Below, one piece after another: positions 1-64,000 of a DNA stretch of 64,000 nt. Made by a program: the position numbers and the translations under genes. Within the stretch, counting starts at the first letter, position 1. The number at the start of each line of letters is the position of its first letter. The stretch is from a virus, in the IMG/VR virus record IMGVR_UViG_3300032224_001477, positions 1 to 64,000 of that record; one strand, written 5' to 3'. The notes beneath the pieces were generated by a model. That model ran no database searches. It was not told where the DNA came from and was given only the letters and a program-made list of their open reading frames with translations.

Positions 1-703
1 GACGCAGGATTCCCTGGGTCAGTTTGCTGGTCGCGTTAACAAGGGGGCTGAAGGCAGAAGCATCGCTCGACACGGTTGCGTAATTTAACGCGGCGTCTGT
101 GTTGCTTGTACCAGTCGGAGTGACCTTGTTCTGTGCCAACCGGACGTATTCGTCCTGGTAGCGGGTTGTCCAGACCATAGCGGTTTGCTCGGTCAGGATG
201 TTCATGATCTGAGTCAACTGCTCTTTCCGACGCACGGGATAGCGCAAATCTTCGAGCGCAATGTTCGGAGATTCGAGCGCAACACGACGGAGGTCGTAAG
301 TGCGGAGGGTTTGAGCAAACTCAACGGTAGCAAACCTAGGAAGTTTGCCGTTGTTATTGTCAGATGTAGAAGTAGTCAGCGAAGAAGAGCCTGTGCCAGA
401 TTGCGTATACGCATTGAAGCTGGTGTAGGTCTGATCGGTGGGGTTCGACCCGAGGATCGAGGAAGTGCCGGTCCAGACTGACTGAAGATCAAAATCGTTC
501 TGCCGTCCGTTACGGGCCGCCTGGGGGATAGAACGCTCGTAGGTCAGCACGCTGACGCGATCGCCCATCTCGTCGGGGAAAGTGTCTTGTTTAATTAATT
601 TGAGCCAAACATTGTTATCGACCGTTTTGCGGTAGATCTCGGGCCCAATACGTCCAGCTTCCTTAACAAGGAGCTGCTGAATGTTATCGTATACAGTAGC
701 CAT
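1..703 (-). CDS. Probable major capsid protein, N-terminal 234 residues
   Basis: The open frame starts at an ATG (703-701) behind a strong ribosome site (AAAGGAGAA) and runs off the left edge, so the C-terminus is missing. The start reads MATVYDNIQQLLVKEAG and continues with text on capsid-like N-arm composition (FPDEMGDRVSVLTYERS). Assignment rests mainly on order: it follows terminase, portal and a scaffold-like coiled-coil protein on the same strand, which is where the capsid gene sits in most tailed phages. It is preceded by a weak hairpin and its own good ribosome site, fitting high expression. It could also be another abundant head protein; I have no motif that is diagnostic. Confidence 0.65.
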   Translation of the reverse strand, partial: MATVYDNIQQLLVKEAGRIGPEIYRKTVDNNVWLKLIKQDTFPDEMGDRVSVLTYERSIPQAARNGRQNDFDLQSVWTGTSSILGSNPTDQTYTSFNAYTQSGTGSSSLTTSTSDNNNGKLPRFATVEFAQTLRTYDLRRVALESPNIALEDLRYPVRRKEQLTQIMNILTEQTAMVWTTRYQDEYVRLAQNKVTPTGTSNTDAALNYATVSSDASAFSPLVNATSKLTQGILR

Positions 704-739
704 ATTAGTGTTCTCCTTTCAGAGAGAAAAAGTAAAAGT

Positions 740-910
740 TTAAAAACAAGAGGAGAAACCAACACGGTTTCCCGTAGTTTTCAAAATTGGATCTCCCGGC
801 GGCATCCCGAGACTTTTATTGCCCGCTTGACCGCTTCCATTTTTATAGGTCGTGCCCTCAAAACCCACTTCCGTTTTTATAGGATCTCTAAGGCAAGTCT
901 GAGTATGCAT
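740..910 (-). CDS. Small protein of unknown function, 56 residues
   Basis: An ATG frame of 57 codons fills the gap between the fibre-like gene and the capsid gene. The predicted product is hydrophilic, Gly/Lys/Thr-rich (KNGSGQAGNKSLGMPPGD) and has two cysteines. No ribosome site is seen; the ATG lies just after a TATTGAC and CCAGTAAT element that recurs in this genome at gene starts. No family recognised. A real short gene is plausible because the frame closes just before the capsid ribosome site, but the region might equally be an untranslated leader. Confidence 0.4.
   Translation of the reverse strand: MHTQTCLRDPIKTEVGFEGTTYKNGSGQAGNKSLGMPPGDPILKTTGNRVGFSSCF
751..773 (-). terminator. Weak hairpin with T-rich tail before the capsid gene
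   Basis: On the minus strand GAAACC and GGTTTC (six pairs) enclose a five-base loop and are followed by T-rich sequence up to the capsid ribosome site. It could thin transcription between the upstream genes and the capsid gene, or be chance. Confidence 0.25.
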
Positions 911-937
911 TACTGGCGTTGTTTTGTCAATACCTAA

Positions 938-1030
938 TTAGATACCGTCAGGAACACTCGGAGCCACAAACTGCAGGGTGAGGACTCTTGTTCCGCTATT
1001 GTAGGAGTAGGATTGGGCGAGTTGTCTCAT
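938..1030 (-). CDS. Tiny open frame, 30 residues
   Basis: An ATG frame of 31 codons lies 5 bases after the stop of the 547-residue fibre-like gene and ends just before the TTGAC element at 930-925. The product (MRQLAQSYSYNSGTRVLTLQ at its start) has no recognised family and the ribosome site is poor. It may be a remnant of a longer tail or head protein, or not translated. Confidence 0.22.
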   Translation of the reverse strand: MRQLAQSYSYNSGTRVLTLQFVAPSVPDGI

Positions 1031-1035
1031 AGTTT

Positions 1036-2679
1036 TTAGACGTATGCAATGTTGACCACAACATCACCAGCGGTAATTGCGGTTGTGTCAGATGTTGCAA
1101 GACCTCCTGTGATTGAAAAAGCTAGGCCGTTAGTAAATCTAAGTCCGACTCCTCCACAATCAAAAGGAATAGTTGAATTTGGAGGTATGGGTATTGTGAA
1201 TGTCGGAGTTGAGGTTCCAACGGTAATAGCTATTGAAGTATTAAATAGTTTAAGATATTTAAATGAAGAGGTAAGGTTTGTGACATTGCACATATAAAGA
1301 ACACATTGAACTGTGCGTATATTTGTAGCGTTTGTGCCAGCAGCAGAAATTGTTAAGTAGTTTGAAAATGTACCGATGCTTGCTCCTGCCGCACTCCCCC
1401 CTACTGGAGTTGAATTTACAGATGGAGTATTTGCAACACTTACGCTTTGTACGTTTGTATTTGTACTTCTTGGGTTAAGTGTATAAGCAAAGTTGTAAGT
1501 CGAGCTAGTTCCAACTGTCGTTATTCTTAACCTAAAATATCTTGCGCCAAATAATCCAACCCTACACAAGCTGCTGAGTTGTGTTGCTGAGAAGGAATTT
1601 GTGACTGTTGGTGATGTATTGCTAACGGTTAAGACAGTTGTCGAAAACCATGTTGAGTTATCATTTGAAAGTTGAGGAGTTACATAAGCATTTATCGGCC
1701 ATGTTCCGCTAAATTGAATGCTCGCTTCCGCAAAACCACTAACATCGGTTGATGCAATTAAATCAGTTCCAACCACAGATGTTCCAGATATACTTCCAGT
1801 TCCAGTTGTAAGAGCTTGATTATTTGCAATTACTGTTCCGCTTACTGGCACTGCCGTGGCTCTGAGTTGAGTATCTGTAAGAGGTTGCGAAAGCCCTGTA
1901 TTGGCTGTGACGGTTCCGCTAACTGGAACAGTTCCGTTGACATTGACGTTTAGCCTTCCGCTTGAATCCACGCTCAATCCACGGAGGTTTGTTCCATCGG
2001 TTCCTCCCATGAGGTTTGCGTCGGTTGGGGCGGTTGATCCAGTAGCCCCACCAGAGGAAAGCATTACATCCAATCTGCGTGTAGATCCCTGAGTGGTTGA
2101 GGTGATTGCATTCCCGGAACCATCACGTGTATTTGAACTGATTGTCCCGCTAACGGGAAGTGGGTTGGAAGAATCGTTCTTGACCTCTACTTCGTTGCTA
2201 ACAGTAATAGTCCCCGAAGTGATCGTAATCGACCCGCTACCCCCGATATCGACCGGGACCCTTCCACTACTTAGAGCGGGAAGTTTGCCGTCGATGCTGT
2301 TAAGAGAACTATTTGCGGTAACCTGGTTTGCTTCGGTAGAAACTCCAGAAACGGAAACTGGAACAACCGAGGCACGAAGCTCGGAATTTGTCAAAGGCCC
2401 GTCGACTGTCAATGAACCGCCGTTGTCTGTAACAGCAAGACTGGTGTTCTGCACACTAACATTCTGCGTAGAGGGGAAAGTGACTTGCATATTCTCCAAG
2501 GCAGACAAACTTGTGGCTCCCAATTCCACCGTCCCGTCGACTGTCAGGGAACCGCCGTTATCTGTAACGGCAACCGTGCCGTCCACCAAATGATGCGGTG
2601 TATGTACCCCAGCTGTGTCAGTCGTCTTTAATATCTGGGGTGAAGCAGAAGAGTCTAAAACTGAGAGGTTGTTGGCCAT
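1036..2679 (-). CDS. Fibre-like virion protein, 547 residues
   Basis: A Ser/Thr/Gly/Val-rich, low-charge protein with recurring short units: VTDNGGSLTVDG occurs twice in the first 100 residues and AVPVSGTV-like units recur in the middle. This composition is typical of beta-rich head or tail fibre and decoration proteins. The C-terminal 200 residues look like a globular beta domain. It sits between the scaffold and capsid genes, so a head fibre or decoration role is more likely than a tail tip, but that is inference. No catalytic motif is visible. The start ATG lies one base after the stop of a 48-residue gene and lacks a clear ribosome site, suggesting translational coupling. Confidence 0.6.
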   Translation of the reverse strand: MANNLSVLDSSASPQILKTTDTAGVHTPHHLVDGTVAVTDNGGSLTVDGTVELGATSLSALENMQVTFPSTQNVSVQNTSLAVTDNGGSLTVDGPLTNSELRASVVPVSVSGVSTEANQVTANSSLNSIDGKLPALSSGRVPVDIGGSGSITITSGTITVSNEVEVKNDSSNPLPVSGTISSNTRDGSGNAITSTTQGSTRRLDVMLSSGGATGSTAPTDANLMGGTDGTNLRGLSVDSSGRLNVNVNGTVPVSGTVTANTGLSQPLTDTQLRATAVPVSGTVIANNQALTTGTGSISGTSVVGTDLIASTDVSGFAEASIQFSGTWPINAYVTPQLSNDNSTWFSTTVLTVSNTSPTVTNSFSATQLSSLCRVGLFGARYFRLRITTVGTSSTYNFAYTLNPRSTNTNVQSVSVANTPSVNSTPVGGSAAGASIGTFSNYLTISAAGTNATNIRTVQCVLYMCNVTNLTSSFKYLKLFNTSIAITVGTSTPTFTIPIPPNSTIPFDCGGVGLRFTNGLAFSITGGLATSDTTAITAGDVVVNIAYV

Positions 2680-2680
2680 A

Positions 2681-2827
2681 TTAGAACATCAATGGGATGT
2701 ATTGAGAGTTTATGGATTTAGAGAAATCAAGGGTAACCTGCGTAAAGGAGATGGTATAACCAAAGGAGATAATTTCCCCAACGTAGAGTCGCCCCTCCGA
2801 CACAAGAAAATGAAGTGCAGCACTCAT
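2681..2827 (-). CDS. Small translationally coupled protein, 48 residues
   Basis: Its ATG overlaps the TGA of the upstream 85-residue gene (ATGA), and its stop lies one base before the ATG of the fibre-like gene. The product starts MSAALHFLVSEGRLYVGE and is mainly hydrophobic with alternating beta-type residues. Tight packing on both sides supports a real gene. Function unknown; by position a minor head or tail component. Confidence 0.5.
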   Translation of the reverse strand: MSAALHFLVSEGRLYVGEIISFGYTISFTQVTLDFSKSINSQYIPLMF

Positions 2828-3081
2828 GTTTTAACTATGGAAATAACATTACCATTCCCGTTATATTGTAAAGAGAGCGAGCCGACAGAAACATTGTTCT
2901 TTAAATACAATAGAGAAATGACCCTCCCTGCCCCATCGTAGGAAAAGTTAATTTTGTCATGCTCGGGGATTGAAAAACTTTTACTTTCAATCTTATTTAA
3001 AAGACTATTAATCTTATGGAGAGATCTCCCCGAAGGATCAGCTAGTTTCGGCTCGTCGCCTTCCGGATAGAAAGCAGGCAT
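2824..3081 (-). CDS. Hypothetical head-region protein, 85 residues
   Basis: Starts ATG with GAGG about 11 bases upstream, 7 bases after the scaffold-like gene. The N-terminal half has a helix (SLHKINSLLNKIES) and the C-terminal half alternates hydrophobic residues (YDGAGRVISLLYLKNNVSVG), suggesting a small helix-plus-beta-hairpin protein. Position between scaffold and fibre-like genes suggests a virion or assembly role. No family recognised. Confidence 0.55.
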   Translation of the reverse strand: MPAFYPEGDEPKLADPSGRSLHKINSLLNKIESKSFSIPEHDKINFSYDGAGRVISLLYLKNNVSVGSLSLQYNGNGNVISIVKT

Positions 3082-3088
3082 AAGTTAC

Positions 3089-4321
3089 TTACCTCAACCC
3101 TTTTTCAAGTGCGTCCAAGAAACCTACGTCGGAAGCAAGTTCAGGAGAACCAGTCTTAGCGTCCCCGCCGCCAGCGCCGGGAGTGGCAGTACGGTATTCG
3201 CCCAAAGCTTTCTTGAGTCCGGCAATTTCGCCCTGACTCTTTTTCACGTAGCCCTGGAACAATTGAACCATAAGAGGCATTGCTACCGCTTGGTAGGTCA
3301 AGGCTGCCCGGGTTTCGGTATCCAAGTCAGACTGCTCGACAAGCATGGCTTGTTCGCGAAGACTATCTACACGCGAGTCCCACTCAGCGTTTCCGGTCTT
3401 TTTAAGAATAGGCACTTCTTGAGTGAAGCGATTCCAAATCTCATTATAAGCTGTTGTTGTTTCTTCTTGAGCTTTCTTTTGAGCAATCTCCTGCTGGCGG
3501 GTCTGTTCGGCCTGTTGAGCAAGTTCGCGCTTATTAATCTCTTGCATAGCCTTCTCGGCATTGGTGAGGATGACATCGCGTTTGTTATAAAGCGCGTTGA
3601 GCTCATCCACACGACGACGGACGTCAACGGCGTCAATCGGGTCAAGATTGGTAAGCATTTCTTTAACCGCTGCCCTGCGTTGCGCGGGATCATTAATTGC
3701 TGCGGCCCGGACAACGGCGTCGGCGTCCATCTCGTACATCTTGGCCATCTCTTGAATAGTGTTCTGAGCTTCTTTGATGGGGGCATCAATCGCAACCTTG
3801 TACTGCTTGGTGGCCTGTACTCGAGCTACGGAAAGCTCACTCTCGTACTCATCACGCTCAGCTTTGAGGGTTTCAAGCTCTTTGCGAAGAAGGTCCAACT
3901 GGGGAGAGGATTGTTCGCCGGAGTCCTCAACCTTAGTCGTCTCCTTGTTAATTTTGGATTCAAGTGCGGCCAGCTTGGCTTTGGTGTCACGGAGTTCAGT
4001 CGTAACTTTTGCAAAAGCTGTTTGAGCAGACTTGGTAGCTTCTTTTGGCAATTCAGGAGTTGCTTCTTCCTTTGCGGGCTCGGGCTCTTTTCCAATCGCC
4101 TCGAGCACGTCATCTGGAATCTCAAGCTTGTTTTCTAAAGCCTTGGTGGAAGCTGCTTCAGCCTTCGCCTCTGTTTTGGCAGGCTCGGCTTTAACAGCTT
4201 CAGGAGCTGTCACGGCTGTGTTATCAGCAGGTTTCACAGTATCTGCTGGGGGCGTAGCGGGTGTATCTAGCGCCACATTAAGTGCGTCTAACAAGCCAAG
4301 TTCAGGAGCGGGTGTGCTCAT
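3089..4321 (-). CDS. Probable scaffolding protein, 410 residues
   Basis: An Ala/Glu/Lys-rich protein: about 100 disordered N-terminal residues full of Pro, Ala, Glu and Lys, then a long helical coiled-coil stretch (roughly residues 100-340, many heptad-like Lys/Glu/Leu patterns), then a Gly-rich linker and a short C-terminal helix. The N-terminal LGLLDALNVAL and C-terminal VGFLDALEKGL are near copies of one short helix at both ends, which could be paired capsid-binding or self-association elements. No enzyme motifs. Position between portal and capsid genes fits a scaffold. The start ATG overlaps the preceding stop (ATGA). Confidence 0.65.
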   Translation of the reverse strand: MSTPAPELGLLDALNVALDTPATPPADTVKPADNTAVTAPEAVKAEPAKTEAKAEAASTKALENKLEIPDDVLEAIGKEPEPAKEEATPELPKEATKSAQTAFAKVTTELRDTKAKLAALESKINKETTKVEDSGEQSSPQLDLLRKELETLKAERDEYESELSVARVQATKQYKVAIDAPIKEAQNTIQEMAKMYEMDADAVVRAAAINDPAQRRAAVKEMLTNLDPIDAVDVRRRVDELNALYNKRDVILTNAEKAMQEINKRELAQQAEQTRQQEIAQKKAQEETTTAYNEIWNRFTQEVPILKKTGNAEWDSRVDSLREQAMLVEQSDLDTETRAALTYQAVAMPLMVQLFQGYVKKSQGEIAGLKKALGEYRTATPGAGGGDAKTGSPELASDVGFLDALEKGLR

Positions 4322-4611
4322 TCGTTATTTTTTCCTTTGTTTTCAGTCCAGGGTTCCGGCAGCACTGCCGGCTGCTCCGCCAAATTGGTCAGAGCCCCAA
4401 AGTTTCTCAGACAGTCATAAAATCCTTCGCGTCGTGCGTTTTGAAGAGCGCCCCACAAAGCGATGTCCGTCCCTTGCGGAACGGGCATGGCTTTAGGCAA
4501 AGCAAAATCCACAAGCACTTCAAAAGCGTGAGCTAAAGCTGGTTGTTTAAGACACTCTCTTAATTCAAGTTGGAGGTCTTCCCTTTTACGCCATTCATCA
4601 ATAGTCATCAT
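4318..4611 (-). CDS. Hypothetical protein between portal and scaffold, 97 residues
   Basis: A mostly helical small protein (MMTIDEWRKREDLQLELREC) with a Pro/Glu-rich tail. It overlaps the scaffold start by 4 bases and follows the portal gene after 48 bases. No clear ribosome site; an imperfect TTGCCA, 16-base, TCAATA signal lies just upstream, like the leaderless promoters elsewhere in this window. Genes of this size in this position are common in short-tailed phages, but I do not recognise the family. Confidence 0.55.
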   Translation of the reverse strand: MMTIDEWRKREDLQLELRECLKQPALAHAFEVLVDFALPKAMPVPQGTDIALWGALQNARREGFYDCLRNFGALTNLAEQPAVLPEPWTENKGKNNE

Positions 4612-4659
4612 ATATATATCTTATTGACAGACTTGTGCCATTATGGCAAGCACAAAATA

Positions 4660-6870
4660 TTAGGAGTTTCTGATCTTGCTGGCGATTTCAGCATCACGTA
4701 GAGCCATCTTCTGTTGGTGATCCGCCAGCTTGATTTGCTGTTCAACTTTAGCTTCTTCAACTTTCATCTGCATTGCCAACTGGTGATCTTGAAGTTTTGC
4801 GGCCATGTTAGGGTCAATGCTGCCCTGCCCGCCGCCTTTTTTGGCCATGGCCTCTTGATGCTTCCGCATATTCTCCTGCTCTGCTCTCATGTTGTTTTCT
4901 AACGCCACAATAGCTTCGCGCATAAGGTTCAACATCTCGTTGTACTGCCCGATCTCTACCTTGCGAGTCGGATCTCCGGCAATCTGCTGAAGGTGCATCA
5001 TGGAGTGTTGATAATTTAAAGTCAGGTAAGCCAAAGCCATATCGGGCTTGGCAATGCCTTGAGCGGTAGCGTCGAGCATCCCGCGGGCGTCAGCCAAGTG
5101 AACACGAATATGAACCGAGTGGTTCTCGGTAGGCATGACAGAAATAGGGCGTCCATCTTGGAACTGAGCGTTTTCGAGTTCGGCAATTTTAGCGTCGGTC
5201 GGCAGGCGTTCTTTGAGTTTCCCGGCGGGGAGATATCGATCAACCTGGTCGTAGCCGACACGAGCGGCAACACGATCACGAATAAGATTTTGCTGACCTA
5301 CTTCGTCAAACCGAGGTAGGAGTTGGATAAATTCGTTAAAGGCCAAGATACGAGCGCCGCTAGACCCGTAACCGACGGCACGGACAGGAGCGACGTCGTA
5401 AACATCAAGAACAGCCTTCCAAGGTACACCACGCTGTTCAAGCCTAGAGCGGAACTTTGCATAACCTTCGTAGCCGGCGTCGCCAGGTTGCCAGGTATCT
5501 TTTTGCAAGCGTTGAAAACTTTGTTTGAGGAGCTTGCCCCAAGTTACATAGAACAAATTGATACTAGCAGTAGTAAGAACAGATTCGTTTGCCAGCTGAG
5601 CCTGAACCTCGGTCGCTGTTCTTTCTTTACTCCCCTGCACTTGCTGGTGAGATCGGTAGCTCCCCGTGTTTGCCTGGCGGGTCATGGAAAGTTCCTGAAC
5701 AACCGGCATTACGCTGTTGTTGTAGTTGGGGAACTGAGTCGATACGACCTCAAGGTTCGGAGGAAGGAATGAAATTGGTCCTGCAAAGGCAAGAGACAGA
5801 CGACTCACATCCTCGGCCGTCTTGGGTTGGAGAACCAAGCTGGTAGACATCATCGAGCCATCGACCATCGCGCAACGAAGACGATTGCTAACCTGGATAT
5901 GCGGGAAGATTTTGTAGCCGAGCCCGCGGATCGAGTGGTAGGTGCCGTTCCCAACACCAAAAGTAAATATGTTGAAGGCTTCGGAGGCTTTCTTGAAGCG
6001 ACCTTCTTTTTTGTAAAGGAAATCTGTGTTCGTTCCGTCACGCAGTCCAATGTAGTGGCTTACAGAACCGTCGTATTCACGTACGTAATAGTGATTCACC
6101 CGAATCTCGCCGGCGCGGGCGTAAGAATAAAAAAGGTCATTGTTCTTAAATTCCTTTTCAAGCTCTTCCCAACCCTGGTCCGCTGGACGGTTACCCTTAT
6201 GAATCGTGGCAAGAGCCTTGCGAACTTCCTCTACATTCCAACCCGCTTCCTTAGCGGCCTTGGGATTCTTAATGAAATTATAAAGTTCATGAGCCAAGTA
6301 GACTCGACGAGCAACGGCAAACTCAATTCGATCTTCTGTAGCCTGCGTGCCCCGGGGAATTAAAAAGTCACCAATCCCGCAAACACGCCAGCGCCAGTCT
6401 TTATCGTTCTCAAAGAAAGTAACTCCGAGACCTTGTGAAATGAAGTGATGGGCCAGTAATTGGAAATTGAAATGAAATTGATCCCACTCAACCAAAGTCC
6501 GGTGAAACTCCTCGGAGACTGCTCCTGCCCAATTCTGCCGTTCGCTTTCATCGCCAAAGCTAGTCTTAACTTCGACCAACTTCTCGACCCCATTCACCAA
6601 ATCGGTGTACGCGGCTAGTGCATTCTCCAAATCGGCCGCAGCTTCACCAAAGTTTAGATTGGCGCGATAAGCCTGACCCATACTGCGGAGCGTACTCGGG
6701 TTGTAGGGCGGATCTCCATCAAACATCGCTTGGACCTTGCTGCGGTCCTGATCAGCGTGTGCATCCGACTCTCTCAGCGTAGTGTATATACTGTGAGCCG
6801 ACTTGGCGTCTTTAAGACGCGCTTTTGGCGGGGCTCCTGTTTCGCCGATGTTTTCGAGTAAGATGTCCAC
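4660..6870 (-). CDS. Portal (head-tail connector) protein, 736 residues
   Basis: A large, charged, mixed helical protein directly after the terminase large subunit, with the length (about 700-750) usual for podovirus-type portals. It has an N-terminal region with YRANLNFGEAAADLENALAAY, a central domain with WRVCGIGDFLIPRGT, and a C-terminal coiled-coil barrel-like region rich in Gln, Lys and Glu (roughly residues 640-736). The portal forms the dodecameric ring through which DNA is packaged and ejected. The start is GTG at 6870, without a ribosome site, 10 bases behind a -10-like CAGAAT; the transcript may be almost leaderless. Confidence 0.85.
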   Translation of the reverse strand: MDILLENIGETGAPPKARLKDAKSAHSIYTTLRESDAHADQDRSKVQAMFDGDPPYNPSTLRSMGQAYRANLNFGEAAADLENALAAYTDLVNGVEKLVEVKTSFGDESERQNWAGAVSEEFHRTLVEWDQFHFNFQLLAHHFISQGLGVTFFENDKDWRWRVCGIGDFLIPRGTQATEDRIEFAVARRVYLAHELYNFIKNPKAAKEAGWNVEEVRKALATIHKGNRPADQGWEELEKEFKNNDLFYSYARAGEIRVNHYYVREYDGSVSHYIGLRDGTNTDFLYKKEGRFKKASEAFNIFTFGVGNGTYHSIRGLGYKIFPHIQVSNRLRCAMVDGSMMSTSLVLQPKTAEDVSRLSLAFAGPISFLPPNLEVVSTQFPNYNNSVMPVVQELSMTRQANTGSYRSHQQVQGSKERTATEVQAQLANESVLTTASINLFYVTWGKLLKQSFQRLQKDTWQPGDAGYEGYAKFRSRLEQRGVPWKAVLDVYDVAPVRAVGYGSSGARILAFNEFIQLLPRFDEVGQQNLIRDRVAARVGYDQVDRYLPAGKLKERLPTDAKIAELENAQFQDGRPISVMPTENHSVHIRVHLADARGMLDATAQGIAKPDMALAYLTLNYQHSMMHLQQIAGDPTRKVEIGQYNEMLNLMREAIVALENNMRAEQENMRKHQEAMAKKGGGQGSIDPNMAAKLQDHQLAMQMKVEEAKVEQQIKLADHQQKMALRDAEIASKIRNS

Positions 6871-6880
6871 GTGAATGTCT

Positions 6881-6908
6881 ATTCTGTCTACTGTCAGTTA
6901 AAAGTCAA
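6881..6908 (-). promoter_or_regulatory. Promoter-like signal before the portal gene
   Basis: On the minus strand TTGACT (6908-6903), a 16-base spacer holding GACAGTA, then CAGAAT (6886-6881), 10 bases before the portal GTG. The -35 overlaps the terminase stop codon. It matches other copies of the TTGACT-N7-GACAGTA-N2-hexamer pattern in this window. Confidence 0.55.
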
Positions 6909-8620
6909 TAATTTAACACAGGATCTTTATTGATGTCGATCACGCGGTCCAACCGGCGAGCCTGCTCTTGCCAACCCCCACTCTTCCTTGCCATGACGGT
7001 CCCGCCGGCCATTGCTCCAACTCGAACCCGAATACACTCCAATCCCACAAAGGCTGCGTCCGCCAAATCGGGACTCTTCCCTACCCGCGACTTGTAGTCT
7101 CGCTTGGACTCTACGACCAGCTTACCTCCGGCCATCGTGGTGTATTTCCTGCTGGTTAGTTCCCTGGCCAACTCTGGAATCACGCCTTTCAACTGACCGG
7201 AACGCATAAATTCAACACCACCAAACCAAAGCTCGCTTACCTTATTCCCGTATTTGTCCTTGGCCTCCACCATCGAACTTGAGCTGATCGGCAGAGTACT
7301 GGGCTTTTCTCCAAACTTGACCCGCAAGATTCTTGGAGACCACGTCTCGGAGATAATGTCGCAAAGCGGATCCCCCGCGCCGGTGGCGTCGACCGCCAGA
7401 TATTCCGGTGGAACTCCTTGCTTTTGACATTCGGCCATAACTTGCCGAGCCACCTGAAAGTTTCTGGGCTGTGGGTCGTTTACATTTTCTCTGATGATAG
7501 TGAAATCTTTAAAGTTCACGGTAGGCCCAGCTTCTTCCGTTCGTCCGTACTCCAAGAAATACAGCACCGTTCTGTCTCCACCGTTGGTAAACGAAGGATC
7601 GAGTCCAGCAACTACCTTGGGTGGTTCAATCCACTTGGGAGCTTTATCGACCTCGAACTTGCGGAAGTCTGCCTCCGAGTAAATAGACTCCTCTGCCCCG
7701 CCTGGAGCTGGAAAGGAACGAATAAACCGCCAGAAAGAGATACTGTGCTCGCCGTCGTGGTCTTCCGCGTGCCGGAGTTGCTTAGTCGTAAGCAAAAACG
7801 GCCAGGCGTCGTCATGCTCAAGGTTGGGCGTCTTGGCTCCGTCCAAGTGAAGGCACAAGCCAAGCTTTGTATTCCACTCCTCCTTATCGACCGTGACCGA
7901 GTTCCATCCACCCACGGGGGTGGCAAACATACCAAAGGGGTCGTATTGACTGGAAAAGTTACCCAAGGCGATGCATTGAAACGTAGGGTTAGCGTTTAGA
8001 TTGGAGATAGCTTCGAAGACCGAGTTGGTCACGTCGGTGGCCTCGTCGATGATAAGGAACACCCGCTGGTTCTTAAGACCGATAAGTTTGGCCGTGGCCT
8101 CCTTCTCTTTATCAGGGCTGGAGGGTACCAGAGTTATGGACGACCTATCGCTGGACTCCCCTTCCGCCAAAATAATCTTACCCATGGAGTCTATCAATTT
8201 CCCGGGAAAGCCTGGAACCTGCAAAAATCGCTCACGGATGCCTCCCCAAAGGCGTTTGCGGGCTTCCCGGATAGATGTGCTGGTAACCAGGACAAGGGTC
8301 TCGTGGGGGGCGCAAAGCCAGTTCACCAACCCCCACATGGCAAAGGTGGCCGTCTTGCCGCTGGACTTGGGGCCGGAGATAGCAAGGTAGTCCTGCTCGC
8401 AAGCTGCCTGAATCATACGCTCCGCCCAAGGGTGCCAGCAGAACCCGGCTTTGTTTCGCGTCTTGTGATACGGCCAGAGAATCTCTACAACATTCTTGAA
8501 ATGCTGAAACTTGCCCAAACCTCCAGTTTCCGGGGTCAAACCCAGCTTAAAAGCCATGAGCTCTATTTCGAGTTTTCCGGCCCCATCTGGCCATACCTTT
8601 CCGTACAAAGTCGTTGGCAT
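6905..8620 (-). CDS. terL: Terminase large subunit, 571 residues
   Basis: The DNA-packaging motor. The ATPase half has Walker A SGPKSSGKT at residues 82-90 and Walker B FLIIDEA at 188-194. The RNase H-like nuclease half starts near residue 337 with VAGLDPSF (Asp341 as first metal ligand), followed by LAVDATGAGD and, near the end, DLADAAF. Length is normal for the family and both domains look intact. It is the first gene of the minus-strand head operon. No convincing small terminase gene is adjacent; an HTH protein at 25818-26279 is a remote candidate. The ATG at 8620 has no ribosome site and lies 7 bases behind a promoter-like element. Confidence 0.95.
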   Translation of the reverse strand: MPTTLYGKVWPDGAGKLEIELMAFKLGLTPETGGLGKFQHFKNVVEILWPYHKTRNKAGFCWHPWAERMIQAACEQDYLAISGPKSSGKTATFAMWGLVNWLCAPHETLVLVTSTSIREARKRLWGGIRERFLQVPGFPGKLIDSMGKIILAEGESSDRSSITLVPSSPDKEKEATAKLIGLKNQRVFLIIDEATDVTNSVFEAISNLNANPTFQCIALGNFSSQYDPFGMFATPVGGWNSVTVDKEEWNTKLGLCLHLDGAKTPNLEHDDAWPFLLTTKQLRHAEDHDGEHSISFWRFIRSFPAPGGAEESIYSEADFRKFEVDKAPKWIEPPKVVAGLDPSFTNGGDRTVLYFLEYGRTEEAGPTVNFKDFTIIRENVNDPQPRNFQVARQVMAECQKQGVPPEYLAVDATGAGDPLCDIISETWSPRILRVKFGEKPSTLPISSSSMVEAKDKYGNKVSELWFGGVEFMRSGQLKGVIPELARELTSRKYTTMAGGKLVVESKRDYKSRVGKSPDLADAAFVGLECIRVRVGAMAGGTVMARKSGGWQEQARRLDRVIDINKDPVLNY

Positions 8621-8641
8621 CAGACATTAATTGCCAGTAAT
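8614..8641. repeat. 28-bp repeat, copy 1 (left of attP core)
   Basis: TTGGCATC...TTGCCAGTAAT; differs at two positions from the copy at 8856-8883, and the two changes keep the TGGCA/TGCCA dyad (TGACA/TGTCA in copy 2). It overlaps the terminase start. Candidate integrase arm site or regulator-binding site. Confidence 0.6.
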
Positions 8642-8655
8642 CGCTGTTTTGTCAA
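8628..8655 (-). promoter_or_regulatory. Promoter-like signal for terL
   Basis: Minus strand: TTGACA (8655-8650), 16-base spacer ending ATTACTGG, hexamer CAATTA (8633-8628), then 7 bases to the terL ATG. The -10 is weak, but spacing and the ATTACTGG element match the signal at 57106-57133. Confidence 0.4.
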
Positions 8656-8704
8656 TAAAAATTTGAGGTCCTTTTTGTAGCAAAGCCTTGTTTTGCAACA
8701 ACTT

Positions 8705-8748
8705 GGTGCGGTGGCTGAGTGGTCTAAAGCGACGGTTTGCTAAACTGC
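8705..8748 (+). other. attP: Putative attP core: 5' half of a tRNA-Ser(GCU) gene
   Basis: The sequence reads like the first 43 bases of a tRNA-Ser: acceptor strand GGTGCGG, D-arm GCTGAGTGGTCTAAAGC, anticodon stem ACGGT and loop TTGCTAA (anticodon GCT), then a degraded stem (ACTGC). No variable arm, T-arm or acceptor 3' strand follows, so it cannot be a working tRNA. It lies about 150 bases upstream of a tyrosine integrase and is flanked by two near-identical 28-bp repeats. Tyrosine integrases commonly recombine within tRNA anticodon loops. Carrying the 5' rather than the 3' half is less usual. Confidence 0.6.
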
Positions 8749-8855
8749 TCACTGTCAATAATATATACACATTTTGTCTAGGCTTTTCTTGAGTAAAAAC
8801 GACTTACAGTTGACACTCATGACACGGGTACGGTCATAGAATGTATATCTTTTCC

Positions 8856-8883
8856 TTGACATCAGACATTAATTGTCAGTAAT
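8856..8883 (+). promoter_or_regulatory. 28-bp repeat copy 2 and promoter-like signal for the integrase
   Basis: The second copy of the 28-bp repeat. Read on the plus strand it is TTGACA (8856-8861), a 16-base spacer and AGTAAT (8878-8883), 13 bases before ATG 8897. That arrangement favours 8897 over the upstream starts at 8873 (TTG) and 8882 (ATG), which would lie inside the promoter. Confidence 0.5.
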
Positions 8884-8896
8884 GTCTCGTTTAAAT

Positions 8897-10150
8897 ATGA
8901 ATAAACAATTCAAGCCGATTGAAGTGCAAGACGGCTTTGCAAATGTGAAAATCTATCAGTGCGTAAATAATAAGGATTATTTAACGTACATGGTTACGTG
9001 GTGGGCCGAGGGGAAAAGACAGCGTCGTGCGATTGCAGATCTTTCGGAAGCCAAGCGCGAGGCTCGTAAAATTGCCAGGGATCTTGCGGACGGTCGGGCA
9101 TCAATGGTTTCAGTCTCTACCAAGGAGCTGAGTTATTTTAGAGATCTTGAAAAAAAGATGGGCGGCACTCCGCTAAGCGAGGCCGTTGCTCTGTGGTTGC
9201 AAAATAGCGAAAGCAAGTTGCCTCAAATCACCGTAAGCGAGGTTTTGAAGGAAATGCTAAACATAAAGCTGAACGACACCTTTATTGAAAAACGCCAGAA
9301 ACAAACCCTTCAACAGCGTTGGGGCAAATTTGAAAAGGTTTTTGGGGAGCGAATTGTGTCCACCATCAAGGCCAAGGAACTGGACTCCTTCTTATCTAAC
9401 CCGGAATGGCAGCCTAGAACCCGTCAGCACTATCGTGGGGCTATCAGTATGATTTTTGATTACGCCAAGCGGAAAGATTACTTGGAGCCAGACAAAGACC
9501 ATCAGGCTGAAAAGACTGAAAGTATCCGAGTTAACGACGCAAAGCTGGAAAGCTGGTCAGTTGAAGATATGGCTTTAATCCTTAAACACGCCACAAAAAG
9601 AACGATACCCTGGATTGTTTTGGGCGCCTTTGCGGGCATCAGGTCTGCTGAAATTGACAGGCTGAGCTGGGAAGATATCGACTGGTCTAGTAATTTGATA
9701 CTGATCAAGGGCAAGCTTGTAGGTGGTTCTAAATCAAGGGCTAATAACGATAGAGCCATAGCTATGACCGCTAATCTAAAAGCTTGGCTTAGCCCTTTTA
9801 GGACATATAAAGGTAATATACTCAAAAGCCTAGGTGTAACTAGTGCAAACAAAGACATTTACAACGCGGTTAATGAGGTAATTCACAAGATTCATAAGGA
9901 AAAACCATTATTCACTTGGAAGCAGAATGCGAATCGTCACAGTTTTGCTACGTATTACTTAGCTTTAACTGGAGATGCTTCAACAACAGCACTTGCGATG
10001 GGCAACAGCCCAACCATGTTGCTGCGTCGGTACAAAACCATCCAGGTGGATGGGAAAACAGTGACCCGGGCTATGGCAGAGAAGTACTTTGCCATCATGC
10101 CGGGCGAAGGAGCCACAAACAAGAATGAGGAGTCACGAAAGATCGAGTAG
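8897..10150 (+). CDS. int: Tyrosine site-specific recombinase (integrase), 417 residues
   Basis: Integrates the phage genome by breakage and rejoining at att sites. The N-terminal ~100 residues are a small arm-binding type domain, the middle is a SAM-like core-binding domain, and the C-terminal catalytic domain starts near residue 215. Catalytic residues are visible: Arg in AGIRSAEIDRLSWEDIDW, the RHSFAT box, and the final Tyr in LLRRYK. The His usually found in the GH motif before the Tyr is Asn here (MGNSP), and the His of HxLRH is also not conserved; other family members tolerate such changes. Neighbours are the putative attP upstream and a small RHH regulator overlapping the 3' end. Start choice follows the promoter-like repeat. 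Confidence 0.88.
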   Translation: MNKQFKPIEVQDGFANVKIYQCVNNKDYLTYMVTWWAEGKRQRRAIADLSEAKREARKIARDLADGRASMVSVSTKELSYFRDLEKKMGGTPLSEAVALWLQNSESKLPQITVSEVLKEMLNIKLNDTFIEKRQKQTLQQRWGKFEKVFGERIVSTIKAKELDSFLSNPEWQPRTRQHYRGAISMIFDYAKRKDYLEPDKDHQAEKTESIRVNDAKLESWSVEDMALILKHATKRTIPWIVLGAFAGIRSAEIDRLSWEDIDWSSNLILIKGKLVGGSKSRANNDRAIAMTANLKAWLSPFRTYKGNILKSLGVTSANKDIYNAVNEVIHKIHKEKPLFTWKQNANRHSFATYYLALTGDASTTALAMGNSPTMLLRRYKTIQVDGKTVTRAMAEKYFAIMPGEGATNKNEESRKIE

Positions 10151-10310
10151 TCAGACCGTAAAAACAATAAGCCTACCCAAGCACATGGCTAAATTCCTCG
10201 AAGAGGAGAGCCGCAGAATAGGGGTAAACAACGTTTCAGGATTGGTCAGAATTGTGTTAGCGCAGTACATCGACGCGCATGGTAAGAAAAATAATAAAAA
10301 AGGCCAGTAG
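10125..10310 (+). CDS. Ribbon-helix-helix (Arc-like) DNA-binding protein, 61 residues
   Basis: The core TVKTISLPKHMAKFLEEESR followed by INNVSGLVRIVLAQYI-type helix has the strand-helix-helix pattern of MetJ/Arc repressors: a short basic strand and two amphipathic helices ending in a Lys-rich tail. Such proteins bind operators as dimers. The ATG at 10125 overlaps the integrase end and has GAAGGAG 12 bases upstream; an earlier in-frame ATG at 10089 lacks this. Probably co-transcribed with the integrase and a regulator of it or of the next genes. Confidence 0.65.
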   Translation: MRSHERSSSQTVKTISLPKHMAKFLEEESRRIGVNNVSGLVRIVLAQYIDAHGKKNNKKGQ

Positions 10311-10358
10311 CCCTTTGGACACAAAAGAAATTAATTTTTAGTAATAAATTGAATTGAA

Positions 10359-10386
10359 TTGACTGCCGTCTTACGGCGTGTTTAGA
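10359..10386 (+). promoter_or_regulatory. Promoter-like signal with palindromic spacer
   Basis: TTGACT (10359-10364), a 16-base spacer that contains the palindrome GCCGTCTTACGGC, and TTTAGA (10381-10386), 13 bases before ATG 10400. No ribosome site follows. The palindrome may be an operator between -35 and -10. Confidence 0.5.
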
Positions 10387-10399
10387 TGTAACACACCGT

Positions 10400-10696
10400 A
10401 TGAATCTAATATTGGAAGCTCACTCATTCAAAGTAGCGGTCACTCCTTCCAATAAACTTCACATCTTTGTCGAGAACGTAAACCCCTCCGAAATCAGCAA
10501 ACAAATTCCCGAAAAAATTTATTCCGTAAAGGAAGCTGCCTCTCGTCTAAAAGTCGGCGACCGCACAATCCGTCGGTACTTAAATAACAAACGTCATCCC
10601 CTCCCTCACTCAAAAGCCGGTGGAATAATCCGCATTTGTGAGTCGGATATCCAGGCGTGGCTCGCGAATGAGAAATTCGGAGTCGCACGTGAATAG
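10400..10696 (+). CDS. Excisionase-like / helix-turn-helix DNA-binding protein, 98 residues
   Basis: Residues 40-90 match the winged-helix DNA-binding pattern of excisionase and MerR-like (HTH_17) proteins: IYSVKEAASRLKVGDRTIRR, a wing with GGIIRI, and ESDIQAWL. The first 35 residues are an unrelated extension. Placed just after the integrase and RHH gene, it could direct excision or act as an early regulator. It appears to be read from its own leaderless promoter. A role as recombination directionality factor is inference. Confidence 0.65.
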   Translation: MNLILEAHSFKVAVTPSNKLHIFVENVNPSEISKQIPEKIYSVKEAASRLKVGDRTIRRYLNNKRHPLPHSKAGGIIRICESDIQAWLANEKFGVARE

Positions 10697-11015
10697 TCGT
10701 GCCAAGGGTTGTGTCGGTGAGCGTGAGTGGAGAGACGAAGTCAAAAAACGTGGCTACACCGCAAGGCGTGGCCAGCAGTTTTCTGGGAATCCGGATGCAC
10801 CTGACGTCATTTCAGAACTCCCATTCCATTTCGAAGTCAAAAGGGTTCAGGCCCTCAACGTCGGAAAAGCTGTCGAACAAGCGGTACGGGACTGTGGTGG
10901 AAAACCCATTGCAGTGGCGCACCGTAAAAACAATTCACCCTGGCTCGTGACCATGACCGCGGATTCTTGGTTCGAGCTAGTAACAAAAGTACATCCGCCA
11001 GCGGAGATAAAATAA
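10689..11015 (+). CDS. PD-(D/E)XK nuclease, Holliday-junction-resolvase-like, 108 residues
   Basis: The motif GNPDAPDV (Asp) followed by FHFEVKR (ExK) is the catalytic core of PD-(D/E)XK nucleases; the N-terminal GEREWRDEVKKRGYTARRGQ resembles archaeal-type Hjc resolvases. Size is right for a single-domain resolvase. The GTG at 10689 overlaps the previous stop and has GGAG upstream; an earlier ATG at 10668 is possible. It would cut branched DNA before packaging or act in recombination. Confidence 0.65.
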   Translation: MNSRAKGCVGEREWRDEVKKRGYTARRGQQFSGNPDAPDVISELPFHFEVKRVQALNVGKAVEQAVRDCGGKPIAVAHRKNNSPWLVTMTADSWFELVTKVHPPAEIK

Positions 11016-11016
11016 A

Positions 11017-11181
11017 ATGACTGTTGGAGAACTGTTGGAAAAACTGCAAAAGGTAAGCCCTTCCCTCGACATATGCGTCGATGTGGATTCGGACTGCTTC
11101 GATATACAGGAAGTTCAGACCTGGCGAAGTGGAAGTGATGATTCTGAAGGTTCGTTTGTTTCGTTGATCATCGAAACTTGA
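11017..11181 (+). CDS. Small conserved-looking protein, 54 residues
   Basis: Starts MTVGELLEKLQKVSPSLDIC, a pattern I recognise from many small phage proteins of unknown function, followed by an acidic beta-rich half (VDVDSDCFDIQEVQ). Its TGA overlaps the TTG start of the helicase gene. Function unknown. Confidence 0.6.
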   Translation: MTVGELLEKLQKVSPSLDICVDVDSDCFDIQEVQTWRSGSDDSEGSFVSLIIET

Positions 11182-12452
11182 ACCTCTTTCCTTGGCAGAA
11201 GGAAAACGCGTCCCAGTTAATGGACGCCTTGATCAGCAACCGCGTGGCGTTGGACGCTAGCGATTGCGGAACAGGAAAAACAGTCACGGCGGCCTTTGTC
11301 GCTAAGCAGATGAATATGCCCGTGGCGGTGATATGTCCTAAAGCAGTCATACCTTCCTGGAAGCATTGGCTTAAAGAAGCTGGCGTCGAACCCTTGTTTG
11401 TCATTAACTACGAAAAACTCCGAACCGGAAAAAAGCACGGCAAATGGGTTGCCAAAAAATGGCAGTGGGAGCTCCCCTCCTCTACCCTTCTGATTTTTGA
11501 CGAGGTTCATAAGTGCAAAGGATACAGCAGTCAGAACGGCAAGATCCTGGGTGCGTCTAAAGCCGACCATACCGTCTTGATGCTGTCGGCTACGGCCGCT
11601 CAGAACCCCCTGGACATGCGTTGGACTGGCGACCTCCTAGGCATCCATACCGGGGCAAACTATTGGGGCTGGCTCAAGACCATGAAGGTGGCGCAAGCCC
11701 CTTGGGGCGGCTTTCAGTATTACGGAGGCAAAGAAGGTCTTCTTCAGATTCACGCACATATATTCCCCAAGCGTGGCGTGCGCACTCGCGTGGAAGAGCT
11801 GGGGGATGCCTTCCCTCAAAACAACGTCATGTCCGAGGTCTTCGATATTGATGACCGCATCGGCAAGCTCTACGGCCAGATGGAGGCCGAGCTGGCGGCC
11901 TTAGCTGAGGCTAAATCCAACGATTTTGACCCTTCTGAGCCACGTACGAGGCTTTTAAGGCTTCGACAAGAGGTTGAGTTGCTTCGAGTTCCGGTGCTGA
12001 CGGAAATGGCCAAGGAGCATGTGGAAGCGGGCTGTAGCGTGGTGATCTTTACCAACTTCATGCAGACGTGCCGGACGCTTATGGAGCGTTTAAATGCCCC
12101 TGCAATCCACGGAGAGCAAAGCGCAGAAGAGCGTCAGGAGGCAATCGACAAGTTTCAAGCGAACAAAGAGCACATCATCATCGTGCAAATTCAAGCCGGC
12201 GGGGTCGGGCTCTCACTTCACGATTTACACGGCCGCCCTCGAGTAAGTTTGGTGTGCCCGACGTACTCGGCGATCGATTTAAAACAGGCTCTTGGTCGCA
12301 TTGCACGCACCGGGTCGAAGAGTCATTGCAGACAATACTTGGTTTACGCGGCGAATTCGGTTGAAGAACAAGTCGCACGCAAAACAAAATCCAAAATCCG
12401 TGAAATTGACTTGCTTAATGACGGGGATTTGGTAGTAACGTTGGCCTCATGA
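11178..12452 (+). CDS. SF2/SNF2-type DNA helicase, 424 residues
   Basis: ATP-dependent DNA translocase. Walker A ASDCGTGKT near residues 27-35, DEVH box at 108-111, SAT box (LSATAAQNP), and in the second RecA-like domain IIVQIQAGGVGLSLHDL and QALGRIARTGSKS (motif VI). The order is typical of short phage SNF2-like helicases. The TTG start overlaps the upstream stop, and its own stop overlaps the next gene by 4 bases, so it is part of a tightly packed replication operon. Confidence 0.9.
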   Translation: MNLFPWQKENASQLMDALISNRVALDASDCGTGKTVTAAFVAKQMNMPVAVICPKAVIPSWKHWLKEAGVEPLFVINYEKLRTGKKHGKWVAKKWQWELPSSTLLIFDEVHKCKGYSSQNGKILGASKADHTVLMLSATAAQNPLDMRWTGDLLGIHTGANYWGWLKTMKVAQAPWGGFQYYGGKEGLLQIHAHIFPKRGVRTRVEELGDAFPQNNVMSEVFDIDDRIGKLYGQMEAELAALAEAKSNDFDPSEPRTRLLRLRQEVELLRVPVLTEMAKEHVEAGCSVVIFTNFMQTCRTLMERLNAPAIHGEQSAEERQEAIDKFQANKEHIIIVQIQAGGVGLSLHDLHGRPRVSLVCPTYSAIDLKQALGRIARTGSKSHCRQYLVYAANSVEEQVARKTKSKIREIDLLNDGDLVVTLAS

Positions 12453-13549
12453 GTACTACTGACAATCACGCTAGCTACTCACCAAGCAGCCTCAAGTATT
12501 TTGAGCTCTGCCCATGCTACCAAAAAGACAATTCTGGTGAAATTCATCCAGTCACCCTCCGCGGAACTGCAATGCATAAGGCGTGCGAGACCGGCGAAAT
12601 GGAAGGTCTCGACTCCACTGAAAAAGCTCTCGTCCACAAATGTCTTTCATTTGTCGAAGCGGCGAAAGCTGAGTACACGGAAAAGAATTCCAAGTTCATG
12701 GACTTGTCCGAACAGAAGCTCGACGTGTTTGACCAATGGGGTTACGTCGATCGGTTTTTCATTTGCGCCGATGAAGCTGCCATGTTTGATTTTAAGTTTG
12801 GTTTTAACCCTGTTGACCCGGCGGAGACCAACCCGCAAATGTGGGCTTACGCAATCGGAGTCTTTAAGAAGTATCCCTACGTAAAGAGTCTTAAGCTCCA
12901 CATTCTCCAGCCACGTTTGGATTACGTGGACTCGGCTTCATTCACCAGAGACGGAGATCTCCCCAAGATGAATGCCAGAATCAAGGGCATCATTGAGAGG
13001 GCTCGCAATAACACCCCGGATATGGCCCGCCCGGGTGACCAGTGCATCTATTGCTCCCGTATTGCGACCTGCGACGCCGTCCAGGCTATGTCCCTCTCCC
13101 TGGCCAAGTCCTACGACCTGGCTCACGACGCTCAACTTCCGGATCTCTTCCACCCAAGCCAGCTAGCCACACCTGAAAAAAGATCACAGGCGCAACGCCT
13201 CGTACCGGTGCTTGAAGCTTGGTGCGGTTCAGTACGCAAACACAACGTTGAGTACGCGAAGGAAGGAAACGAGATCCCTGGTTATGGTCTTACGGCCGTC
13301 CAAGGAGCAAGAAAGATCACGGACGCCAACAAGGCGTACGATTTGGTCAAAGACAAAATTTCGACGGCTGAATTTATGGAAGCCGTAACAGTCAACTTCA
13401 AGGAGCTAGCTGATCAAGTCGCCAGCAAGGCTCCTCGGGGCACAAAACAAGAAGAACGCGACAACCTTGAGGACAAACTCACCGAAGCGAACGCCCTGAC
13501 GCGAGGGAGTGAGTCCTATCAACTAAGAAAAATAAAGGATAAACAATGA
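12449..13549 (+). CDS. RecB/Cas4-like exonuclease (DUF2800-type), 366 residues
   Basis: An N-terminal YSPSSLKYFELCPCYQ box, a GTAMHKACE motif, the acidic MFDFKFG followed by NPQMWAYAIG, and a Cys cluster CIYCSRIATC (Cys199, 202, 208). One N-terminal Cys plus three later Cys is the iron-sulphur arrangement of Cas4 and AddB nucleases. In many phages this family lies next to helicase, SSB-like and family A polymerase genes, exactly as here, and is thought to resect DNA in recombination or replication. Start overlaps the helicase stop (ATGA). Confidence 0.75.
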   Translation: MSTTDNHASYSPSSLKYFELCPCYQKDNSGEIHPVTLRGTAMHKACETGEMEGLDSTEKALVHKCLSFVEAAKAEYTEKNSKFMDLSEQKLDVFDQWGYVDRFFICADEAAMFDFKFGFNPVDPAETNPQMWAYAIGVFKKYPYVKSLKLHILQPRLDYVDSASFTRDGDLPKMNARIKGIIERARNNTPDMARPGDQCIYCSRIATCDAVQAMSLSLAKSYDLAHDAQLPDLFHPSQLATPEKRSQAQRLVPVLEAWCGSVRKHNVEYAKEGNEIPGYGLTAVQGARKITDANKAYDLVKDKISTAEFMEAVTVNFKELADQVASKAPRGTKQEERDNLEDKLTEANALTRGSESYQLRKIKDKQ

Positions 13550-14271
13550 AAACTACGTTCCCTAAAGAACAAAAAGCAAAAGCAGAAACAAAACCAGAAA
13601 CAGTAACTGAATCGAGCAAGGCATTGACGGAGGTTGTTGAACAACCCCTCACCTTGACCACCAGCGCCGGTATGGAGGGAGAATTTAACGTCTCAGACTT
13701 CCAGATCCCCCGGCTCAACATCGCCAACAAAACTGGCGAACTCTCCAACGACTTCCCTCCCGGTAGCATCGTCTTCCGGAAAGAGGTGGCCGTCGGGAAC
13801 CAGAAGTCTCCTGCCAAGTTGACGATCATTCGCATGGCCAAAAAGTACATGCAAAGGATTCCCTACGGCACGGAAGAACGTCCGAAAATCTTTAACACGG
13901 CAGCCGACGTGCGTACTGCAGGCGGCACGACCGACATCACTGAGGGTGATATGGATATCTATGACCCGATCCTCATCCTAACGATGGCCGTCCAAAGCCC
14001 CGAAGGCGCACACCCCCTGTTCGCCTTTGAGAAAGACGGAGCTCACTACGCTCTGGCACAGATGATCTTGGCCAAGAGCGCGTACAACAACGCTGGAAAG
14101 CAGTTGATTACGGAAGCCACTACGGCTCTCCGCGATAAGCTTGCCGGCGGCAAGTACGAGTTGGTGACGCAGCTTCGCTCAAACACGATGGGCAGTTGGT
14201 TTACGCCAGTGTTTCGGTTGGTTGGTAAGAACACCCCTGAAGCCACCACGTGGTTTGACGGGTTGATCTAA
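13546..14271 (+). CDS. Possible ssDNA-binding replication protein, 241 residues
   Basis: The first 45 residues are Lys/Glu/Thr-rich and probably disordered; the rest is a mixed alpha/beta domain with aromatic and basic residues (FPPGSIVFRKEVAVGN, SWFTPVFRLVGK). Position directly behind the RecB-like nuclease is where phage single-strand-binding proteins often lie, so I suggest that role, but no motif proves it. Overlaps the previous stop by 4 bases. Confidence 0.4.
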   Translation: MKTTFPKEQKAKAETKPETVTESSKALTEVVEQPLTLTTSAGMEGEFNVSDFQIPRLNIANKTGELSNDFPPGSIVFRKEVAVGNQKSPAKLTIIRMAKKYMQRIPYGTEERPKIFNTAADVRTAGGTTDITEGDMDIYDPILILTMAVQSPEGAHPLFAFEKDGAHYALAQMILAKSAYNNAGKQLITEATTALRDKLAGGKYELVTQLRSNTMGSWFTPVFRLVGKNTPEATTWFDGLI

Positions 14272-14369
14272 CAAACTGGGATTCGGCCATGGTGTTACAG
14301 GAGAACTGTAAACAGAGCAAAACCTCCGCTCTATTGAAACAGCCGAGTTCCTATCCCCTCCCCGAAGTG

Positions 14370-14642
14370 ATGGCCATGAGCACATTCAAAGAAATTGTTC
14401 ATGTCATGACGAAGGGCGGGAAATCAAAAACAGGTTCAACAAAATCAGGTCCCGGGCAATGGTTTACTCGGGATTCGATCCGATATTCGGCAGATCGAGC
14501 AGTGAGCCACATGGCCACCGCGATGATGATGTTGGACGGGAATAAAAAAGAGGACAAAGAGGGAGTCGTCGGACACCTGCAGAGAGCTTTATGCAGGGCA
14601 GCGATGGTTCTTTATAAAATAAGAAAGGGTCAGAAAAAATGA
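14370..14642 (+). CDS. Small helical protein, 90 residues (possible nucleotide pyrophosphohydrolase-like)
   Basis: The region SADRAVSHMATAMMMLDGNK and HLQRALCRAAMVLYKI forms two long helices, loosely like the helical dATP/dGTP pyrophosphohydrolase-type proteins (DUF5664) found in phages. The Lys/Gly/Ser-rich N-terminus is likely disordered. The frame extends upstream to 14289, but the ATG at 14370 (or 14376) looks better. The stop overlaps the next start. Function is only a guess. Confidence 0.4.
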   Translation: MAMSTFKEIVHVMTKGGKSKTGSTKSGPGQWFTRDSIRYSADRAVSHMATAMMMLDGNKKEDKEGVVGHLQRALCRAAMVLYKIRKGQKK

Positions 14643-14896
14643 AAGCTAAGGGGAAAGCGCAGATTTACAACAAGAGAACAGGCAAAGATATCGGTCAGAT
14701 CAAAGTGTTGGACGTCAGGGAGACCGACACCGTCGAGATCGATCTTCAGATGGAAGACGATGTGTATAACGAATTCGTCTATTTTGGGAGGAAATATGTT
14801 ACGAGAGACGATTTCTTCAGCATTGCTTTCAAGAAAATGTTGGCTGAAACCTTTGAGGACCTTGACCGAAAGAAGAGGAACAAAAATGGTAAATAA
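14639..14896 (+). CDS. Hypothetical protein, 85 residues
   Basis: A charged small protein: a basic beta-rich N-terminal half (KGKAQIYNKRTGKDIGQIKV), then acidic (VEIDLQMEDDVYNEF) and a Lys-rich C-terminal helix. Starts in an ATGA overlap. Unknown function, inside the replication operon. Confidence 0.55.
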   Translation: MKAKGKAQIYNKRTGKDIGQIKVLDVRETDTVEIDLQMEDDVYNEFVYFGRKYVTRDDFFSIAFKKMLAETFEDLDRKKRNKNGK

Positions 14897-15083
14897 ATTT
14901 CTAATGCGGATTTTTCTCAGGCTAGCTCAACGCTGGTTTGGGTTTACAGACATCTACTGCCCGAATGATCAGGTCGAAGCGATTATTTTTGCCGTAGACC
15001 AGAAGCAACATCGGGACGCCATTAAATCGGCAGCCAAATTCATATATGAAGTCAAACAAGAAGGATCAGCCGTCGGCGTATAA
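14886..15083 (+). CDS. Hypothetical protein, 65 residues
   Basis: ATG at 14886 overlaps the end of the previous gene. The N-terminus (MVNKFLMRIFLRLAQRWFGF) is a basic amphipathic helix that might touch membrane or nucleic acid, followed by a short helical domain. An earlier in-frame ATG at 14760 is shadowed by the previous gene. Unknown function. Confidence 0.5.
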   Translation: MVNKFLMRIFLRLAQRWFGFTDIYCPNDQVEAIIFAVDQKQHRDAIKSAAKFIYEVKQEGSAVGV

Positions 15084-15198
15084 CGTCGACGTGCCTGAAA
15101 TAAACCAAAGGAACGAACACGGGTACCCAAAATGGACCAAGTTGGAATTAACAAAGATGAAAGTTCAAATCGAGAAATCGAAGTTGGAGAGGAAGTAG
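15046..15198 (+). CDS. Hypothetical basic protein, 50 residues
   Basis: A Lys-rich frame (MKSNKKDQPSAYNVDVPEIN at its start, QIEKSKLERK at its end) overlapping the previous gene in another frame. It also overlaps the next frame for 67 bases, so one of the two starts may be wrong. Unknown function. Confidence 0.35.
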   Translation: MKSNKKDQPSAYNVDVPEINQRNEHGYPKWTKLELTKMKVQIEKSKLERK

Positions 15199-15386
15199 TC
15201 GACGTATTTCATCCGGTTTTTATGCGAACCTCAGAACAAATACTTGAGCTCGGTCTCCGCCAGATGCGCGAAGAGAACGAATCCCTGTCCACCGAGAACC
15301 GTCGTCTCAAAGACGAGATACGGACTCTCATTGAGCAAGCCCGTCGTGCCGGGTTTGTTCAGGCCACCAAAGACACGCACCCGTGA
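15132..15386 (+). CDS. Coiled-coil protein, 84 residues or 54 from the internal start
   Basis: The C-terminal 50 residues are a clear coiled coil (QMREENESLSTENRRLKDEI). The first 30 residues overlap another frame, and the ATG at 15222 could be the true start, giving a 54-residue protein. Neither start has a strong ribosome site. Unknown function. Confidence 0.45.
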   Translation: MDQVGINKDESSNREIEVGEEVVDVFHPVFMRTSEQILELGLRQMREENESLSTENRRLKDEIRTLIEQARRAGFVQATKDTHP

Positions 15387-15535
15387 TTCAATTGGAGTTC
15401 CCCTTTATGAAAGACCTTTACCCGACTACCGAAGCAATTACCCAGGGTACAACCACAACCGTGAATTACACTTTTGGCGCTTCGATTGAAAGCGAAAGCA
15501 CCACAACTCACACAACGAAAGGAAACTCAGAATGA
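15383..15535 (+). CDS. Small Thr/Ser-rich protein, 50 residues
   Basis: A GTG start overlaps the previous stop (GTGA) and the stop overlaps the next ATG (ATGA). The product (MIQLEFPFMKDLYPTTEAIT at its start) is rich in Thr and Ser. An internal ATG at 15407 would give 42 residues. Coupling on both sides supports translation. Unknown function. Confidence 0.45.
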   Translation: MIQLEFPFMKDLYPTTEAITQGTTTTVNYTFGASIESESTTTHTTKGNSE

Positions 15536-15768
15536 GTGTAGACGTAAGAGTACGCATCTCAGCGGTCGAGGGTGAACTCAAGTTTGAAGTTCACACCGAT
15601 CACATGGATGCACAACCAGTCGAAAAGACGGTGGCCGAGGAGCTCAAGGGCCTCACCTGCCGGATGCTTGACCTATATCTAGAAACCCTCAAGGAACCCA
15701 AAGAAGAAATCCAAGCCGAATGCGAAATATTGCCATCGACTTCGAATCCTACTACGACAACGAGCTGA
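15532..15768 (+). CDS. Hypothetical protein, 78 residues
   Basis: Begins MSVDVRVRISAVEGELKFEV, a beta-type N-terminus, then an acidic helix and a Thr/Ser/Pro tail. It overlaps the DNA polymerase start by 49 bases, suggesting coupled translation. Unknown function. Confidence 0.5.
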   Translation: MSVDVRVRISAVEGELKFEVHTDHMDAQPVEKTVAEELKGLTCRMLDLYLETLKEPKEEIQAECEILPSTSNPTTTTS

Positions 15769-17480
15769 GCATTACAACGCTCGGCCAGTGGCACTACCTA
15801 CGCGATCCGCGTGGAGAGATCTACATGGTGTCGATGGTGGGTGATGGGATTGAGCCGTATTGCGGTCCTGTGGACAAAGCTCCTTGGGACAAGATCGACG
15901 GCTGCCGGTGGATTGCGCACAACTACAGCTTTGACGGAGCCTGTGTTGAGGCTCTTGGTGACCGAATCAAGTCGAAGCCTGCGGATTTTTTCTGCACGGC
16001 CAACCTTGCGGCTTACATGGGCTCCCCAAGGGATTTGGAGGGTGCCTGTACCAACTTGCTTGGTAAGGAGATTTCGAAGGACCCGCGCAAAAAGATGAAG
16101 GGAAAGAAGTGGTCTGATATCGTCAATACTGAGTTTGCGGAGGAGATGACGCAATACGCTTTATCTGACTCCGTGAGTTGTTTAGAGCTCTACAAGAAAT
16201 ACGGATCAGAGATGCCTGAGATCGAGCGCAAGTTATCCAAGCATACGATTGAGATGGCGTGGAAAGGTTTTGCGATTGATCAGCCTTTGGTTAAAGAAGG
16301 CATCAAGAAGCTCGATAGGATTAAGTGGGAAGCCGAGCAGAAGCTTCCTTGGTTGGATCAAGGAGAAGGGGTTGTACTTTCTATAAAGGGTTTCAGGGCA
16401 GAGTGCATTAACCAGGGTATCCCGTGGCCGGATTCCCTCTCGGAAGATTCCGAAGAGTGTGCGGTGTGGGAAAAGAAGTACGGCGACAAGGTTCCCTTTG
16501 TGTCTGCCATGCGGGATTGGAGAAAATCCAATTCCTATTTGGTTAAGATGAAGGTGCTTGATTCTCGTGTGCGCCCAGATATGACGGCGTCTTACGGCAT
16601 GAAGTTCTTCGGGGCGCATACGGGTCGGTTTAGTGGAGATAGCCGGTTTAACGTCCAGAATCTGCCCAGAGAGCCGCATTTCGGAGTCGATATGCGGGGT
16701 TGTATTATCCCACGCCCGGGCAAGAAGTTCATTGTTTGCGATCTTTCCCAGATCGAGCCCAGGGTTCTGGCTTGGCTTTCAGGCAACACCCCTCTTCTGG
16801 AAGCAGTCCGTAACGGATATGGCATCTACGAAGCTTTTGCGATCTCGGCCAATCTCTGGAAGGGAGAAAAAGGAACACTTAAGAAGACCAATACAGCCAT
16901 GTACCAACTTGCCAAGGCAATGGTGTTGGGTCTTGGGTATGGCGCAGGAGCCAAGAAGTTCGCCTATATGGCCAATACAGCTTACGGATTGGAGATTGAT
17001 GAAGCAGAAGCGGCAAACATTGTAAGAACATACCGCTCCAAAAATCATCACGTCATCAATTTCTGGAAGAAGTTGGAAACGGCTTACAAACAATCCAAAG
17101 CAGACGGACAATACGAGATCGAGCTCCCCTCTTGGCGCTCCCTCAAATACCGTAACATTCGCACGCAAAACCTCGCTAGCGGATACGCGGGATACACAGC
17201 TCAGACCATCATGGGTGGTCCTCACGTTAATTTTTACGGTGGGAACTTATGTAATAACACCGTTCAGGCAACAGCCCGGGATGTCATGGCCGAATGCATC
17301 CTACGACTAGAAAAGGCTGGCCTACCCCTTGTCCTTCACGTTCACGACGAAGCCGTCGTGGAGGTCGACAAGGATGTGAAACCAAAAGATGTGGAAATGT
17401 TGATGTCGGTAACCCCGGACTGGTTACAGGGCTGCCCGGTCGCAGCCGAGGCCGTGGAAACCGAGAGATACGTTAAATAG
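15720..17480 (+). CDS. polA: Family A DNA polymerase with 3'-5' exonuclease, 586 residues
   Basis: Replicative polymerase of the T7/Pol I family. Exonuclease motifs: DFE at residues 7-9, HNYSFD at 67-72, YALSD at 145-149, so proofreading looks intact. Polymerase motif A DLSQIEPR from Asp340, motif B LAKAMVLGLGYG (Lys398, Tyr406), motif C HDE at 541-543. There is no 5' nuclease domain, as usual for phage enzymes. The residue matching E. coli Phe762 is Leu402; Leu at this site has been linked to temperate phages, which fits the integrase here. Followed by a 59-residue gene and the primase-helicase. Confidence 0.95.
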   Translation: MRNIAIDFESYYDNELSITTLGQWHYLRDPRGEIYMVSMVGDGIEPYCGPVDKAPWDKIDGCRWIAHNYSFDGACVEALGDRIKSKPADFFCTANLAAYMGSPRDLEGACTNLLGKEISKDPRKKMKGKKWSDIVNTEFAEEMTQYALSDSVSCLELYKKYGSEMPEIERKLSKHTIEMAWKGFAIDQPLVKEGIKKLDRIKWEAEQKLPWLDQGEGVVLSIKGFRAECINQGIPWPDSLSEDSEECAVWEKKYGDKVPFVSAMRDWRKSNSYLVKMKVLDSRVRPDMTASYGMKFFGAHTGRFSGDSRFNVQNLPREPHFGVDMRGCIIPRPGKKFIVCDLSQIEPRVLAWLSGNTPLLEAVRNGYGIYEAFAISANLWKGEKGTLKKTNTAMYQLAKAMVLGLGYGAGAKKFAYMANTAYGLEIDEAEAANIVRTYRSKNHHVINFWKKLETAYKQSKADGQYEIELPSWRSLKYRNIRTQNLASGYAGYTAQTIMGGPHVNFYGGNLCNNTVQATARDVMAECILRLEKAGLPLVLHVHDEAVVEVDKDVKPKDVEMLMSVTPDWLQGCPVAAEAVETERYVK

Positions 17481-17490
17481 GAGCAATAAA

Positions 17491-17670
17491 ATGGATAACG
17501 CGAGGTACATAGTGTTGAGAGACGGTTCAAGAGTGTCCGATCGGACACACCGGACGAAACTGGACGCACAAGTCGAGGCTGATTACTGGCACGATATCGT
17601 CAGGAAGTGGCCCGATGGATCTGTGATCCGCATCGAAACAATCTATTTCAAGAACCGCGAACAGGAGTAA
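17491..17670 (+). CDS. Hypothetical protein, 59 residues
   Basis: ATG with TAGGAG at the right distance, 10 bases after the polymerase. Product MDNARYIVLRDGSRVSDRTH onward is basic at first, then has an amphipathic helix and beta strand. It resembles small phage proteins that carry one beta-alpha-beta unit. Unknown function, inside the replication operon. Confidence 0.65.
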   Translation: MDNARYIVLRDGSRVSDRTHRTKLDAQVEADYWHDIVRKWPDGSVIRIETIYFKNREQE

Positions 17671-17674
17671 AGCC

Positions 17675-19792
17675 ATGAGTCTTTACGCCCTGAAGAACCT
17701 GGCTTCCCTGGAGGTCACTCCAGTCGACGCTTGGCTTCATACAACGCCACACCCCAGCATGACCAAGGAGGAATTCTCTTCCTGGTCCACCAACCCCTCG
17801 ACGGATTGGCTGTTCATATCCGGCTTTGAGGGTCGTGCGCCCAACCTGCGTGTCTCCCGTGAGAACCAGGCGGTCAAGATGCATGGCCTCGTAGCCGACT
17901 ACGACGCTCAAATTACGGCCGAGGAAATGCTCGAGGGTCTAACCCGTCGCTCAAAAGCCGGCATGAAGCCCGCCTACGCCCACCGCACCATCAGTGGTGG
18001 AGTGCGAGTCATCTGGTTGTTTGAGAAACCCGTAGCCATCGCACCTGGGATATTTGATCCCTTCATCACTCGTCTGATGAAGGAACTCAACGTCCGTAAG
18101 CTGTTTCCTGGGCTGGATGACAACATCCGTAAGCCAGAACAGTACTATGCCTGGAATCCTCCAGCCACCGAAGTCAGCGATAACCGCGTTAAGTTTGATA
18201 CCCTCTGTGCCCTTCTAGCTTCAGCCTTTGACTCCTCTCACCGCTACCGGGGTGAAGGAGATACCGAGATTCCCATTGAGAAGATCAAGGAACGGGTGGA
18301 GAGCCTGTTTCCCGGTCGACTCCGTGGAACGCTAGATATTAACGGTCGTTGTAACGCTTTTTGGTCTCCGGATTCAACCAACCCGTCGGCTTGTATCGTT
18401 ACGGCAACCGGGATGGTTTCATTCTCGCAGGATCGGGCGTTTTATCCGTGGGCAGATATCTTGGGTGCGGATTGGGTCGATGAATTTAACAACACGCGTC
18501 TGGGCGGACCTCTGGGTTCGTACTGGTACGACGGAAGTAAGTATTGGCGCAGGGACATGGAAGGCAGCTGGAGAGACGCACCTTCGGAGACAGCTCGCAA
18601 GGACATTGCAGGCTTGTTTGGTTTAAGTCTCACCAGCGATGCCCGCGGAGATATGTCGGAGACCGACGAAGCTATGCTTCGCATCCGGGAAAACCGTCGT
18701 GTCGATGCCACCGGCCCCGTGCTTTACAGCCATGAGGAAATCGTGCGATTTGGCAGCCGATGCATCCTCAACACCTCCAGGGTAAAGGTGATGCCGCCAA
18801 GCAACACTCCTGGAGAGTGGGGCGAGCACTTCCCTTGGACAGCGAGTCTGTTGGACGAGTTCTTTGATCCGTCTGACAGTCTCCAGTACTTCCTGGCCTG
18901 GCTGAAACGGTTCTATACCACAGCCAGCGCCGGGGCCCCCGCCCAGGGTCAGGCCGTGTTTATCGCCGGTCCGGTCGAGCAAGGGAAAACCCTCATTGGT
19001 ACCAAGATTGTCGCCGCTCTTATGGGCGGAGGTTGCGATGCCTCCTCTCACATCAGTGGTGGGGATCAGTTCAATAACGAGCTCTTTGAAGTCGGCGTGC
19101 TCAACATTGACGATACCGTCGCTTCGACCAGCTACGAGAAACACCTTCTCTTCACCAACTCGATCAAGAAGTTTGTCGCCAACACTCAGCACCGCCACCG
19201 TGCGATGCGGGAGAACCCAACGACGATCAACTGGATCGGGCGGATCATCTTCACGTTGAACGATGACCCCGAATCGATGCGGGCGATCCCCTACACCGAC
19301 ACCTCAATCCTGGACAAGATCATGCTCTTCAAAGCGAGGCACCGGAAGTTCCCCTTCCCTCCCCGCCAGGAGATCGATCGGATCTTGGCCAGAGAGTTGC
19401 CCAACTTTGCCCGCTGGCTCCTGGACTGGACGCCGGCGTCGCATCTGGAAGGTACCAACCGGTTCGGCGTAACGAATTATCACCACCCCGACATTTTGGA
19501 AGATACGAGAACCACCCACCCTAACCACGCTTTCTCCGAGCTCCTCGATAAGTACCTCATCAATTACAAAATCGCGGCGAACGGGAAAAACCCAAAACAG
19601 TGGGTTGGTTCAGCGACCGACCTACTCAACAACATGCTTAATGATGCCGAACTCGAAAAGCTCGCGCGTCATTACGTTTCAAGTCCGGACCGCATGGGTC
19701 AGAGATTGGCCAAAATTATGGCTATCCGACCTGAGCAGGTTATCCGGCGCAAATCAGGAGGAAAAATCACATGGGAAATCAATCTGGAATAA
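17675..19792 (+). CDS. Primase-helicase (AEP-type primase fused to a D5/SF3-like helicase), 705 residues
   Basis: The N-terminal half has the acidic pair Asp75 and Asp77 (GLVADYDAQI) and a downstream SGGVRVIWLF strand, the pattern of archaeo-eukaryotic-type phage primases. The C-terminal half is an ATPase with Walker A GPVEQGKT at 432-439, Walker B VLNIDD at 475-480, and a TLNDDPESMRAIP stretch that fits motif C/sensor Asn of SF3/D5 helicases. It would lay primers and unwind DNA ahead of the family A polymerase. A ribosome site (AGGAG) precedes ATG 17675. Confidence 0.75.
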   Translation: MSLYALKNLASLEVTPVDAWLHTTPHPSMTKEEFSSWSTNPSTDWLFISGFEGRAPNLRVSRENQAVKMHGLVADYDAQITAEEMLEGLTRRSKAGMKPAYAHRTISGGVRVIWLFEKPVAIAPGIFDPFITRLMKELNVRKLFPGLDDNIRKPEQYYAWNPPATEVSDNRVKFDTLCALLASAFDSSHRYRGEGDTEIPIEKIKERVESLFPGRLRGTLDINGRCNAFWSPDSTNPSACIVTATGMVSFSQDRAFYPWADILGADWVDEFNNTRLGGPLGSYWYDGSKYWRRDMEGSWRDAPSETARKDIAGLFGLSLTSDARGDMSETDEAMLRIRENRRVDATGPVLYSHEEIVRFGSRCILNTSRVKVMPPSNTPGEWGEHFPWTASLLDEFFDPSDSLQYFLAWLKRFYTTASAGAPAQGQAVFIAGPVEQGKTLIGTKIVAALMGGGCDASSHISGGDQFNNELFEVGVLNIDDTVASTSYEKHLLFTNSIKKFVANTQHRHRAMRENPTTINWIGRIIFTLNDDPESMRAIPYTDTSILDKIMLFKARHRKFPFPPRQEIDRILARELPNFARWLLDWTPASHLEGTNRFGVTNYHHPDILEDTRTTHPNHAFSELLDKYLINYKIAANGKNPKQWVGSATDLLNNMLNDAELEKLARHYVSSPDRMGQRLAKIMAIRPEQVIRRKSGGKITWEINLE

Positions 19793-20427
19793 TCGAGCCA
19801 CAGAGATCGGTGGCACCACTATTCAGCACCCCGCTGTTCATCTCGCAGCTGGGACAACCCGATAGCCAATCTATCGCAGTCGTTAAACAGACGGATATGC
19901 GTCGCGTTAAAGCCGACAACGGCTGGAGTTCCATCGACACCAGGATCCTGGACGTCCCGGACATGCAGTATCTGAAGGCGTCCATTCTCCGGGAGATTGG
20001 CACGTATGCGTTCGAAGCTCTCGGCCTAAAGAGAAAGTATCAGTTCCAAATCACCAACTCTTGGGTCATGAAGCATCAGAAGGGTGACTTTGCCCACAGT
20101 CACGCGCACGCAAATTCGTTGATCTCGGGTGTCTACTATGTAGATACGTACGATAACAGCGGACCAATCTGGTTCTCCAAGAACTACAAAGACTTTAACC
20201 TGTTCCCGGCTTATTTGGACTGGGAGTTTGAGCGTAGAGATATCCTGAACGCCTACAGGTGGCCTGTGCTGCCTAAGAATGGGATGTTGGTCTTGTTCCC
20301 CTCTCACTTAGAACATTCTGTTGATCCTAGCGAAGCAGATGCCGACCGGTACTGCATTGCGTTCAACGTGTTTGTGAAAGGTAAGTTCGGCTCAGAAGAA
20401 AGTTTTAGTGCCCTGGAGATTCTATGA
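19771..20427 (+). CDS. Putative 2OG-Fe(II) oxygenase (TIGR02466-like), 218 residues
   Basis: The pattern FAHSHAHANSLISGVYYVD, a SGPIWF strand, then LVLFPSHLEHSVDPSEADADR and CIAFNVF matches the 2-oxoglutarate and iron dependent family often found in aquatic phages. The HxH-type ligands, a distal His and the Arg that holds 2-oxoglutarate are all present. The substrate is unknown; protein, nucleic acid or small-molecule hydroxylation are all possible. It overlaps the primase end by 22 bases and has a strong ribosome site (AGGAGG), so it is translated with the replication genes. Confidence 0.75.
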   Translation: MGNQSGIIEPQRSVAPLFSTPLFISQLGQPDSQSIAVVKQTDMRRVKADNGWSSIDTRILDVPDMQYLKASILREIGTYAFEALGLKRKYQFQITNSWVMKHQKGDFAHSHAHANSLISGVYYVDTYDNSGPIWFSKNYKDFNLFPAYLDWEFERRDILNAYRWPVLPKNGMLVLFPSHLEHSVDPSEADADRYCIAFNVFVKGKFGSEESFSALEIL

Positions 20428-20552
20428 ACGGCTGGGTTATTTGCCTAGTTGTCGTCGTCTTAATGGTGGTCGTACCAGTGTTTGTCGCTTTTGGATTGTG
20501 GTTTAAGGACCGCAAAGACGAAGAGCAGAAAGGGTATTGGGACTCAGAATGA
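20424..20552 (+). CDS. Single-pass membrane protein, 42 residues
   Basis: One hydrophobic segment (ICLVVVVLMVVVPVFVAFGL) followed by a charged tail (KDRKDEEQKG). ATGA overlap with the oxygenase gene. It could be a holin-like or other inner-membrane peptide; no lysin gene is next to it. Confidence 0.6.
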   Translation: MNGWVICLVVVVLMVVVPVFVAFGLWFKDRKDEEQKGYWDSE

Positions 20553-20719
20553 AGAAGAAAAAACGAATCCGAAACATCACGGTTCGGAAACCGTGGTACG
20601 TCGAAAACAGGTTTGGCATGTGGAAAACCTCCCCCTTTGGGGTTAGCGAGAGAACTTGGAAGAAACCTCCAGGCTTTTTCGCCCGCCTATTGAGGTGGTT
20701 TTTGGAGAAGTTAAACTGA
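20549..20719 (+). CDS. Basic small protein, 56 residues
   Basis: Starts in an ATGA overlap (MKKKKRIRNITVRKPWYVEN) and ends in an aromatic/basic helix (FFARLLRWFLEKLN). High charge suggests nucleic-acid or membrane-surface binding. Unknown function. Confidence 0.5.
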   Translation: MKKKKRIRNITVRKPWYVENRFGMWKTSPFGVSERTWKKPPGFFARLLRWFLEKLN

Positions 20720-20723
20720 TTCA

Positions 20724-20963
20724 ATGACGCTGGATCAGATCAAAGGTTTCTCCAATTCCGTATCCACTTGGATCATTAACGGAATGAAGACAGCTACGGA
20801 TGAACAGCGTGCAGAGAGATATGCCATTTGCCAGGCGTGTCCAAACTTTGACCAACGAGTATTTGGAGGTCACGGAGTTTGCAAGATTTGTGGGTGCAAT
20901 ATGCGTACCAAAACGGTGTTCCCCCACGAAAAATGTCCCATTGATAAATGGGGAAAGGTTTAA
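20724..20963 (+). CDS. Zinc-ribbon-like protein, 79 residues
   Basis: Cys pairs at residues 36 and 39, then Cys53, Cys56, Cys58 and Cys71 form a CxxC...CxxCxC...C cluster; the N-terminal 20 residues form a helix. I recognise this layout (ICQACPNF, CKICGCNM) from small phage proteins of the DUF6171 type. Likely zinc binding; role unknown. Confidence 0.6.
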   Translation: MTLDQIKGFSNSVSTWIINGMKTATDEQRAERYAICQACPNFDQRVFGGHGVCKICGCNMRTKTVFPHEKCPIDKWGKV

Positions 20964-20965
20964 CC

Positions 20966-21199
20966 ATGCCACTAGGTAAAAGAGACTACGCCAAGGAATA
21001 CCGGGAATATCACGGTAAGCCTGCTCAAATTAAACGTCGTGCTGGCCGTAACGCTGCCCGAAGATCGATGACCAAACGTCGTGGATTGGCTGCTATGCGT
21101 GGGAAAGACGTCAACCACAAGGACGGAAATACCCTGAATAATGCGGCGTCGAACCTGAATCTTGAGTCCAAGAGCGTGAATCGCGGACGGAAGTATTGA
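20966..21199 (+). CDS. HNH-like basic protein, 77 residues
   Basis: A Lys/Arg-rich N-terminus (KRDYAKEYREYHGKPAQIKR) followed by VNHKDGNTLNNAASNLNLES, which is the His-Asp-Gly-Asn and NN/NL pattern of HNH nucleases. It is much shorter than typical HNH enzymes but matches a widespread short phage family. It may nick DNA or be a packaging-associated helper. The start at 20966 is chosen over an in-frame ATG at 20948 that lies inside the previous gene. Confidence 0.65.
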   Translation: MPLGKRDYAKEYREYHGKPAQIKRRAGRNAARRSMTKRRGLAAMRGKDVNHKDGNTLNNAASNLNLESKSVNRGRKY

Positions 21200-21223
21200 C
21201 TAATTCCAGACAGTATTTAATAT
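21196..21223 (+). promoter_or_regulatory. Leaderless-type promoter signal
   Basis: TTGACT (21196-21201, overlapping the previous stop), spacer of 16 with GACAGTA at the same offset as in other copies, then TAATAT (21218-21223), 8 bases before ATG 21232. No ribosome site. One of the best matches of the family. Confidence 0.65.
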
Positions 21224-21231
21224 AAAACCTT

Positions 21232-21555
21232 ATGGCATACGAACCCTCCAGCAGCGATAACGAGAATTATTCTTTACGGAAAATCAATCAGTTGGCTTCG
21301 GATTCTGAAAAAGATTCGAGCCTTGCCCTTGGCCAATACGGTGCTGTTTACAAGACTGCTGCCGGCGCTTTGTCCGGTGGACCTTGGGGAGCTATTCAGG
21401 CGACGGCCACGGCGGTCGTCAGCGTAACCTCGAGCAACTGGACTAATAGTGACGGGACGTCGGCTGTTGATATCGCAGCTGGATCAACGATCTTTGGTAA
21501 CTTTACCGCAATCACGCTCACCAGCGGCAAAATCATCGCTTACAAAAGCGCCTAA
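21232..21555 (+). CDS. Probable small virion protein, 107 residues
   Basis: The first 30 residues are polar and charged; the rest is Ala/Thr/Ser/Gly-rich beta sequence (VVSVTSSNWTNSDGTSAVDI) ending in FTAITLTSGKIIAYKSA. This is typical of head decoration or tail spike-associated proteins. It starts the only virion-like block on the plus strand and has its own promoter. Function inferred from composition only. Confidence 0.5.
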   Translation: MAYEPSSSDNENYSLRKINQLASDSEKDSSLALGQYGAVYKTAAGALSGGPWGAIQATATAVVSVTSSNWTNSDGTSAVDIAAGSTIFGNFTAITLTSGKIIAYKSA

Positions 21556-21561
21556 ACGGCC

Positions 21562-22629
21562 ATGCCGAAACTCGGCTTAGGCTTATCGTTGCCGCACCAA
21601 AGTAGTTCGACGTTGGGACGACCGATATTTCCAATCGATGCTGATTTTTCTACCTACGCTCTTGGGACGTTGAACGGACAGAATTCTTGGGATTTAATAG
21701 GTCTTACAAATACAACGAACCCAATTCAAGTAGTTCAAGCCTCAGTTTCAGCGGGGGGTCCTATCCCACAGTCCATAAGAATAACTGGAGTTGCCTCTTC
21801 TGCTGCTTCGTACATCGACATACCAAGCAATTTGCGTTTTGATCCGACAACAGTTACTGAGTCAACGACTTTTTACTACGTGCTAGACAACTTTAGAATT
21901 AGAGAAGCCATGAACTCATCAAGCTCTCAGGGGCAAGGTGTTTTTGCTATAACTACAAATCTTCAGGGGGTTAGCCCACAGGCTGCTCGGCTGTACGTGC
22001 GTAGATTTGGCGGCATTACTTCCAACACAACAACTTTTGATTTGGGGATTGTTACTAGCGGAACAGTGCTCCCAACTTACGGAACCACCGCGCTTACTGT
22101 GGGGATTTCTTATAAAATTGTTGTGGCTTATACAGCTAATCCGGGTTCGGCAAATGACGTTGTAAGAGTTTATGTAAACCCAATTGGAACAGACGTTACT
22201 ACGTGGAGTCATGAGACAGCTCAAATATCAACAGCTGACCCAACTGCCTCTTTCAAATCGTTTCAGATTGTGCCGGGGTATATCAGTAACAACACCAAAC
22301 TCGATATGAATGTCGGACGTATTTTAGCGGGTTTATCCAATGTGTTGGATGTAACACCTATTGCTGGTGAAACCTGCTCCAACAATGTGGCAAAAGTTGT
22401 TATGTATGGTACCGCTCCGTTTGAACAACGAACTCTTTCTCCAATTGAGTACGCTCCGTACGGAAAAGAGACGTATCAGTATGGGGATGAGGTTGTGCGG
22501 TTTGATGGCTCGGCATGGATATACTCTAACGCAACTTACGGGGAACTTGTTAGGGTATACAGCTATGTGGATTGGCCTTGGCTTGTACCGTGGACGACTC
22601 CTTACTCTGCAGCAAGAATATGCCCTTAA
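21562..22629 (+). CDS. Adhesin/fibre-like protein, 355 residues
   Basis: Residues 25-260 are a beta-rich domain resembling concanavalin-like lectin folds of phage and cell-surface adhesins: Ser/Thr-rich strands, few charges, and GQNSWDLIG near the start. The last 90 residues (RTLSPIEYAPYGKETYQYGD) look like a separate small beta domain. No catalytic motif. It may be a receptor-binding or decoration protein, lying on the opposite strand from the main fibres. Confidence 0.5.
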   Translation: MPKLGLGLSLPHQSSSTLGRPIFPIDADFSTYALGTLNGQNSWDLIGLTNTTNPIQVVQASVSAGGPIPQSIRITGVASSAASYIDIPSNLRFDPTTVTESTTFYYVLDNFRIREAMNSSSSQGQGVFAITTNLQGVSPQAARLYVRRFGGITSNTTTFDLGIVTSGTVLPTYGTTALTVGISYKIVVAYTANPGSANDVVRVYVNPIGTDVTTWSHETAQISTADPTASFKSFQIVPGYISNNTKLDMNVGRILAGLSNVLDVTPIAGETCSNNVAKVVMYGTAPFEQRTLSPIEYAPYGKETYQYGDEVVRFDGSAWIYSNATYGELVRVYSYVDWPWLVPWTTPYSAARICP

Positions 22630-22639
22630 CCAGTTAATA

Positions 22640-22667
22640 TTGACTGTAAAAAGACAGTAACTAGCAT
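22640..22667 (+). promoter_or_regulatory. Leaderless-type promoter signal
   Basis: TTGACT (22640-22645), 16-base spacer with GACAGTA at the shared offset, TAGCAT (22662-22667), then 6 bases to ATG 22674; if transcription starts 7 bases after the -10, the A of the ATG is the first base of the RNA. Confidence 0.65.
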
Positions 22668-22673
22668 CCATAT

Positions 22674-23147
22674 ATGGCTAAGAATAAAATCCCAGGATTG
22701 CTGATTGAAGGTCTTGGGGTGGCTAAAACAGAGCCCATGCACGACGAAGCCACGGAAGGACCGGAGATCCTGGAGTCTTTTGCATCCTCCCCTGCCCCAG
22801 GAGAGTTCTTCTCTACCCTCCTGCACTCGGCCACCATCGCCCATCAGATTCATTTTAAGACTCGTTCTTTTGCCGTCCATAAAGCCTTGGGCAAGTTCTA
22901 CGAAGAGGTTGTGGAGCTGACCGATGGGCTCGTAGAGTCTTGGCAGGGCAAGTATGGGTTGGTTAAGAACTTCCCTTTCAAATATGACCTGGAGACCGAG
23001 GATCCTGAGTCATTCCTGGCAGACCTTGATTACTACGTTAAAACGCATCGTGAGCTAGTTTCAGACGATTCTGAGATCCAGAACGACATTGATACGATCC
23101 AGACCCTGATTAACTCCACCACCTACAAGATCCGCTTCCTCAAATAA
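22674..23147 (+). CDS. Ferritin/Dps-like four-helix protein (DUF5856-type), 157 residues
   Basis: Long helices with FFSTLLHSATIAHQIHFKTR, KALGKFYEEVVELTDGLVES and a final helix from roughly residue 125 resemble the Dps-like DUF5856 proteins of aquatic phages: helical, with a conserved His/Glu pattern. Whether it binds iron is unknown. Leaderless-type promoter upstream; followed within 4 bases by the next gene. Confidence 0.6.
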   Translation: MAKNKIPGLLIEGLGVAKTEPMHDEATEGPEILESFASSPAPGEFFSTLLHSATIAHQIHFKTRSFAVHKALGKFYEEVVELTDGLVESWQGKYGLVKNFPFKYDLETEDPESFLADLDYYVKTHRELVSDDSEIQNDIDTIQTLINSTTYKIRFLK

Positions 23148-23151
23148 GCTT

Positions 23152-23412
23152 ATGCCGCTGGGCAAAAAAGCTTCCATGCCCTGTAACGTGCCGCGGGCAA
23201 GCACACGGCCAGGTAAGAAGAAAATGGTCAAAGCATGTGCGAACGGCAAAGAGCGTCTGGTTCATTTTGGGGATAGCTCCATGAAAGACTTTACGCAGCA
23301 CCACAGTGCTAAGCGTCGTAAAAGCTATTGTGCCCGGTCCGGTGGAATCAAGGGTGGGGATGGGAAGCTTTCGGCAAACTACTGGTCCCGCAAGGTCCTT
23401 TGGAGTTGCTAA
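23152..23412 (+). CDS. Small basic phage protein of a widespread type, 86 residues
   Basis: Contains KACANGKERLVHFGDSSMKD, SAKRRKSYCARSGG and a final YWSRKVLWSC. This basic pattern with HFGDSSM, RRKSYCAR and YWSRK is common in small proteins of aquatic phages, often near structural genes. Possibly nucleic-acid binding. Function unproven. Confidence 0.6.
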   Translation: MPLGKKASMPCNVPRASTRPGKKKMVKACANGKERLVHFGDSSMKDFTQHHSAKRRKSYCARSGGIKGGDGKLSANYWSRKVLWSC

Positions 23413-23419
23413 GGTAATA

Positions 23420-23435
23420 TATCCCTTTTGGGATA
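23420..23435 (+). terminator. Hairpin after the plus-strand operon
   Basis: TATCCC and GGGATA flank a TTTT loop 7 bases after the stop at 23412, followed by a T-rich stretch. It probably ends the replication/virion-like operon. Confidence 0.4.
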
Positions 23436-23467
23436 GATATCTCTTTAGGGCTATATTTTTCTAATTC

Positions 23468-23745
23468 AGGGTAACCTAAGTTACCCCAAAATAGAGGTTA
23501 CCAGAGCAAGTTGCCCCAAAATAACAGCTGTACTTCAATCAGTTACGGCAAAAAGGGTAACTGGGTAACTTGTTTTTCGACTTTGGGGTTCCCAAGCCCG
23601 GCACACGCAGCGCAAATATTTCACGCCAGATTATATAGATTAATATATTATAGTTACCCTAGTTACCCTAGTTACCCTAAATATTATAACGACAAATACT
23701 TAAAATGGGTAACTTTGAAATTTCTGGGGTAACTTAGGTTACCCT
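23468..23745. repeat. Iteron-like cluster of GTTACCC repeats, candidate replication or partition site
   Basis: Two 19-bp perfect inverted copies bound the region: GGGTAACCTAAGTTACCCC at 23469-23487 and its complement at 23726-23744. Each copy is itself a hairpin with a 4-base loop. Between them are two GGGTAACt units (23555-23569), three tandem 9-bp AGTTACCCT units (23653-23677), GGGTAAC at 23707, and weaker variants. An AT-rich stretch (23630-23652) lies beside the tandem units. The block sits between convergent genes. Iterons plus AT-rich DNA suggest an origin; a centromere-like or operator array is possible too. Confidence 0.6.
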
Positions 23746-23845
23746 AAAACCTCTTGATTCCGTCATGGGTAGTCCTCTTGGCTAAGACCCAGATAACAGC
23801 CACCGCTGCCAGAAAAATAAGCTTACCTAAGATTTGCCGTATCAT
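23744..23845 (-). CDS. Single-pass membrane peptide, 33 residues
   Basis: MIRQILGKLIFLAAVAVIWV is a hydrophobic segment followed by a basic tail. It overlaps the preceding minus-strand gene by 23 bases and has an AGGCAGGG upstream. The stop abuts the iteron cluster. Holin-like or inner-membrane anchor; unproven. Confidence 0.5.
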   Translation of the reverse strand: MIRQILGKLIFLAAVAVIWVLAKRTTHDGIKRF

Positions 23846-23951
23846 TGACCCTGCCTTGGTAAAGAGCCCACTTTGCTATCTTGGCAATCAGCCTTTTGCT
23901 GTTCACCGGCCTTTGCGTAACCGCGACCCTTGGTCTACGGGTTTTAGCCAC
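23823..23951 (-). CDS. Basic protein, 42 residues
   Basis: A GTG start overlaps the stop of the 108-residue gene by 8 bases. The product (AKTRRPRVAVTQRPVNSKRL) is strongly basic, suggesting nucleic-acid or membrane-lipid contact. Middle gene of a three-gene minus-strand mini-operon. Confidence 0.45.
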   Translation of the reverse strand: MAKTRRPRVAVTQRPVNSKRLIAKIAKWALYQGRVNDTANLR

Positions 23952-24270
23952 GACGAGGCATCCTACTGTTCAACCAGGCTCTTCGCTTAGAACACGCTTT
24001 ACAGGTGCTTAAACGACTCCCAAACACCGAATCCAGGGCTTTCGCGACAGGCAAGGCAAGAACATGCACCAGATCCCCCAACCCCCTTGATTCGCAGTAT
24101 CCCGGGTCCTTGGCACAGCTCTGTCGGATGATCTCCTTCCGGTACAATTCCCTGGCTTGATACTCCCATGGGTCCTGACCTTTGGACGTCAGTATCTGGG
24201 TGATTAGGTCGTCCAAGCTTTCGTGGACACGCTTTATTGCACCTTCCTCGTATTCCCAAATGTGTTTCAT
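23944..24270 (-). CDS. Hypothetical phage protein with C-terminal CxxC, 108 residues
   Basis: An acidic helical N-terminal half (MKHIWEYEEGAIKRVHESLD) and a C-terminal half reading GLGDLVHVLALPVAKALDSV, then CKACSKRRAWLN. I have seen the GLGD...hydrophobic...CxxCxxRRxxLN layout in several phage proteins beside holin-like genes, so a lysis-associated or membrane role is possible, but this is from memory and weak. First gene of the mini-operon. Confidence 0.55.
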   Translation of the reverse strand: MKHIWEYEEGAIKRVHESLDDLITQILTSKGQDPWEYQARELYRKEIIRQSCAKDPGYCESRGLGDLVHVLALPVAKALDSVFGSRLSTCKACSKRRAWLNSRMPRRG

Positions 24271-24279
24271 GACATTCCG

Positions 24280-24307
24280 TTGACATTAAACCAACATACC
24301 CCAAAAT
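24280..24307 (+). promoter_or_regulatory. Leaderless-type promoter signal
   Basis: TTGACA (24280-24285), 16-base spacer, CAAAAT (24302-24307), 6 bases to a GTG at 24314. It supports the GTG over the internal ATG at 24341. Confidence 0.55.
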
Positions 24308-24313
24308 TGGTAA

Positions 24314-24580
24314 GTGGATTTGCATGACCTCAATTTGAGCATGGTGGACGACGAAGACGCCCTGCTGATGGTAATCATGGCCGCTTGCGTTGACTCCCCA
24401 AACAACGAACTCCAGATTTCACGAAAAGCTATTGTTGAACTCAAGGAACGGATGAAGTCGCTTAAGCCCGGGAATAAACCCGTACTTGTTTCGGTGAATG
24501 ATGAGGAAGGAATTCGCGTTAAGTTTATGGTAACGGAGCAAGAGATTTCCGATTTCGTGCAAGACTTCATGCCGGATTAG
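24314..24580 (+). CDS. Acidic hypothetical protein, 88 residues
   Basis: GTG start at 24314 (or ATG 24341, 79 residues) right behind a leaderless-type promoter. The protein is acidic with a helix (ISRKAIVELKERMKSL) and beta strands (PVLVSVNDEEGIRVKFMV). It overlaps its convergent neighbour by 4 bases, so no terminator separates them. Function unknown; being a lone gene in the switch region, a regulatory role is possible. Confidence 0.55.
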   Translation: MDLHDLNLSMVDDEDALLMVIMAACVDSPNNELQISRKAIVELKERMKSLKPGNKPVLVSVNDEEGIRVKFMVTEQEISDFVQDFMPD

Positions 24581-24879
24581 AAATCCGCCTTCTCGAACTC
24601 TTGAATCAGTTTGCTGGCGTCCTGGACGTTGTCCCGAATATAACCACGAAGCTTGTTCTTTAGAATTCGTTCTTCGGTCTGCTGTTCTTTTTTGAGCTGC
24701 TTAAGAACTTCAATTGATTCCTGGTAGATCTTCGTTTTTTGTCTTAGATCCGTTTTTAAACCGGCAATCACCTCGCGAAGTTCTAGGAGTGTGCGCTCAG
24801 TGCTGGAGATATCCCGACTCATGGCCCGCATGTGCGAGCCCATTTTTTGAAACCACGTTTTGAATTTCACCGTCTCCAT
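24577..24879 (-). CDS. Coiled-coil protein, 100 residues
   Basis: Almost entirely helical with heptad patterns (STERTLLELREVIAGLKTDL, then Lys/Glu-rich to the end). An upstream GTG at 24885 is possible. Its promoter overlaps a 25-bp palindrome, suggesting tight control. Convergent overlap of 4 bases with the plus-strand gene before it. Function unknown. Confidence 0.55.
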   Translation of the reverse strand: METVKFKTWFQKMGSHMRAMSRDISSTERTLLELREVIAGLKTDLRQKTKIYQESIEVLKQLKKEQQTEERILKNKLRGYIRDNVQDASKLIQEFEKADF

Positions 24880-24913
24880 ACCCACATTCTGTGGGCATGG
24901 AGAAGTGAATCAA
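24876..24913 (-). promoter_or_regulatory. Promoter with overlapping palindromic operator
   Basis: Minus strand TTGATT (24913-24908), 16-base spacer, CAGAAT (24891-24886), 6 bases to ATG 24879. A 10-bp inverted repeat (CCATACCCAC and GTGGGCATGG, 24876-24885 and 24891-24900, one G-T mismatch) is centred on the -10. Confidence 0.5.
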
Positions 24914-24932
24914 TTAGTCAACGTAAGACAGA

Positions 24933-25193
24933 TTAACGTAATGTTTGCAGCAACGCGTTTGCTTGCTCTCGTGTCATGCGACTGTCGTCAACATGCACGT
25001 CGTAACCACCGTACCACTTCTGCTGTCCCCAAACCGAAGCTTTCGCTTCACCAACTTTGACTCCACCGGAGTACAGATCATAACCGCCGGGCCATTTCTG
25101 AGTTCCCCAAACAGAAGGACGAATGGCAAAGTCCTCTGCTTGTGCGCCCGCTGCAAAAGACACAACACACAATGCAGCGATTAGTTTCTTCAT
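24933..25193 (-). CDS. Exported small protein with two aromatic repeats, 86 residues
   Basis: A classical signal peptide (MKKLIAALCVVSFAAGAQA, likely cleaved after residue 19) is followed by two copies of a 15-residue unit: SVWGTQKWPGGYDLY and SVWGQQKWYGGYDVH, at about residues 27-41 and 53-67, then a short helix. The mature protein would be periplasmic or surface-exposed. Located in the lysogeny-like switch region, it could be a lysogenic conversion or superinfection-exclusion factor, but that is inference. Promoter at 25204-25230. Confidence 0.7.
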   Translation of the reverse strand: MKKLIAALCVVSFAAGAQAEDFAIRPSVWGTQKWPGGYDLYSGGVKVGEAKASVWGQQKWYGGYDVHVDDSRMTREQANALLQTLR

Positions 25194-25203
25194 TACTCAA
25201 AAC

Positions 25204-25230
25204 AATATAATGACTGACTCCAGTCAGCAA
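25204..25230 (-). promoter_or_regulatory. Promoter-like signal with palindromic spacer for the exported protein gene
   Basis: Minus strand TTGCTG (25230-25225), 15-base spacer containing the perfect dyad TGACTG-ACTC-CAGTCA (25211-25226), then TATATT (25209-25204), 10 bases before ATG 25193. The dyad contains the CAGTCA variant of the recurring CAGT element. Confidence 0.4.
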
Positions 25231-25282
25231 TAAAAATAAATTAAATTTTTCTTATACGTGTATCTATAGAACTTAAACTAAA

Positions 25283-25305
25283 GGGGGGGAGGGTGGGTGT
25301 GGGGG
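25283..25305 (+). other. G-quadruplex motif in a divergent intergenic region
   Basis: Runs of 7, 3, 3 and 5 G are separated by 1, 1 and 3 bases: a textbook parallel-quadruplex pattern with very short loops. It lies between the divergent genes at 25193 and 25427, 22 bases upstream of the likely promoter of the latter. Confidence 0.6.
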
Positions 25306-25326
25306 TAGTGCCACATTATCAAAGTG

Positions 25327-25356
25327 TTACACCGCCCCGAAGCCTACTTGTATTAT
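25327..25356 (+). promoter_or_regulatory. Possible promoter for the 109-residue gene
   Basis: TTACAC (25327-25332), 18-base spacer, TATTAT (25351-25356). The leader would be about 65 bases and includes two hairpins: 25368-25391 and 25391-25415, the second ending at the AGGAG ribosome site (25415-25419). Confidence 0.35.
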
Positions 25357-25426
25357 TAGCAGGAAGAAGAGAGAACCAGATGGTTTTCTCTATCTAAAAT
25401 CCCCTGTTATAGATAGGAGTAACACC

Positions 25427-25756
25427 ATGGCATTGAAACTAGATAACCAAACCGTAGCAGCTCAACCCTCAACGACTTACGCACCGAAGCAGGATGCGTT
25501 GTACTTGACGGTGAAACGGAGCAAGTTCGGCCACCTCGGCACGATCAACCCCAACTCGAACAACGGCTCGGAGCAGGCCGCTGCTCTCGCCGCCCTGGCG
25601 AAGATCGCCCTCAGTGGCAAGTGCTTGGACATCAGCGTTCGCCCCGCAAAGGATGACACTGAGAACCTCACCCTGCGCTTCACGGTGAGTCAGTTCGTTC
25701 CGCAGCAGCGGACGTCGTTGGCAGAGCGGCTCGTCACCGCTCACCTCAATAGCTAA
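25427..25756 (+). CDS. Hypothetical protein, 109 residues
   Basis: ATG with AGGAG seven bases upstream. A polar N-terminus (QPSTTYAPKQDALYLTVKRS) and an alpha/beta remainder (AAALAALAKIALSGKCLDIS, then LTLRFTVSQFVP). No family recognised. Leader hairpins next to the ribosome site suggest translational control. It has codon use and GC-rich third positions similar to the small-gene belt downstream. Confidence 0.6.
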   Translation: MALKLDNQTVAAQPSTTYAPKQDALYLTVKRSKFGHLGTINPNSNNGSEQAAALAALAKIALSGKCLDISVRPAKDDTENLTLRFTVSQFVPQQRTSLAERLVTAHLNS

Positions 25757-25772
25757 TTGAGGCTCCGGACCT

Positions 25773-25814
25773 CGTGGGGACTGCAAACCCACGGGGAACG
25801 GTTTATTAAACCGT
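25773..25814. terminator. Two hairpins between convergent genes
   Basis: CGTGGG and CCCACG around a 9-base loop (25773-25793), then ACGGTTT and AAACCGT around ATT (25798-25814). Located between the plus-strand gene ending 25756 and the minus-strand gene ending 25818. Poly-T is lacking, so the evidence is mainly position and pairing. Confidence 0.5.
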
Positions 25815-25817
25815 AGG

Positions 25818-26279
25818 CTACACAGAGATAACTGGATTACTGGCAGTTACTGACACCGAATCTTGTGGAAGTTGTTGTAAAACCGCGATGTTCACTGTTT
25901 GAGTTTTCGAGCCTTCCGACAAGCCAAAAGCTGTCGTTGCTACACGATTCACCTTTTCCAATGCAGTAAAGTGTTCTTCAACTTCGCCGCGAGTAGCTGG
26001 GGCTTCTGCCTCAAGCGCGTTCATCCCGCCCTCAACCTGTTTCTTTAACCTCGACAGATAGGATTGTGCTTCCCCGACCATTTCGTTCGTTGCAGCACGA
26101 TGCGCTTCTGCCACTCGTTTCAAAGATTGTTGCTTGTATGTGGCAAGTTTGAAACGCGCGACGTGACTGCGGATCGACGCAGGATTCACGTTGAATCTAG
26201 TAGCTAAGATCTGAGGTGGAATACCTTTCGCGTATTCCGCTTCGATCGGACCCCAATCAATCACTGAACGCTGTCTCAT
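25818..26279 (-). CDS. HTH protein, candidate autoregulated regulator or small terminase-like protein, 153 residues
   Basis: Residues 10-43 form a helix-turn-helix (YAKGIPPQILATRFNVNPAS followed by IRSHVARF). A central helical region and the C-terminal ALEKVNRVATTAFGLSEGSK, with NIAVLQQLP, resemble small terminase subunits. On the other hand, its own promoter carries two palindromes, as for a repressor. The start has no ribosome site and would be near-leaderless, like lambda cI from its maintenance promoter. The convergent hairpin pair at its 3' end ends transcription. I cannot decide between terminase small subunit and lysogeny regulator. Confidence 0.55.
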   Translation of the reverse strand: MRQRSVIDWGPIEAEYAKGIPPQILATRFNVNPASIRSHVARFKLATYKQQSLKRVAEAHRAATNEMVGEAQSYLSRLKKQVEGGMNALEAEAPATRGEVEEHFTALEKVNRVATTAFGLSEGSKTQTVNIAVLQQLPQDSVSVTASNPVISV

Positions 26280-26282
26280 ACT

Positions 26283-26320
26283 GTTGCAACGATTGTACCA
26301 GACGTTGCAACTCTATGCAA
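26283..26320 (-). promoter_or_regulatory. Promoter and twin palindromic operators
   Basis: Minus strand TTGCAT (26320-26315), 17-base spacer, TACAAT (26297-26292), 12 bases to ATG 26279. The perfect palindrome GTTGCAAC occurs in the spacer (26304-26311) and after the -10 (26283-26290), 21 bases apart, i.e. on the same helix face. This is classic repressor-operator geometry. Confidence 0.65.
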
Positions 26321-26381
26321 GCTACTGACAAACAACAGTCATTTTAACCACGATCGATAACCCATAACCAAGGAGACAACC

Positions 26382-26594
26382 ATGAACGACACCATGACCA
26401 CAATGCTCTGCCCTTACGCCGTAGGACAGATCATCGATAACGACAACGGCACCCAAGAGATCGTCAGGCACATCGCTAACATCGATGGTGACTTCTACGT
26501 GCAGACGAGAGTGCTGACCAACCTTGGTGGCTACTACAAGGTGCAGCCCAACGGGGCTTTGACCAACGGACTTCGGAGCACGTACCTCGGATGA
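26382..26594 (+). CDS. Hypothetical protein, 70 residues
   Basis: First gene of the long plus-strand belt of small genes. ATG with AAGGAGA upstream. The sequence (CPYAVGQIIDNDNGTQEIVR) looks like a small beta barrel; no family recognised. The stop overlaps the next start (ATGA). Confidence 0.6.
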   Translation: MNDTMTTMLCPYAVGQIIDNDNGTQEIVRHIANIDGDFYVQTRVLTNLGGYYKVQPNGALTNGLRSTYLG

Positions 26595-26806
26595 ACCGGT
26601 ACGCAGTCGTTTATAACGGCCACGTGCAACGGGAGTTCAAGCGTCGTGAAGATGCTTGGGACTACCTGGTGCAACGTGGCTGGCGTTGGTCCGATGAAGC
26701 TCACGTGAGGCCCATCAGGAATGAATGGTTTACCGGCTTACAAGCTCGCGGCCTTGCCGTTGAGTGCAACGCCGGCTTCCTGATCCGTGGCGTTGACGAA
26801 GCTTAA
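26591..26806 (+). CDS. Hypothetical protein, 71 residues
   Basis: Begins MNRYAVVYNGHVQREFKRRE and contains an amphipathic helix and several Trp residues (EDAWDYLVQRGWRWSDEA). Compact alpha/beta small protein. Coupled to the previous gene; the structured element follows 6 bases after its stop. Confidence 0.55.
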   Translation: MNRYAVVYNGHVQREFKRREDAWDYLVQRGWRWSDEAHVRPIRNEWFTGLQARGLAVECNAGFLIRGVDEA

Positions 26807-26812
26807 AACCAC

Positions 26813-27014
26813 AATCTTTGGTGAAAGGTGAACAGATCTAGGTATCGGCGTGGTAGCGGAGGGTTTGAAAAAACAACCCAGGTAGATCCTAGAGACACGC
26901 AACAGAACCACCTTCAGGAGACCACCATCCGAAGGCTTCTGTCTGAGCCGCAAGGCGTAGACGAGTTGGAGTAGCGACCAACAGCCTAGATCTGTTCACC
27001 TTTCACCTAAGATT
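26813..27014 (+). ncRNA. Candidate structured noncoding RNA, about 202 nt
   Basis: The ends pair perfectly over 23 bp (26820-26842 with 26985-27007) and, after one T-T mismatch, over six more (26813-26818 with 27009-27014). Inside are four hairpins: GCGTG/CACGC (26848-26852, 26896-26900) enclosing GGGTT/AACCC; ACAGAA..CCTTC with GAAGG..TTCTGT (26902-26942); GCC-GCAA-GGC (26947-26956); GTTGG/CCAAC (26965-26982). Almost every segment is paired, leaving no room for a real gene. It matches no RNA family I know. A DNA element with terminal inverted repeats is the main alternative; no target-site duplication is visible. Confidence 0.6.
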
Positions 27015-27028
27015 ACTAATTGAATTTC

Positions 27029-27061
27029 ATGCAACCGCGGTACTTTGCCTCCGCGTTGCAT
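27029..27061 (+). promoter_or_regulatory. Strong hairpin in the leader of a small gene
   Basis: ATGCAACCGCGG and CCGCGTTGCAT pair over 11 bp with one bulged C and a 10-base loop, 33 bases before ATG 27094. It holds TGCAAC and GTTGCA half-sites of the palindrome near 26283. May separate the structured element from the next gene by termination or processing. Confidence 0.4.
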
Positions 27062-27093
27062 CCTGACGGTAAGGCAAAACAAGAGGTACATAT

Positions 27094-27258
27094 ATGCGTA
27101 ACATGATCCCAATCGACTATGTCGAAGTGGAAGAATACACCAACCAATCAACCCTTGATGCCGTGAGCAGCGAGTACGCTGCCATGCAACACCCCATGCT
27201 CGAGATGGACGAAGCGTCCATGCGGGCTGAGTGCGTCCGGAGGTTCATCAATGATTAA
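27094..27258 (+). CDS. Acidic small protein, 54 residues
   Basis: ATG with AGAGG upstream, and overlaps the next gene by 8 bases. The product (MRNMIPIDYVEVEEYTNQST onward) is acidic and helical. Unknown function. Confidence 0.55.
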   Translation: MRNMIPIDYVEVEEYTNQSTLDAVSSEYAAMQHPMLEMDEASMRAECVRRFIND

Positions 27259-27580
27259 CCTAACCGAACAACTCGAAGCGATCCGGCCCAGCTTGAACCT
27301 CAAGCCCAGCCCGGTGGAACCGACAGCCAAAGTACCGGTACCGGCACAGGTCTTCCGCATCCCTGCCAAGGTGATGCGTGATGGCGTAGCCTGGTCGCCG
27401 ACCTATTGGTACAACCCCAAGAGTAACCACGATCGTAGCCGCGCAATGAGCGAGCTGCGGTCTGCGTTGCAGTATGGCACCAGCTTGGAGGGCGCAAGCG
27501 CTTCCCGTTGGGGCGTACAGATCGGGGACAAAACCTTCACCGTCAACCCGGTTGGGCTGACCGAGTGGATCAATAGTTAA
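27251..27580 (+). CDS. Hypothetical protein, 109 residues
   Basis: A Pro-rich linker (LNLKPSPVEPTAKVPVPAQV) then a compact alpha/beta region with several Trp and Tyr (AWSPTYWYNPKSNHDRSRAM). Starts inside the previous gene. Small-gene belt member; no family recognised. Confidence 0.5.
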   Translation: MINLTEQLEAIRPSLNLKPSPVEPTAKVPVPAQVFRIPAKVMRDGVAWSPTYWYNPKSNHDRSRAMSELRSALQYGTSLEGASASRWGVQIGDKTFTVNPVGLTEWINS

Positions 27581-27644
27581 TTATTGACAGGACTATGCTA
27601 GTAGTTCAATCCTTTAGCATCTTCCTGACAGAAAGGATAACACC

Positions 27645-28010
27645 ATGAAAGCCAAGACAGAACCTACAGTCGACAAGATCAAGATACCAGAAGACATCGC
27701 CCACATTCTGCTTCGCCTCACCAACGCGAGGTCCAAGAAGCGAGCTAAACTGTGGCGCGAATACGTCAACGAGACGGCGGATCTCTTTGAGAAACACAAG
27801 ATGAACGAGCTTCATACGGTTATGTCCATCAAGAAACTCTGTTTCTTTATGGATGTATTCGGCCACAACAAGAAGCTTTTCAACTGGTTTAAAAAGCTTT
27901 CGCCACAAGACCACCAAAGGTTGGCACACAGTTTCGTGCCGCCTTACATGAACCGCGACGAGATCTGGCCCAACTTGTGCAAGTTCGGCGACGTGCTCAT
28001 ACGGCCATGA
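27645..28010 (+). CDS. Hypothetical helical protein, 121 residues
   Basis: Helical, basic in the middle (RLTNARSKKRAKLWREYVNE) with aromatic C-terminal helices (LFNWFKKLSPQDHQRLAHSF). Ribosome site AAAGGAT upstream. The 64 bases before it carry a TTGACA-N7-GCTAGTA element like the promoter family, but the -10 is poor. Function unknown. Confidence 0.55.
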   Translation: MKAKTEPTVDKIKIPEDIAHILLRLTNARSKKRAKLWREYVNETADLFEKHKMNELHTVMSIKKLCFFMDVFGHNKKLFNWFKKLSPQDHQRLAHSFVPPYMNRDEIWPNLCKFGDVLIRP

Positions 28011-28105
28011 CCACCCTAATCGAATCCCTAAAGGTCGTAGCTTTTGCGCTGTTTGGAATCATCAGCTTCTACGCCCTTTGGATACTACTGGAGTTTGTTA
28101 AATGA
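28007..28105 (+). CDS. Single-pass membrane peptide, 32 residues
   Basis: ATGA overlap on both sides. One hydrophobic span (VVAFALFGIISFYALWILLE). Small phage membrane peptides like this can be holins, superinfection-immunity factors or signal peptides of complexes; no evidence picks one. Confidence 0.55.
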   Translation: MTTLIESLKVVAFALFGIISFYALWILLEFVK

Positions 28106-28266
28106 ACACACCAACTAAAGGCAGAACCTACATTCCAACTCCTCAGGAGTTGGAACAGGAAGAGCGCGACAGACTCCGGACCTACATGCTGGATGAGATC
28201 GAAGGCAATCGTTGGGCCCGGCAGGAACGTGAACGCGAAGAGGCTGAACGTGAGGAGGAAGATTAA
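28102..28266 (+). CDS. Acidic helical protein, 54 residues
   Basis: Pro/Thr-rich first 14 residues, then an Arg/Glu-rich helix (ERDRLRTYMLDEIEGNRWAR) and a polyglutamate end. Directly abuts the next gene (stop then ATG). Unknown; DNA-mimic-like charge pattern is worth noting but not evidence. Confidence 0.5.
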   Translation: MNTPTKGRTYIPTPQELEQEERDRLRTYMLDEIEGNRWARQEREREEAEREEED

Positions 28267-28524
28267 ATGTCAGCCTACGCAATCACCGTAAAAGAACTCA
28301 TAAATAGACTCAAGAAAGAGAAACGTCCTTCAGATGTACTTATTCTGGACGACGTATGCTTCGAGAGTTTCGAAGACTCTTACCCAAAGTTAACCAGAAA
28401 GATGTGGAATGATGAGGTAGCTGAAGGCGTATCAAACGAGTGCGGTGCCGATTCTATCCACGATCAAGTTGTTGAGATACTTAATGGGATGGGTCTATCC
28501 GAAAAAGAAGAGGAGGAAGAGTGA
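28267..28524 (+). CDS. Acidic hypothetical protein, 85 residues
   Basis: Begins MSAYAITVKELINRLKKEKR and continues acidic with a polyglutamate end. The N-terminal VKELINRLKK and LILDDVCFE pattern resembles small phage proteins that start with a helix and a hydrophobic strand. Overlaps the next start (GTGA). Confidence 0.55.
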   Translation: MSAYAITVKELINRLKKEKRPSDVLILDDVCFESFEDSYPKLTRKMWNDEVAEGVSNECGADSIHDQVVEILNGMGLSEKEEEEE

Positions 28525-28676
28525 AACCTACACCTGAACAGATCAAAGCAGAGCTAAAGAAAATAACCAAAGACTTAGAGAAGTACCGCAAGTTCATACC
28601 CAACGAGCACGAAGAGCTGCTCTGTGTGGGTTGGATCGAGGCACTGACCTGGGTCTTAGGCGAGGAGGCAACATGA
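28521..28676 (+). CDS. Helical hypothetical protein, 51 residues
   Basis: GTG start overlaps the previous stop; stop overlaps the next start. An amphipathic helix (EQIKAELKKITKDLEKYRKF) then LLCVGWIEALTWVLGEE. Too short to place; unknown function. Confidence 0.5.
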   Translation: MKPTPEQIKAELKKITKDLEKYRKFIPNEHEELLCVGWIEALTWVLGEEAT

Positions 28677-28795
28677 ACAACATTGAGATACTGAGAGCAG
28701 CGCTACAGGACTTTGTAGATTTCTACAATGATCCAAACATGCCGATGGCTGAGCTTGTTAGCCGGGCTCAAGAAGCATTAGACAAAACCAAATGA
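28673..28795 (+). CDS. Small helical protein, 40 residues
   Basis: Coupled by ATGA overlaps on both sides. Product MNNIEILRAALQDFVDFYND onward is helical and acidic. It may be the hairpin remnant or subunit of a larger complex. Unknown function. Confidence 0.45.
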   Translation: MNNIEILRAALQDFVDFYNDPNMPMAELVSRAQEALDKTK

Positions 28796-28980
28796 CGTTC
28801 ACTGATCACGCCTTGATCTGCAAGTACAAGGGCAGATGGATATGTTCTTGGTCCTTTATGATCGGCTTCTCAAGCCATGTTGGTTGCTCAACCCACAAGA
28901 CGCTTGCTCTAGCTAAAGAACAAGCAAAACGGCTCGAGATCCCTTGGAAGATCAGCAAGAAAGTCTACGTACTCGGTTAA
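28792..28980 (+). CDS. Hypothetical protein, 62 residues
   Basis: Begins MTFTDHALICKYKGRWICSW with two Cys, then a helix (THKTLALAKEQAKRLE). The stop is 15 bases before the next gene, which has a strong AAAGGAGG. Unknown function. Confidence 0.5.
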   Translation: MTFTDHALICKYKGRWICSWSFMIGFSSHVGCSTHKTLALAKEQAKRLEIPWKISKKVYVLG

Positions 28981-28995
28981 CCAAAGGAGGAAACT

Positions 28996-29328
28996 ATGCT
29001 CACAAAAGAAACAGCGTTGAGAATTGTTAAGCTGGCAGAAGAACAGCATGACCCCGAAACGGCATCTGGTTTATCCAGTCTAGTTCACGTTATTACTGGT
29101 TGGATGTATGATGAAGACCGTAACAAGTGGCAACGATACCACGAGGGTATGGGTGGAATGGAAATCGAAAGCAACGAGCGTATCGCAAATAAATTGAGGC
29201 ACACCATAAACGCCTCATTCAAACTCTTGTCTATTGTTCACGACCAAGAGAAGAAACTACACGACGTTATCGTGGCGTATCGTGCCCTCAAAGCAGACAT
29301 CAAGAAAGTTACTGAGGGCAAAGTATGA
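28996..29328 (+). CDS. Hypothetical helical protein, 110 residues
   Basis: Strong ribosome site (AAAGGAGGAAA). Three or four helices with conserved-looking SGLSSLVHVITGWMYDED and a coiled-coil end (LLSIVHDQEKKLHDVIVAYR). Best-expressed candidate in this part of the belt. No family recognised. Confidence 0.55.
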   Translation: MLTKETALRIVKLAEEQHDPETASGLSSLVHVITGWMYDEDRNKWQRYHEGMGGMEIESNERIANKLRHTINASFKLLSIVHDQEKKLHDVIVAYRALKADIKKVTEGKV

Positions 29329-29519
29329 AGAAAGCATCTGTCTGCGCTAACAGCTACGCCATCCCCGGTAGCTACCCAATCAAGGAGCTAAGGGCGAGGG
29401 CTAAACCTCAGATTATTTACCGGTACGGCGAGTACTGGGAAGAACGCAGGGTCAGTTCAGCTCAGCGAGAACGAGGAGTGTTACAGCAATTCGTTCTTGT
29501 TAAGAAGGAACAGCTATGA
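29325..29519 (+). CDS. Basic hypothetical protein, 64 residues
   Basis: Overlaps neighbours at both ends. Basic (KELRARAKPQIIYRYGEYWE, RVSSAQRERG). Possibly nucleic-acid binding; unknown. Confidence 0.45.
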   Translation: MKKASVCANSYAIPGSYPIKELRARAKPQIIYRYGEYWEERRVSSAQRERGVLQQFVLVKKEQL

Positions 29520-29698
29520 GCTACACCGTACGCGAGTGCGACTGTGGTTCAGGCAAGACATCCGATTGGGTGTTTGACGGTCATGGCTGTGCGCTTACAC
29601 GCACATGCGATGACTGCCACGACAAGAAAATGAAAAGGTACCGCCCCGATATCTTCACAAGATACGAGTGCGACGAACAGATCGAGGATGATTATTGA
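29516..29698 (+). CDS. Cys-rich (zinc-finger-like) protein, 60 residues
   Basis: Cys and His clusters: ECDCGSGKTSDWVFDGHGC and TRTCDDCHDKK give two CxC/CxxC-type knuckles that could bind one zinc. Coupled to the previous gene; function unknown. Confidence 0.5.
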   Translation: MSYTVRECDCGSGKTSDWVFDGHGCALTRTCDDCHDKKMKRYRPDIFTRYECDEQIEDDY

Positions 29699-29709
29699 AA
29701 GGAGAAACA

Positions 29710-29976
29710 ATGCGAGAAGAAATCCCACACCTAATGTTCGTGACTGCAGTCATGGGGCTTGAAGCTCTTGACCGCGGCATGATGTTGAGCCGCGTGCATA
29801 CCGCAGCTCGATGCCTGGACGTGGTGTCCAAGGTAACCGGCGTTAAGTACAAACGTACTGATCGCAGACGTGCAGCTAAAGAAGGTCGAGCTTTGCTCGA
29901 TACTCTTGAGGCAAACGCAGCCTTTAAGAAGGCCAAGCGGACTGGCGAACGACTCGAGATCCATTGCATCACATGA
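29710..29976 (+). CDS. Hypothetical helical protein, 88 residues
   Basis: AAAGGAGAAAC before ATG 29710 fixes the start. Helical, with Met- and Arg-rich stretches (MGLEALDRGMMLSRVHTAAR) and a basic C-terminal half. No family recognised. Confidence 0.5.
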   Translation: MREEIPHLMFVTAVMGLEALDRGMMLSRVHTAARCLDVVSKVTGVKYKRTDRRRAAKEGRALLDTLEANAAFKKAKRTGERLEIHCIT

Positions 29977-30191
29977 ATCTACCAACCATCAATCGATTAA
30001 AGGCAGTCCATCTGATGGACCAGTCCGAGTTGGCGATGCTAACCGAGCAGTTCAACACGCTGCTTGCCTCACATCAAAGAGTTAAAAGCGAAGTGGAAAC
30101 ACTACGCCAAACCTTGAACTCCTACGTTGGCTTCACGCAGAAGCTGACCGAAGAGATAACCCAATACAAAAGGAATAAAAGACAACGATGA
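29973..30191 (+). CDS. Coiled-coil protein, 72 residues
   Basis: ATGA overlap with the previous gene. Mostly one long helix with heptads (LLASHQRVKSEVETLRQTLN) and a basic end. Unknown function. Confidence 0.5.
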   Translation: MNLPTINRLKAVHLMDQSELAMLTEQFNTLLASHQRVKSEVETLRQTLNSYVGFTQKLTEEITQYKRNKRQR

Positions 30192-30511
30192 TCAACCTAA
30201 CCAAAGCACCCATCAACAGGATTGAACCTTGCGATGACAACCCTGGTACACACAAGACCGGGGAGCTACGCAACATTACAGCCGACGAGATAACCGCGAT
30301 CCTTGGCTTCGAGCCTAACTTCCCTGATGATCCAGCCAAGGTGGTTAACTCCTGGCTTGGACGATTCATCTACTCGGATGGAGAACGCAGGACGTTCGCT
30401 ATCTGGGACTACAAAGGGTCACACTTGGACAACAAGTTCAGTACTTGGGGCGACCAGGAGTTACTCAACGGACTGTTCTACGGACACTACCACCACGGTC
30501 TAGGTTGGTAA
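30188..30511 (+). CDS. Hypothetical protein, 107 residues
   Basis: Contains ITADEITAILGFEPNFPDDP, then VNSWLGRFIYSDGERRTFAIWDY and GLFYGHYHHGLGW. The alternating Trp/Tyr strands suggest a compact alpha/beta fold; the FEPNFPDDP loop with a following strand is reminiscent of small phage inhibitors, but I recognise no family. Confidence 0.5.
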   Translation: MINLTKAPINRIEPCDDNPGTHKTGELRNITADEITAILGFEPNFPDDPAKVVNSWLGRFIYSDGERRTFAIWDYKGSHLDNKFSTWGDQELLNGLFYGHYHHGLGW

Positions 30512-30526
30512 ATTACTGACTGTTAT

Positions 30527-30724
30527 ATGTCAGCAACTTACACCATTCCTAACTGGTTTAGCCCACCTATGTGTCGCGCAATCATTCGCGCACACAAGGA
30601 AGGCTACAAAGTTCAGGAGATCAGTCATCTATTCAACATTAAGTACAACCAGATCTATCGGTTCCTTGTGCTCAGCCAGCACTTGATCCCAACCAAGAAA
30701 GTTAAACCTAATGAAGATAAATAA
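30527..30724 (+). CDS. Helix-turn-helix-like small protein, 65 residues
   Basis: CRAIIRAHKEGYKVQEISHL followed by FNIKYNQIYRFL fits a homeodomain-like HTH (as in resolvase or MarR-like tails), ending with a Lys-rich tail. ATG lies in the ATTACTGACTGTTATATG element of the recurring motif. Possibly a small regulator. Confidence 0.5.
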   Translation: MSATYTIPNWFSPPMCRAIIRAHKEGYKVQEISHLFNIKYNQIYRFLVLSQHLIPTKKVKPNEDK

Positions 30725-30872
30725 GATGCCATCAAAAGAATTGGTCAGCATCAAAGCCCGACTCAAAACGATAAGGGAAAAGACGGACAGCGCACCTGCC
30801 AAGGGTGACGAGTCTCCTTCTCTCTATTACAGGCACATCACCGAACAGTTACTACGAAGGGAGGGTAAATGA
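30711..30872 (+). CDS. Basic hypothetical protein, 53 residues
   Basis: Overlaps both neighbours. Lys/Arg-rich helix (SIKARLKTIREKTDSAPAKG) then YYRHITEQLLRREGK. Unknown function. Confidence 0.5.
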   Translation: MKINKMPSKELVSIKARLKTIREKTDSAPAKGDESPSLYYRHITEQLLRREGK

Positions 30873-31315
30873 AATCAGCTGTACTCGATACGCTGGATGA
30901 CATGGACGTAGGTATCGACCAGCTCCTACCTACCACAAGCGATAAACCCACAGCTAAAAACCTTTGGGCTATCTGCACGGAAAGCCAATGGGTTAGCCGT
31001 GCCTGTGGTTGGGAGAAGATTGCCAAGACTTCAACGGATCAGTTTCCTGAAGACAAGGCAACCGTCCGCGCTAACCGCAATACCGGCAAGTCGAACATGA
31101 TTTACACGGTGTACTTCAACTACGGCACACGGACACACACAAGCAGTTGGGGTAACTACAATTATAGAAGCCGATTGATGGTTAGCACAACAGGCGAACT
31201 AGTTGATCGTCACTTCCACTTCAACGGTAGTTGCCCCACTGACGGAGAACTTCAGAAGATCACCGACACAATGGAGTTCATTGAGTCGAGGATCCGGGCC
31301 GCGAGTAACGGCTAA
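30869..31315 (+). CDS. Hypothetical protein, 148 residues
   Basis: Acidic N-terminus, then a mixed fold with CTESQWVSRACGWEKIAKTS and a Tyr-rich central part (YFNYGTRTHTSSWGNYNYRS) and helix at the end. Overlaps the previous gene. No family recognised. Confidence 0.55.
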   Translation: MKSAVLDTLDDMDVGIDQLLPTTSDKPTAKNLWAICTESQWVSRACGWEKIAKTSTDQFPEDKATVRANRNTGKSNMIYTVYFNYGTRTHTSSWGNYNYRSRLMVSTTGELVDRHFHFNGSCPTDGELQKITDTMEFIESRIRAASNG

Positions 31316-31375
31316 TCAGTACGGTTCTATGAACCGCGATCCACAATACAACAAACTAAAACGGAGGATACACAC

Positions 31376-31726
31376 ATGGCTTACGTTGTTACAGCCACAC
31401 CTGATCAGGTTGACTTGTTTGGCAAGGCGTCTGATCAGCTCAACAAAGCGAAGAAGGTACGGGATGATCTCGTCAAACGGATCTTTCTACCTTCGTCTCA
31501 TGACGGAAACACGCACTGGGCAGGGGCACATTATCAGATCACTGCCTCTGAAAGGCGTGTCAATCGGTTCGATGTAGAGACCTTAATCAGCAAACTTCAG
31601 GAGCGTGGCATCGATGATGCCAACGCCCTGGTTGAATCCTGTCAGAAGGATTCCATCAGCGTTTCGTTTCGATCCACCGTCCTCATTGGACGGTTGGCAA
31701 TGCAACTCGCACAAGCAACCAGCTAA
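31376..31726 (+). CDS. Hypothetical protein, 116 residues
   Basis: CGGAGGAT ribosome site. Helix-rich N-terminus (VDLFGKASDQLNKAKKVRDD) and a His-containing middle (PSSHDGNTHWAGAHYQITAS). Possibly early; lies just before the DUF932-like gene with a good ribosome site in between. Unknown function. Confidence 0.5.
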   Translation: MAYVVTATPDQVDLFGKASDQLNKAKKVRDDLVKRIFLPSSHDGNTHWAGAHYQITASERRVNRFDVETLISKLQERGIDDANALVESCQKDSISVSFRSTVLIGRLAMQLAQATS

Positions 31727-31740
31727 AGGAGATACCCACC

Positions 31741-32487
31741 ATGGCTAAACTAAAAGCAACTGCACCGGTGTCCGTCGAAGCACTCGACGTACATCCCTTA
31801 CCCCCATCAACCGAAACCTTCCACCCCGTAGCACACGGTAGTTTGCACAGCATGTTCTTGCAGGCATCCGAGGCTGCCGGACTGACTGTGGTACCAGCTA
31901 AGTTCCAGCTCGCACCCAATGGCGAGATGGCCATCGGTACCTACAACCTCATCGACTCACGCCTGGATGGTACAGAGACCAAGGCGCAGATCGGTTGGTT
32001 CAATAGCTGGGACAAGTCCTGCTCAGCCCGCATGTACATGGCGGACGAGATCAAGTGGTGCACCAATGGGATGGTCTTTGCCATGCGGGTGTTAGCCCGC
32101 AAGCACACGACCAACATTCTGGCTGACCTGCCCGGCGGCATAGCCAAGGCTATGAGCGACGCAGTACCCAAGTTCCTGGCTAACCGTGTTCGCATCGAGA
32201 CGTACAAGTCGACGGCCTTGGAGACCAAGGACGCTGACCACTTGCTCATGGAACACTGGCGCCAAGGTATCCTGGGTGACCGGCAGTTGAAGCGTGCTCA
32301 CTCCGAGTGGGTCGAGCCTACCTACAGTGCGTTCAAACCACGCAGTGTCTGGTCCTTCCACAACGCCATCACCGAATCCCTGAAGTCAGCTGTCGTGTTC
32401 GATGCCCCGCATCTGACCACGTTGAGCAACGACATCCTGGATTCGTACACCAACTTCAGCGAGCCGGCGTTCGCTGGAGCGAACTGA
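31741..32487 (+). CDS. DUF932-like phage protein, 248 residues
   Basis: Resembles DUF932 (phage/plasmid-like TIGR03299) proteins: FNSWDKSCSARMYMADEIKW, a CTNGMVFAMRVLARKHT box and a final ITESLKSAVVF stretch. This family, common in phages and plasmids, is of unknown function but usually early expressed. Strong AAAGGAGA ribosome site. A hairpin at 32494-32523 follows. Confidence 0.65.
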   Translation: MAKLKATAPVSVEALDVHPLPPSTETFHPVAHGSLHSMFLQASEAAGLTVVPAKFQLAPNGEMAIGTYNLIDSRLDGTETKAQIGWFNSWDKSCSARMYMADEIKWCTNGMVFAMRVLARKHTTNILADLPGGIAKAMSDAVPKFLANRVRIETYKSTALETKDADHLLMEHWRQGILGDRQLKRAHSEWVEPTYSAFKPRSVWSFHNAITESLKSAVVFDAPHLTTLSNDILDSYTNFSEPAFAGAN

Positions 32488-32493
32488 TTGGAT

Positions 32494-32523
32494 GGGGAGT
32501 GCCGTGTAACAGCGGCACTCCCC
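32494..32523 (+). terminator. GC-rich hairpin
   Basis: GGGGAGTGCCG and CGGCACTCCCC pair perfectly over 11 bp around an 8-base loop, 7 bases after the DUF932-like gene and just before a membrane peptide gene. Lacks a T tract; attenuator or mRNA-end stabiliser also possible. Confidence 0.55.
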
Positions 32524-32530
32524 TCCCGCT

Positions 32531-32620
32531 ATGGCAACCGTAAGCAACACCCTGGGTAAGATCCTAGCCATCCTATCGGTGGTTGGTTTCATACTCCTAT
32601 TACTACTGATGAAAATATGA
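32531..32620 (+). CDS. Single-pass membrane peptide, 29 residues
   Basis: MATVSNTLGKILAILSVVGF continues hydrophobic to the end (LLLLLMKI). The stop overlaps the rIIA-like start by 4 bases. In T4, rIIA and rIIB are membrane-associated, so a membrane partner here is attractive but unproven. Confidence 0.5.
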   Translation: MATVSNTLGKILAILSVVGFILLLLLMKI

Positions 32621-34962
32621 TCATAACAAACTCAAGACAGACACCGTTCCAGTCAGCACAGTTTGTAGAAAAACAATTCAGTATCCGCATCAACCCCAAA
32701 CTATTCGAGGCTCTCGGTTCGTTGTACACGGACCCAATCCTAGCCATCTGCCGTGAGTACATGACCAATGCAGATGAGGCACACCAGCTTGCCGGTCACA
32801 ATCAACCCATCCGGGTTACGTTACCCACCGCCTTAAAGCCTGAGCTCGTCATTGAGGACAAGGGGCCTGGCTTATCGCAAGATAAGATCTTTGAGCTGTT
32901 CACCACATACGGTGCAAGCGGCGATGAGAAAGAGACAAGCAATGCTTACGAGGGTGGCTTTGGTCTAGGCGGTAAGTGCTGGCGGTCCTATGCCGACAGC
33001 ATCATCGTCGAGTCCAAGTACGATGGGACTAAGACAACCTATTCGTTCTTCCTGGACGAGACGGGTATGGGTAAAGCTGCTGTCCTTAATAAGACCGCAG
33101 CCACCGGCACGGGCGTGACCATCCGCATCCCCATCAAGAAGGATGACATCGGCACCTTCACTGCACGCGCAGTAAAGATTGGCTCGATGTTTCCTGTCCG
33201 ACCTACCTTCACCAACCTGACCGACGCACAGTTCAAGGAGTCAATGGATGACGACATGGACTTTGCCAATCGGACTACCATCCATAAGACGGATAAGTTC
33301 AGTTACTTTGGCGACGGCTCTGCCTCGTATGTTCGTATGGGTAGGTTGGTCTACCCTGTCACCGGTCAGCATCTTCCCTCCAACTTCAGCGAGATTCTAA
33401 AGAGTCTGCTCGAAGCTGGCGTGTTGATTAACTTTACTGTTGGCGAACTGGATCTTGCGCCTAGCCGTGAGACGCTTAAGTACACCACCAAAACCGTATC
33501 GGCTTTGTTTGGTGAGCTGAAAGCTGCGGCTGACGGGATGGCCAAGGGTATCCTGAAGGAAGTTAATGATCTTCCCTCGGAGCACCTTGCCATTCTCAGG
33601 ATCAATGAGCTGACCAAGAAAGCCTATCGTGGCACCGGGTACAACAGCTCTCATGTGGAAATGTTCAGCCGCAAACTGGCTGAGAAGTTGGATAAGAAGT
33701 GGACGTGGCAGGGCAAGCCGCTTCTGCACAACACCTATGATCTGACTAAAGCGTTTCCTCCGGAGCCAGCAAATTACCCCAACACAAAAACTGAGTACTA
33801 CAAATCGCTTGGCCTAAGTAGCCGTGTGTTTTGGCTGAAGAACTGGGGCAACAAGAACCTTCAGTTCGAGGACGAGCGGGAGATTATTCCGTCCAAGCGT
33901 GCTGCCTTTGTAACCACAGGTACTCGCCTGTCCTCACCCAATGTGAGGATTAAGAAGTACCTCAACGACCACAAAGAGTTTGACCACGTCTATTTGCTGG
34001 GCATGACGGATTCCGCCAAGGCTGCGGTTACCGCCAAGTACCCGGGGTTGATGAGCTTACCGTTCATTGACGTCGATACCTTGCCGCTACCTGAAAGGGA
34101 TAGCTCCGGCGACGGTAGCACAGCTACTGGCGTTAAGAGTAAGAAGCACTGCAAGGGCAACGTGTTTGTGTTCGATGGCAATAACTCGAATGCAGAGAAA
34201 CGTTCCGACTTGTGGGGCATAACCAAAGACTACGACCTAGACGTACAAGAGCTCTATGTCGTATTGGATAACTTCCATGCCAACACCTTGAAGGGTGCGC
34301 ACTTTGGTATGTGTCTCAACACAGCTAGGAAAGCGTTGGCCTCAGTGGGCATGAAGTTTGATTACATCCACGGTATCAAGACTGGCGAGCTGGATAAGGT
34401 TAAAGACTCCAAGTGGTTGCATATCACTGAAGCCTTCGACTTAGCCTGTGCCAAGCTTGATGCTGACGAAGCATTGAAGGCCAAGGTCTACCCGATCATG
34501 GTCTACTCAATGGCTGGCAAAGGACTTCATTGGTCCAGTCGACCAAAGAACATGACGGAGAAACAGCACGGCCGGCTGTCTTACCTGAAAGAAATGCTTA
34601 AGCGAGTGAGCTCGTTTGTTCAAGGTACTAAAGGACTTGATGAAGTTCTCTTGGATATTAACCGCGAGTTCCAAACGTTAAGCGATGAACGCGCAACCTA
34701 CGACAGTTGGTTGAGCATGGCATATACCCTCGACTTTGATTGGTCAAAGGTTGTGGGGTATGAGCCAGCAGTCTTCGACAAGATGCGTTCGTTACTCAGA
34801 GATTACCCACTGCTGCGTTACTTCAACTACAACTCCAATGTTCTGAACGACACGTTCAGATCTAAAGGAGCCGCAGCTTTGAATGAATACATAACTTTGA
34901 AGCAACCCCTGGTTCAGAAGAATCAGGTCAAGCTTCCCAATAAAGAAAGAGAGGTAGCATGA
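32617..34962 (+). CDS. rIIA: rIIA-like GHKL ATPase, 781 residues
   Basis: The N-terminus has the GHKL/Bergerat ATP-binding fold: ICREYMTNADEAH (N box, about residues 44-56), IEDKGPGLS (G1) and GGFGLGGK (G2, about 113-120). This is how T4 rIIA and its relatives begin; the rest is less conserved. rIIA/rIIB of T4 prevent rapid lysis and are needed in lambda lysogens. It is followed by an rIIB homologue with a 4-base overlap, confirming the pair. Finding it beside an integrase is notable. Confidence 0.8.
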   Translation: MIITNSRQTPFQSAQFVEKQFSIRINPKLFEALGSLYTDPILAICREYMTNADEAHQLAGHNQPIRVTLPTALKPELVIEDKGPGLSQDKIFELFTTYGASGDEKETSNAYEGGFGLGGKCWRSYADSIIVESKYDGTKTTYSFFLDETGMGKAAVLNKTAATGTGVTIRIPIKKDDIGTFTARAVKIGSMFPVRPTFTNLTDAQFKESMDDDMDFANRTTIHKTDKFSYFGDGSASYVRMGRLVYPVTGQHLPSNFSEILKSLLEAGVLINFTVGELDLAPSRETLKYTTKTVSALFGELKAAADGMAKGILKEVNDLPSEHLAILRINELTKKAYRGTGYNSSHVEMFSRKLAEKLDKKWTWQGKPLLHNTYDLTKAFPPEPANYPNTKTEYYKSLGLSSRVFWLKNWGNKNLQFEDEREIIPSKRAAFVTTGTRLSSPNVRIKKYLNDHKEFDHVYLLGMTDSAKAAVTAKYPGLMSLPFIDVDTLPLPERDSSGDGSTATGVKSKKHCKGNVFVFDGNNSNAEKRSDLWGITKDYDLDVQELYVVLDNFHANTLKGAHFGMCLNTARKALASVGMKFDYIHGIKTGELDKVKDSKWLHITEAFDLACAKLDADEALKAKVYPIMVYSMAGKGLHWSSRPKNMTEKQHGRLSYLKEMLKRVSSFVQGTKGLDEVLLDINREFQTLSDERATYDSWLSMAYTLDFDWSKVVGYEPAVFDKMRSLLRDYPLLRYFNYNSNVLNDTFRSKGAAALNEYITLKQPLVQKNQVKLPNKEREVA

Positions 34963-35801
34963 ACATAATCATAACCGAAAATGACCTGACTGCGGTCATC
35001 AACAACAAGTCCTACACCCTCCGAAAGGAACACCCAAACTTCCGGTTGGTGGTGGACGGCATCAAGAACAAGTTCCCTGAGACGGAGATCGTTGACTTGA
35101 TGGACGTCACTAAGAGCGTCACCCATTACACCAACGGTAAGGTGGAGGTGCGTAACGGCGAGGTGTTCTACGACAACGAGCTAGTACAAGGCACGTTGGT
35201 AGAGCGTCTGCTCAGCTTCATGCAGGAAGGTCTTCCGCATGAACCCTACATAAAGTTCCTGGAGAACCTTATGCAAAACCCCAGCAGTCGTAGCCGGTCT
35301 CAGTTGTACCGCTTCCTTGAACACAAGAGTCTGCCCATCACAGATGATGGCTGCTTCCTTGCGTACAAGGGAGTCAGGGATAACTACCTGGACTGCCACT
35401 CAGGCACGATCGACAACCATCCCGGACGGCGCATCACCATGCCCCGCTCCAGGATCTCGGACGATCCTGACCTGGGTTGTCACACCGGGTTACACGTGGG
35501 TAGCGAGGAGTATGCGACCAGCTTTGGTCAGCGTACCGTCATCGTTAAGGTTAACCCACGTGACGTGGTGTCTGTCCCACTCGACTGCGATTGCCAGAAG
35601 ATGCGGGTCTGTGAGTATGAAGTCACGGCGGACTACGCCGGCTCCATGCGTCAGACTTACAGCTCCAGCAATACGGGGTACGGCGACAACGCCTACAACA
35701 ATACCGATGACGGCTGGGGTCAAGAGGATGAGTCTGGTGCGCACAGCACATCAGTCCTCAACCCTAATCGTTACGAGTACAAGTTCACACATCAGGTCTA
35801 A
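34959..35801 (+). CDS. rIIB: rIIB-like protein, 280 residues
   Basis: The pattern LYRFLEHKSLPITDDGCFLA, YKGVRDNYLDCHSGTIDNHPG, MPRS and CHTGLHVGSEEYATSF, VIVKVNPRDVVSVP, KMRVCEYEV matches T4 rIIB and its many homologues. The last 60 residues are Ser/Tyr/Asn/Gly-rich and disordered. Overlaps rIIA by 4 bases. A hairpin and the ATTACTGAC element follow it. Confidence 0.8.
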   Translation: MNIIITENDLTAVINNKSYTLRKEHPNFRLVVDGIKNKFPETEIVDLMDVTKSVTHYTNGKVEVRNGEVFYDNELVQGTLVERLLSFMQEGLPHEPYIKFLENLMQNPSSRSRSQLYRFLEHKSLPITDDGCFLAYKGVRDNYLDCHSGTIDNHPGRRITMPRSRISDDPDLGCHTGLHVGSEEYATSFGQRTVIVKVNPRDVVSVPLDCDCQKMRVCEYEVTADYAGSMRQTYSSSNTGYGDNAYNNTDDGWGQEDESGAHSTSVLNPNRYEYKFTHQV

Positions 35802-35824
35802 TTACTGACTGATGATGGCCAGTA

Positions 35825-35854
35825 AGGGGCGGTCGTTCCTATCCGACCGTCCCT
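35825..35854 (+). terminator. Hairpin after the rII genes
   Basis: AGGGGCGGTCG pairs with CGACCGTCCCT over 11 bp (one G-U) around an 8-base loop, then a CTGAAAAC tail and the next ribosome site. A likely intergenic hairpin, terminator or attenuator. The element ATTACTGAC overlaps its upstream edge. Confidence 0.5.
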
Positions 35855-35874
35855 GAAAACCATAAGGAGGACAC

Positions 35875-36075
35875 ATGAGTGGAGTTACATACGGACAGTG
35901 GTGGGCCCGCATGTCGTCTCAAGCTGCAGCTGAAAGCTCTCGTGAATACCACGATCTTAAATCTCAAATGCTCAAGCTTGAGAATCAAAAGCTGAAGGAA
36001 GAAATCCTAAAGCTTAAGAAAGACAACAACATAATTGAACGGGAGCAACAGCTTCAATCGGATCGTTGGGCATGA
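35875..36075 (+). CDS. Coiled-coil protein, 66 residues
   Basis: AAGGAGGA ribosome site. A Ser-rich start (GQWWARMSSQAAAESSREYH) then a strong coiled coil (LKLENQKLKEEILKLKKDNN). Unknown function. Confidence 0.5.
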   Translation: MSGVTYGQWWARMSSQAAAESSREYHDLKSQMLKLENQKLKEEILKLKKDNNIIEREQQLQSDRWA

Positions 36076-36290
36076 GCCTACTCAACAAAGCAGCAGTTAA
36101 ACGCAGCGCCCTTGATCTGGCCACAGCCAAGTACAAGGAGCGCAACAAGACTAGGTTAGAGATGGGCATCGCTCCGTTGAAGGCTCCGCCTTCACGGGTC
36201 AGCGGCGAGTTCATCGACACCTTCGAAGCCAAAGTGATTGGCTTACTCAACAGTATGGTCAATGACCATAAGACGGGAGCAACACTATGA
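36072..36290 (+). CDS. Hypothetical protein, 72 residues
   Basis: ATGA overlap. Basic helix (KRSALDLATAKYKERNKTRL) and an Ala/Pro linker (MGIAPLKAPPSRVSGEFIDT). Function unknown; overlaps the gp88-like gene start. Confidence 0.45.
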   Translation: MSLLNKAAVKRSALDLATAKYKERNKTRLEMGIAPLKAPPSRVSGEFIDTFEAKVIGLLNSMVNDHKTGATL

Positions 36291-36925
36291 CGTTAACTAT
36301 GGCTGAGTCCCACATCGGGGCTTTGTCCAATCCAAGTAAGATGCCCGGCTGGGGCTGGGGCATCTCCGCACTTAACTGCAACATCGGCACCAAGCTAAGA
36401 GAAGTAATCGATAGCGTATGCGCTGAGTGCTACGCCCTACGCAATCATTACGTTATGCAGAATGTAATACAGGCTCACGCTAAGCGTCAGCTTGCATCCA
36501 ACCGCGATGATTGGGTCGACCTCATGGCGTTTATGATCAACATGAAATCAAAGAACAAAGGCGGAGACGCCTTCCGTTGGTTTGATTCTGGTGATCTTCA
36601 ATCGGTAGAATTACTGACAAAGATCTGTCAGGTCTGCGTCAAGACACCTAAGGTAAAGCACTACCTACCAACGAAGGAATACAAGATTGTACAGGACTAT
36701 GTCCAGGGTGGCGGGGTTATCCCCGACAACCTGTGCATCAGGCTGTCCGCTTACATCATCGACGGTCCACTACCCCAAGCCTTAGCCCAACGCCTCGGCG
36801 TACAGACAGCTGTGACCGTAACTAGCAACGCTACCTGCCCAGCTAAACAGCAGAACAACAAATGCTTGGACTGCCGCATTTGCTGGGACAAAGCCACACC
36901 CAACGTCAGCTACATCAAGCATTAA
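36287..36925 (+). CDS. gp88-like (radical-SAM-like) protein, 212 residues
   Basis: Pattern SVCAECYALRNHYVMQNVIQ, then WFDSGDLQSVELLTKICQVC and a Cys-rich end (CPAKQQNNKCLDCRICW). The early CxxC plus CYA motif and later Cys cluster are typical of the phage Gene Product 88 family, which resembles radical-SAM proteins. Whether it binds an iron-sulphur cluster or S-adenosylmethionine here is inferred. Overlaps the previous gene and is followed by two HhH-GPD-type proteins. Confidence 0.6.
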   Translation: MTLTMAESHIGALSNPSKMPGWGWGISALNCNIGTKLREVIDSVCAECYALRNHYVMQNVIQAHAKRQLASNRDDWVDLMAFMINMKSKNKGGDAFRWFDSGDLQSVELLTKICQVCVKTPKVKHYLPTKEYKIVQDYVQGGGVIPDNLCIRLSAYIIDGPLPQALAQRLGVQTAVTVTSNATCPAKQQNNKCLDCRICWDKATPNVSYIKH

Positions 36926-36935
36926 GAAAGGATAC

Positions 36936-37508
36936 ATGATACAACCCATTAACCCTGTCAATGTTACGGACTACCAAAGAGACGACGCCAACCTTCAAGC
37001 CTTCTGGATCTTCTGCGTACTGACCGCCGGCAAGAATGCCGACACGGCAGCAAAGAAAGTATCGGAGTTACTGAACCGATTCACCACGCAGAAACCCTTT
37101 GAGTACATACGACAGCTTGGTCCTATTGCCCTGCGCAACGCCCTGCTTTCCGCCAAAAGCGGACAGTATGAGCGGATCTCCCAAGCTTTAATGGAATCAT
37201 GCAACCTCAACCTTAGATACGCCACGACGGATGAACTGGACGAGGTATACGGTGTAGGCCCCAAGACAGCTAGGTTCTTCATCCTACACACCAGACCCTC
37301 GGTTAGGGTCGCTGTGCTCGACACCCACATCCTTAAATGGATGAAGAGTGTCGGCGTAGAAGATGTGCCCGAGACATCCCCAACAGACAAGAATGTGTAC
37401 GAAAAGTATGAGCGCATCTGGCTCACGCTTTACCCGTCACACTTCCCCAATTGCACGCCGGCTCAAGCCGACTTGCTTATCTGGAGATTAATGAGCGGAC
37501 GCGAATGA
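36936..37508 (+). CDS. HhH-GPD DNA glycosylase/lyase-like protein, 190 residues
   Basis: A helix-hairpin-helix with VYGVGPKTARFFI followed by VLDTHILKWM: the Lys in the hairpin and the Asp are the catalytic pair of bifunctional endonuclease III/OGG-type glycosylases. The small size (190) matches a minimal base-excision enzyme. It could remove damaged or modified bases from phage or host DNA. Good ribosome site (AAAGGAT). A second, diverged HhH-GPD-type gene lies at 38165-38809. Confidence 0.7.
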   Translation: MIQPINPVNVTDYQRDDANLQAFWIFCVLTAGKNADTAAKKVSELLNRFTTQKPFEYIRQLGPIALRNALLSAKSGQYERISQALMESCNLNLRYATTDELDEVYGVGPKTARFFILHTRPSVRVAVLDTHILKWMKSVGVEDVPETSPTDKNVYEKYERIWLTLYPSHFPNCTPAQADLLIWRLMSGRE

Positions 37509-37732
37509 AAAGAAAAACAAAAAATAAATCACTACTGATAACAGTCGAACAAGGACTCGTACATGGATACAGACTTCCAAAAGGAATTGATGTTCTTGTT
37601 GTTGACTTAGATACCGCAAAGCATGAAGGGCAAGAATCAAAAGCTAGGCGTTGGCTTAAGAGAGTATCAGACGGTTCATGCCCAGAAACAACCTCCGAAG
37701 AACTTGGTTGGAGAGAGTGGGAAAGATTATGA
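37505..37732 (+). CDS. Hypothetical protein, 75 residues
   Basis: ATGA overlap. Lys-rich start (MKRKTKNKSLLITVEQGLVH) and an acidic tail. The KGIDVLVVDLDT strand-loop could be a small alpha/beta domain. Located between HhH-type genes; unknown function. Confidence 0.5.
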   Translation: MKRKTKNKSLLITVEQGLVHGYRLPKGIDVLVVDLDTAKHEGQESKARRWLKRVSDGSCPETTSEELGWREWERL

Positions 37733-37941
37733 GATTCTTTTACCACTTCAACAAACCCTTATCGGTACAACGTAAGGACGTCTGGTGGACTATCCACTAC
37801 CAGGGTCGTTGCGTTCCCATCACAGGTTTCGAGTGCCGTGTGCCAACACACGATCGCAAACGAAAATCACAACCTCGTGCAGTTGTTTGGGGCGATGCCC
37901 ACAGCATCGTCATTCAAGACAACCGCGCAATTATTACATAA
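37729..37941 (+). CDS. Hypothetical protein, 70 residues
   Basis: Starts MRFFYHFNKPLSVQRKDVWW and has a basic/aromatic beta pattern, two Cys and a Lys/Arg cluster. Overlaps the previous gene by 4 bases. Unknown function. Confidence 0.45.
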   Translation: MRFFYHFNKPLSVQRKDVWWTIHYQGRCVPITGFECRVPTHDRKRKSQPRAVVWGDAHSIVIQDNRAIIT

Positions 37942-37952
37942 AGGATACCCCT

Positions 37953-38168
37953 ATGACGTCATACGCCATAAAGAATAACCGCAACCTTTGGCTCTCCATC
38001 GACGATACCTGGATTGACCTTGAGGAAGGCATCCGCCAGGACACGATACGTGGCTACACAGAATTGGACGCAGTTAACGAGGATCTATTCAAGTACCAAG
38101 AGGAGAAGGCTACCATTGCCTACCACCCCTGGCAGCTGGGTAAGACCCGAGAGCTGTTGCTACCATGA
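37953..38168 (+). CDS. Hypothetical protein, 71 residues
   Basis: AAAGGAT upstream of ATG 37953. Acidic with Trp (LWLSIDDTWIDLEEGIRQDT). The stop overlaps the next start. Unknown function. Confidence 0.5.
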   Translation: MTSYAIKNNRNLWLSIDDTWIDLEEGIRQDTIRGYTELDAVNEDLFKYQEEKATIAYHPWQLGKTRELLLP

Positions 38169-38809
38169 CTGCCGGCATTAGGGATCTTTACTACAACCTC
38201 AAACAGTCCGACATCGACAGCTACACCCGCTACTGGGATGAGATTAATCCCAGAGGAGACAAGATGCGGGAGTTCAAGTTCTGGATGTTCAGCATCTTCG
38301 CAGCCAACATGGGCTGGGAGGACAACGTCAAGTGCATGGAAGCTGTCGGCAACCACAATGATTGGATCGACAATACAGCCGAGTTGGAACGTAGACTGTA
38401 CAACGCACGCACTGGTTTATGGCGGAGCAAAGCCAGAGACATCCAGCGTTTCACACAGTTGTTTATGCATAAGTATCACAGCTTTGTGCGTCAAGCCAAC
38501 GAGAGCTGTACCGAATACCGCAACCGCATTGCCGCGACTGTCCCTGGTTTAGGGCTGGCTAAAGCCAGCTTTGCCATTGGCATGTTGAATCCTAACTGCA
38601 TGGTCGTCTGCCTGGATCGATTGATCTTGCGTGGAATCCATGCATTAAAAGGACGGCAAGTAAACAAAACGGAGTACACAAAAATGGAGAACCATTGGAC
38701 TAGACTTGCCTCTGACTATGACGTTAAACCGTTCATTGCCAGAGAGATCTGGTGGAACAAGTTTCAAGGCTTTAAGTCCACGAGATATTGGAGTAAGACA
38801 CTTGAATGA
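38165..38809 (+). CDS. HhH-GPD-type protein, diverged, 214 residues
   Basis: Contains VPGLGLAKASFAIGML and CLDRLILRGIHAL: the helix-hairpin-helix plus conserved Asp of DNA glycosylases. Compared with the 36936 protein, the catalytic Lys is shifted by one position (GLGLAK), so lyase activity may be lost while the Asp remains. A long N-terminal helical region (MGWEDNVKCMEAVGNHNDWI) is present. It may recognise a different base or act as a binding protein. Confidence 0.55.
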   Translation: MTAGIRDLYYNLKQSDIDSYTRYWDEINPRGDKMREFKFWMFSIFAANMGWEDNVKCMEAVGNHNDWIDNTAELERRLYNARTGLWRSKARDIQRFTQLFMHKYHSFVRQANESCTEYRNRIAATVPGLGLAKASFAIGMLNPNCMVVCLDRLILRGIHALKGRQVNKTEYTKMENHWTRLASDYDVKPFIAREIWWNKFQGFKSTRYWSKTLE

Positions 38810-39393
38810 CGAACAAGAGATTATTATGGAGAGCAGATAAAGACTATAAACATTACCAAGAAGGAGACATTAAACTAGGTAAGGATCTTGCTGACTTCGT
38901 ATACAAGCAGATAAAGATCCAGGGTGTGGACGTCCAAAATCTTGGCAAGAAAAGCAAGACCTATTGGATGACTTGGGATGAGTGCAGTGCTTATTACCAA
39001 AAGCATTGTAACTATGTCATGCCTCACGATTGTGAGTTCGGCCACGAGAACTGTTCCGATAAGCCTAAGGGTATCTGTGTTTATTGCACAGCTATGTTTG
39101 AGCATATGCGGTCACATGAGTCATCGTTGCTTGCCGCATTCCAAGACGAGAGGATCCAGGAGATCCTCGGACCGGAAGAAGTTAACGCATACTACCAACG
39201 TATGACTAACTACGATCCCGATCTAAACAAAGACATCAACAAAAAGCTGTTTGAGAAGAAGTGCATGATTGATCTTCCATCCAGATTCAAAGGTAAAGGC
39301 GAGCAGTTAAAAGAACTGTACGATGCCTTCAAGGGTCCAAGCCCAATGGTCAGGGCTGACGATCCTCCTGAACCACCTTGTAAAGTGTTCTAG
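38806..39393 (+). CDS. Cys-rich hypothetical protein, 195 residues
   Basis: Contains CEFGHENCSDKPKGICVYC and a cluster of His/Cys near residues 60-90 that could bind zinc, then helices (LLAAFQDERIQEILGPEE). Last gene of the plus-strand belt; overlaps the convergent 450-residue gene by 4 bases. Unknown function. Confidence 0.5.
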   Translation: MTNKRLLWRADKDYKHYQEGDIKLGKDLADFVYKQIKIQGVDVQNLGKKSKTYWMTWDECSAYYQKHCNYVMPHDCEFGHENCSDKPKGICVYCTAMFEHMRSHESSLLAAFQDERIQEILGPEEVNAYYQRMTNYDPDLNKDINKKLFEKKCMIDLPSRFKGKGEQLKELYDAFKGPSPMVRADDPPEPPCKVF

Positions 39394-40742
39394 AGAAGCC
39401 TGCCCGACGGCGAGCGTCTTGATCCCCCACCTGCCATGGTGCCAAATCTTCCCGTGTTCACAAAGAAACGTGGAGGGGGTCGGACGTTCGCCGTTGTGGT
39501 GGATGAGGGGCTCATGCCGTCCTCATCATCTTCATTTTTTTTACGTGGTTTAAAGTCGGGGATATTACCGGCAGACTGAACTCGATTGGCTTGCTTAGCT
39601 GCCAGCTCGGCAATCATCCCTTGTGTGTCGGGGTTGCTCAGGAAGGACATGATGTCTGGCTCCGAGGCTTTGTCTTGAATCCCAATGGGGGCTTTAACTG
39701 CCTGCTCTGCCATTGCTACGGATTCCTTAGCGGAAGGTTTGTAAGTATCGGCCGATGGCTTGGGTTCAGGAGTCTTATTGATTTGCTCCTGCTGTCTCCT
39801 GCTCAGCTCTTCAAAAGCCTTTTGGAAGTTACCCTCGGTAGCGTCCATACCTTTTTCTTTAAGCCAGTTGCTAGCTTCTTCAATCCCGATAGAAGGCACG
39901 TTCTTTGTGGGCTGCTCCGGCCCCGCTGACTTTGCGTTAGCTACTGCCGTAGGCTCTTCAGACTTTAAGATACCCATAGCGTCCATAGCTTTGTCGCCAA
40001 CCATTGGTAGTAAAGTGCCACCAGCAAAAGCCCCAATCCCCGGCGCCCCCACTCTGCCTCCTAACGCCGCACCAACTTTTGAACCGATACCAACCAGCGC
40101 GGTGTTTACCGCCTGACGAGCCAGCTTTTTATTTGACTCAGGTTTATCCAGGGCCTCCGTGAAAGACTGTCCCTTATCCATATCTGACTTCATCTCCCAT
40201 GCTCTACTGACAGCTGGAAATGCAGCATACGCAGTCGCCATTTTATTATTCAACACCGCCTTACCTATCTTAGAACCCGAGGCTTTTCCTAAACCCTTAC
40301 CTGTTGCCTCCCCAAGATTTTTAAATTCTTGCCCCAGGCCCTGCACATATTTTCCAAAAGGTCCCGCTTCTTTAGCCGCACCGGCCGCCGCCTTACCGGC
40401 TGTATCCGCTGCCGCTTTGCCAACCGCAGTCGCTTCAGCCGTAACCGCGTCCTTTGTAGCTTTGGCCGCAGGGTTAGTGGCTACGGACTTTAACTTGGCG
40501 CCTTTGGCTTTAGGTGCGGTAGTTTCAACAGGCGCAGATCCCTCAACCTTTGGAACGCTTTGAGTTGGGTTCTTGCCTGCCCACCCAGCAGGAAGCTGAG
40601 CTTCAACTTCTTGTAGCGCACCCTTCTCAAGCAAGTCACCCAAACGGGTTTGTGTTTCCGGGGGCTGCGTCTTCAACCACTCTCTTATCTGGGTTACTTT
40701 ATCTACCTTAACCGAGGGCTTGGTTTTAATCTTTGGCGCCAT
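39390..40742 (-). CDS. Ala/Gly/Lys-rich virion-associated protein, 450 residues
   Basis: A low-complexity N-terminal half rich in Ala, Lys and Thr (TNPAAKATKDAVTAEATAVG), a Gly/Ala hydrophobic middle (ALGGRVGAPGIGAFAGGTLL) and a Pro/Ser-rich end. Such composition occurs in internal virion or DNA-ejection proteins, and it is in the late operon with the lysin. ATG with AAGGAG 12 bases behind a TAAAAA -10-like hexamer. Confidence 0.5.
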   Translation of the reverse strand: MAPKIKTKPSVKVDKVTQIREWLKTQPPETQTRLGDLLEKGALQEVEAQLPAGWAGKNPTQSVPKVEGSAPVETTAPKAKGAKLKSVATNPAAKATKDAVTAEATAVGKAAADTAGKAAAGAAKEAGPFGKYVQGLGQEFKNLGEATGKGLGKASGSKIGKAVLNNKMATAYAAFPAVSRAWEMKSDMDKGQSFTEALDKPESNKKLARQAVNTALVGIGSKVGAALGGRVGAPGIGAFAGGTLLPMVGDKAMDAMGILKSEEPTAVANAKSAGPEQPTKNVPSIGIEEASNWLKEKGMDATEGNFQKAFEELSRRQQEQINKTPEPKPSADTYKPSAKESVAMAEQAVKAPIGIQDKASEPDIMSFLSNPDTQGMIAELAAKQANRVQSAGNIPDFKPRKKNEDDEDGMSPSSTTTANVRPPPRFFVNTGRFGTMAGGGSRRSPSGRLL

Positions 40743-40754
40743 ATGTATTACTCC

Positions 40755-40782
40755 TTTTTAGCTACTGTCAACCATTAGTCAA
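40755..40782 (-). promoter_or_regulatory. Promoter-like signal for the 450-residue gene
   Basis: Minus strand TTGACT (40782-40777), spacer of 16 with GACAGTA at the shared offset, TAAAAA (40760-40755), 12 bases to ATG 40742. A ribosome site is present, unlike most copies. Confidence 0.5.
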
Positions 40783-40784
40783 TA

Positions 40785-40931
40785 TTATCGCTTGCCTAGC
40801 CCTCGGCGGGCTCTTGCTTGAAACTCTTTCTTTCCGTATTTCTTACGACCGATCCAGGCAGCCAGGGCTCTTGGATCCTGTGCCCCCTGCTTATCCAGCT
40901 TGTTGACCAGCTTCTTATACTTGGAAATCAT
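40785..40931 (-). CDS. Small basic protein, 48 residues
   Basis: MISKYKKLVNKLDKQGAQDP then ALAAWIGRKKYGKKEFQARA: a pattern seen in small phage proteins (often annotated hypothetical) near virion genes. The start overlaps the previous stop. Likely real; role unknown. Confidence 0.6.
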   Translation of the reverse strand: MISKYKKLVNKLDKQGAQDPRALAAWIGRKKYGKKEFQARARRGLGKR

Positions 40932-41092
40932 TTTTGTTTTTGCTCCTTCTCCCATTGATCATCATCACCGTCATCGTCTTTATCTTTAAAGGCCCAAGGC
41001 ATACGACTGCCCGGGTGCTTGGAAAGAAGCCAGTCAGTTTCTGGATGCTCTTCACGGGCAATCTGTCTTGGCTTTCTTTTCTTACCGGCCAT
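40928..41092 (-). CDS. Small acidic protein, 54 residues
   Basis: Basic start (MAGKKRKPRQIAREEHPETD) and an Asp-rich end (KDKDDDGDDDQWEKE). Coupled to both neighbours. Might be a small virion or lysis partner; unknown. Confidence 0.5.
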   Translation of the reverse strand: MAGKKRKPRQIAREEHPETDWLLSKHPGSRMPWAFKDKDDDGDDDQWEKEQKQK

Positions 41093-41094
41093 GA

Positions 41095-41898
41095 CTACCC
41101 GTTAAAGAACCCTGGGAACTTATATTTAATTGGCTGTTGATAATCGAAGGTTGGTTTGTTCAGACTGTTAGCGTAGTCAGCGAGCATCATGTTGGTCGCG
41201 TTCGACCCAGCTGAATCCCCTGCCCCAGCAAATCCCTCAAGCAATCCGGCTATGCCACCCATGATATCTAACCCCGAGCTAGTAGAACTCCCCGCCACTG
41301 CCCCGGCGCCCATACCCTTCCCCATCAATGCGCCTCGACTTGGGCTGTTCGAAGACATGAGGTCTTCTTTTTTTAAGGAGAACCCAGGCTCTAAGGGTTG
41401 ACTGGCGGCCTGATTGCCTACGGGCATTGAAGACTTAATCTCTGGAAGCAGGCGATCAACGCTCTTCATTGCGCCCATGATAGAGTTTGAATATTCTCGG
41501 GGGTTGGTTGTAGCGTACCCAGAGGTGGCTAAGGCGTTGGCAAAACCCGCAGGGTCTGCTTGCCCGCGAACATTTTTGTACCTGTCTGTAGATAAGAACT
41601 TGGTGTACTCATCTGCGTATTGGTTGAAGTCATTAAACTTTTTGAAGTCGGCTTCAGTGTTAATCACCTTGCCGTTAACGGTTTCTTTTGTCGGCATCCG
41701 CACGGACGGCCCGCCCTTCCACTCTTTAATCCCGCCGAAATTATTTGCTGCCTTCGCAAGCTTGCTTGTCCCCCAACCAGATTCCATAGCCCACTGCGCC
41801 ATGACCGCATTACTTGGGACACCTAATCTTGCGGCTACGCGTTCGGCAGGGACAACTGCTGCTTTGATAAAGTCGATCTGTTCTTGTCTTGTAGCCAT
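41095..41898 (-). CDS. Peptidoglycan hydrolase, glucosaminidase/FlgJ-like, 267 residues
   Basis: Residues 10-150 match the mannosyl-glycoprotein endo-beta-N-acetylglucosaminidase domain: AVMAQWAMESGWGTSKLAKA with Glu39 as likely catalytic acid, then NNFGGIKEWKG and YADEYTKFLSTDRYKNV. A C-terminal Ser/Gly-rich region and a NKPTFDYQQPIKYKFPG tail follow. It lies in the late virion operon next to the giant protein, so it may be virion-bound and open the cell wall at entry, or be the endolysin. No holin is adjacent. Starts 8 bases behind a strong leaderless-type promoter. Confidence 0.8.
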   Translation of the reverse strand: MATRQEQIDFIKAAVVPAERVAARLGVPSNAVMAQWAMESGWGTSKLAKAANNFGGIKEWKGGPSVRMPTKETVNGKVINTEADFKKFNDFNQYADEYTKFLSTDRYKNVRGQADPAGFANALATSGYATTNPREYSNSIMGAMKSVDRLLPEIKSSMPVGNQAASQPLEPGFSLKKEDLMSSNSPSRGALMGKGMGAGAVAGSSTSSGLDIMGGIAGLLEGFAGAGDSAGSNATNMMLADYANSLNKPTFDYQQPIKYKFPGFFNG

Positions 41899-41906
41899 AT
41901 ATTTAT

Positions 41907-41934
41907 ATTCTAATTACTTACGTTTTGTGGTCAA
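41907..41934 (-). promoter_or_regulatory. Leaderless-type promoter for the lysin gene
   Basis: Minus strand TTGACC (41934-41929), 16-base spacer with GTAAGTA near the shared offset, TAGAAT (41912-41907), 8 bases to ATG 41898. No ribosome site. The downstream half is AT-rich. Confidence 0.6.
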
Positions 41935-41939
41935 TAATC

Positions 41940-44900
41940 CTACAGCTTTACACCTTGCCGGATTAGCTCCGGTGTCAGCTGTGCCTTTGCAGTAGCGGTT
42001 GCTTTTTGCCCCAGCTTGGTCAAATAATCGTCTAACTGTTCGGTGCTCATGCGCTTCGCCATTGAGAAGAACGAAGGACTACGAACAACCTGGGCGATAA
42101 CCTTTCCTCGTAGCTCTCTAAATCTATAGAACTGCTCGTCATTAAGCGGGTAGTTTTGAACTGTCTGTCCTCTTCGAGCGTCTGGGATAAAGGCTTTCTT
42201 GGCTGACAACAGTTTGAAGAGAGGGTCTGCTTCAGAAGTATTGATAAACCTCTGTAAGAACAGCAACCTCTCCGGCCCTGCGGGAGCATTAACCACCTCA
42301 CCCAATACATTGAGTTGCGGCTGCCCAGTCATGCTCTTCAAGATCGGCACTTTGTTAAACAACCATTTACCCACAAAGCTTGTCTGTTGTTGCGGAATGG
42401 GTTCAAAGACTTGATCCGCTTGCTTAATAATGTTGGGCACTGCGTTGCCGACCGCACCCGAAAAGAAGTTCTGTGCGGCCGATACGTCCTGACCTTCAGA
42501 AGTTCCGTCCAGCATCTTAAACAAGTTGGACAACCCCTGCAGGAATGATTGATTGAAGGGCACCTGAATGGTAGCGAGCGCGGCCGATGTAAGCTTTTCA
42601 CCCATGTCTTTTTCACGACCCCTCGGATAGTTTGAGGTATCAAACCACGTTCCAACAATCGCCAATGGGATTGCTAGCGGGGTGGACAGATAGCTAACTT
42701 TAACGCTATTGCCACCAAAGGAGAATGAGTACGGTACGTAACCAGCTTCGCGTGCCTGCTTTCTAGCTGCAGGATCTGAAGGTCCACCACCAGTGATATT
42801 AAAGCCGTCATCCTGTCCGTCGTCGTCCTTATCTTTTAGCATGTTAGACAAGCCAGCCAACACAAGCATGCCGGCTGTACCAAGAGTTGCTTGAATAGCG
42901 TAAAGGCTGCCCTGCTCGATCAGCTTGATTTGTTCCAACTGTTCTACCGACTTAGCCAGCCCACTTGTCTTTTTTGTGCCGGCCTTACCCCAAGCCAGGA
43001 AGGCTCGGTACGCACCGATCGGAGTATAGTTGATGCTTTCGTTGGTAACATTTGAAACGATCTTGGTGAAAGGAACAAATAGCGGACCGAGAATTGGATG
43101 CTGTTGAGAGAATGTTCCAATACATTTGGCTATGTTGCCAAGCACTCCATACGGCGCGTTATTATATGTGGCGTACAAAGATAGATCTTCGGCCCGGCGC
43201 ATAATCGAAGCTCTCTCAGGATCTTTGAGTATTGCTTGATCCCTGAGTTCATATACTCGCTTCGTAAACTCTGCAGTGCCTGGCTTCAAACCCTCATCGT
43301 TGATGGCCACATTTGTAGCGTAAGCAACGAAATTGTCTGTTTGATTAAGAAGCCGAGCCGCCTCTTCTTCAGGCGACAACTTGGTAAGCCCATTCTCAAC
43401 ATTCTCGATTGCCTGGATCTGGGCTTGGATAGCTGCAAAACCTTCCAGTGCAGAACGGCCGAACAATGCGTCCGAAGCTGCCATAATTCGGAAAATATAC
43501 TTACCCTTGGACAGCACCTTTTTCATGAGGGTGTCTGTATCCATTGATTCAAGAGCATTGATACTAGCTTCATCCACGTACTTACCATTTGTTCTTAGGT
43601 TGATGTCTCCGTGAAGTAGGATTCCTTTAGCTTCTGCAAAAGCAATGGTGTGCATGGATGCCAAGAATGTTTTGTATCCTAGGGCCATGTACTTTGCGGC
43701 CAGCAGAGGGTTGCCTCTGGCTGTAGCTGCAGCCAACGAGTAAGTTGCAATATCCGCGATTGACTTAAAGGCCGTCGAGACAAAGTTCATCCAGAAAGTT
43801 GCTGGGCCTGAAAGCATGGACATGTACCAGTAAGCGGAGATCTGAGGGAGGGCATCAGACTTTGTCGCTCCGTGAAGAACTCTGAGCGCCTCTTGGAACT
43901 TTCTATCCTTCTGGAAGCCATCAGGTAATTCAGCTGCCTCTTCCATCATGCGCCTTAGGGTTTCGGCCGTGTTCACATCAAAAGATGGGAACTTACCAAG
44001 ACTGTCGATGCTTGAAAGAACCACCTCCTCGTTGATTGCACCTAAGGCAGCCAACTCAAGAATCTTCCTTGCGTCTCCCGCAATCGCATTCTCCAGGGTG
44101 TTGCCCGTCCGAGAGATTGGCGGCTTAACCACTTCGTGCATTTCGCTAAGCAATTGCTCAATGCGTTCAGACTTTAGCTCGGGGATGGTCATGCCCGCAC
44201 GGTTCACAATCTTTCTTCCAAGCGTACGACCACGAAGACTTAAAGCTTTTCCAAGCTGGGTTTGCATGTTTGCTTTCACCATGTCCGCCAACTCTTGAAA
44301 CCTAAGCGGAGCATTTTCGTAGTCGGGCAACAGCCGGGACAGCACTTTGACTAGGTCTTCCCCACTGAACTGCTCGTAGTGATTCCTGATGATAGTAACG
44401 ATGTCGTCCGCGTTGTTTTCTCGCAGTGCTTGAGAGTAAAGCCTGTTGATCTGTTCGATAAGGCTTTGTACGCCCTTGTCCTTAAGGGTGAGTCCTAGTG
44501 CAACATCCTGAAGCTCCCTGACTTCTTTACGAATTTCTTCGTTTTGGGTGGCTACCCTATCTTTTACACCTCTGCGGGTCTCAGCAAGACGCGTAATGTA
44601 TTCGTTAACCATGCCAGCCGGCGTGTACATCAAGAGTTCTTTTAGAAGTTTGTACCCAATCGATATTGTCTGCCCCATGTTGCGACCGAGATTGGCTATA
44701 TAGGTAAGAAGATCTGATGCTCTTTTGACCTGACCCCTCTCCCTGAAACGACGAATTGCGTAACTGGCGAGCAGAACAATCTGTCGCTGGTTTAATTTGT
44801 AGGGTTGACCCCCAATATCGATATCCTGAGTTTTGTCGGCATCGGGTCCAACCTGCGTTAACCACATTGAAATCTTTTCGGGACTTAACTCATCGAGAAC

Positions 44901-47900
44901 GCCTTCAACTGCCTCGATTGCCCCTTCATCAGCAAGATATGAGAGGTCTGCTTTTTGCGATGCTTTTTCGTAGGTCGGTACACCGTCCTGGTAGATCTCG
45001 GCCGCTCGGGCTGCCGCGGACAAAGGTTGAGCCCCGATCGGTCGGGCTTGATCAATAGCTTCTCCCAAAGAGTTTAACCCAGGAGCTTCAGAGCTTGGCA
45101 CGTTATACGACGGGGGCGCTACGTAATCGGAGTAGAACCGATCGTATACCGTGTTGATCTTGTAATAGGTTTCGTAAAGACTTCTCGCCCTTGGGTCGGA
45201 AGAGTTCTTAAGAGTGCTGAAAAGATTAAATATAGAATCAAGAACCGTACGCAACCACCCAAGGAACGACCTGCGTCGCGCCCTGGAAAAGGTGTCGAGG
45301 TTTCTTACCTGTTGCCTGGACTGTCCCTGGATCAGGTTGGATACACGATCTTGAACCTGAAGGCTGCGGACAAGCTCAAGACTCTCGGTAAACACCTTGG
45401 CGCCCTGACTCTTATCAAGCTCAAGAAGAACTCGGAAGAACTCAGCAACCAGCACTTCATCGCTTTCTTTGGTCTCGGGATAAAGTTCGCCGAGCGCTTG
45501 TTCAACTGAAACCGCTTTCTTGCCCGGCAACTTGACCATGAGCCCGTTGTCTTCTGAGCGAAGGAAGTCCGCTGCCTCACGAACTCTGGTGTTGTAGTAA
45601 GACACCCAAGATACCCCACCATTGGGGAAACGCGCTCGGTATTCTTTTCGGAGCTGTTCGAAGTAAGAAAGATGCGCCACTTCGTGGGTAATAAGTTGGT
45701 CCATCAAAGCCGCGGTAAGGTTGTTGTATGTGTTCCTTGCATCGCCGTCCAAGAATTTAATATCTTTCTGCTGGAAAAGTTTATCTGCCAGAAGTTCTGG
45801 GTTAACAAAGATGGTTGAGTTGATTGGGTCATTTGCGTTTTCGGAACCGCGAACCGTGAACACAGGGTATTTCTCTTTGGTGTTTGAGACGAAGTTGACG
45901 TTCTTTAGACCTCTGCGACGAGCAATAAAGCGAAGGTATTCCATCGCCTTCTCTTGTCTTGGATCCTCGAGGTTAAGAAGGTTTGAATCAAAGCTAACCC
46001 CGGCGTCAGCAAAGCCTGACTCGGTAGCATATTTAGCAGCTCCGGCCACATCGGCCTGAACCTTCTTCATCCTGGAGCGGTCCGCTTGCTTGATGTAAGG
46101 ATCGTTGATCTTGCGCATTTCACTGAGCGCAGCGGCCGAGTTAAACGGAGCACGACTTTCAAAGGCCGGCAGGAGAATGTTAAACAAGAGATCCTTGACC
46201 CGAGTCCTATCGTTTTGTGGGCTGATCAGTTCTTCCGGGGCCAGCGTGCGGTCGAATTTACCAACTGGGTCCAGCAGTTGCTCGATCATCTGCTCGCGGG
46301 TTACGCTATTGAGCCTGTAAATTCTATGAAGAAGATTCGTAATCCGCATCGCAGCGTCGTTCAACGACTCAAGAGGACTGTTTTCCAGAATCGCCAACAT
46401 AGCTTTAGAGAGTGAACCCTTACGCGCTACGTCCGCTACAATTCTATTTAGCTCTTTCCTAGGGTCAGTGCCTTTTGCAATATCCGCACCCGCGGCCTTA
46501 ACCGCAGCCCGGATCTCACTGTCCTTCTCGAGCTCTGTTTGAGCCTCTTGATCGTACAATTCAAGGACGTCCTTAACTTTCTGAGCATCCGAGAACTCCT
46601 GCATATTATTACGTTCAAGTTCCTTAAGAATGCCCTCGTACCTGTCTTGCGCGATTTGACGAAGCACAGGTTCTTGAATGAAAGAGGAAGGAATGCCAGA
46701 TAGTGACCCGAATACTTTGTTAAGCAACGCGCCACTGAGAAAGCCTTTGCCTTTTCCTTTGTCACCGACTTGCGACCCACTTTTGATTTTGATGGTGGGA
46801 AACAGAATATCCAGCTGGGCGTTGCTCTTGCCGTTGTACATGGAAGGACGGTATCCCGAAGTGAATCCAAAGCCTTCACGCATAATGATGTCATGAACAG
46901 CTCTGGGGATGAAAGGCAGGGTGTTGCGGTATGCGGCCATCTTATTGATGAACGCTTCGAACTTTGTCCTGCGTTTGTTTTTGGTTGGTAGTGTTTCATA
47001 TTTGTCTAGCTCCGTAAAATATCCTTCGTTATCGAGGCCAATCTGCGCGTCGTAATCACTGCCCATATCTTCCGGTGTGAGACTAGCTTCAAAGATATCT
47101 TCAACTGGTCTTCCCTCTTTCACCTCCTCTGTTCTGCCTTCAAGTGAAACAAAAGACTTCTCTCTCAACTTCATCGAATCTGCAATCAGACTAACCCGCC
47201 TTGCTAAACCAAGAACTCCGGCATAGCCCTCAACCGACAAGGATGAAACAAACCCGTATAAAGTATTGGTTGGGCGACTTTCGTCTAGGTAGGTACCGCC
47301 AAAAGGCTCTTGAGTCATGCTGTCGTACTGCTTGAAGATCTTTCCAAACAACGCACTTAGTCGTCTTCTATTGTACTCAGCATCCCTATTCCCCCTGGCT
47401 TCCTCGACCTTCAACTCCTCATTGTTTGTCTCGAGCACCTCTGGAGCTCTCTTGCTGCGTATAAGCGCCTCGATAAACACTCTTCGCAGCATCTCACTGT
47501 CCTTTGAATTCTCAGGAGTAGTGACGCTGAGGTTATCTACAAGGCTTCTAACCTCGGTTTCAGACAAGCCACTTTGCTTGGCTCGGGTTAGCAAATGCTC
47601 CAAGGGACGGCCGGAGCGCCCTGCTGCGTTGCGGTTGACCCCTACTTCGTAAGACCAACCCTTTGAAAGATCTTGTTCGTCAATCGGCGTATACACCATT
47701 CCGCTCTTAAAGACATTTACTGCATCTTGAATGATGCGTGGGAGCAGGGCTAGTTCTTCAGAGTCAAACGCTCCCTCGTCAATGGCTCTCTGCAGACGCG
47801 CATCAACATCTTCGAGGAACAGAGAGTTCATGTCTCTCCTGGTGTTCGCAGCCATTGATTCTACCAGACTCTTTTCAATGCTTTCGCGAGTCTTGCCGAA

Positions 47901-50900
47901 TCCATCCAGGTACGATTGAGCTATCGTCTGAAGCAATAGCGTGCGGTTCTTGATGTCGTCATCCGAGAAAGAAACATCATCAAGTGAAAGCGTGTCGACA
48001 TCCGCCCCGCGATCCTCTCTCAACCAGGTGTTGATCTTGTTACCAAGGGCGGCTGCTTGCTCCCTAGTAAGCGCGGAAATCTCTTCAACGGTCATCCTTT
48101 TTGCACCATAGGGCAGCTGACCAAGCCATTCGTTTGTCCTGTGGTTGTATACGCCTGAAACAAAAACGCCGTCCGCGGTCTTATCAAAACTTACGACATT
48201 ACGAAGAACCCTGATGACACTGTCCGACTCCTGCGTCTCTTTCGTGAAGTCCACCACAAAGCCTTCTTTAGCTCCTACGAACTGATTGAGAAGATTCTGA
48301 TGGGCGAGAACCATATCTTGTATGGTTACGTTTTCGGGTAGGTAAATGTACTGACCGAGCTTATCCATATCCCGCGCCACAACCGCCGCGGATTCCAGTC
48401 GTTTGTCTTGAGCTATGATTTTAGATTCTTCGCGTCCTCGGAGTGGGGCTTTATCTCCTAGATACTCATTCGTCATCGGATCTGTAATGCCTGTGACAAT
48501 GGCAAAACCATCCCTTGAGGTGATGTCTGAAGGGTTACCGAATCTTGAAATGTAGGAGATTCTAGGAAGTACCAGCATTCGAACGTACTTTCCTTCCGGA
48601 TCAGCCGCCTTGATGATAGCCGTCTTCTCTGGAGAAATTAACATGTGCAACCTGGCTGACTTAACGGCATTTGCACCTTCAGCTTGTTCCAGGGTCTGGC
48701 TGTATTCATAGCCACCCATCCCACGACTGACCTCACCTGCCCCCTTTTGGCTTTCGAGTTCCGGTATTTGTTCATCCTCAAGGCCCTGCCCATAAGACTT
48801 CTCACCCATAGCCAGTTGCTTATTGGCCGAAGGTTTATCGGTATAGGAAGGTACGGTGTCCCCGACTGTTGATACATTGCCACCGGCTATATTGGCGGCC
48901 GAACCCATGTCATCCGACTTCTGGGTGTAAAAAGCCTTCTGTGCAAAATTGGTTTCTTCCTTAGCTCCGAACTCAACATCGCTGTTAAATTCGTTTTCTT
49001 GAGTCGTGAAGAATGGGTGAAGGAGTCTGTAGAAAAGAGTTGTGAAGTCCCTAGGCAAACCGGCTACGCCATGGGGCTCAGATGTAAATATGCCAAACTT
49101 TGTGGTTATTTCCGTAATAATTAAGGCGCTACCGCTGGTCTCCACCCCGGTAAAGAACCCGGGGTAAGCTCTGACAAATTTGACGGTTTCCGGGTCTGTA
49201 ATTACAACCGGGCTGCCGTGCGAAGGCTTGTTTAATTCGGGCTTTTCCTTCCGCCTCGGCATGCTGGCCCCGAGCTTTTGCGCTACATCAAATGCAAACT
49301 TACTACGCCAGTCTTTACCAGGGAATTTGCCAAGCAGATTGCTTGCTTCCGCCCAACTCAAGTCATTTAGATCCTCAGGGGTTAGCTTTCTCTGTGCTTC
49401 CATCTCGGGACCCTCGTAAACGTTGATCGAGGTTGTCGGCAGCATGACGTCTGTGTCGGTAACGACGTTCGTGCCCTTGGCGTTCGCAATGAATTTGTTC
49501 CTAAACGAAAACGGAAGCGCCCGCATGACGTTCCTGGCTTTGTCCATCAGATAAAGCATGTTCTCTTTGAACACAACGCCCGGGAACTCTTGAATCTCGA
49601 TCGCGTTTGCTGGGGTAAAGATAGCTGCGGCAGGAGCTTCTTCACCGACTACCTCTCCATTCTTAAACAACTGAACATTGTCGGGTCTTAAGGGCGCTCC
49701 ACCTGCCCTACTGTCTTCGGCCTCGTAAACTTCGAATGTAGTTTGAACTGATTGCGGACTATAGACCTGGCTTCTTAGTTTTGGATCTTGATCAATAAAC
49801 TTTAAAGACCAACCCTCTTGACTCTCCCATGCGGCACGACCCCCGGGGGTCCGCAAGTCGGGAGTAACAACAGAAGTCACTACGTATTTCGTGGGGTCGT
49901 TCTCAAAACTGATCACATCTCCCACTCTTGCAAAAGCTCTGCGTGTAGTGCTCTTTCTCCTGCCGTCCTGAATTAATTGTAGGGTAGTTGTTCCATTCGG
50001 GTATCTGTCTTGCAGATCCTGTCGCAATCCTTCTTTCGGCACAGGGTACCGCATTGGTACTTTTGCAGGTTGGGCCTCATTGGTTGGTCTGGGTGAGTCG
50101 GTAAAAGGCAGGAAGATATCTAAGTTCGCAAGATTTCCGGCTCGTGGGTCTCTTGCGATAGCTTTTGCCAGCATCTGCATGTACGTGCCAGGGAAGTTCA
50201 AGGACCATGGGTTTTGCTCCCGCACAGCCAGATACATCTTTGCTAGAATATTCTGGTCTTCTGCGTAGCCCTTAACAATTTCAAGCGCTGACTTTACAAG
50301 GTATTGAGCATCCCTGGTTATCTTAGCTCCCGGCTTTACGGAATTCACCGCATAGATGGCTTCCTGCAGGGTCGTAATCTGCTCAGGAGTCAGAGGCCGA
50401 AGAGCTGGGGTAGCGCTTCTACCCATCCTGCGCTCCTCGTTATCCAGAATTACTTCTTGTGCGTACTTGGCTATGTCGAGAGGAGGCGGTGGAACAAATC
50501 TCTTTTTCGGGTCGTTAATCGCTCTTGGATCAACTGAATAGATTTGGTTCATGTAGCTGGACCGGGCCTGACTCTTCTTGGCTTCAGTCATCTCCTCTGT
50601 GGGAGCCATACCGACCCAGTCTGAATCCTGCCGACCCAACCCGTTCATCTCATTCATGTAATCCGTGCGTACGCCGTATACTCGTAGCGAACCATCAAGA
50701 GGATTAACCAGGGAGTTAAGAACCGCGTTTAGCTCCTGCACAGAAGCCTTAACCCATTCCGGTGAGTTCTTAATAACAATACCCATGTCGGGATTCTTCG
50801 ATATCGCTTCCGAAATTCTAGATACCCCAGACTCAAGCCAAACAATACGTTGAGCCCTTATCTTATTTTGCATTTCGCCGTACTGAAGGGTGACCTCGCG

Positions 50901-53900
50901 TATGCGATCCGAGAGCTTCTTTCGCTCAGCTGTGTTTATAGCGCCTTTCTTTTTCGGAGCATTCCGCCCACCGTCTTTAGAGAGGTCGCCAAACTCCTGT
51001 GCTTCCTTAGCCTGAAGTTGTTCCAACTCGCTAAACAGCGCAGTTAATTTGTTATCGAGATCGGTAATAGATGGCTCGGGCGGGACTTGAAGATCAAGAA
51101 AGCCACGCACCGGTTTGGCTTCAACTGCTTTTTTAGCACCACGTTCTTTTTTGGTCGCAGGCGTAGTTGCCGTCGAAGGCATAGGCAGGATCGGTTGCCC
51201 CCACCAGGTCTCACCCTGGGCACCGATGGGTTTTGCCGCATCGGATCTGGTAAACAAGTCGTCAGGATCAACGGTTCCTATATTTCCGTTTTGCTTGGCT
51301 TCAGCGACCACCTCTGTTTCACGTTCGTACGTACCCCAGAAAGATTTTCTGTAAGCCGCATCGGGTTGATAAAATGGCTCAAGTTCGACAAGATACTGTT
51401 CTCCTTTGGACCGGTTAAGTTCAATTACCTGGGGGTTGGTTTGAGCAATTTGTGAAGCTTCATCCACGCCCACTGATTCAACTCCATCGACTTCGTCACC
51501 AATCACTCGGATGTTCTTAACCTTTACAGTATAGGTGTTGTCTTTTTTGGAATAAGCAAAAGCCGTAAATGGAAATGGGGTTAGCTTTGTAATGCCCCCG
51601 GGAGCGTCTTTTGGGTTATATATCTTGCGACCCTCAACATCTTTTTGTGTGCCAACTATTTTTCTGCGTCTTTCAATTTCTTCAGATGTTTTAGCGGAAA
51701 GCAGTTCGCGAGCTTGCCGCCTGCTTAGAATAATCCCCTCAAGGATATTCTCCCCTTGGTTGCGTATACGCGCACTTAAGCTCAGGTTCTTATCTGGATC
51801 GTTCGGGTCTAGCGCTTGAGCTTCACCCAGCACACGATCCATATTTGGAATAGACGCGCTTCTTGTAGACCTTTTGCCCCCTGAAGGTATCTTTTGCATT
51901 TCTTTTTGCACGAAAGCTTGCAGGTCCGTTCCCTCCAAACCATTTTGCTGACCTGTCTTTTCGGCCCGGGCTCGCACTTCCTCAAGTTGAGCTGCTGTTC
52001 CTCTGGACGTTGTACCGCGTCTTTTCTTAGGCGCTGTGGCAAAGGGGAAAATATTTGCTGCTGTGCTACTTAGTAGTTTTACGTTTGCCGGAATCTTTTG
52101 ACCCGCAAATATTTCTCTTTCTCTTGTTTCCGAAAAAGTACTTACCCGCCCCGCCCCTTGATGAGCACCAAACATAAGCCAGTATTCTTTTCCGGGGTTT
52201 GCCTTTGCGTACTGTAAGAATCTTTCAAGCTGAACTCGAGCTTCTCTTGGGTTAAACGACTCGTTCGCACCTTGGCGATTGTTTTCGGCCGAGGGCCCTT
52301 TAAATCCTTTTTCGTATACCGGCAATCCATACGTTCGCCCATTAGGTCCCGTCTTGCCTACTTCAGCACCAAGCTCCTTTGCAATTTTACCATAAACACC
52401 GTTGTGGTTCCCGTTAACGTCTGTTCCAAAAACCAGAACACGGTCATTGGCTCGGATATCGACGGTCGGGTCAAACTGACTCTTAAGAGCCTCCGCGCTC
52501 GCCGCACGAGTCGTATACCTCAAAGGGTTGATTGAGTTCTCAATTATTTTTTCTGGGGATGCTGATACCGCAAAGTCTGTGCCCGAAGCCTTTGACCTAC
52601 CCTCGATAATGTAATCCAGGTACTCAGCTCTTGCTTCCGGATCATTAGGCACCGACCCAAGCTCTTGAAATAACTCCCTGGCTATATTCTGCGAATCCTT
52701 AATGAGAGCTTCTTTATCGGTACCCCTAGTAAATCTCGCCGTATTCTGAGGTTCGATGATAGTAAACTTTGAAGCGTTCGGGTTATCCTTGAGGAATCGA
52801 GCAACCCTTGGGATAAGAACATTTGCGCTCCTACCGGCTATAAATGTTTGCCTCGCGTCGGTGGCGATGTTTCGTTTCCTAGACTGCCCAATATCGTTTT
52901 TGTAAGTGTCCGGGTTCCCAATAACCACGACGAAATCTGAATTGTTAATGTTATATGAGTCCGCCTCGTCTGGATTTTCGGTCGTATCGAAGCTTGAGAG
53001 CAGGTCTGATTCCGACTCGGCAAGCGAAGGGTTCTTAGAACGAACTTTCAAACCACCACGATTTACCCCGTGTTGATCTGCCAGGCTTTCAGCTACACCA
53101 GCAAAAGGTCCAAAACCGCTACCGAGGTAGGTAAAGGCGCCCTTTTTCTTGGGTTTTTCTGTGTCTTGTCCTGCAGGGGCGGGGTTTTGAGATCCGTCGA
53201 CCTCATCCAAAGCAGCGTTCTCAACTATGTCAGGCCCGTTCAGAACATCGTTTACCTCAGTGGAATTAGTCGGTCGAAGCTCAGGAGTTTGGTTATTAGC
53301 AACTTTTTTAGCTTCTTTAGTCAACGCGCTAGACGCCTCCCTTGGGAGCTCAAGCTGGGCTTTTTGTTTTGCGGCTTGGATTGTAGGTGCGCTGGTCTGA
53401 CTCGGGAATAAAGTATTGGTCTTAGTCTTCTCTTCAACAGCTTGTTCTGTCTGAGGAATAAGAGTACGGGCTCCACCAAGGCCAAGCTCAACCATACCAG
53501 GAACCATTTCACCAATGAACTCAGCCCAGGCGTCGGCCGGATCGGACTTTTCCCCAATCGCTGCACTACCCGCAACTTCACCAGCCGCACCCAACATACC
53601 TTGTAGAGCCGCATCTCCAATACCTCGAGCGGCCAAACCCTTTAAACCTTTAGCGGTCTTGAAAAGCATTTCCGAAGGAAGTGCCACAGAAGCCGCATCA
53701 AATGCCCCGACTGTAACTCCTCTAGCAAGCGCCCGGTTCTTCATCTCTTGAACTTTTGCTGGGTCGCGAAGAACAGCAGCTACGGCTTCGGTGTTCTGAA
53801 GATCCCCGACTTGCGCACGCAAGTCTTCCAAGATCTTTGATCCACCCTCAACGAAGGCTGATCCAGCACCAACACCTGCCATAGTAGAGAGCAGGACGGC

Positions 53901-54443
53901 CTCTTTTCCTCCACCCGCAGCTCTAGCGCCGATGCTACCCGCAGCACCCAGGGCCATGCCTGGTACGCTTGAACCTAAACCTTGAGCCGCAATAAGAGCC
54001 GCAGCTTCTGGGTTGGTAAAAATATTAAGAATTGGCGCAACCCAACCACTACCTCCGGCTTTTTGATATTTAAGCATCGAACGAGCTTTTGGCTGGGCTT
54101 GAAGCTCTCTATCTTGTTGAGCAAGCTCGGCGGCAGCTTCTTCAGGAGTATCTAGACCGTTGACCGCGCGAAGAGCTTTGGCCGCCTGCATTGAGGAAGC
54201 CATGCCGTTCACGAACTCGTCCTTCATTCTTTGGAAAGTCGACCGCGGATCGGGCTGGAGACTCAATGCTGCCTTGGCCGCTCGCACTTCCTCTTGAGCT
54301 TGCACATACCTAGACATGTCGAGCTGCCCTGGAGCAAAAGCCTCATCTTGTACGGACTGCTCGTAAAGATTGAGAACCTGCTCCTGCTCGTCAGGGCCCA
54401 TTCCCTTGAACTTATCGTTCTGTAGGATTTCTTGAAGTTGCAT
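41940..54443 (-). CDS. Giant multi-domain polyvalent-type protein, 4,167 residues
   Basis: About a fifth of the window in one frame. An N-terminal helical and hydrophobic Gly/Ala part (to ~200) leads to a Rossmann/SLOG-like region (about 433-566), an A1S_2505-like domain with VLVFGTDVNGNHNGVYG (about 665-800), two ASCH-like regions (about 890-1020, and 1450-1560 with LQLIQDGRRKSTTR), a zinc metallopeptidase signature HEVAH (2920-2924), coiled coils around 3280-3400, and a C-terminal region with SMLSGPATFWMNFVSTAF (~3545) and hydrophobic spans near 3850-3935. That mix is the hallmark of large polyvalent proteins injected with phage DNA. Domain names are from motif reading. The MSMLSGPATF segment resembles the NLLSGP type motif of these proteins. 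Confidence 0.7.
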   Translation of the reverse strand: MQLQEILQNDKFKGMGPDEQEQVLNLYEQSVQDEAFAPGQLDMSRYVQAQEEVRAAKAALSLQPDPRSTFQRMKDEFVNGMASSMQAAKALRAVNGLDTPEEAAAELAQQDRELQAQPKARSMLKYQKAGGSGWVAPILNIFTNPEAAALIAAQGLGSSVPGMALGAAGSIGARAAGGGKEAVLLSTMAGVGAGSAFVEGGSKILEDLRAQVGDLQNTEAVAAVLRDPAKVQEMKNRALARGVTVGAFDAASVALPSEMLFKTAKGLKGLAARGIGDAALQGMLGAAGEVAGSAAIGEKSDPADAWAEFIGEMVPGMVELGLGGARTLIPQTEQAVEEKTKTNTLFPSQTSAPTIQAAKQKAQLELPREASSALTKEAKKVANNQTPELRPTNSTEVNDVLNGPDIVENAALDEVDGSQNPAPAGQDTEKPKKKGAFTYLGSGFGPFAGVAESLADQHGVNRGGLKVRSKNPSLAESESDLLSSFDTTENPDEADSYNINNSDFVVVIGNPDTYKNDIGQSRKRNIATDARQTFIAGRSANVLIPRVARFLKDNPNASKFTIIEPQNTARFTRGTDKEALIKDSQNIARELFQELGSVPNDPEARAEYLDYIIEGRSKASGTDFAVSASPEKIIENSINPLRYTTRAASAEALKSQFDPTVDIRANDRVLVFGTDVNGNHNGVYGKIAKELGAEVGKTGPNGRTYGLPVYEKGFKGPSAENNRQGANESFNPREARVQLERFLQYAKANPGKEYWLMFGAHQGAGRVSTFSETREREIFAGQKIPANVKLLSSTAANIFPFATAPKKRRGTTSRGTAAQLEEVRARAEKTGQQNGLEGTDLQAFVQKEMQKIPSGGKRSTRSASIPNMDRVLGEAQALDPNDPDKNLSLSARIRNQGENILEGIILSRRQARELLSAKTSEEIERRRKIVGTQKDVEGRKIYNPKDAPGGITKLTPFPFTAFAYSKKDNTYTVKVKNIRVIGDEVDGVESVGVDEASQIAQTNPQVIELNRSKGEQYLVELEPFYQPDAAYRKSFWGTYERETEVVAEAKQNGNIGTVDPDDLFTRSDAAKPIGAQGETWWGQPILPMPSTATTPATKKERGAKKAVEAKPVRGFLDLQVPPEPSITDLDNKLTALFSELEQLQAKEAQEFGDLSKDGGRNAPKKKGAINTAERKKLSDRIREVTLQYGEMQNKIRAQRIVWLESGVSRISEAISKNPDMGIVIKNSPEWVKASVQELNAVLNSLVNPLDGSLRVYGVRTDYMNEMNGLGRQDSDWVGMAPTEEMTEAKKSQARSSYMNQIYSVDPRAINDPKKRFVPPPPLDIAKYAQEVILDNEERRMGRSATPALRPLTPEQITTLQEAIYAVNSVKPGAKITRDAQYLVKSALEIVKGYAEDQNILAKMYLAVREQNPWSLNFPGTYMQMLAKAIARDPRAGNLANLDIFLPFTDSPRPTNEAQPAKVPMRYPVPKEGLRQDLQDRYPNGTTTLQLIQDGRRKSTTRRAFARVGDVISFENDPTKYVVTSVVTPDLRTPGGRAAWESQEGWSLKFIDQDPKLRSQVYSPQSVQTTFEVYEAEDSRAGGAPLRPDNVQLFKNGEVVGEEAPAAAIFTPANAIEIQEFPGVVFKENMLYLMDKARNVMRALPFSFRNKFIANAKGTNVVTDTDVMLPTTSINVYEGPEMEAQRKLTPEDLNDLSWAEASNLLGKFPGKDWRSKFAFDVAQKLGASMPRRKEKPELNKPSHGSPVVITDPETVKFVRAYPGFFTGVETSGSALIITEITTKFGIFTSEPHGVAGLPRDFTTLFYRLLHPFFTTQENEFNSDVEFGAKEETNFAQKAFYTQKSDDMGSAANIAGGNVSTVGDTVPSYTDKPSANKQLAMGEKSYGQGLEDEQIPELESQKGAGEVSRGMGGYEYSQTLEQAEGANAVKSARLHMLISPEKTAIIKAADPEGKYVRMLVLPRISYISRFGNPSDITSRDGFAIVTGITDPMTNEYLGDKAPLRGREESKIIAQDKRLESAAVVARDMDKLGQYIYLPENVTIQDMVLAHQNLLNQFVGAKEGFVVDFTKETQESDSVIRVLRNVVSFDKTADGVFVSGVYNHRTNEWLGQLPYGAKRMTVEEISALTREQAAALGNKINTWLREDRGADVDTLSLDDVSFSDDDIKNRTLLLQTIAQSYLDGFGKTRESIEKSLVESMAANTRRDMNSLFLEDVDARLQRAIDEGAFDSEELALLPRIIQDAVNVFKSGMVYTPIDEQDLSKGWSYEVGVNRNAAGRSGRPLEHLLTRAKQSGLSETEVRSLVDNLSVTTPENSKDSEMLRRVFIEALIRSKRAPEVLETNNEELKVEEARGNRDAEYNRRRLSALFGKIFKQYDSMTQEPFGGTYLDESRPTNTLYGFVSSLSVEGYAGVLGLARRVSLIADSMKLREKSFVSLEGRTEEVKEGRPVEDIFEASLTPEDMGSDYDAQIGLDNEGYFTELDKYETLPTKNKRRTKFEAFINKMAAYRNTLPFIPRAVHDIIMREGFGFTSGYRPSMYNGKSNAQLDILFPTIKIKSGSQVGDKGKGKGFLSGALLNKVFGSLSGIPSSFIQEPVLRQIAQDRYEGILKELERNNMQEFSDAQKVKDVLELYDQEAQTELEKDSEIRAAVKAAGADIAKGTDPRKELNRIVADVARKGSLSKAMLAILENSPLESLNDAAMRITNLLHRIYRLNSVTREQMIEQLLDPVGKFDRTLAPEELISPQNDRTRVKDLLFNILLPAFESRAPFNSAAALSEMRKINDPYIKQADRSRMKKVQADVAGAAKYATESGFADAGVSFDSNLLNLEDPRQEKAMEYLRFIARRRGLKNVNFVSNTKEKYPVFTVRGSENANDPINSTIFVNPELLADKLFQQKDIKFLDGDARNTYNNLTAALMDQLITHEVAHLSYFEQLRKEYRARFPNGGVSWVSYYNTRVREAADFLRSEDNGLMVKLPGKKAVSVEQALGELYPETKESDEVLVAEFFRVLLELDKSQGAKVFTESLELVRSLQVQDRVSNLIQGQSRQQVRNLDTFSRARRRSFLGWLRTVLDSIFNLFSTLKNSSDPRARSLYETYYKINTVYDRFYSDYVAPPSYNVPSSEAPGLNSLGEAIDQARPIGAQPLSAAARAAEIYQDGVPTYEKASQKADLSYLADEGAIEAVEGVLDELSPEKISMWLTQVGPDADKTQDIDIGGQPYKLNQRQIVLLASYAIRRFRERGQVKRASDLLTYIANLGRNMGQTISIGYKLLKELLMYTPAGMVNEYITRLAETRRGVKDRVATQNEEIRKEVRELQDVALGLTLKDKGVQSLIEQINRLYSQALRENNADDIVTIIRNHYEQFSGEDLVKVLSRLLPDYENAPLRFQELADMVKANMQTQLGKALSLRGRTLGRKIVNRAGMTIPELKSERIEQLLSEMHEVVKPPISRTGNTLENAIAGDARKILELAALGAINEEVVLSSIDSLGKFPSFDVNTAETLRRMMEEAAELPDGFQKDRKFQEALRVLHGATKSDALPQISAYWYMSMLSGPATFWMNFVSTAFKSIADIATYSLAAATARGNPLLAAKYMALGYKTFLASMHTIAFAEAKGILLHGDINLRTNGKYVDEASINALESMDTDTLMKKVLSKGKYIFRIMAASDALFGRSALEGFAAIQAQIQAIENVENGLTKLSPEEEAARLLNQTDNFVAYATNVAINDEGLKPGTAEFTKRVYELRDQAILKDPERASIMRRAEDLSLYATYNNAPYGVLGNIAKCIGTFSQQHPILGPLFVPFTKIVSNVTNESINYTPIGAYRAFLAWGKAGTKKTSGLAKSVEQLEQIKLIEQGSLYAIQATLGTAGMLVLAGLSNMLKDKDDDGQDDGFNITGGGPSDPAARKQAREAGYVPYSFSFGGNSVKVSYLSTPLAIPLAIVGTWFDTSNYPRGREKDMGEKLTSAALATIQVPFNQSFLQGLSNLFKMLDGTSEGQDVSAAQNFFSGAVGNAVPNIIKQADQVFEPIPQQQTSFVGKWLFNKVPILKSMTGQPQLNVLGEVVNAPAGPERLLFLQRFINTSEADPLFKLLSAKKAFIPDARRGQTVQNYPLNDEQFYRFRELRGKVIAQVVRSPSFFSMAKRMSTEQLDDYLTKLGQKATATAKAQLTPELIRQGVKL

Positions 54444-54454
54444 TGTCTAAGATA

Positions 54455-55498
54455 TTATTTCTTAAAAATGTTCAATAACTCTGACTTCGCGGAACCCTGA
54501 GCAGGAGCGGCTCTTTCCTCGGGGGTCTTATTCATATCCATAACTGACCGCAATAAACCTGAAGCATCTCTCCCTGAGGCTTGGAGAGTTTGCGCATATT
54601 GGAACAAGAGCTGCTTTTGAACTTCTGGATCAGTAGTCACTTTTAGCATGTCCGCTGTGGAGCTTTGCAACTTATCAAGCTGCATAGCATTGAGTCTTCC
54701 ATCACCGTACAACTGTTCGTTAAGCATCTGCTTGTCCGCGCCCGCCATAGATTTCTTAAAGCCATCAACAATACTGCTGTCTACGGCTTTTGAGTTAGGA
54801 TACTTAGCTTTGTATCCGTTAATAGCTGTACTCATCGCTTCTAATTCTTGAACAGATAAAGCCCTGTTTTGTGCATTTGCACCAACCAGAGCCGCGCTCA
54901 TAATGCCCTGCACGTACTTGCTGTCTGCGTTGTTTTCACCGGTAAGGTTCTGAATCATCACAGCAAAGTCTTTTTTAACGGCTTGCGACGAAGCCAGGAT
55001 TGTGCTGTTCAAAACTGAAGCCTGCGCCCTGTCGCGAACTTGTTTAAGTTGGTTAAATTGCTCGGGTGTGGCGCCTTCTAGAATCTCGTTTCGGAATGTA
55101 AAGTTTGTCAGCTGCTCTTGAGCATTCATGTCGCCTTTGTAAGCTCGGGAGTAAAGCTCGTTGATCGTGTTAAGTTCGTTATTTAAAAGCGACTGCATGT
55201 CCATTGCTCGGTTGTATTTGATTCGCTCAAGATTGGGCTGCGACTTTTCTAGAACACTTTGCATCCGCTCTAAGACGGCCCAAGGTTCCGCATCCTGCAA
55301 AGCTTGTCTGGCCGCATTATCCCTGGTGGTCTGCTGCATTTGCGACTGGACCAACGGCATGGTCTCTTGAGGTCGGAAAAGCCCGGTGTTGACGTTTTGA
55401 GCGCTATAGTTGCCCGGGCGAAGCAAGCCATCCTCTTTTACGGGGATTAAATACTGCGCCGGTTGCATCTGCTGTTTGTTTGCTAAGCCTAAGGCCAT
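54455..55498 (-). CDS. Internal virion/ejection-type protein, 347 residues
   Basis: Gln/Asn/Ala-rich, strongly helical protein (MQLDKLQSSTADMLKVTTDP, IKYNRAMDMQSLLNNELNTI). It lies between the giant protein and the Gly-rich protein in an order found in short-tailed phages for internal core or ejection proteins. Ribosome site GGGAGA before ATG 55498. No enzyme motif. Confidence 0.5.
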   Translation of the reverse strand: MALGLANKQQMQPAQYLIPVKEDGLLRPGNYSAQNVNTGLFRPQETMPLVQSQMQQTTRDNAARQALQDAEPWAVLERMQSVLEKSQPNLERIKYNRAMDMQSLLNNELNTINELYSRAYKGDMNAQEQLTNFTFRNEILEGATPEQFNQLKQVRDRAQASVLNSTILASSQAVKKDFAVMIQNLTGENNADSKYVQGIMSAALVGANAQNRALSVQELEAMSTAINGYKAKYPNSKAVDSSIVDGFKKSMAGADKQMLNEQLYGDGRLNAMQLDKLQSSTADMLKVTTDPEVQKQLLFQYAQTLQASGRDASGLLRSVMDMNKTPEERAAPAQGSAKSELLNIFKK

Positions 55499-55501
55499 AA
55501 A

Positions 55502-56680
55502 TTATCTCCCAAATAAGGGTACGGTATTTCGTGAAGACCAGGGTGCAGAAGGAGCATACGGGCTGAAGCTTCCGGCTCCGCCACCGCCGAGACCGGTTGC
55601 CTTCGGGATAGGGGTCGCCCCAAAAGACGAAGCTCCTCCACCACCACTCGCCCCATTGCTCCCTCCAAAGATTCCGCCAAGCCCACCAAAAAGATTGCCC
55701 ATACCACCCAGCCCGCCGGAAGAACCGGCTGCGCCCCCACCAATACCGCCCAAAGCGGATACACCAGAAAGCAGTCCACTGGCCAAACCACCAAAGCCCT
55801 GACCGCTGACGGCGCCCTCGATACCGCCACCCAAACCAGAACCAATCTTGGCTCCAGCCATCGTACCGATTCCAGGAGCAATGAAAGAACCTGCGATAGC
55901 TCCTAGACCGCCACCGATAAGACTGCCAAGCCCACTACTGCCCCGCTGTTGGAACTTCATCAGGTCGTAGTTGTACTTGTTCATGGCGTTTGTATTCGCC
56001 GTGTTTGTATCCGCAATAGCCTGATCGTTCTTGATTCCGGTGTTGTAGTACCGCTGTTGATTCTCGATGTCGTTATTGTACGTGGTCGTGTAGTTGGTCA
56101 GGTTCGTATTAAACGCAACCTCTTGGTTTGAGATGGCTGTATTCGCGTCCTGCCTGGCTAGGACATCTGCGGGGCTGAACAAAAGATCGGTGGGCTTGAC
56201 CGGTGTGAGCGCATTGGCATCACCCAGAAGAGTTTGATAGTTTTGAAGCCCCGCGTTCTTCATGTCCATTGTGGTAGCGCCAAAGTCGCGAGCGGTAAGG
56301 TTTCTTGCTCGTTGGCTGGAGGAGCCGGCGCCCGAGGAAAAATCCCTAAAGGCCGCGCTGCCAAACAATTGATCTTCTACATCCTGGGGAATCTCTCCAC
56401 GCATCTGGGCTGAAACTGTGTCCGCCGCAGATTTAAGATTGTCCATGACCCCAGGGGCAACACCTTCAAGGGTGCGCTGGGCCGATTGATTTGCCGCACT
56501 AGAAAAACCCTCCAGATCCCCAAGAACGCTCTGCTGTTGCATGAAGTCAGGGTACGCATTGAGGTAAGAGCCAAGATCGTTTAGATCCAGGTTTAGTAGC
56601 TGACCAAGTTTCTCCAGATCAATCTGAGAAAACTTTGGAGCCTGAAGTTCTGGTGGTTTAGGAGGACTTTTCTTACCCAT
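55502..56680 (-). CDS. Gly-rich internal virion/ejection protein, 392 residues
   Basis: The N-terminal 230 residues are helical and Asn/Gln-rich; residues 240-370 are Gly/Ala/Ser-rich with repeated GLGS, GGGLGAIAG and FGGLGG units like a glycine zipper, as in membrane-inserting ejection proteins. Starts MGKKSPPKPPELQAPKFSQI. It precedes the 347-residue gene by 3 bases. A membrane channel role at DNA entry is plausible. Confidence 0.55.
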   Translation of the reverse strand: MGKKSPPKPPELQAPKFSQIDLEKLGQLLNLDLNDLGSYLNAYPDFMQQQSVLGDLEGFSSAANQSAQRTLEGVAPGVMDNLKSAADTVSAQMRGEIPQDVEDQLFGSAAFRDFSSGAGSSSQRARNLTARDFGATTMDMKNAGLQNYQTLLGDANALTPVKPTDLLFSPADVLARQDANTAISNQEVAFNTNLTNYTTTYNNDIENQQRYYNTGIKNDQAIADTNTANTNAMNKYNYDLMKFQQRGSSGLGSLIGGGLGAIAGSFIAPGIGTMAGAKIGSGLGGGIEGAVSGQGFGGLASGLLSGVSALGGIGGGAAGSSGGLGGMGNLFGGLGGIFGGSNGASGGGGASSFGATPIPKATGLGGGGAGSFSPYAPSAPWSSRNTVPLFGR

Positions 56681-56681
56681 A

Positions 56682-57092
56682 TTACAGTCCCATCCTGGCT
56701 AGCCGGTCGAAGAACGACGCTGGGTAGATCGACGTGCGATCAAAATGTTTATGTCTGGAAAAACCTACATGTGTAGGCCGTCCGAGGTTTTCAAATACAG
56801 GTTTAATCATGCGACCCAAACCCCCATGCAAAAGACTGACCGTCCAGTCCACCCAGAGAAGCTTTCCGTCAGCCTTGTGAGCCCAGCGATCCCGAGCCTG
56901 CTCAGGACCATCAACTCTGCGAAACAAAGTAACCCCTTGCACCGCCTTGTATTTGTTTACATCCCGATCCAGAACAAGGGCCATATTTTGCATATGCCAT
57001 TGGACGGTCTTTTCCGGCTCCTGGCAGTGAGGAAGCATGACTTTCACAAAATCGATGGTTTCCTGTATAAAGGGAGGATTGGCCGGAGTCAT
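56682..57092 (-). CDS. GNAT-like or unknown virion-cluster protein, 136 residues
   Basis: Mixed alpha/beta with a long middle helix (VQWHMQNMALVLDRDVNKYK), strands (DGKLLWVDWTVSLLHGG) and a C-terminal SRHKHFDRTSIYPASF. In short-tailed phages similar genes are annotated acetyltransferase-like, but the CoA-binding motif is not clear here. ATG 57092 (or GTG 57104) lies just behind a leaderless-type promoter. Confidence 0.45.
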   Translation of the reverse strand: MTPANPPFIQETIDFVKVMLPHCQEPEKTVQWHMQNMALVLDRDVNKYKAVQGVTLFRRVDGPEQARDRWAHKADGKLLWVDWTVSLLHGGLGRMIKPVFENLGRPTHVGFSRHKHFDRTSIYPASFFDRLARMGL

Positions 57093-57105
57093 GTGTATTG
57101 TCACT

Positions 57106-57133
57106 ATTCTGCCAGTAATAATATACAGATCAA
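57106..57133 (-). promoter_or_regulatory. Leaderless-type promoter signal
   Basis: Minus strand TTGATC (57133-57128), 16-base spacer ending ATTACTGG, CAGAAT (57111-57106), 13 bases to ATG 57092. The ATTACTGG element is at the same position as in the terL signal. Confidence 0.55.
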
Positions 57134-57140
57134 CAACATT

Positions 57141-57347
57141 TTAAGGTGCAGGGGCTTCCTGCTCTGGGGCCGGATCCTGGGCGGGTACGTCTGCGGGTAG
57201 CGGTTCGTTACCTTCGGCCAGCCATTTTAGGTAGGCTTGGTAGTCGGTGTTGGCTGGGTCGAATGGGATACAGTAGATGTAGTCACCAACAATCATCTGA
57301 ACTGCGTTGTTTATTTTAAGTGTAGGACTGTAAAGCAGTTTGTACAT
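57141..57347 (-). CDS. Small fibre-partner protein, 68 residues
   Basis: Contains YQAYLKWLAEGNEPLPADVP and a Pro/Ala/Glu tail. It is the paralogue of the 54-residue protein at 58428 (YEKWIAEGNTPLPADEP). Each small gene follows one of two related fibre genes, which suggests an assembly or chaperone role. Ribosome site GGAG. Confidence 0.6.
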   Translation of the reverse strand: MYKLLYSPTLKINNAVQMIVGDYIYCIPFDPANTDYQAYLKWLAEGNEPLPADVPAQDPAPEQEAPAP

Positions 57348-57348
57348 T

Positions 57349-58431
57349 TTATAACTCCGAGTTAAATGCTACAAGCGCTCCTGTGGCAATGGTGTAAAAA
57401 AAGTTTCCAGATCCAGCTGTTAGCCCAGTTGTGTCAGAATAAAGCGATGATCCTCTTGTGCTTACAACATCTTGAACAAGAGTGGTTGATTTTATTGTTG
57501 AGCCTTGATACGTCTCATAATAGTCTGTACCAGTTGTTGAAACCAGCACTGGATTTGCTCTCATATTTACTGGAAAATACACGCTCCCATAAGACCTTGT
57601 TGTACCCGCGTTAAAACCGCTGAAAATTGGTTTGGTTGAACCTCTTGCGTGTTCATAATAATATCTCTGACACAATGCCAACTCGGTTCCATACGGCCTA
57701 CGCTCAAAGTCGGTTGCGGTTGAACCTGCTTCGAGTTGGACTCCTGTGATGTAGAAGGTGGCTCCGTTTGTGCCAACCAGACTTACAGACCCAGTTGGTT
57801 GATAAAAGAAACCAGATTGCCACGAATTAGCAGTTCCACAGTAAGTTGCTCCGCATCCAAGGCTAAAGATTAAATAAAGTCCAACACCATTAGTTGTTGA
57901 TCCTAATGCATAAGAAGTGTTTGGTGGAATTGTTACGCTAATCTTTGTCCAAGTATTAGCTGAAGAAATTGTATAGTTAAAAGGATATGAACCATAACCA
58001 GTAGTTAAAGAGGCACCAAAGCTACCAGTGAGCGAAGATTGCACCCAAAACGAAATAACAATACTTTGTGCGCTTGCGGTATTGTAACCAAGATCAGTTA
58101 CATTATATCCTTCTACTGCTTGAATTACAGCAAAGAAATCACCTGATCCTACAGAATACGAAGAAGTTGAAGTTACTAATAGACTATTAGTAAATCCAGT
58201 TGGAGCCGTTGATGATTGTTGTGTGTTATATTTGCTTGCAGTGAGTTGAGTGTTCCATCTATCCAAGCAATACCCACCATTCGAAAGTGAAGTGCCACTT
58301 GTTACATTTCTTTGGTTAATCCGCATATCTCCATTGATAATACGATTTCGGAAACCTGTCAGCGCAGAGGTTTTCTGCACACTGCCGTCATTGAAGGTTA
58401 CACCGTTTGTGCCGTGGACAGATACACTCAT
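57349..58431 (-). CDS. Tail fibre protein B, 360 residues
   Basis: Starts MSVSVHGTNGVTFNDGSVQK, then FRNRIINGDMRINQRN and a beta-rich middle, ending with VQLEAGSTATDFERRPYGTE, LALCQRYYYEHARG and a final domain. The FRNRIINGDMR and VQLEAGSTAT...FERRP...LCQRYY boxes mark a common aquatic-phage fibre family. It overlaps the preceding small gene by 4 bases. The C-terminal 100 residues differ from fibre A and probably set receptor binding. Confidence 0.7.
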   Translation of the reverse strand: MSVSVHGTNGVTFNDGSVQKTSALTGFRNRIINGDMRINQRNVTSGTSLSNGGYCLDRWNTQLTASKYNTQQSSTAPTGFTNSLLVTSTSSYSVGSGDFFAVIQAVEGYNVTDLGYNTASAQSIVISFWVQSSLTGSFGASLTTGYGSYPFNYTISSANTWTKISVTIPPNTSYALGSTTNGVGLYLIFSLGCGATYCGTANSWQSGFFYQPTGSVSLVGTNGATFYITGVQLEAGSTATDFERRPYGTELALCQRYYYEHARGSTKPIFSGFNAGTTRSYGSVYFPVNMRANPVLVSTTGTDYYETYQGSTIKSTTLVQDVVSTRGSSLYSDTTGLTAGSGNFFYTIATGALVAFNSEL

Positions 58432-58592
58432 GATATTGCCTCAGTAGGTTCGTCCGCAGGAAGCGGAGTATTGCCTTCGGCTATCCACTTCTCGTATGCA
58501 GTCCAACTTGAGTTAAATTCGCACTTTGTAATATAGGTAGAGTCTTCAATTCTAAATACGCATTCCGAGTTAAGAGTAAGTTTATAGTTCAT
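58428..58592 (-). CDS. Small fibre-partner protein, 54 residues
   Basis: MNYKLTLNSECVFRIEDSTY then WTAYEKWIAEGNTPLPADEP. It lies one base after fibre A and overlaps fibre B. Same family as the 68-residue gene at 57141. Confidence 0.6.
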   Translation of the reverse strand: MNYKLTLNSECVFRIEDSTYITKCEFNSSWTAYEKWIAEGNTPLPADEPTEAIS

Positions 58593-58593
58593 A

Positions 58594-59730
58594 TTATAGC
58601 TCCGCATCAGCCGTGTAGTGACACAAAAGCGGGGAACCCGCATAACCTCCTGACGGCCCTGAAGTTTCGTGGAGGGCAACGCCTTTTGTACCCGCGTAAA
58701 GAGTAATCCCAGGGTTGACATTATTCCCGATTGACCCGTTCCAGAAAGACGAAAACCGGTTTAGATTTCCCTGATTGTCCCGATAATTAAAATCCGGAGC
58801 CCTACGCATTTCTGTAGCAAATTTTATCGCACCGCCTCCAACGTACCAAGAGTTTGGTACGTAAAGCTCTTGAACACCTAAAACCATTCCGTTATTAGTC
58901 ACTGTTCCAGGAGCTACATTCATTGAGTACGACTTATCGTAATACCTCTGACACAACGCTAATTCCGTACCAATCGGCCTGCGCTCAAACTCAGTTGCGG
59001 TTGAGCCTGCTTCAAGTTGAACGTTTGCTATCTTCCAATTTCCGGTTGTTTGATTATTAACGTACATAATAAGATACAGACCGTTTTGATATTCTGAGCC
59101 GGAAGGAATAGAAGCTACGGACGAATACCTTGCTAACGAAGACGTAACAGTCCAAGACCCGCCCGTAACTGCTGTATTGGCCCCGAAATTGTCTTTCGCA
59201 TTAGCCGCGTAAAGCACCCAGCTTACAGTTGTAAGAACGCTATTGGCTAGATCTGCTGAAATCACAATACTTCCCCCAGCTAGGTCCGCCGAATTTGCCG
59301 CCTCAATTCTTTGAGAGAATTCAAGCTGCGATATACCTGCGGCCCCATTGATCTGATAATAGAACTGCCGCCCACCTGTTGTATCCGCAATACGTTGTGC
59401 CGTTACGTTCGATCCCGAAGGAAGTACCGTAAAACGATCTATTGTGTATGTGGTTGCAGAAGCCGTCACCGTATGACTCGCCCCAGCATTCCTCTGATCA
59501 ATCCGCATATCACCATTGATAATACGATTTCGGAATGACTGATTATTAAGGTTGTTAATTGTAACTGCACCGCTCGAACTTACAGATAGAATATCAGCCG
59601 TAGTCGCTCCGCTGTTACCCCTCGCCAGCTTAATCGTGCCATCGGGTGAGGATGGGACGGATAGAGTAAAGTTGTTTGTTCCAGTTGCTGACTGGCCGAT
59701 TTGAACTGAGTTTGCTTTGAGGAGGCTCAT
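58594..59730 (-). CDS. Tail fibre protein A, 378 residues
   Basis: Contains FRNRIINGDMRIDQRN and VQLEAGSTATEFERRPIGTE, LALCQRYYDKS, as in fibre B. Its N-terminus (SLLKANSVQIGQSATGTNNF) is typical of fibre shafts joined to a base. The start at 59730 is preferred over the ATG at 59760, which lies in the upstream gene. The tip region after the LCQRYY box is distinct from fibre B. Confidence 0.7.
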   Translation of the reverse strand: MSLLKANSVQIGQSATGTNNFTLSVPSSPDGTIKLARGNSGATTADILSVSSSGAVTINNLNNQSFRNRIINGDMRIDQRNAGASHTVTASATTYTIDRFTVLPSGSNVTAQRIADTTGGRQFYYQINGAAGISQLEFSQRIEAANSADLAGGSIVISADLANSVLTTVSWVLYAANAKDNFGANTAVTGGSWTVTSSLARYSSVASIPSGSEYQNGLYLIMYVNNQTTGNWKIANVQLEAGSTATEFERRPIGTELALCQRYYDKSYSMNVAPGTVTNNGMVLGVQELYVPNSWYVGGGAIKFATEMRRAPDFNYRDNQGNLNRFSSFWNGSIGNNVNPGITLYAGTKGVALHETSGPSGGYAGSPLLCHYTADAEL

Positions 59731-59738
59731 AGATTGTC

Positions 59739-60251
59739 TTATGCGAAAATTAATACACAAACGTATGCCGCATCATAATACGAAGCAGCGGTATATGTAT
59801 AAAAAGTAAATACGCCCAACGAAGAAGAAGAGACAGTATGAGCAGAGTTGCCTATATTTATAGCAACTCCAGAAGCGTGATGCGCTGAAAATAAGAAAGC
59901 GTAATTTGTATTAGGAAATGGTGTGCTAAAATTAACGGTATGAGTACCAGTAGTTGTTCTTGAAACACTAGAAACATTCCCGCTCGAGTATATAAACCTA
60001 TTAGTGGCCGAGGCATCAGCTGCCCCACTTGCGTTTCTGGTGGCATCAAAAGCAACCCAAGCCCGTGCGCCAAATATGGGAGCAGAACCACTCTGCGCTC
60101 CATCTAGTTTTGCAGCAGTAATTGCTGCTGCATTCACTTTAGCGGTAGTTACCGCACTAGCAGCAATGTCAGCAGTCGTAATGCAATCGTCTGGCAACCC
60201 CCCTGCGGAGATTCCAGTTATCGTTCCAGTTCCGTTGATTGAGATAGGCAT
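59739..60251 (-). CDS. Tail-fibre-like protein, 170 residues
   Basis: N-terminal MPISINGTGTITGISAGGLP and AKVNAAAITAAKLDGAQ shaft-type repeats, then a beta-rich tip (RFIYSSGNVSSVSRTTTGTH). Short, so probably a fibre piece or spike adaptor. No peptidase or chaperone motif seen. Located between the two-gene fibre modules and the 267-residue gene. Confidence 0.55.
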   Translation of the reverse strand: MPISINGTGTITGISAGGLPDDCITTADIAASAVTTAKVNAAAITAAKLDGAQSGSAPIFGARAWVAFDATRNASGAADASATNRFIYSSGNVSSVSRTTTGTHTVNFSTPFPNTNYAFLFSAHHASGVAINIGNSAHTVSSSSLGVFTFYTYTAASYYDAAYVCVLIFA

Positions 60252-60252
60252 A

Positions 60253-61056
60253 TTAAACCACCGTCCAAACCCCGCCGGTCGGGATCGTTACAGTGACTCC
60301 TGTGTTCACGGCGATCGGGCCGGCCGACACTGCATTCTTATTGCTGGTCATCGTGTAATTCGTTGTCACGGTTTGATCATTCTCCCAGAAAATTTTATCA
60401 GATCCACCCCCGACAGCCCCTGCGGCTATGGTGATTGCGTTGGATGTAACCGATGTCACCCGACCTTTTGCGTCTACGGTGATGGTTGGAATGGATGAAG
60501 TACTTCCGTAACTGCCCGCCGAAACACCCGTTGTAGCCAGGGTTGCCGAACCCGTAACGTTACCAGTGCCGTCAAACGAGCCGGATGTATAAGAGACATC
60601 GCCTGTAATCCCGATTGTCCGTCCGGTAGCCAGGGCCGTAGCCGTAGCGGCGTTGCCCGTACAAGAGCCAGCAGAACCGGATACGTTTCCAGTTACATTT
60701 CCCGTAACGTTTCCAGTCACACTTCCAGTTACGCCACCTGTAGCCGTAATCGCTCCGGTGACTGCCAAGGTTCCAGATAATGTCTGAGACGCCCCTGCTA
60801 TCGTGCCGGTTAAGGTCGGAGAAGCTGACATAACTACGTTGCCGGTGCCAGTAATAGCGTTGGATACCAGGGATTTGTCGGAGCCTGTAAAGACGGCCTG
60901 GAGAGCTGTAGCCGAAGAAACGATTGGAGCAGTTGTAAGGGTAGTAGCCCCGGACACGGACAAGGTTGTTGCCGTAACCGGCCCAGGAGTATTCGCACCA
61001 AGCGTACCATCCAATATACCGTTGGAGGCTTTGATTGTATTAATGGCTTTACTCAT
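60253..61056 (-). CDS. Tail-fibre-like protein with GN-type repeats, 267 residues
   Basis: Rich in TLSVSGATTLTT, GSVTGNVTGNVTGNVSGSAG and LATGRTIGITGDVSY repeats, a common shaft signature of phage fibres. Ends with a small hydrophobic domain (VTIPTGGVWTVV). Likely a fibre shaft or distal part. No ribosome site is obvious. Confidence 0.6.
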   Translation of the reverse strand: MSKAINTIKASNGILDGTLGANTPGPVTATTLSVSGATTLTTAPIVSSATALQAVFTGSDKSLVSNAITGTGNVVMSASPTLTGTIAGASQTLSGTLAVTGAITATGGVTGSVTGNVTGNVTGNVSGSAGSCTGNAATATALATGRTIGITGDVSYTSGSFDGTGNVTGSATLATTGVSAGSYGSTSSIPTITVDAKGRVTSVTSNAITIAAGAVGGGSDKIFWENDQTVTTNYTMTSNKNAVSAGPIAVNTGVTVTIPTGGVWTVV

Positions 61057-61068
61057 TGTTGTAATATA

Positions 61069-61167
61069 TTAGGCCAAACTTGCGGCTTTCTGTAAAAAGG
61101 TGAGCGTGTCCGAGTCGGTCTTACCAACCTTCTTGCCTGCATACTGAGCGATTTCGGATAGGGTCAT
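61069..61167 (-). CDS. Short stand-alone helix protein, 32 residues, possibly truncated
   Basis: MTLSEIAQYAGKKVGKTDSD then TLTFLQKAASLA and a TAA. The start is like the N-terminus of larger phage structural proteins (a helix followed by a Lys/Asp/Thr loop), but a stop ends it after 32 codons. Could be a remnant or a real short helix peptide. Confidence 0.45.
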   Translation of the reverse strand: MTLSEIAQYAGKKVGKTDSDTLTFLQKAASLA

Positions 61168-61479
61168 CTAACTATTCCAAGGGAAAAGAACAACTGAAAC
61201 TTTAGGATTGAGAATATCGTTAATTTGCTCGGAAAGACTTGCTTCAAGTCCGGCAATATCAACTGAAGACGTAACCCAAGATTTTACCGTGTCTTCAGTA
61301 AGTTGATCAAATGGAATGAATGAATCTCCTGGCTGGCTAAATGAGGCTGTACCATAGCGAGCGCAACTTGCATTATTATCAGTTGCTGTGTATTCCCAAT
61401 CAACCTGCACAACAAAATTTTGTTTGTTGTCCAATTCTTTTGCAACTTTAAGTTGTTTGATGTTTAAATTATATTCCAT
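61168..61479 (-). CDS. Fibre-partner-like protein (DUF7936-type), 103 residues
   Basis: ATG 61479 (a longer ATG at 61491 overlaps the fibre stop). Contains VQVDWEYTATDNNASCARYG and FIPFDQLTEDTVKSWVTSSV, then an LNPKVSVVLFPW end. This pattern follows fibre genes in many aquatic phages, so a fibre-assembly role is plausible. It directly follows the 839-residue fibre. Confidence 0.55.
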   Translation of the reverse strand: MEYNLNIKQLKVAKELDNKQNFVVQVDWEYTATDNNASCARYGTASFSQPGDSFIPFDQLTEDTVKSWVTSSVDIAGLEASLSEQINDILNPKVSVVLFPWNS

Positions 61480-61480
61480 A

Positions 61481-64000
61481 TTATGATCCACACATTATAA
61501 CCCAAGCTGTTCCATTTGAAACAAGTGTTGCCCAATTTCCTGCGGCACCCCCAAGTATTGCAGTCCCAGCAGCTGCATTATTTCTAGGAACAACGCTTGC
61601 CGGAGTTGCCGAGACAACCGCAAAAGCTTGAAGTGTTTTTATTGTAAACTCTCTTCCTGTCCAAGATGATGCCGCTGGTAGAGTAACCGTGCAGGTTGAT
61701 ACAGCCTTGTTTACAATAATCCAATTTTCAGTATCGGCTAAAGTAAAGTCAGCAGTCTTTGTTACTGGCGCACCCCGGCCAAATGAACCTACGACTTCTA
61801 GCTTGTTGACTGGTGCTGTTACTCCAATCCCGACATTCCCAGCAAAATAAGATTGAGCTGTTGCATCAGAATATATTGCCCAGTTGCTTGTTCCAGCAGA
61901 AGGATTAACAATACGGACTCCGTAATTGTAAGATGCGTTATACGCACTTGCGTATATTCCAGTATTTACAGAAGCCGATCCAGCAGATTGTCCCATGATG
62001 GAATAATTAACTGTACCAGCACCACCGTTATTAACGCAGTTAATACCTTGACCACCTGTGTGAATTACCTCTAATCGTGATCCAGGATTCGTAGTCCCAA
62101 TCCCGACATTGCCTCCTGGGGCAATATATAATCTTTCAACGCTTGCTGCGTTAGATCTTTCCCTAAAAGCAAAACCATTACCCGATCCATTTCCAGCTGA
62201 GTCTTGGTTTGATAGTTCCCACCAATAATCGGGATTTGTTGTGTATAAAGAAATATAATTTCTGAAATTTGATGCATTGGCCCCACCTTGAAAGCGAGCG
62301 ACTTCATTTGCTGAAGTTGGGTTTACCGTTAGAGTATGAAGTTTTGTGGCAGGAGTTGTAGTCCCAATGCCAACATTACCAGATCCAATAACACTAATTG
62401 CTGGATTAAATGTTGTTCCGTCTGTTGCGCTTACAACTCCAATTTGAACTCCTGCGTCAGCATAATCTGCGCCATATAATTTTGTATTAAAACTTGTTCC
62501 AACTTGACCAATGCCAAGCCCAAATCTATATTTATTTGAAGTATTGTATAATGATATTTTTTCGCCAACTGTTCCGCTAAAAGCTAATTTTGCATCTGGG
62601 TTCGTTACCCCAATCCCAACATTGCCACTTGAATCAATGCGGAGGCGTTCGTTTGCGTTTGTTGATAAAGCCGCAACACCGCTTGCTGGTGAATACCAAG
62701 ATGGAGTTGTGCCTAATGCTGGAGAGCTTGCGGCTGCATTTTGAAGAAATATTTCTTTCCCTTGAATGTTTCCATTTGAGACATCTAGTTTGACAGTAGG
62801 ACTCGTCGTCCCAATCCCAACATTGCCACTTGAATCAATGCGGAAGCGTTCGTTGTAATCTGTGCCAAATGCCAAATGCCTTGCACCAGATGTATCCGAC
62901 CTGTCTGCTCTTATTAAAACACCGTTGGCACCATCTGGAACAACCCTTAAAACAGAACCAGATGATCCAGCCGTTCCTACTTCAAGTTTAGCTGTTGGGC
63001 TGACAACCCCAATCCCAACATTTCCGTTGTTATCAACAACAGCGAGTGTTGATCCTGCATTAAAATTTAATTTAAGAGCCGTGTCGTTTGCAGTATAACC
63101 CAATCTAAACTGATTGGTTCCGTCTGGACGATCAAATTGAATTGCGCCGCCAGTTGCTATGTGAAGTTTTGTCTGAGGACTCTCAGTCCCAATTCCAACA
63201 TTGCCACTTGTGCTTATTGTTGCAGCTATGGAGTTATTTGCGTAAAGGTTTACTGGATGATTTGTTTGCGACCCGATTGCTATTGATGTATCAGAACGAT
63301 TAAACAGTATGCCAGTCATAGTTCCGTTTGTAACTCTTATTCCGCTATTTGCAGATGCGACTACATCTAGCCTTGTGCCTGGACTCGTCGTTCCAATCCC
63401 AACATTTCCACTCGCATCCTTGTAAATCTGTCCACTTCCCACATTGATGACAGCTGTGGAGGCGGTGATTGCACCAGTCACTCCTAAAGTGCCGGTCAAC
63501 GATGTAGCGCCTGAACCGTCTATGCTGGCCCTTTGAACTCCGTTTGTCGTCACAGCTAGAGTATTCGCCGCCGGAAAGTAAACTCCGGTGTCTGTATCTT
63601 CAAAAGTGGTGATGGACGGAGCTGCGGCTGTGCCCGCTTGAAATTTTAAGGTTCCTGCAATCGTATCGGCTGCCGTGAATCCAACAATTTCAAGGGTATC
63701 CCCGGCTGTTGCTGGGGTTACAAGGGTGAAGGATGTTCCGTTGGATACGTCCACATCGGTACCCGTGACAAGTTTGGTTCCATTTTGAAAAACATCGAGT
63801 TGATTAGGTGTGTATCCACCAGATACTGAGAAAAGGGTCTGGGCAGCAGTAGCGGTAAAAGCTAGTCGTTTAGGAGTTGCGGGACTACTGAAATACCCGC
63901 TAGCAAGACCGACAACATCGATCGTGTCACCGGCCGACGCGCCCGTGGATAAAACAACAGTCGATCCACTAGTCACAGTTACCGTGGTCCCGTTGACCAA
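61481..64000 (-). CDS. Large tail fibre, partial (N-terminus beyond the window)
   Basis: 839 residues lie in the window; the 5' end runs past the right edge. It has eight GNVGIG repeats, often preceded by RIDSSG (GNVGIGTTSPGTRLDV, GNVGIGTESPQTKLHI and so on), the usual shaft of long fibres. The C-terminus (TADFTLADTENWIIVNKAVS, then LPAASSWTGREFTIK) is a beta domain without the chaperone peptidase seen in some fibres. Near the visible N-terminus are AFTATAAQTLFSVSGGYTPN and LEIVGFT motifs of fibre adaptors. It would carry the receptor-binding tip. Confidence 0.75.
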   Translation of the reverse strand: MVNGTTVTVTSGSTVVLSTGASAGDTIDVVGLASGYFSSPATPKRLAFTATAAQTLFSVSGGYTPNQLDVFQNGTKLVTGTDVDVSNGTSFTLVTPATAGDTLEIVGFTAADTIAGTLKFQAGTAAAPSITTFEDTDTGVYFPAANTLAVTTNGVQRASIDGSGATSLTGTLGVTGAITASTAVINVGSGQIYKDASGNVGIGTTSPGTRLDVVASANSGIRVTNGTMTGILFNRSDTSIAIGSQTNHPVNLYANNSIAATISTSGNVGIGTESPQTKLHIATGGAIQFDRPDGTNQFRLGYTANDTALKLNFNAGSTLAVVDNNGNVGIGVVSPTAKLEVGTAGSSGSVLRVVPDGANGVLIRADRSDTSGARHLAFGTDYNERFRIDSSGNVGIGTTSPTVKLDVSNGNIQGKEIFLQNAAASSPALGTTPSWYSPASGVAALSTNANERLRIDSSGNVGIGVTNPDAKLAFSGTVGEKISLYNTSNKYRFGLGIGQVGTSFNTKLYGADYADAGVQIGVVSATDGTTFNPAISVIGSGNVGIGTTTPATKLHTLTVNPTSANEVARFQGGANASNFRNYISLYTTNPDYWWELSNQDSAGNGSGNGFAFRERSNAASVERLYIAPGGNVGIGTTNPGSRLEVIHTGGQGINCVNNGGAGTVNYSIMGQSAGSASVNTGIYASAYNASYNYGVRIVNPSAGTSNWAIYSDATAQSYFAGNVGIGVTAPVNKLEVVGSFGRGAPVTKTADFTLADTENWIIVNKAVSTCTVTLPAASSWTGREFTIKTLQAFAVVSATPASVVPRNNAAAGTAILGGAAGNWATLVSNGTAWVIMCGS

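Follow-up and report, generated by a model that had tools for sequence, protein, structure and literature searches.

A phage intergenic element resembling a small, mobile, RNA-like cassette of putative role

In an uncultivated phage, an intergenic stretch of about 200 bases closed by a 29-pair stem, P1, raises the question of whether phage intergenic hairpins of this kind act as regulatory RNA, as selfish DNA, or as both. The relatives of the phage offer a natural series in which this can be asked: the element can be absent, a bare hairpin, or fitted with one of several unrelated or homologous interiors, at one site whose flanks are 86–93% identical. The window analysed here (64,000 nucleotides) is part of a 76,208-base IMG/VR virus record, and contains the following features.

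25757–25817, no strand assigned: window equivalent of site 2, empty (a related element lies there in G003, G004 and G019)
25818–26279, minus strand: terminase-small-subunit-like (TerS-like) HTH gene, syntenic anchor (alignment A2, 21 related loci)
26591–26806, plus strand: small upstream gene, 71 aa (ORF list)
26813–26842, plus strand: 5' arm of P1 (inverted repeat, 29/30 complementary to 26985–27014)
26820–26833, plus strand: 5'-arm double heptamer GGTGAAA-GGTGAAC, conserved (alignment A7, motif positions)
26848–26900, plus strand: internal hairpin 1, branched (RNA MFE structure)
26904–26940, plus strand: internal hairpin 2 (RNA MFE structure)
26941–26962, plus strand: internal hairpin 3, with a GCAA closing loop (RNA MFE structure)
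26965–26982, plus strand: internal hairpin 4 (RNA MFE structure)
26985–27014, plus strand: 3' arm of P1 (inverted-repeat search)
26994–27007, plus strand: GTTCACCTTTCACC, a conserved 3'-arm motif; consensus of the family GTTCACCYTTCA (alignment, motif positions)

The stem, its interior and its surroundings

An inverted-repeat search found the two arms to be 97% complementary, with 29 of 30 positions paired. P1 consists of six pairs, one T.T mismatch and 23 perfect pairs, just as a preliminary description of this DNA had stated. Folded as plus-strand RNA, the 202 nucleotides gave an MFE of –93.2 kcal/mol, as compared to –52.4 ± 4.2 for shuffled sequences (z = –9.8); the z values were –8.4 for minus-strand RNA and –9.4 when the element was folded as DNA. 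For the 142-nt interior without the arms, z was –2.7 on the plus strand and –0.8 on the minus strand, and the significance of the whole fold stems mainly from P1. Taken together, these values and the pairing of the arms indicate a stem far beyond chance, while the interior fold in the window is only suggestive. The four further hairpins of the preliminary description are all present in the MFE fold, which is a prediction, made within a subfamily that holds a single, 96%-identical homologue.

The gap was found to be free of genes, again in agreement with the preliminary description: the upstream ORF stops at 26806 and the following one starts near 27095. Every copy of the element lies behind a plus-strand gene with constant orientation, directly 3' of a small gene or of a short early gene, and in operon orientation throughout. 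In G007, G010, G012 and G013, which form a second sublineage, the element begins right after the stop codon of a similar small gene at the same place (translations compared by eye). No sigma-70-type promoter was found in 26250–27250, a consensus that may not be this phage's promoter type, nor any operon-strand terminator near the element.

The PHROG terminase small subunit matches of the TerS-like gene are weak, and 17 kb separate it from the large terminase gene (6905–8620, minus strand). Elsewhere in the window, a 27-nt inverted repeat at 23465–23748, with copies 230 nt apart, contains nested GGGTAAC/GTTACCC motifs (10 of the 18 window copies) and is conserved in every window-group relative covering it; this is likely a replication origin. 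A 4167-aa ORF occupies 41940–54443 on the minus strand.

The preliminary description could name no RNA family for the element, and Rfam 15 bore this out, with no match at the gathering threshold in the window and none at E ≤ 5 for the element (packaging RNA included). A tRNA/tmRNA search found none, and BLAST against 50,697 records of cultivated phages returned chance-length matches or nothing. No copies were detected in a GTDB genome scan of ~85,000 bacterial and archaeal species, within the gap range scanned; a Spirochaetaceae match proved to be an unrelated array of heptamer repeats, and three further matches did not show the element. Outside the phage family, IMG/VR matches to the arm pattern were mostly coding chance matches, P4-like satellites and heptamer arrays. 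The satellites (L078:3890–4097 and many similar IMG/VR loci) are prophages with GGTGAACAATCCACTGTTCACCCTTCACC repeats ~1 kb from a D5_N primase, and these repeats match the arms of the phage element. Inverted GGTGAAN heptamer arrays making long hairpins occur in the unrelated viral contigs L151, L153, L154, L155, L157 and L158.

Presence, absence and replacement among relatives

The phage is a member of an uncultivated family. Its 705-aa primase-helicase-like protein, with a weak DUF5906 match, a Walker-type GxxGxGKT motif and invariant blocks (alignment A3), has no homologue in cultivated phages; through protein anchors, we found it in at least 50 IMG/VR records. The element occurs in two sublineages, namely the window group (G000, G002, G003, G004 and G019) and the second sublineage mentioned above, whose primase is 47–48% identical to that of the window group. 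In both, the arms have the form GGTGAA-n-GGTGAAC...GTTCACCYTTCA, with one copy per genome. The 5'-arm motif GGTGAAnGGTGAAY is common to all family members, with GTGGAC in the site-2 copies (alignment A7).

Close relatives differ by gain, loss or replacement of the element at two sites, which lie ~1 kb apart on either side of the TerS-like gene. The copy in L043 (G002) is 96% identical to that of the window over 201 sites, whereas the sequence immediately before it is only 58–80% identical. L043 and L044 differ at nearly the same junction, the former being filled and the latter empty: L044 shares the left flank of L043, and its site is read through without a break as AAGCAGTTTAACTAATCC. L042 and L045 are likewise empty at the window's site, and a related element is found ~1 kb off, across the TerS-like gene, in L044, L045 and L174. 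G001 (72 kb) gave no element by pattern, inverted-repeat or covariance-model search and, being the best-sampled relative without it, speaks against an essential role.

The second sublineage comprises long forms (G007, G010) and copies reduced to the arms with a 5–7-nt loop (G012, G013, L200). G010 and G012 share 86% identity in the upstream flank and 93% in the downstream flank, yet the element is a 203-nt branched structure in the former and a 49-nt hairpin in the latter, and the inner stem sequences differ.

L043 is flanked by imperfect GCAGTTTAAC/GCAGTTAC. Such flanks are compatible with either insertion or deletion, so that not every case has a proven direction of change. We found no clean target-site duplication, only these flanks and an imperfect 37-nt duplication at site 2. 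There, the copies in L173 (near 18364–18530) and L174 (near 16737–16977) have imperfect duplicates of the 37-nt hairpin CCTCGTGGGGACTGCAAACCCACGAGGAACGGTTTAT on their flanks, and the window has this hairpin only once.

Two other inverted repeats were encountered in these records. One, TAAGTCGTTGATTTACTTGAGACGTGGTGTATATGGTGGAT, is a different 41–43-bp repeat with 89–93 nt between the arms (L197:14397–14571; also L198, L200 and L211) and is conserved in the second sublineage. The other, CTTACTGCGGGCATTGAAGTTAGTCCTACCGCT, has 33-nt arms unrelated to those of the element and a 121-nt interior (L202:16485–16671); it may be another stalk-and-cargo element.

Covariation of P1 and classes of interior

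Compensatory changes preserve the pairing of P1, and the operon strand tolerates G.U. In a test on eight copies and 26 pairs, 89.8% of the cells were paired and 10 of the 26 pairs were altered on both sides. The covariation score was 0.354 against a shuffled mean of 0.174 (0/500 shuffles reached it) and dropped to 0.02–0.08 when slid. The preliminary description had named a lack of covariation as grounds for giving up its proposal, and this is not what we observed. The inner stems AGATCTAGG, GATGTAAG, GGTGTAGG, GGTGCAGG, AATCCTA and AGTCCTA each have their complement opposite, with G.U counted as a pair.

On the plus strand, the non-Watson–Crick cells comprised 14 G.U (six positions) versus 1 A.C (one position), and the plus strand was the stabler fold in six of seven long copies, by 4–15 kcal, the strands of L052 being about equal. 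Such a large excess of G.U over A.C, on the same strand as the upstream gene, implies that pairing on that strand appears to be selected. The evidence points to a single-stranded fold of the plus strand, be it RNA or a DNA-strand hairpin, and RNA is favored because the plus strand is also the operon strand. Nine P1 pairs are invariant, suggesting a protein that recognizes sequence, beyond the needs of a generic RNase III stem. A C.C mismatch in the stem is conserved in six of the eight copies; it is reminiscent of Y1 transposase targets, with their imperfect hairpins.

The interiors of L174, at site 2 in the window group, and of L091/G010, at site 1 in the second sublineage, are clearly homologous (0/1000 dinucleotide shuffles). 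Their joint fold (alifold) beat column shuffles with z = –3.5 (2/500), and 11 pairs were doubly changed as compared to 6.2 expected (19/500). The interiors of L045 and L044 join this set (covariance model R1, 70.6 bits). Those of the window/L043 and of L052 matched neither the set nor each other, and R1 recognized P1 but nothing beyond it in either the window or L052. A suspected CGCAAGGC motif common to the window and L045 was not significant and was rejected. The homologous set, alongside the unmatched interiors, indicates several interior classes on one stalk. To judge from its sequence, the window interior, with no homologue beyond L043, constitutes a separate subfamily.

Possible natures of the element

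Our preferred reading, held tentatively (probability about 0.45), is that the element is a mobile intercistronic stem-loop cassette, with P1 as a processing stalk carrying an optional cargo, spread by recombination. The cassette would be co-transcribed within early operon mRNA. Its constant part would be the 20–30-bp stalk with conserved GGTGAAn/GGTGAAC heptamers, and its apical part a variable, optional cargo, ranging from a 5-nt loop to a branched RNA of up to ~190 nt. In the transcript, P1 would form a long duplex, either cut by host RNase III or blocking exonucleases, that sets mRNA ends between genes, and the long forms would also release a branched RNA. The intergenic segment may spread among related phages by recombination, with no enzyme of its own and with occasional relocation. 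In favor of this, ten phage records contain neither a Y1 transposase (PF01797) nor a reverse transcriptase (PF00078) nor an HNH gene. On this model, P1 is probably an RNase III/mRNA-end element. The preliminary description had proposed a phage ncRNA or an RNase III-processed operon element; the covariation of P1, the G.U bias and the plus-strand stability agree with this, cleavage being a predicted step. Against the cassette reading, interior z-scores are modest, the window interior has a homologue in L043 only, and neither a promoter of sigma-70 type nor an operon-strand terminator turned up nearby. Furthermore, a hairpin of single-stranded DNA could also produce the G.U strand bias, and some of the G.U cells of P1, several in number, are inherited.

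The main rival is a DNA hairpin: a REPIN/MITE-like non-autonomous element whose arms are recognition ends that fold in single-stranded DNA and are mobilized by an enzyme of the host or the phage, the interior being only a spacer. We regard this as possible though somewhat unlikely. Presence and absence, the two sites and subfamily replacement at one site would fit it, as would the equally significant DNA fold, the conserved C.C mismatch, and strongly conserved ends around a variable spacer that compensates, as reported for REPINs (PMC3116915). However, each phage genome has a single copy, the bacterial and archaeal genomes have none within the gap range scanned, the target site lacks a clean duplication, some interiors are homologous with paired changes, and the ten records have no Y1 transposase or HNH gene. 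The miniature inverted-repeat element of the preliminary description gains support from the swapped interiors, the variable presence and the two sites; the scattered copies that were to betray it are seen only in part, as two sites across relatives with one copy per genome.

It seems very unlikely to us that the element is a phage ncRNA that stands alone and acts in trans, as a decoy, a mimic of host RNA or a packaging-RNA-like molecule, with its branched interior active and P1 a processing stalk. It would account for the branched fold, the strand asymmetry, the conserved interior structure of the L174/L091/L045 subfamily and the adjoining TerS-like gene, but not for relatives that retain P1 with a 5–7-nt loop and no interior, nor for the lack of any detectable common sequence among the window, L052 and L045 interiors. 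The absence of an Rfam match and of the element from G001 also tell against it, and the packaging-RNA-like molecule of the preliminary description found no support in Rfam. Highly improbable is a replication or packaging site acting as DNA, such as initiator iterons. GGTGAAC repeats do adjoin the D5-type primase in satellites of the P4 type; GGTGAACAATCC and GTTCACCCTTCACC are common to P4-like prophage records, which carry a D5_N primase ~1 kb away. The phages considered here, for their part, all code for an SF3/primase-like protein. We nonetheless rejected a P4-iteron/origin as the main explanation: the primase-helicase was found in 12/12 records checked, including ones without the element, GGTGAAC is unenriched in the window (6 versus 7.8 expected) with no iteron array, and 23465–23748, with its GGGTAAC iterons conserved in G001 too, is a better origin candidate.

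Returning to the cassette, a bolder version seems quite unlikely: a new mobile phage RNA, with a heptamer stalk and interchangeable structured domains, excised from mRNA and exchanged at fixed intergenic ports. If the cargo in the interior is functional, the stalk would serve phages as a port for swapping structured RNAs.

Among known systems, the early mRNA of phage T7 has intercistronic stems cut by RNase III. Like them, the element forms a long duplex, sits between early genes and follows the orientation of the operon; it differs in its sequence-conserved heptamers, its mobility and its large variable interior, with cleavage only predicted. The packaging RNA of phi29 is likewise structured, encoded by a phage and similar in length, with a packaging gene nearby, but the element matched no covariance model of it or of other Rfam families even at E 5 and is dispensable in relatives. 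Retron and group II intron RNAs find no counterpart, given the missing PF00078 in the ten records.

REPINs are REP doublets forming hairpins, with conserved inverted ends and a variable spacer that undergoes compensatory change; like the element, they are extragenic and can form a hairpin in DNA or mRNA (PMC3116915). The element shares the two inverted conserved ends and the variable pairing spacer. It differs in occurring in phages, in having one copy rather than many (G000 and relatives), GGTGAAn heptamer arms and a longer branched interior, and in that the REPIN-associated RAYT (Y1 transposase, PF01797) was absent from the ten records. T4-type phages have mobile regulatory cassettes called promoter early stem-loops, or PeSLs (Arbiol 2010, Comeau 2014; via PMC4503421). 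They are likewise small intergenic stem-loop cassettes, variable among close relatives, for which modular shuffling was proposed. As compared to PeSLs, the element has no early promoter of sigma-70 type found beside it, a much longer stem, a branched cargo and one copy per genome, in a phage that is not T4-type. REPINs and PeSLs are its nearest known kinds. We group it more broadly, as a variant, with intergenic stem-loop cassettes, among which it would be a small, mobile, RNA-like member with a putative role.
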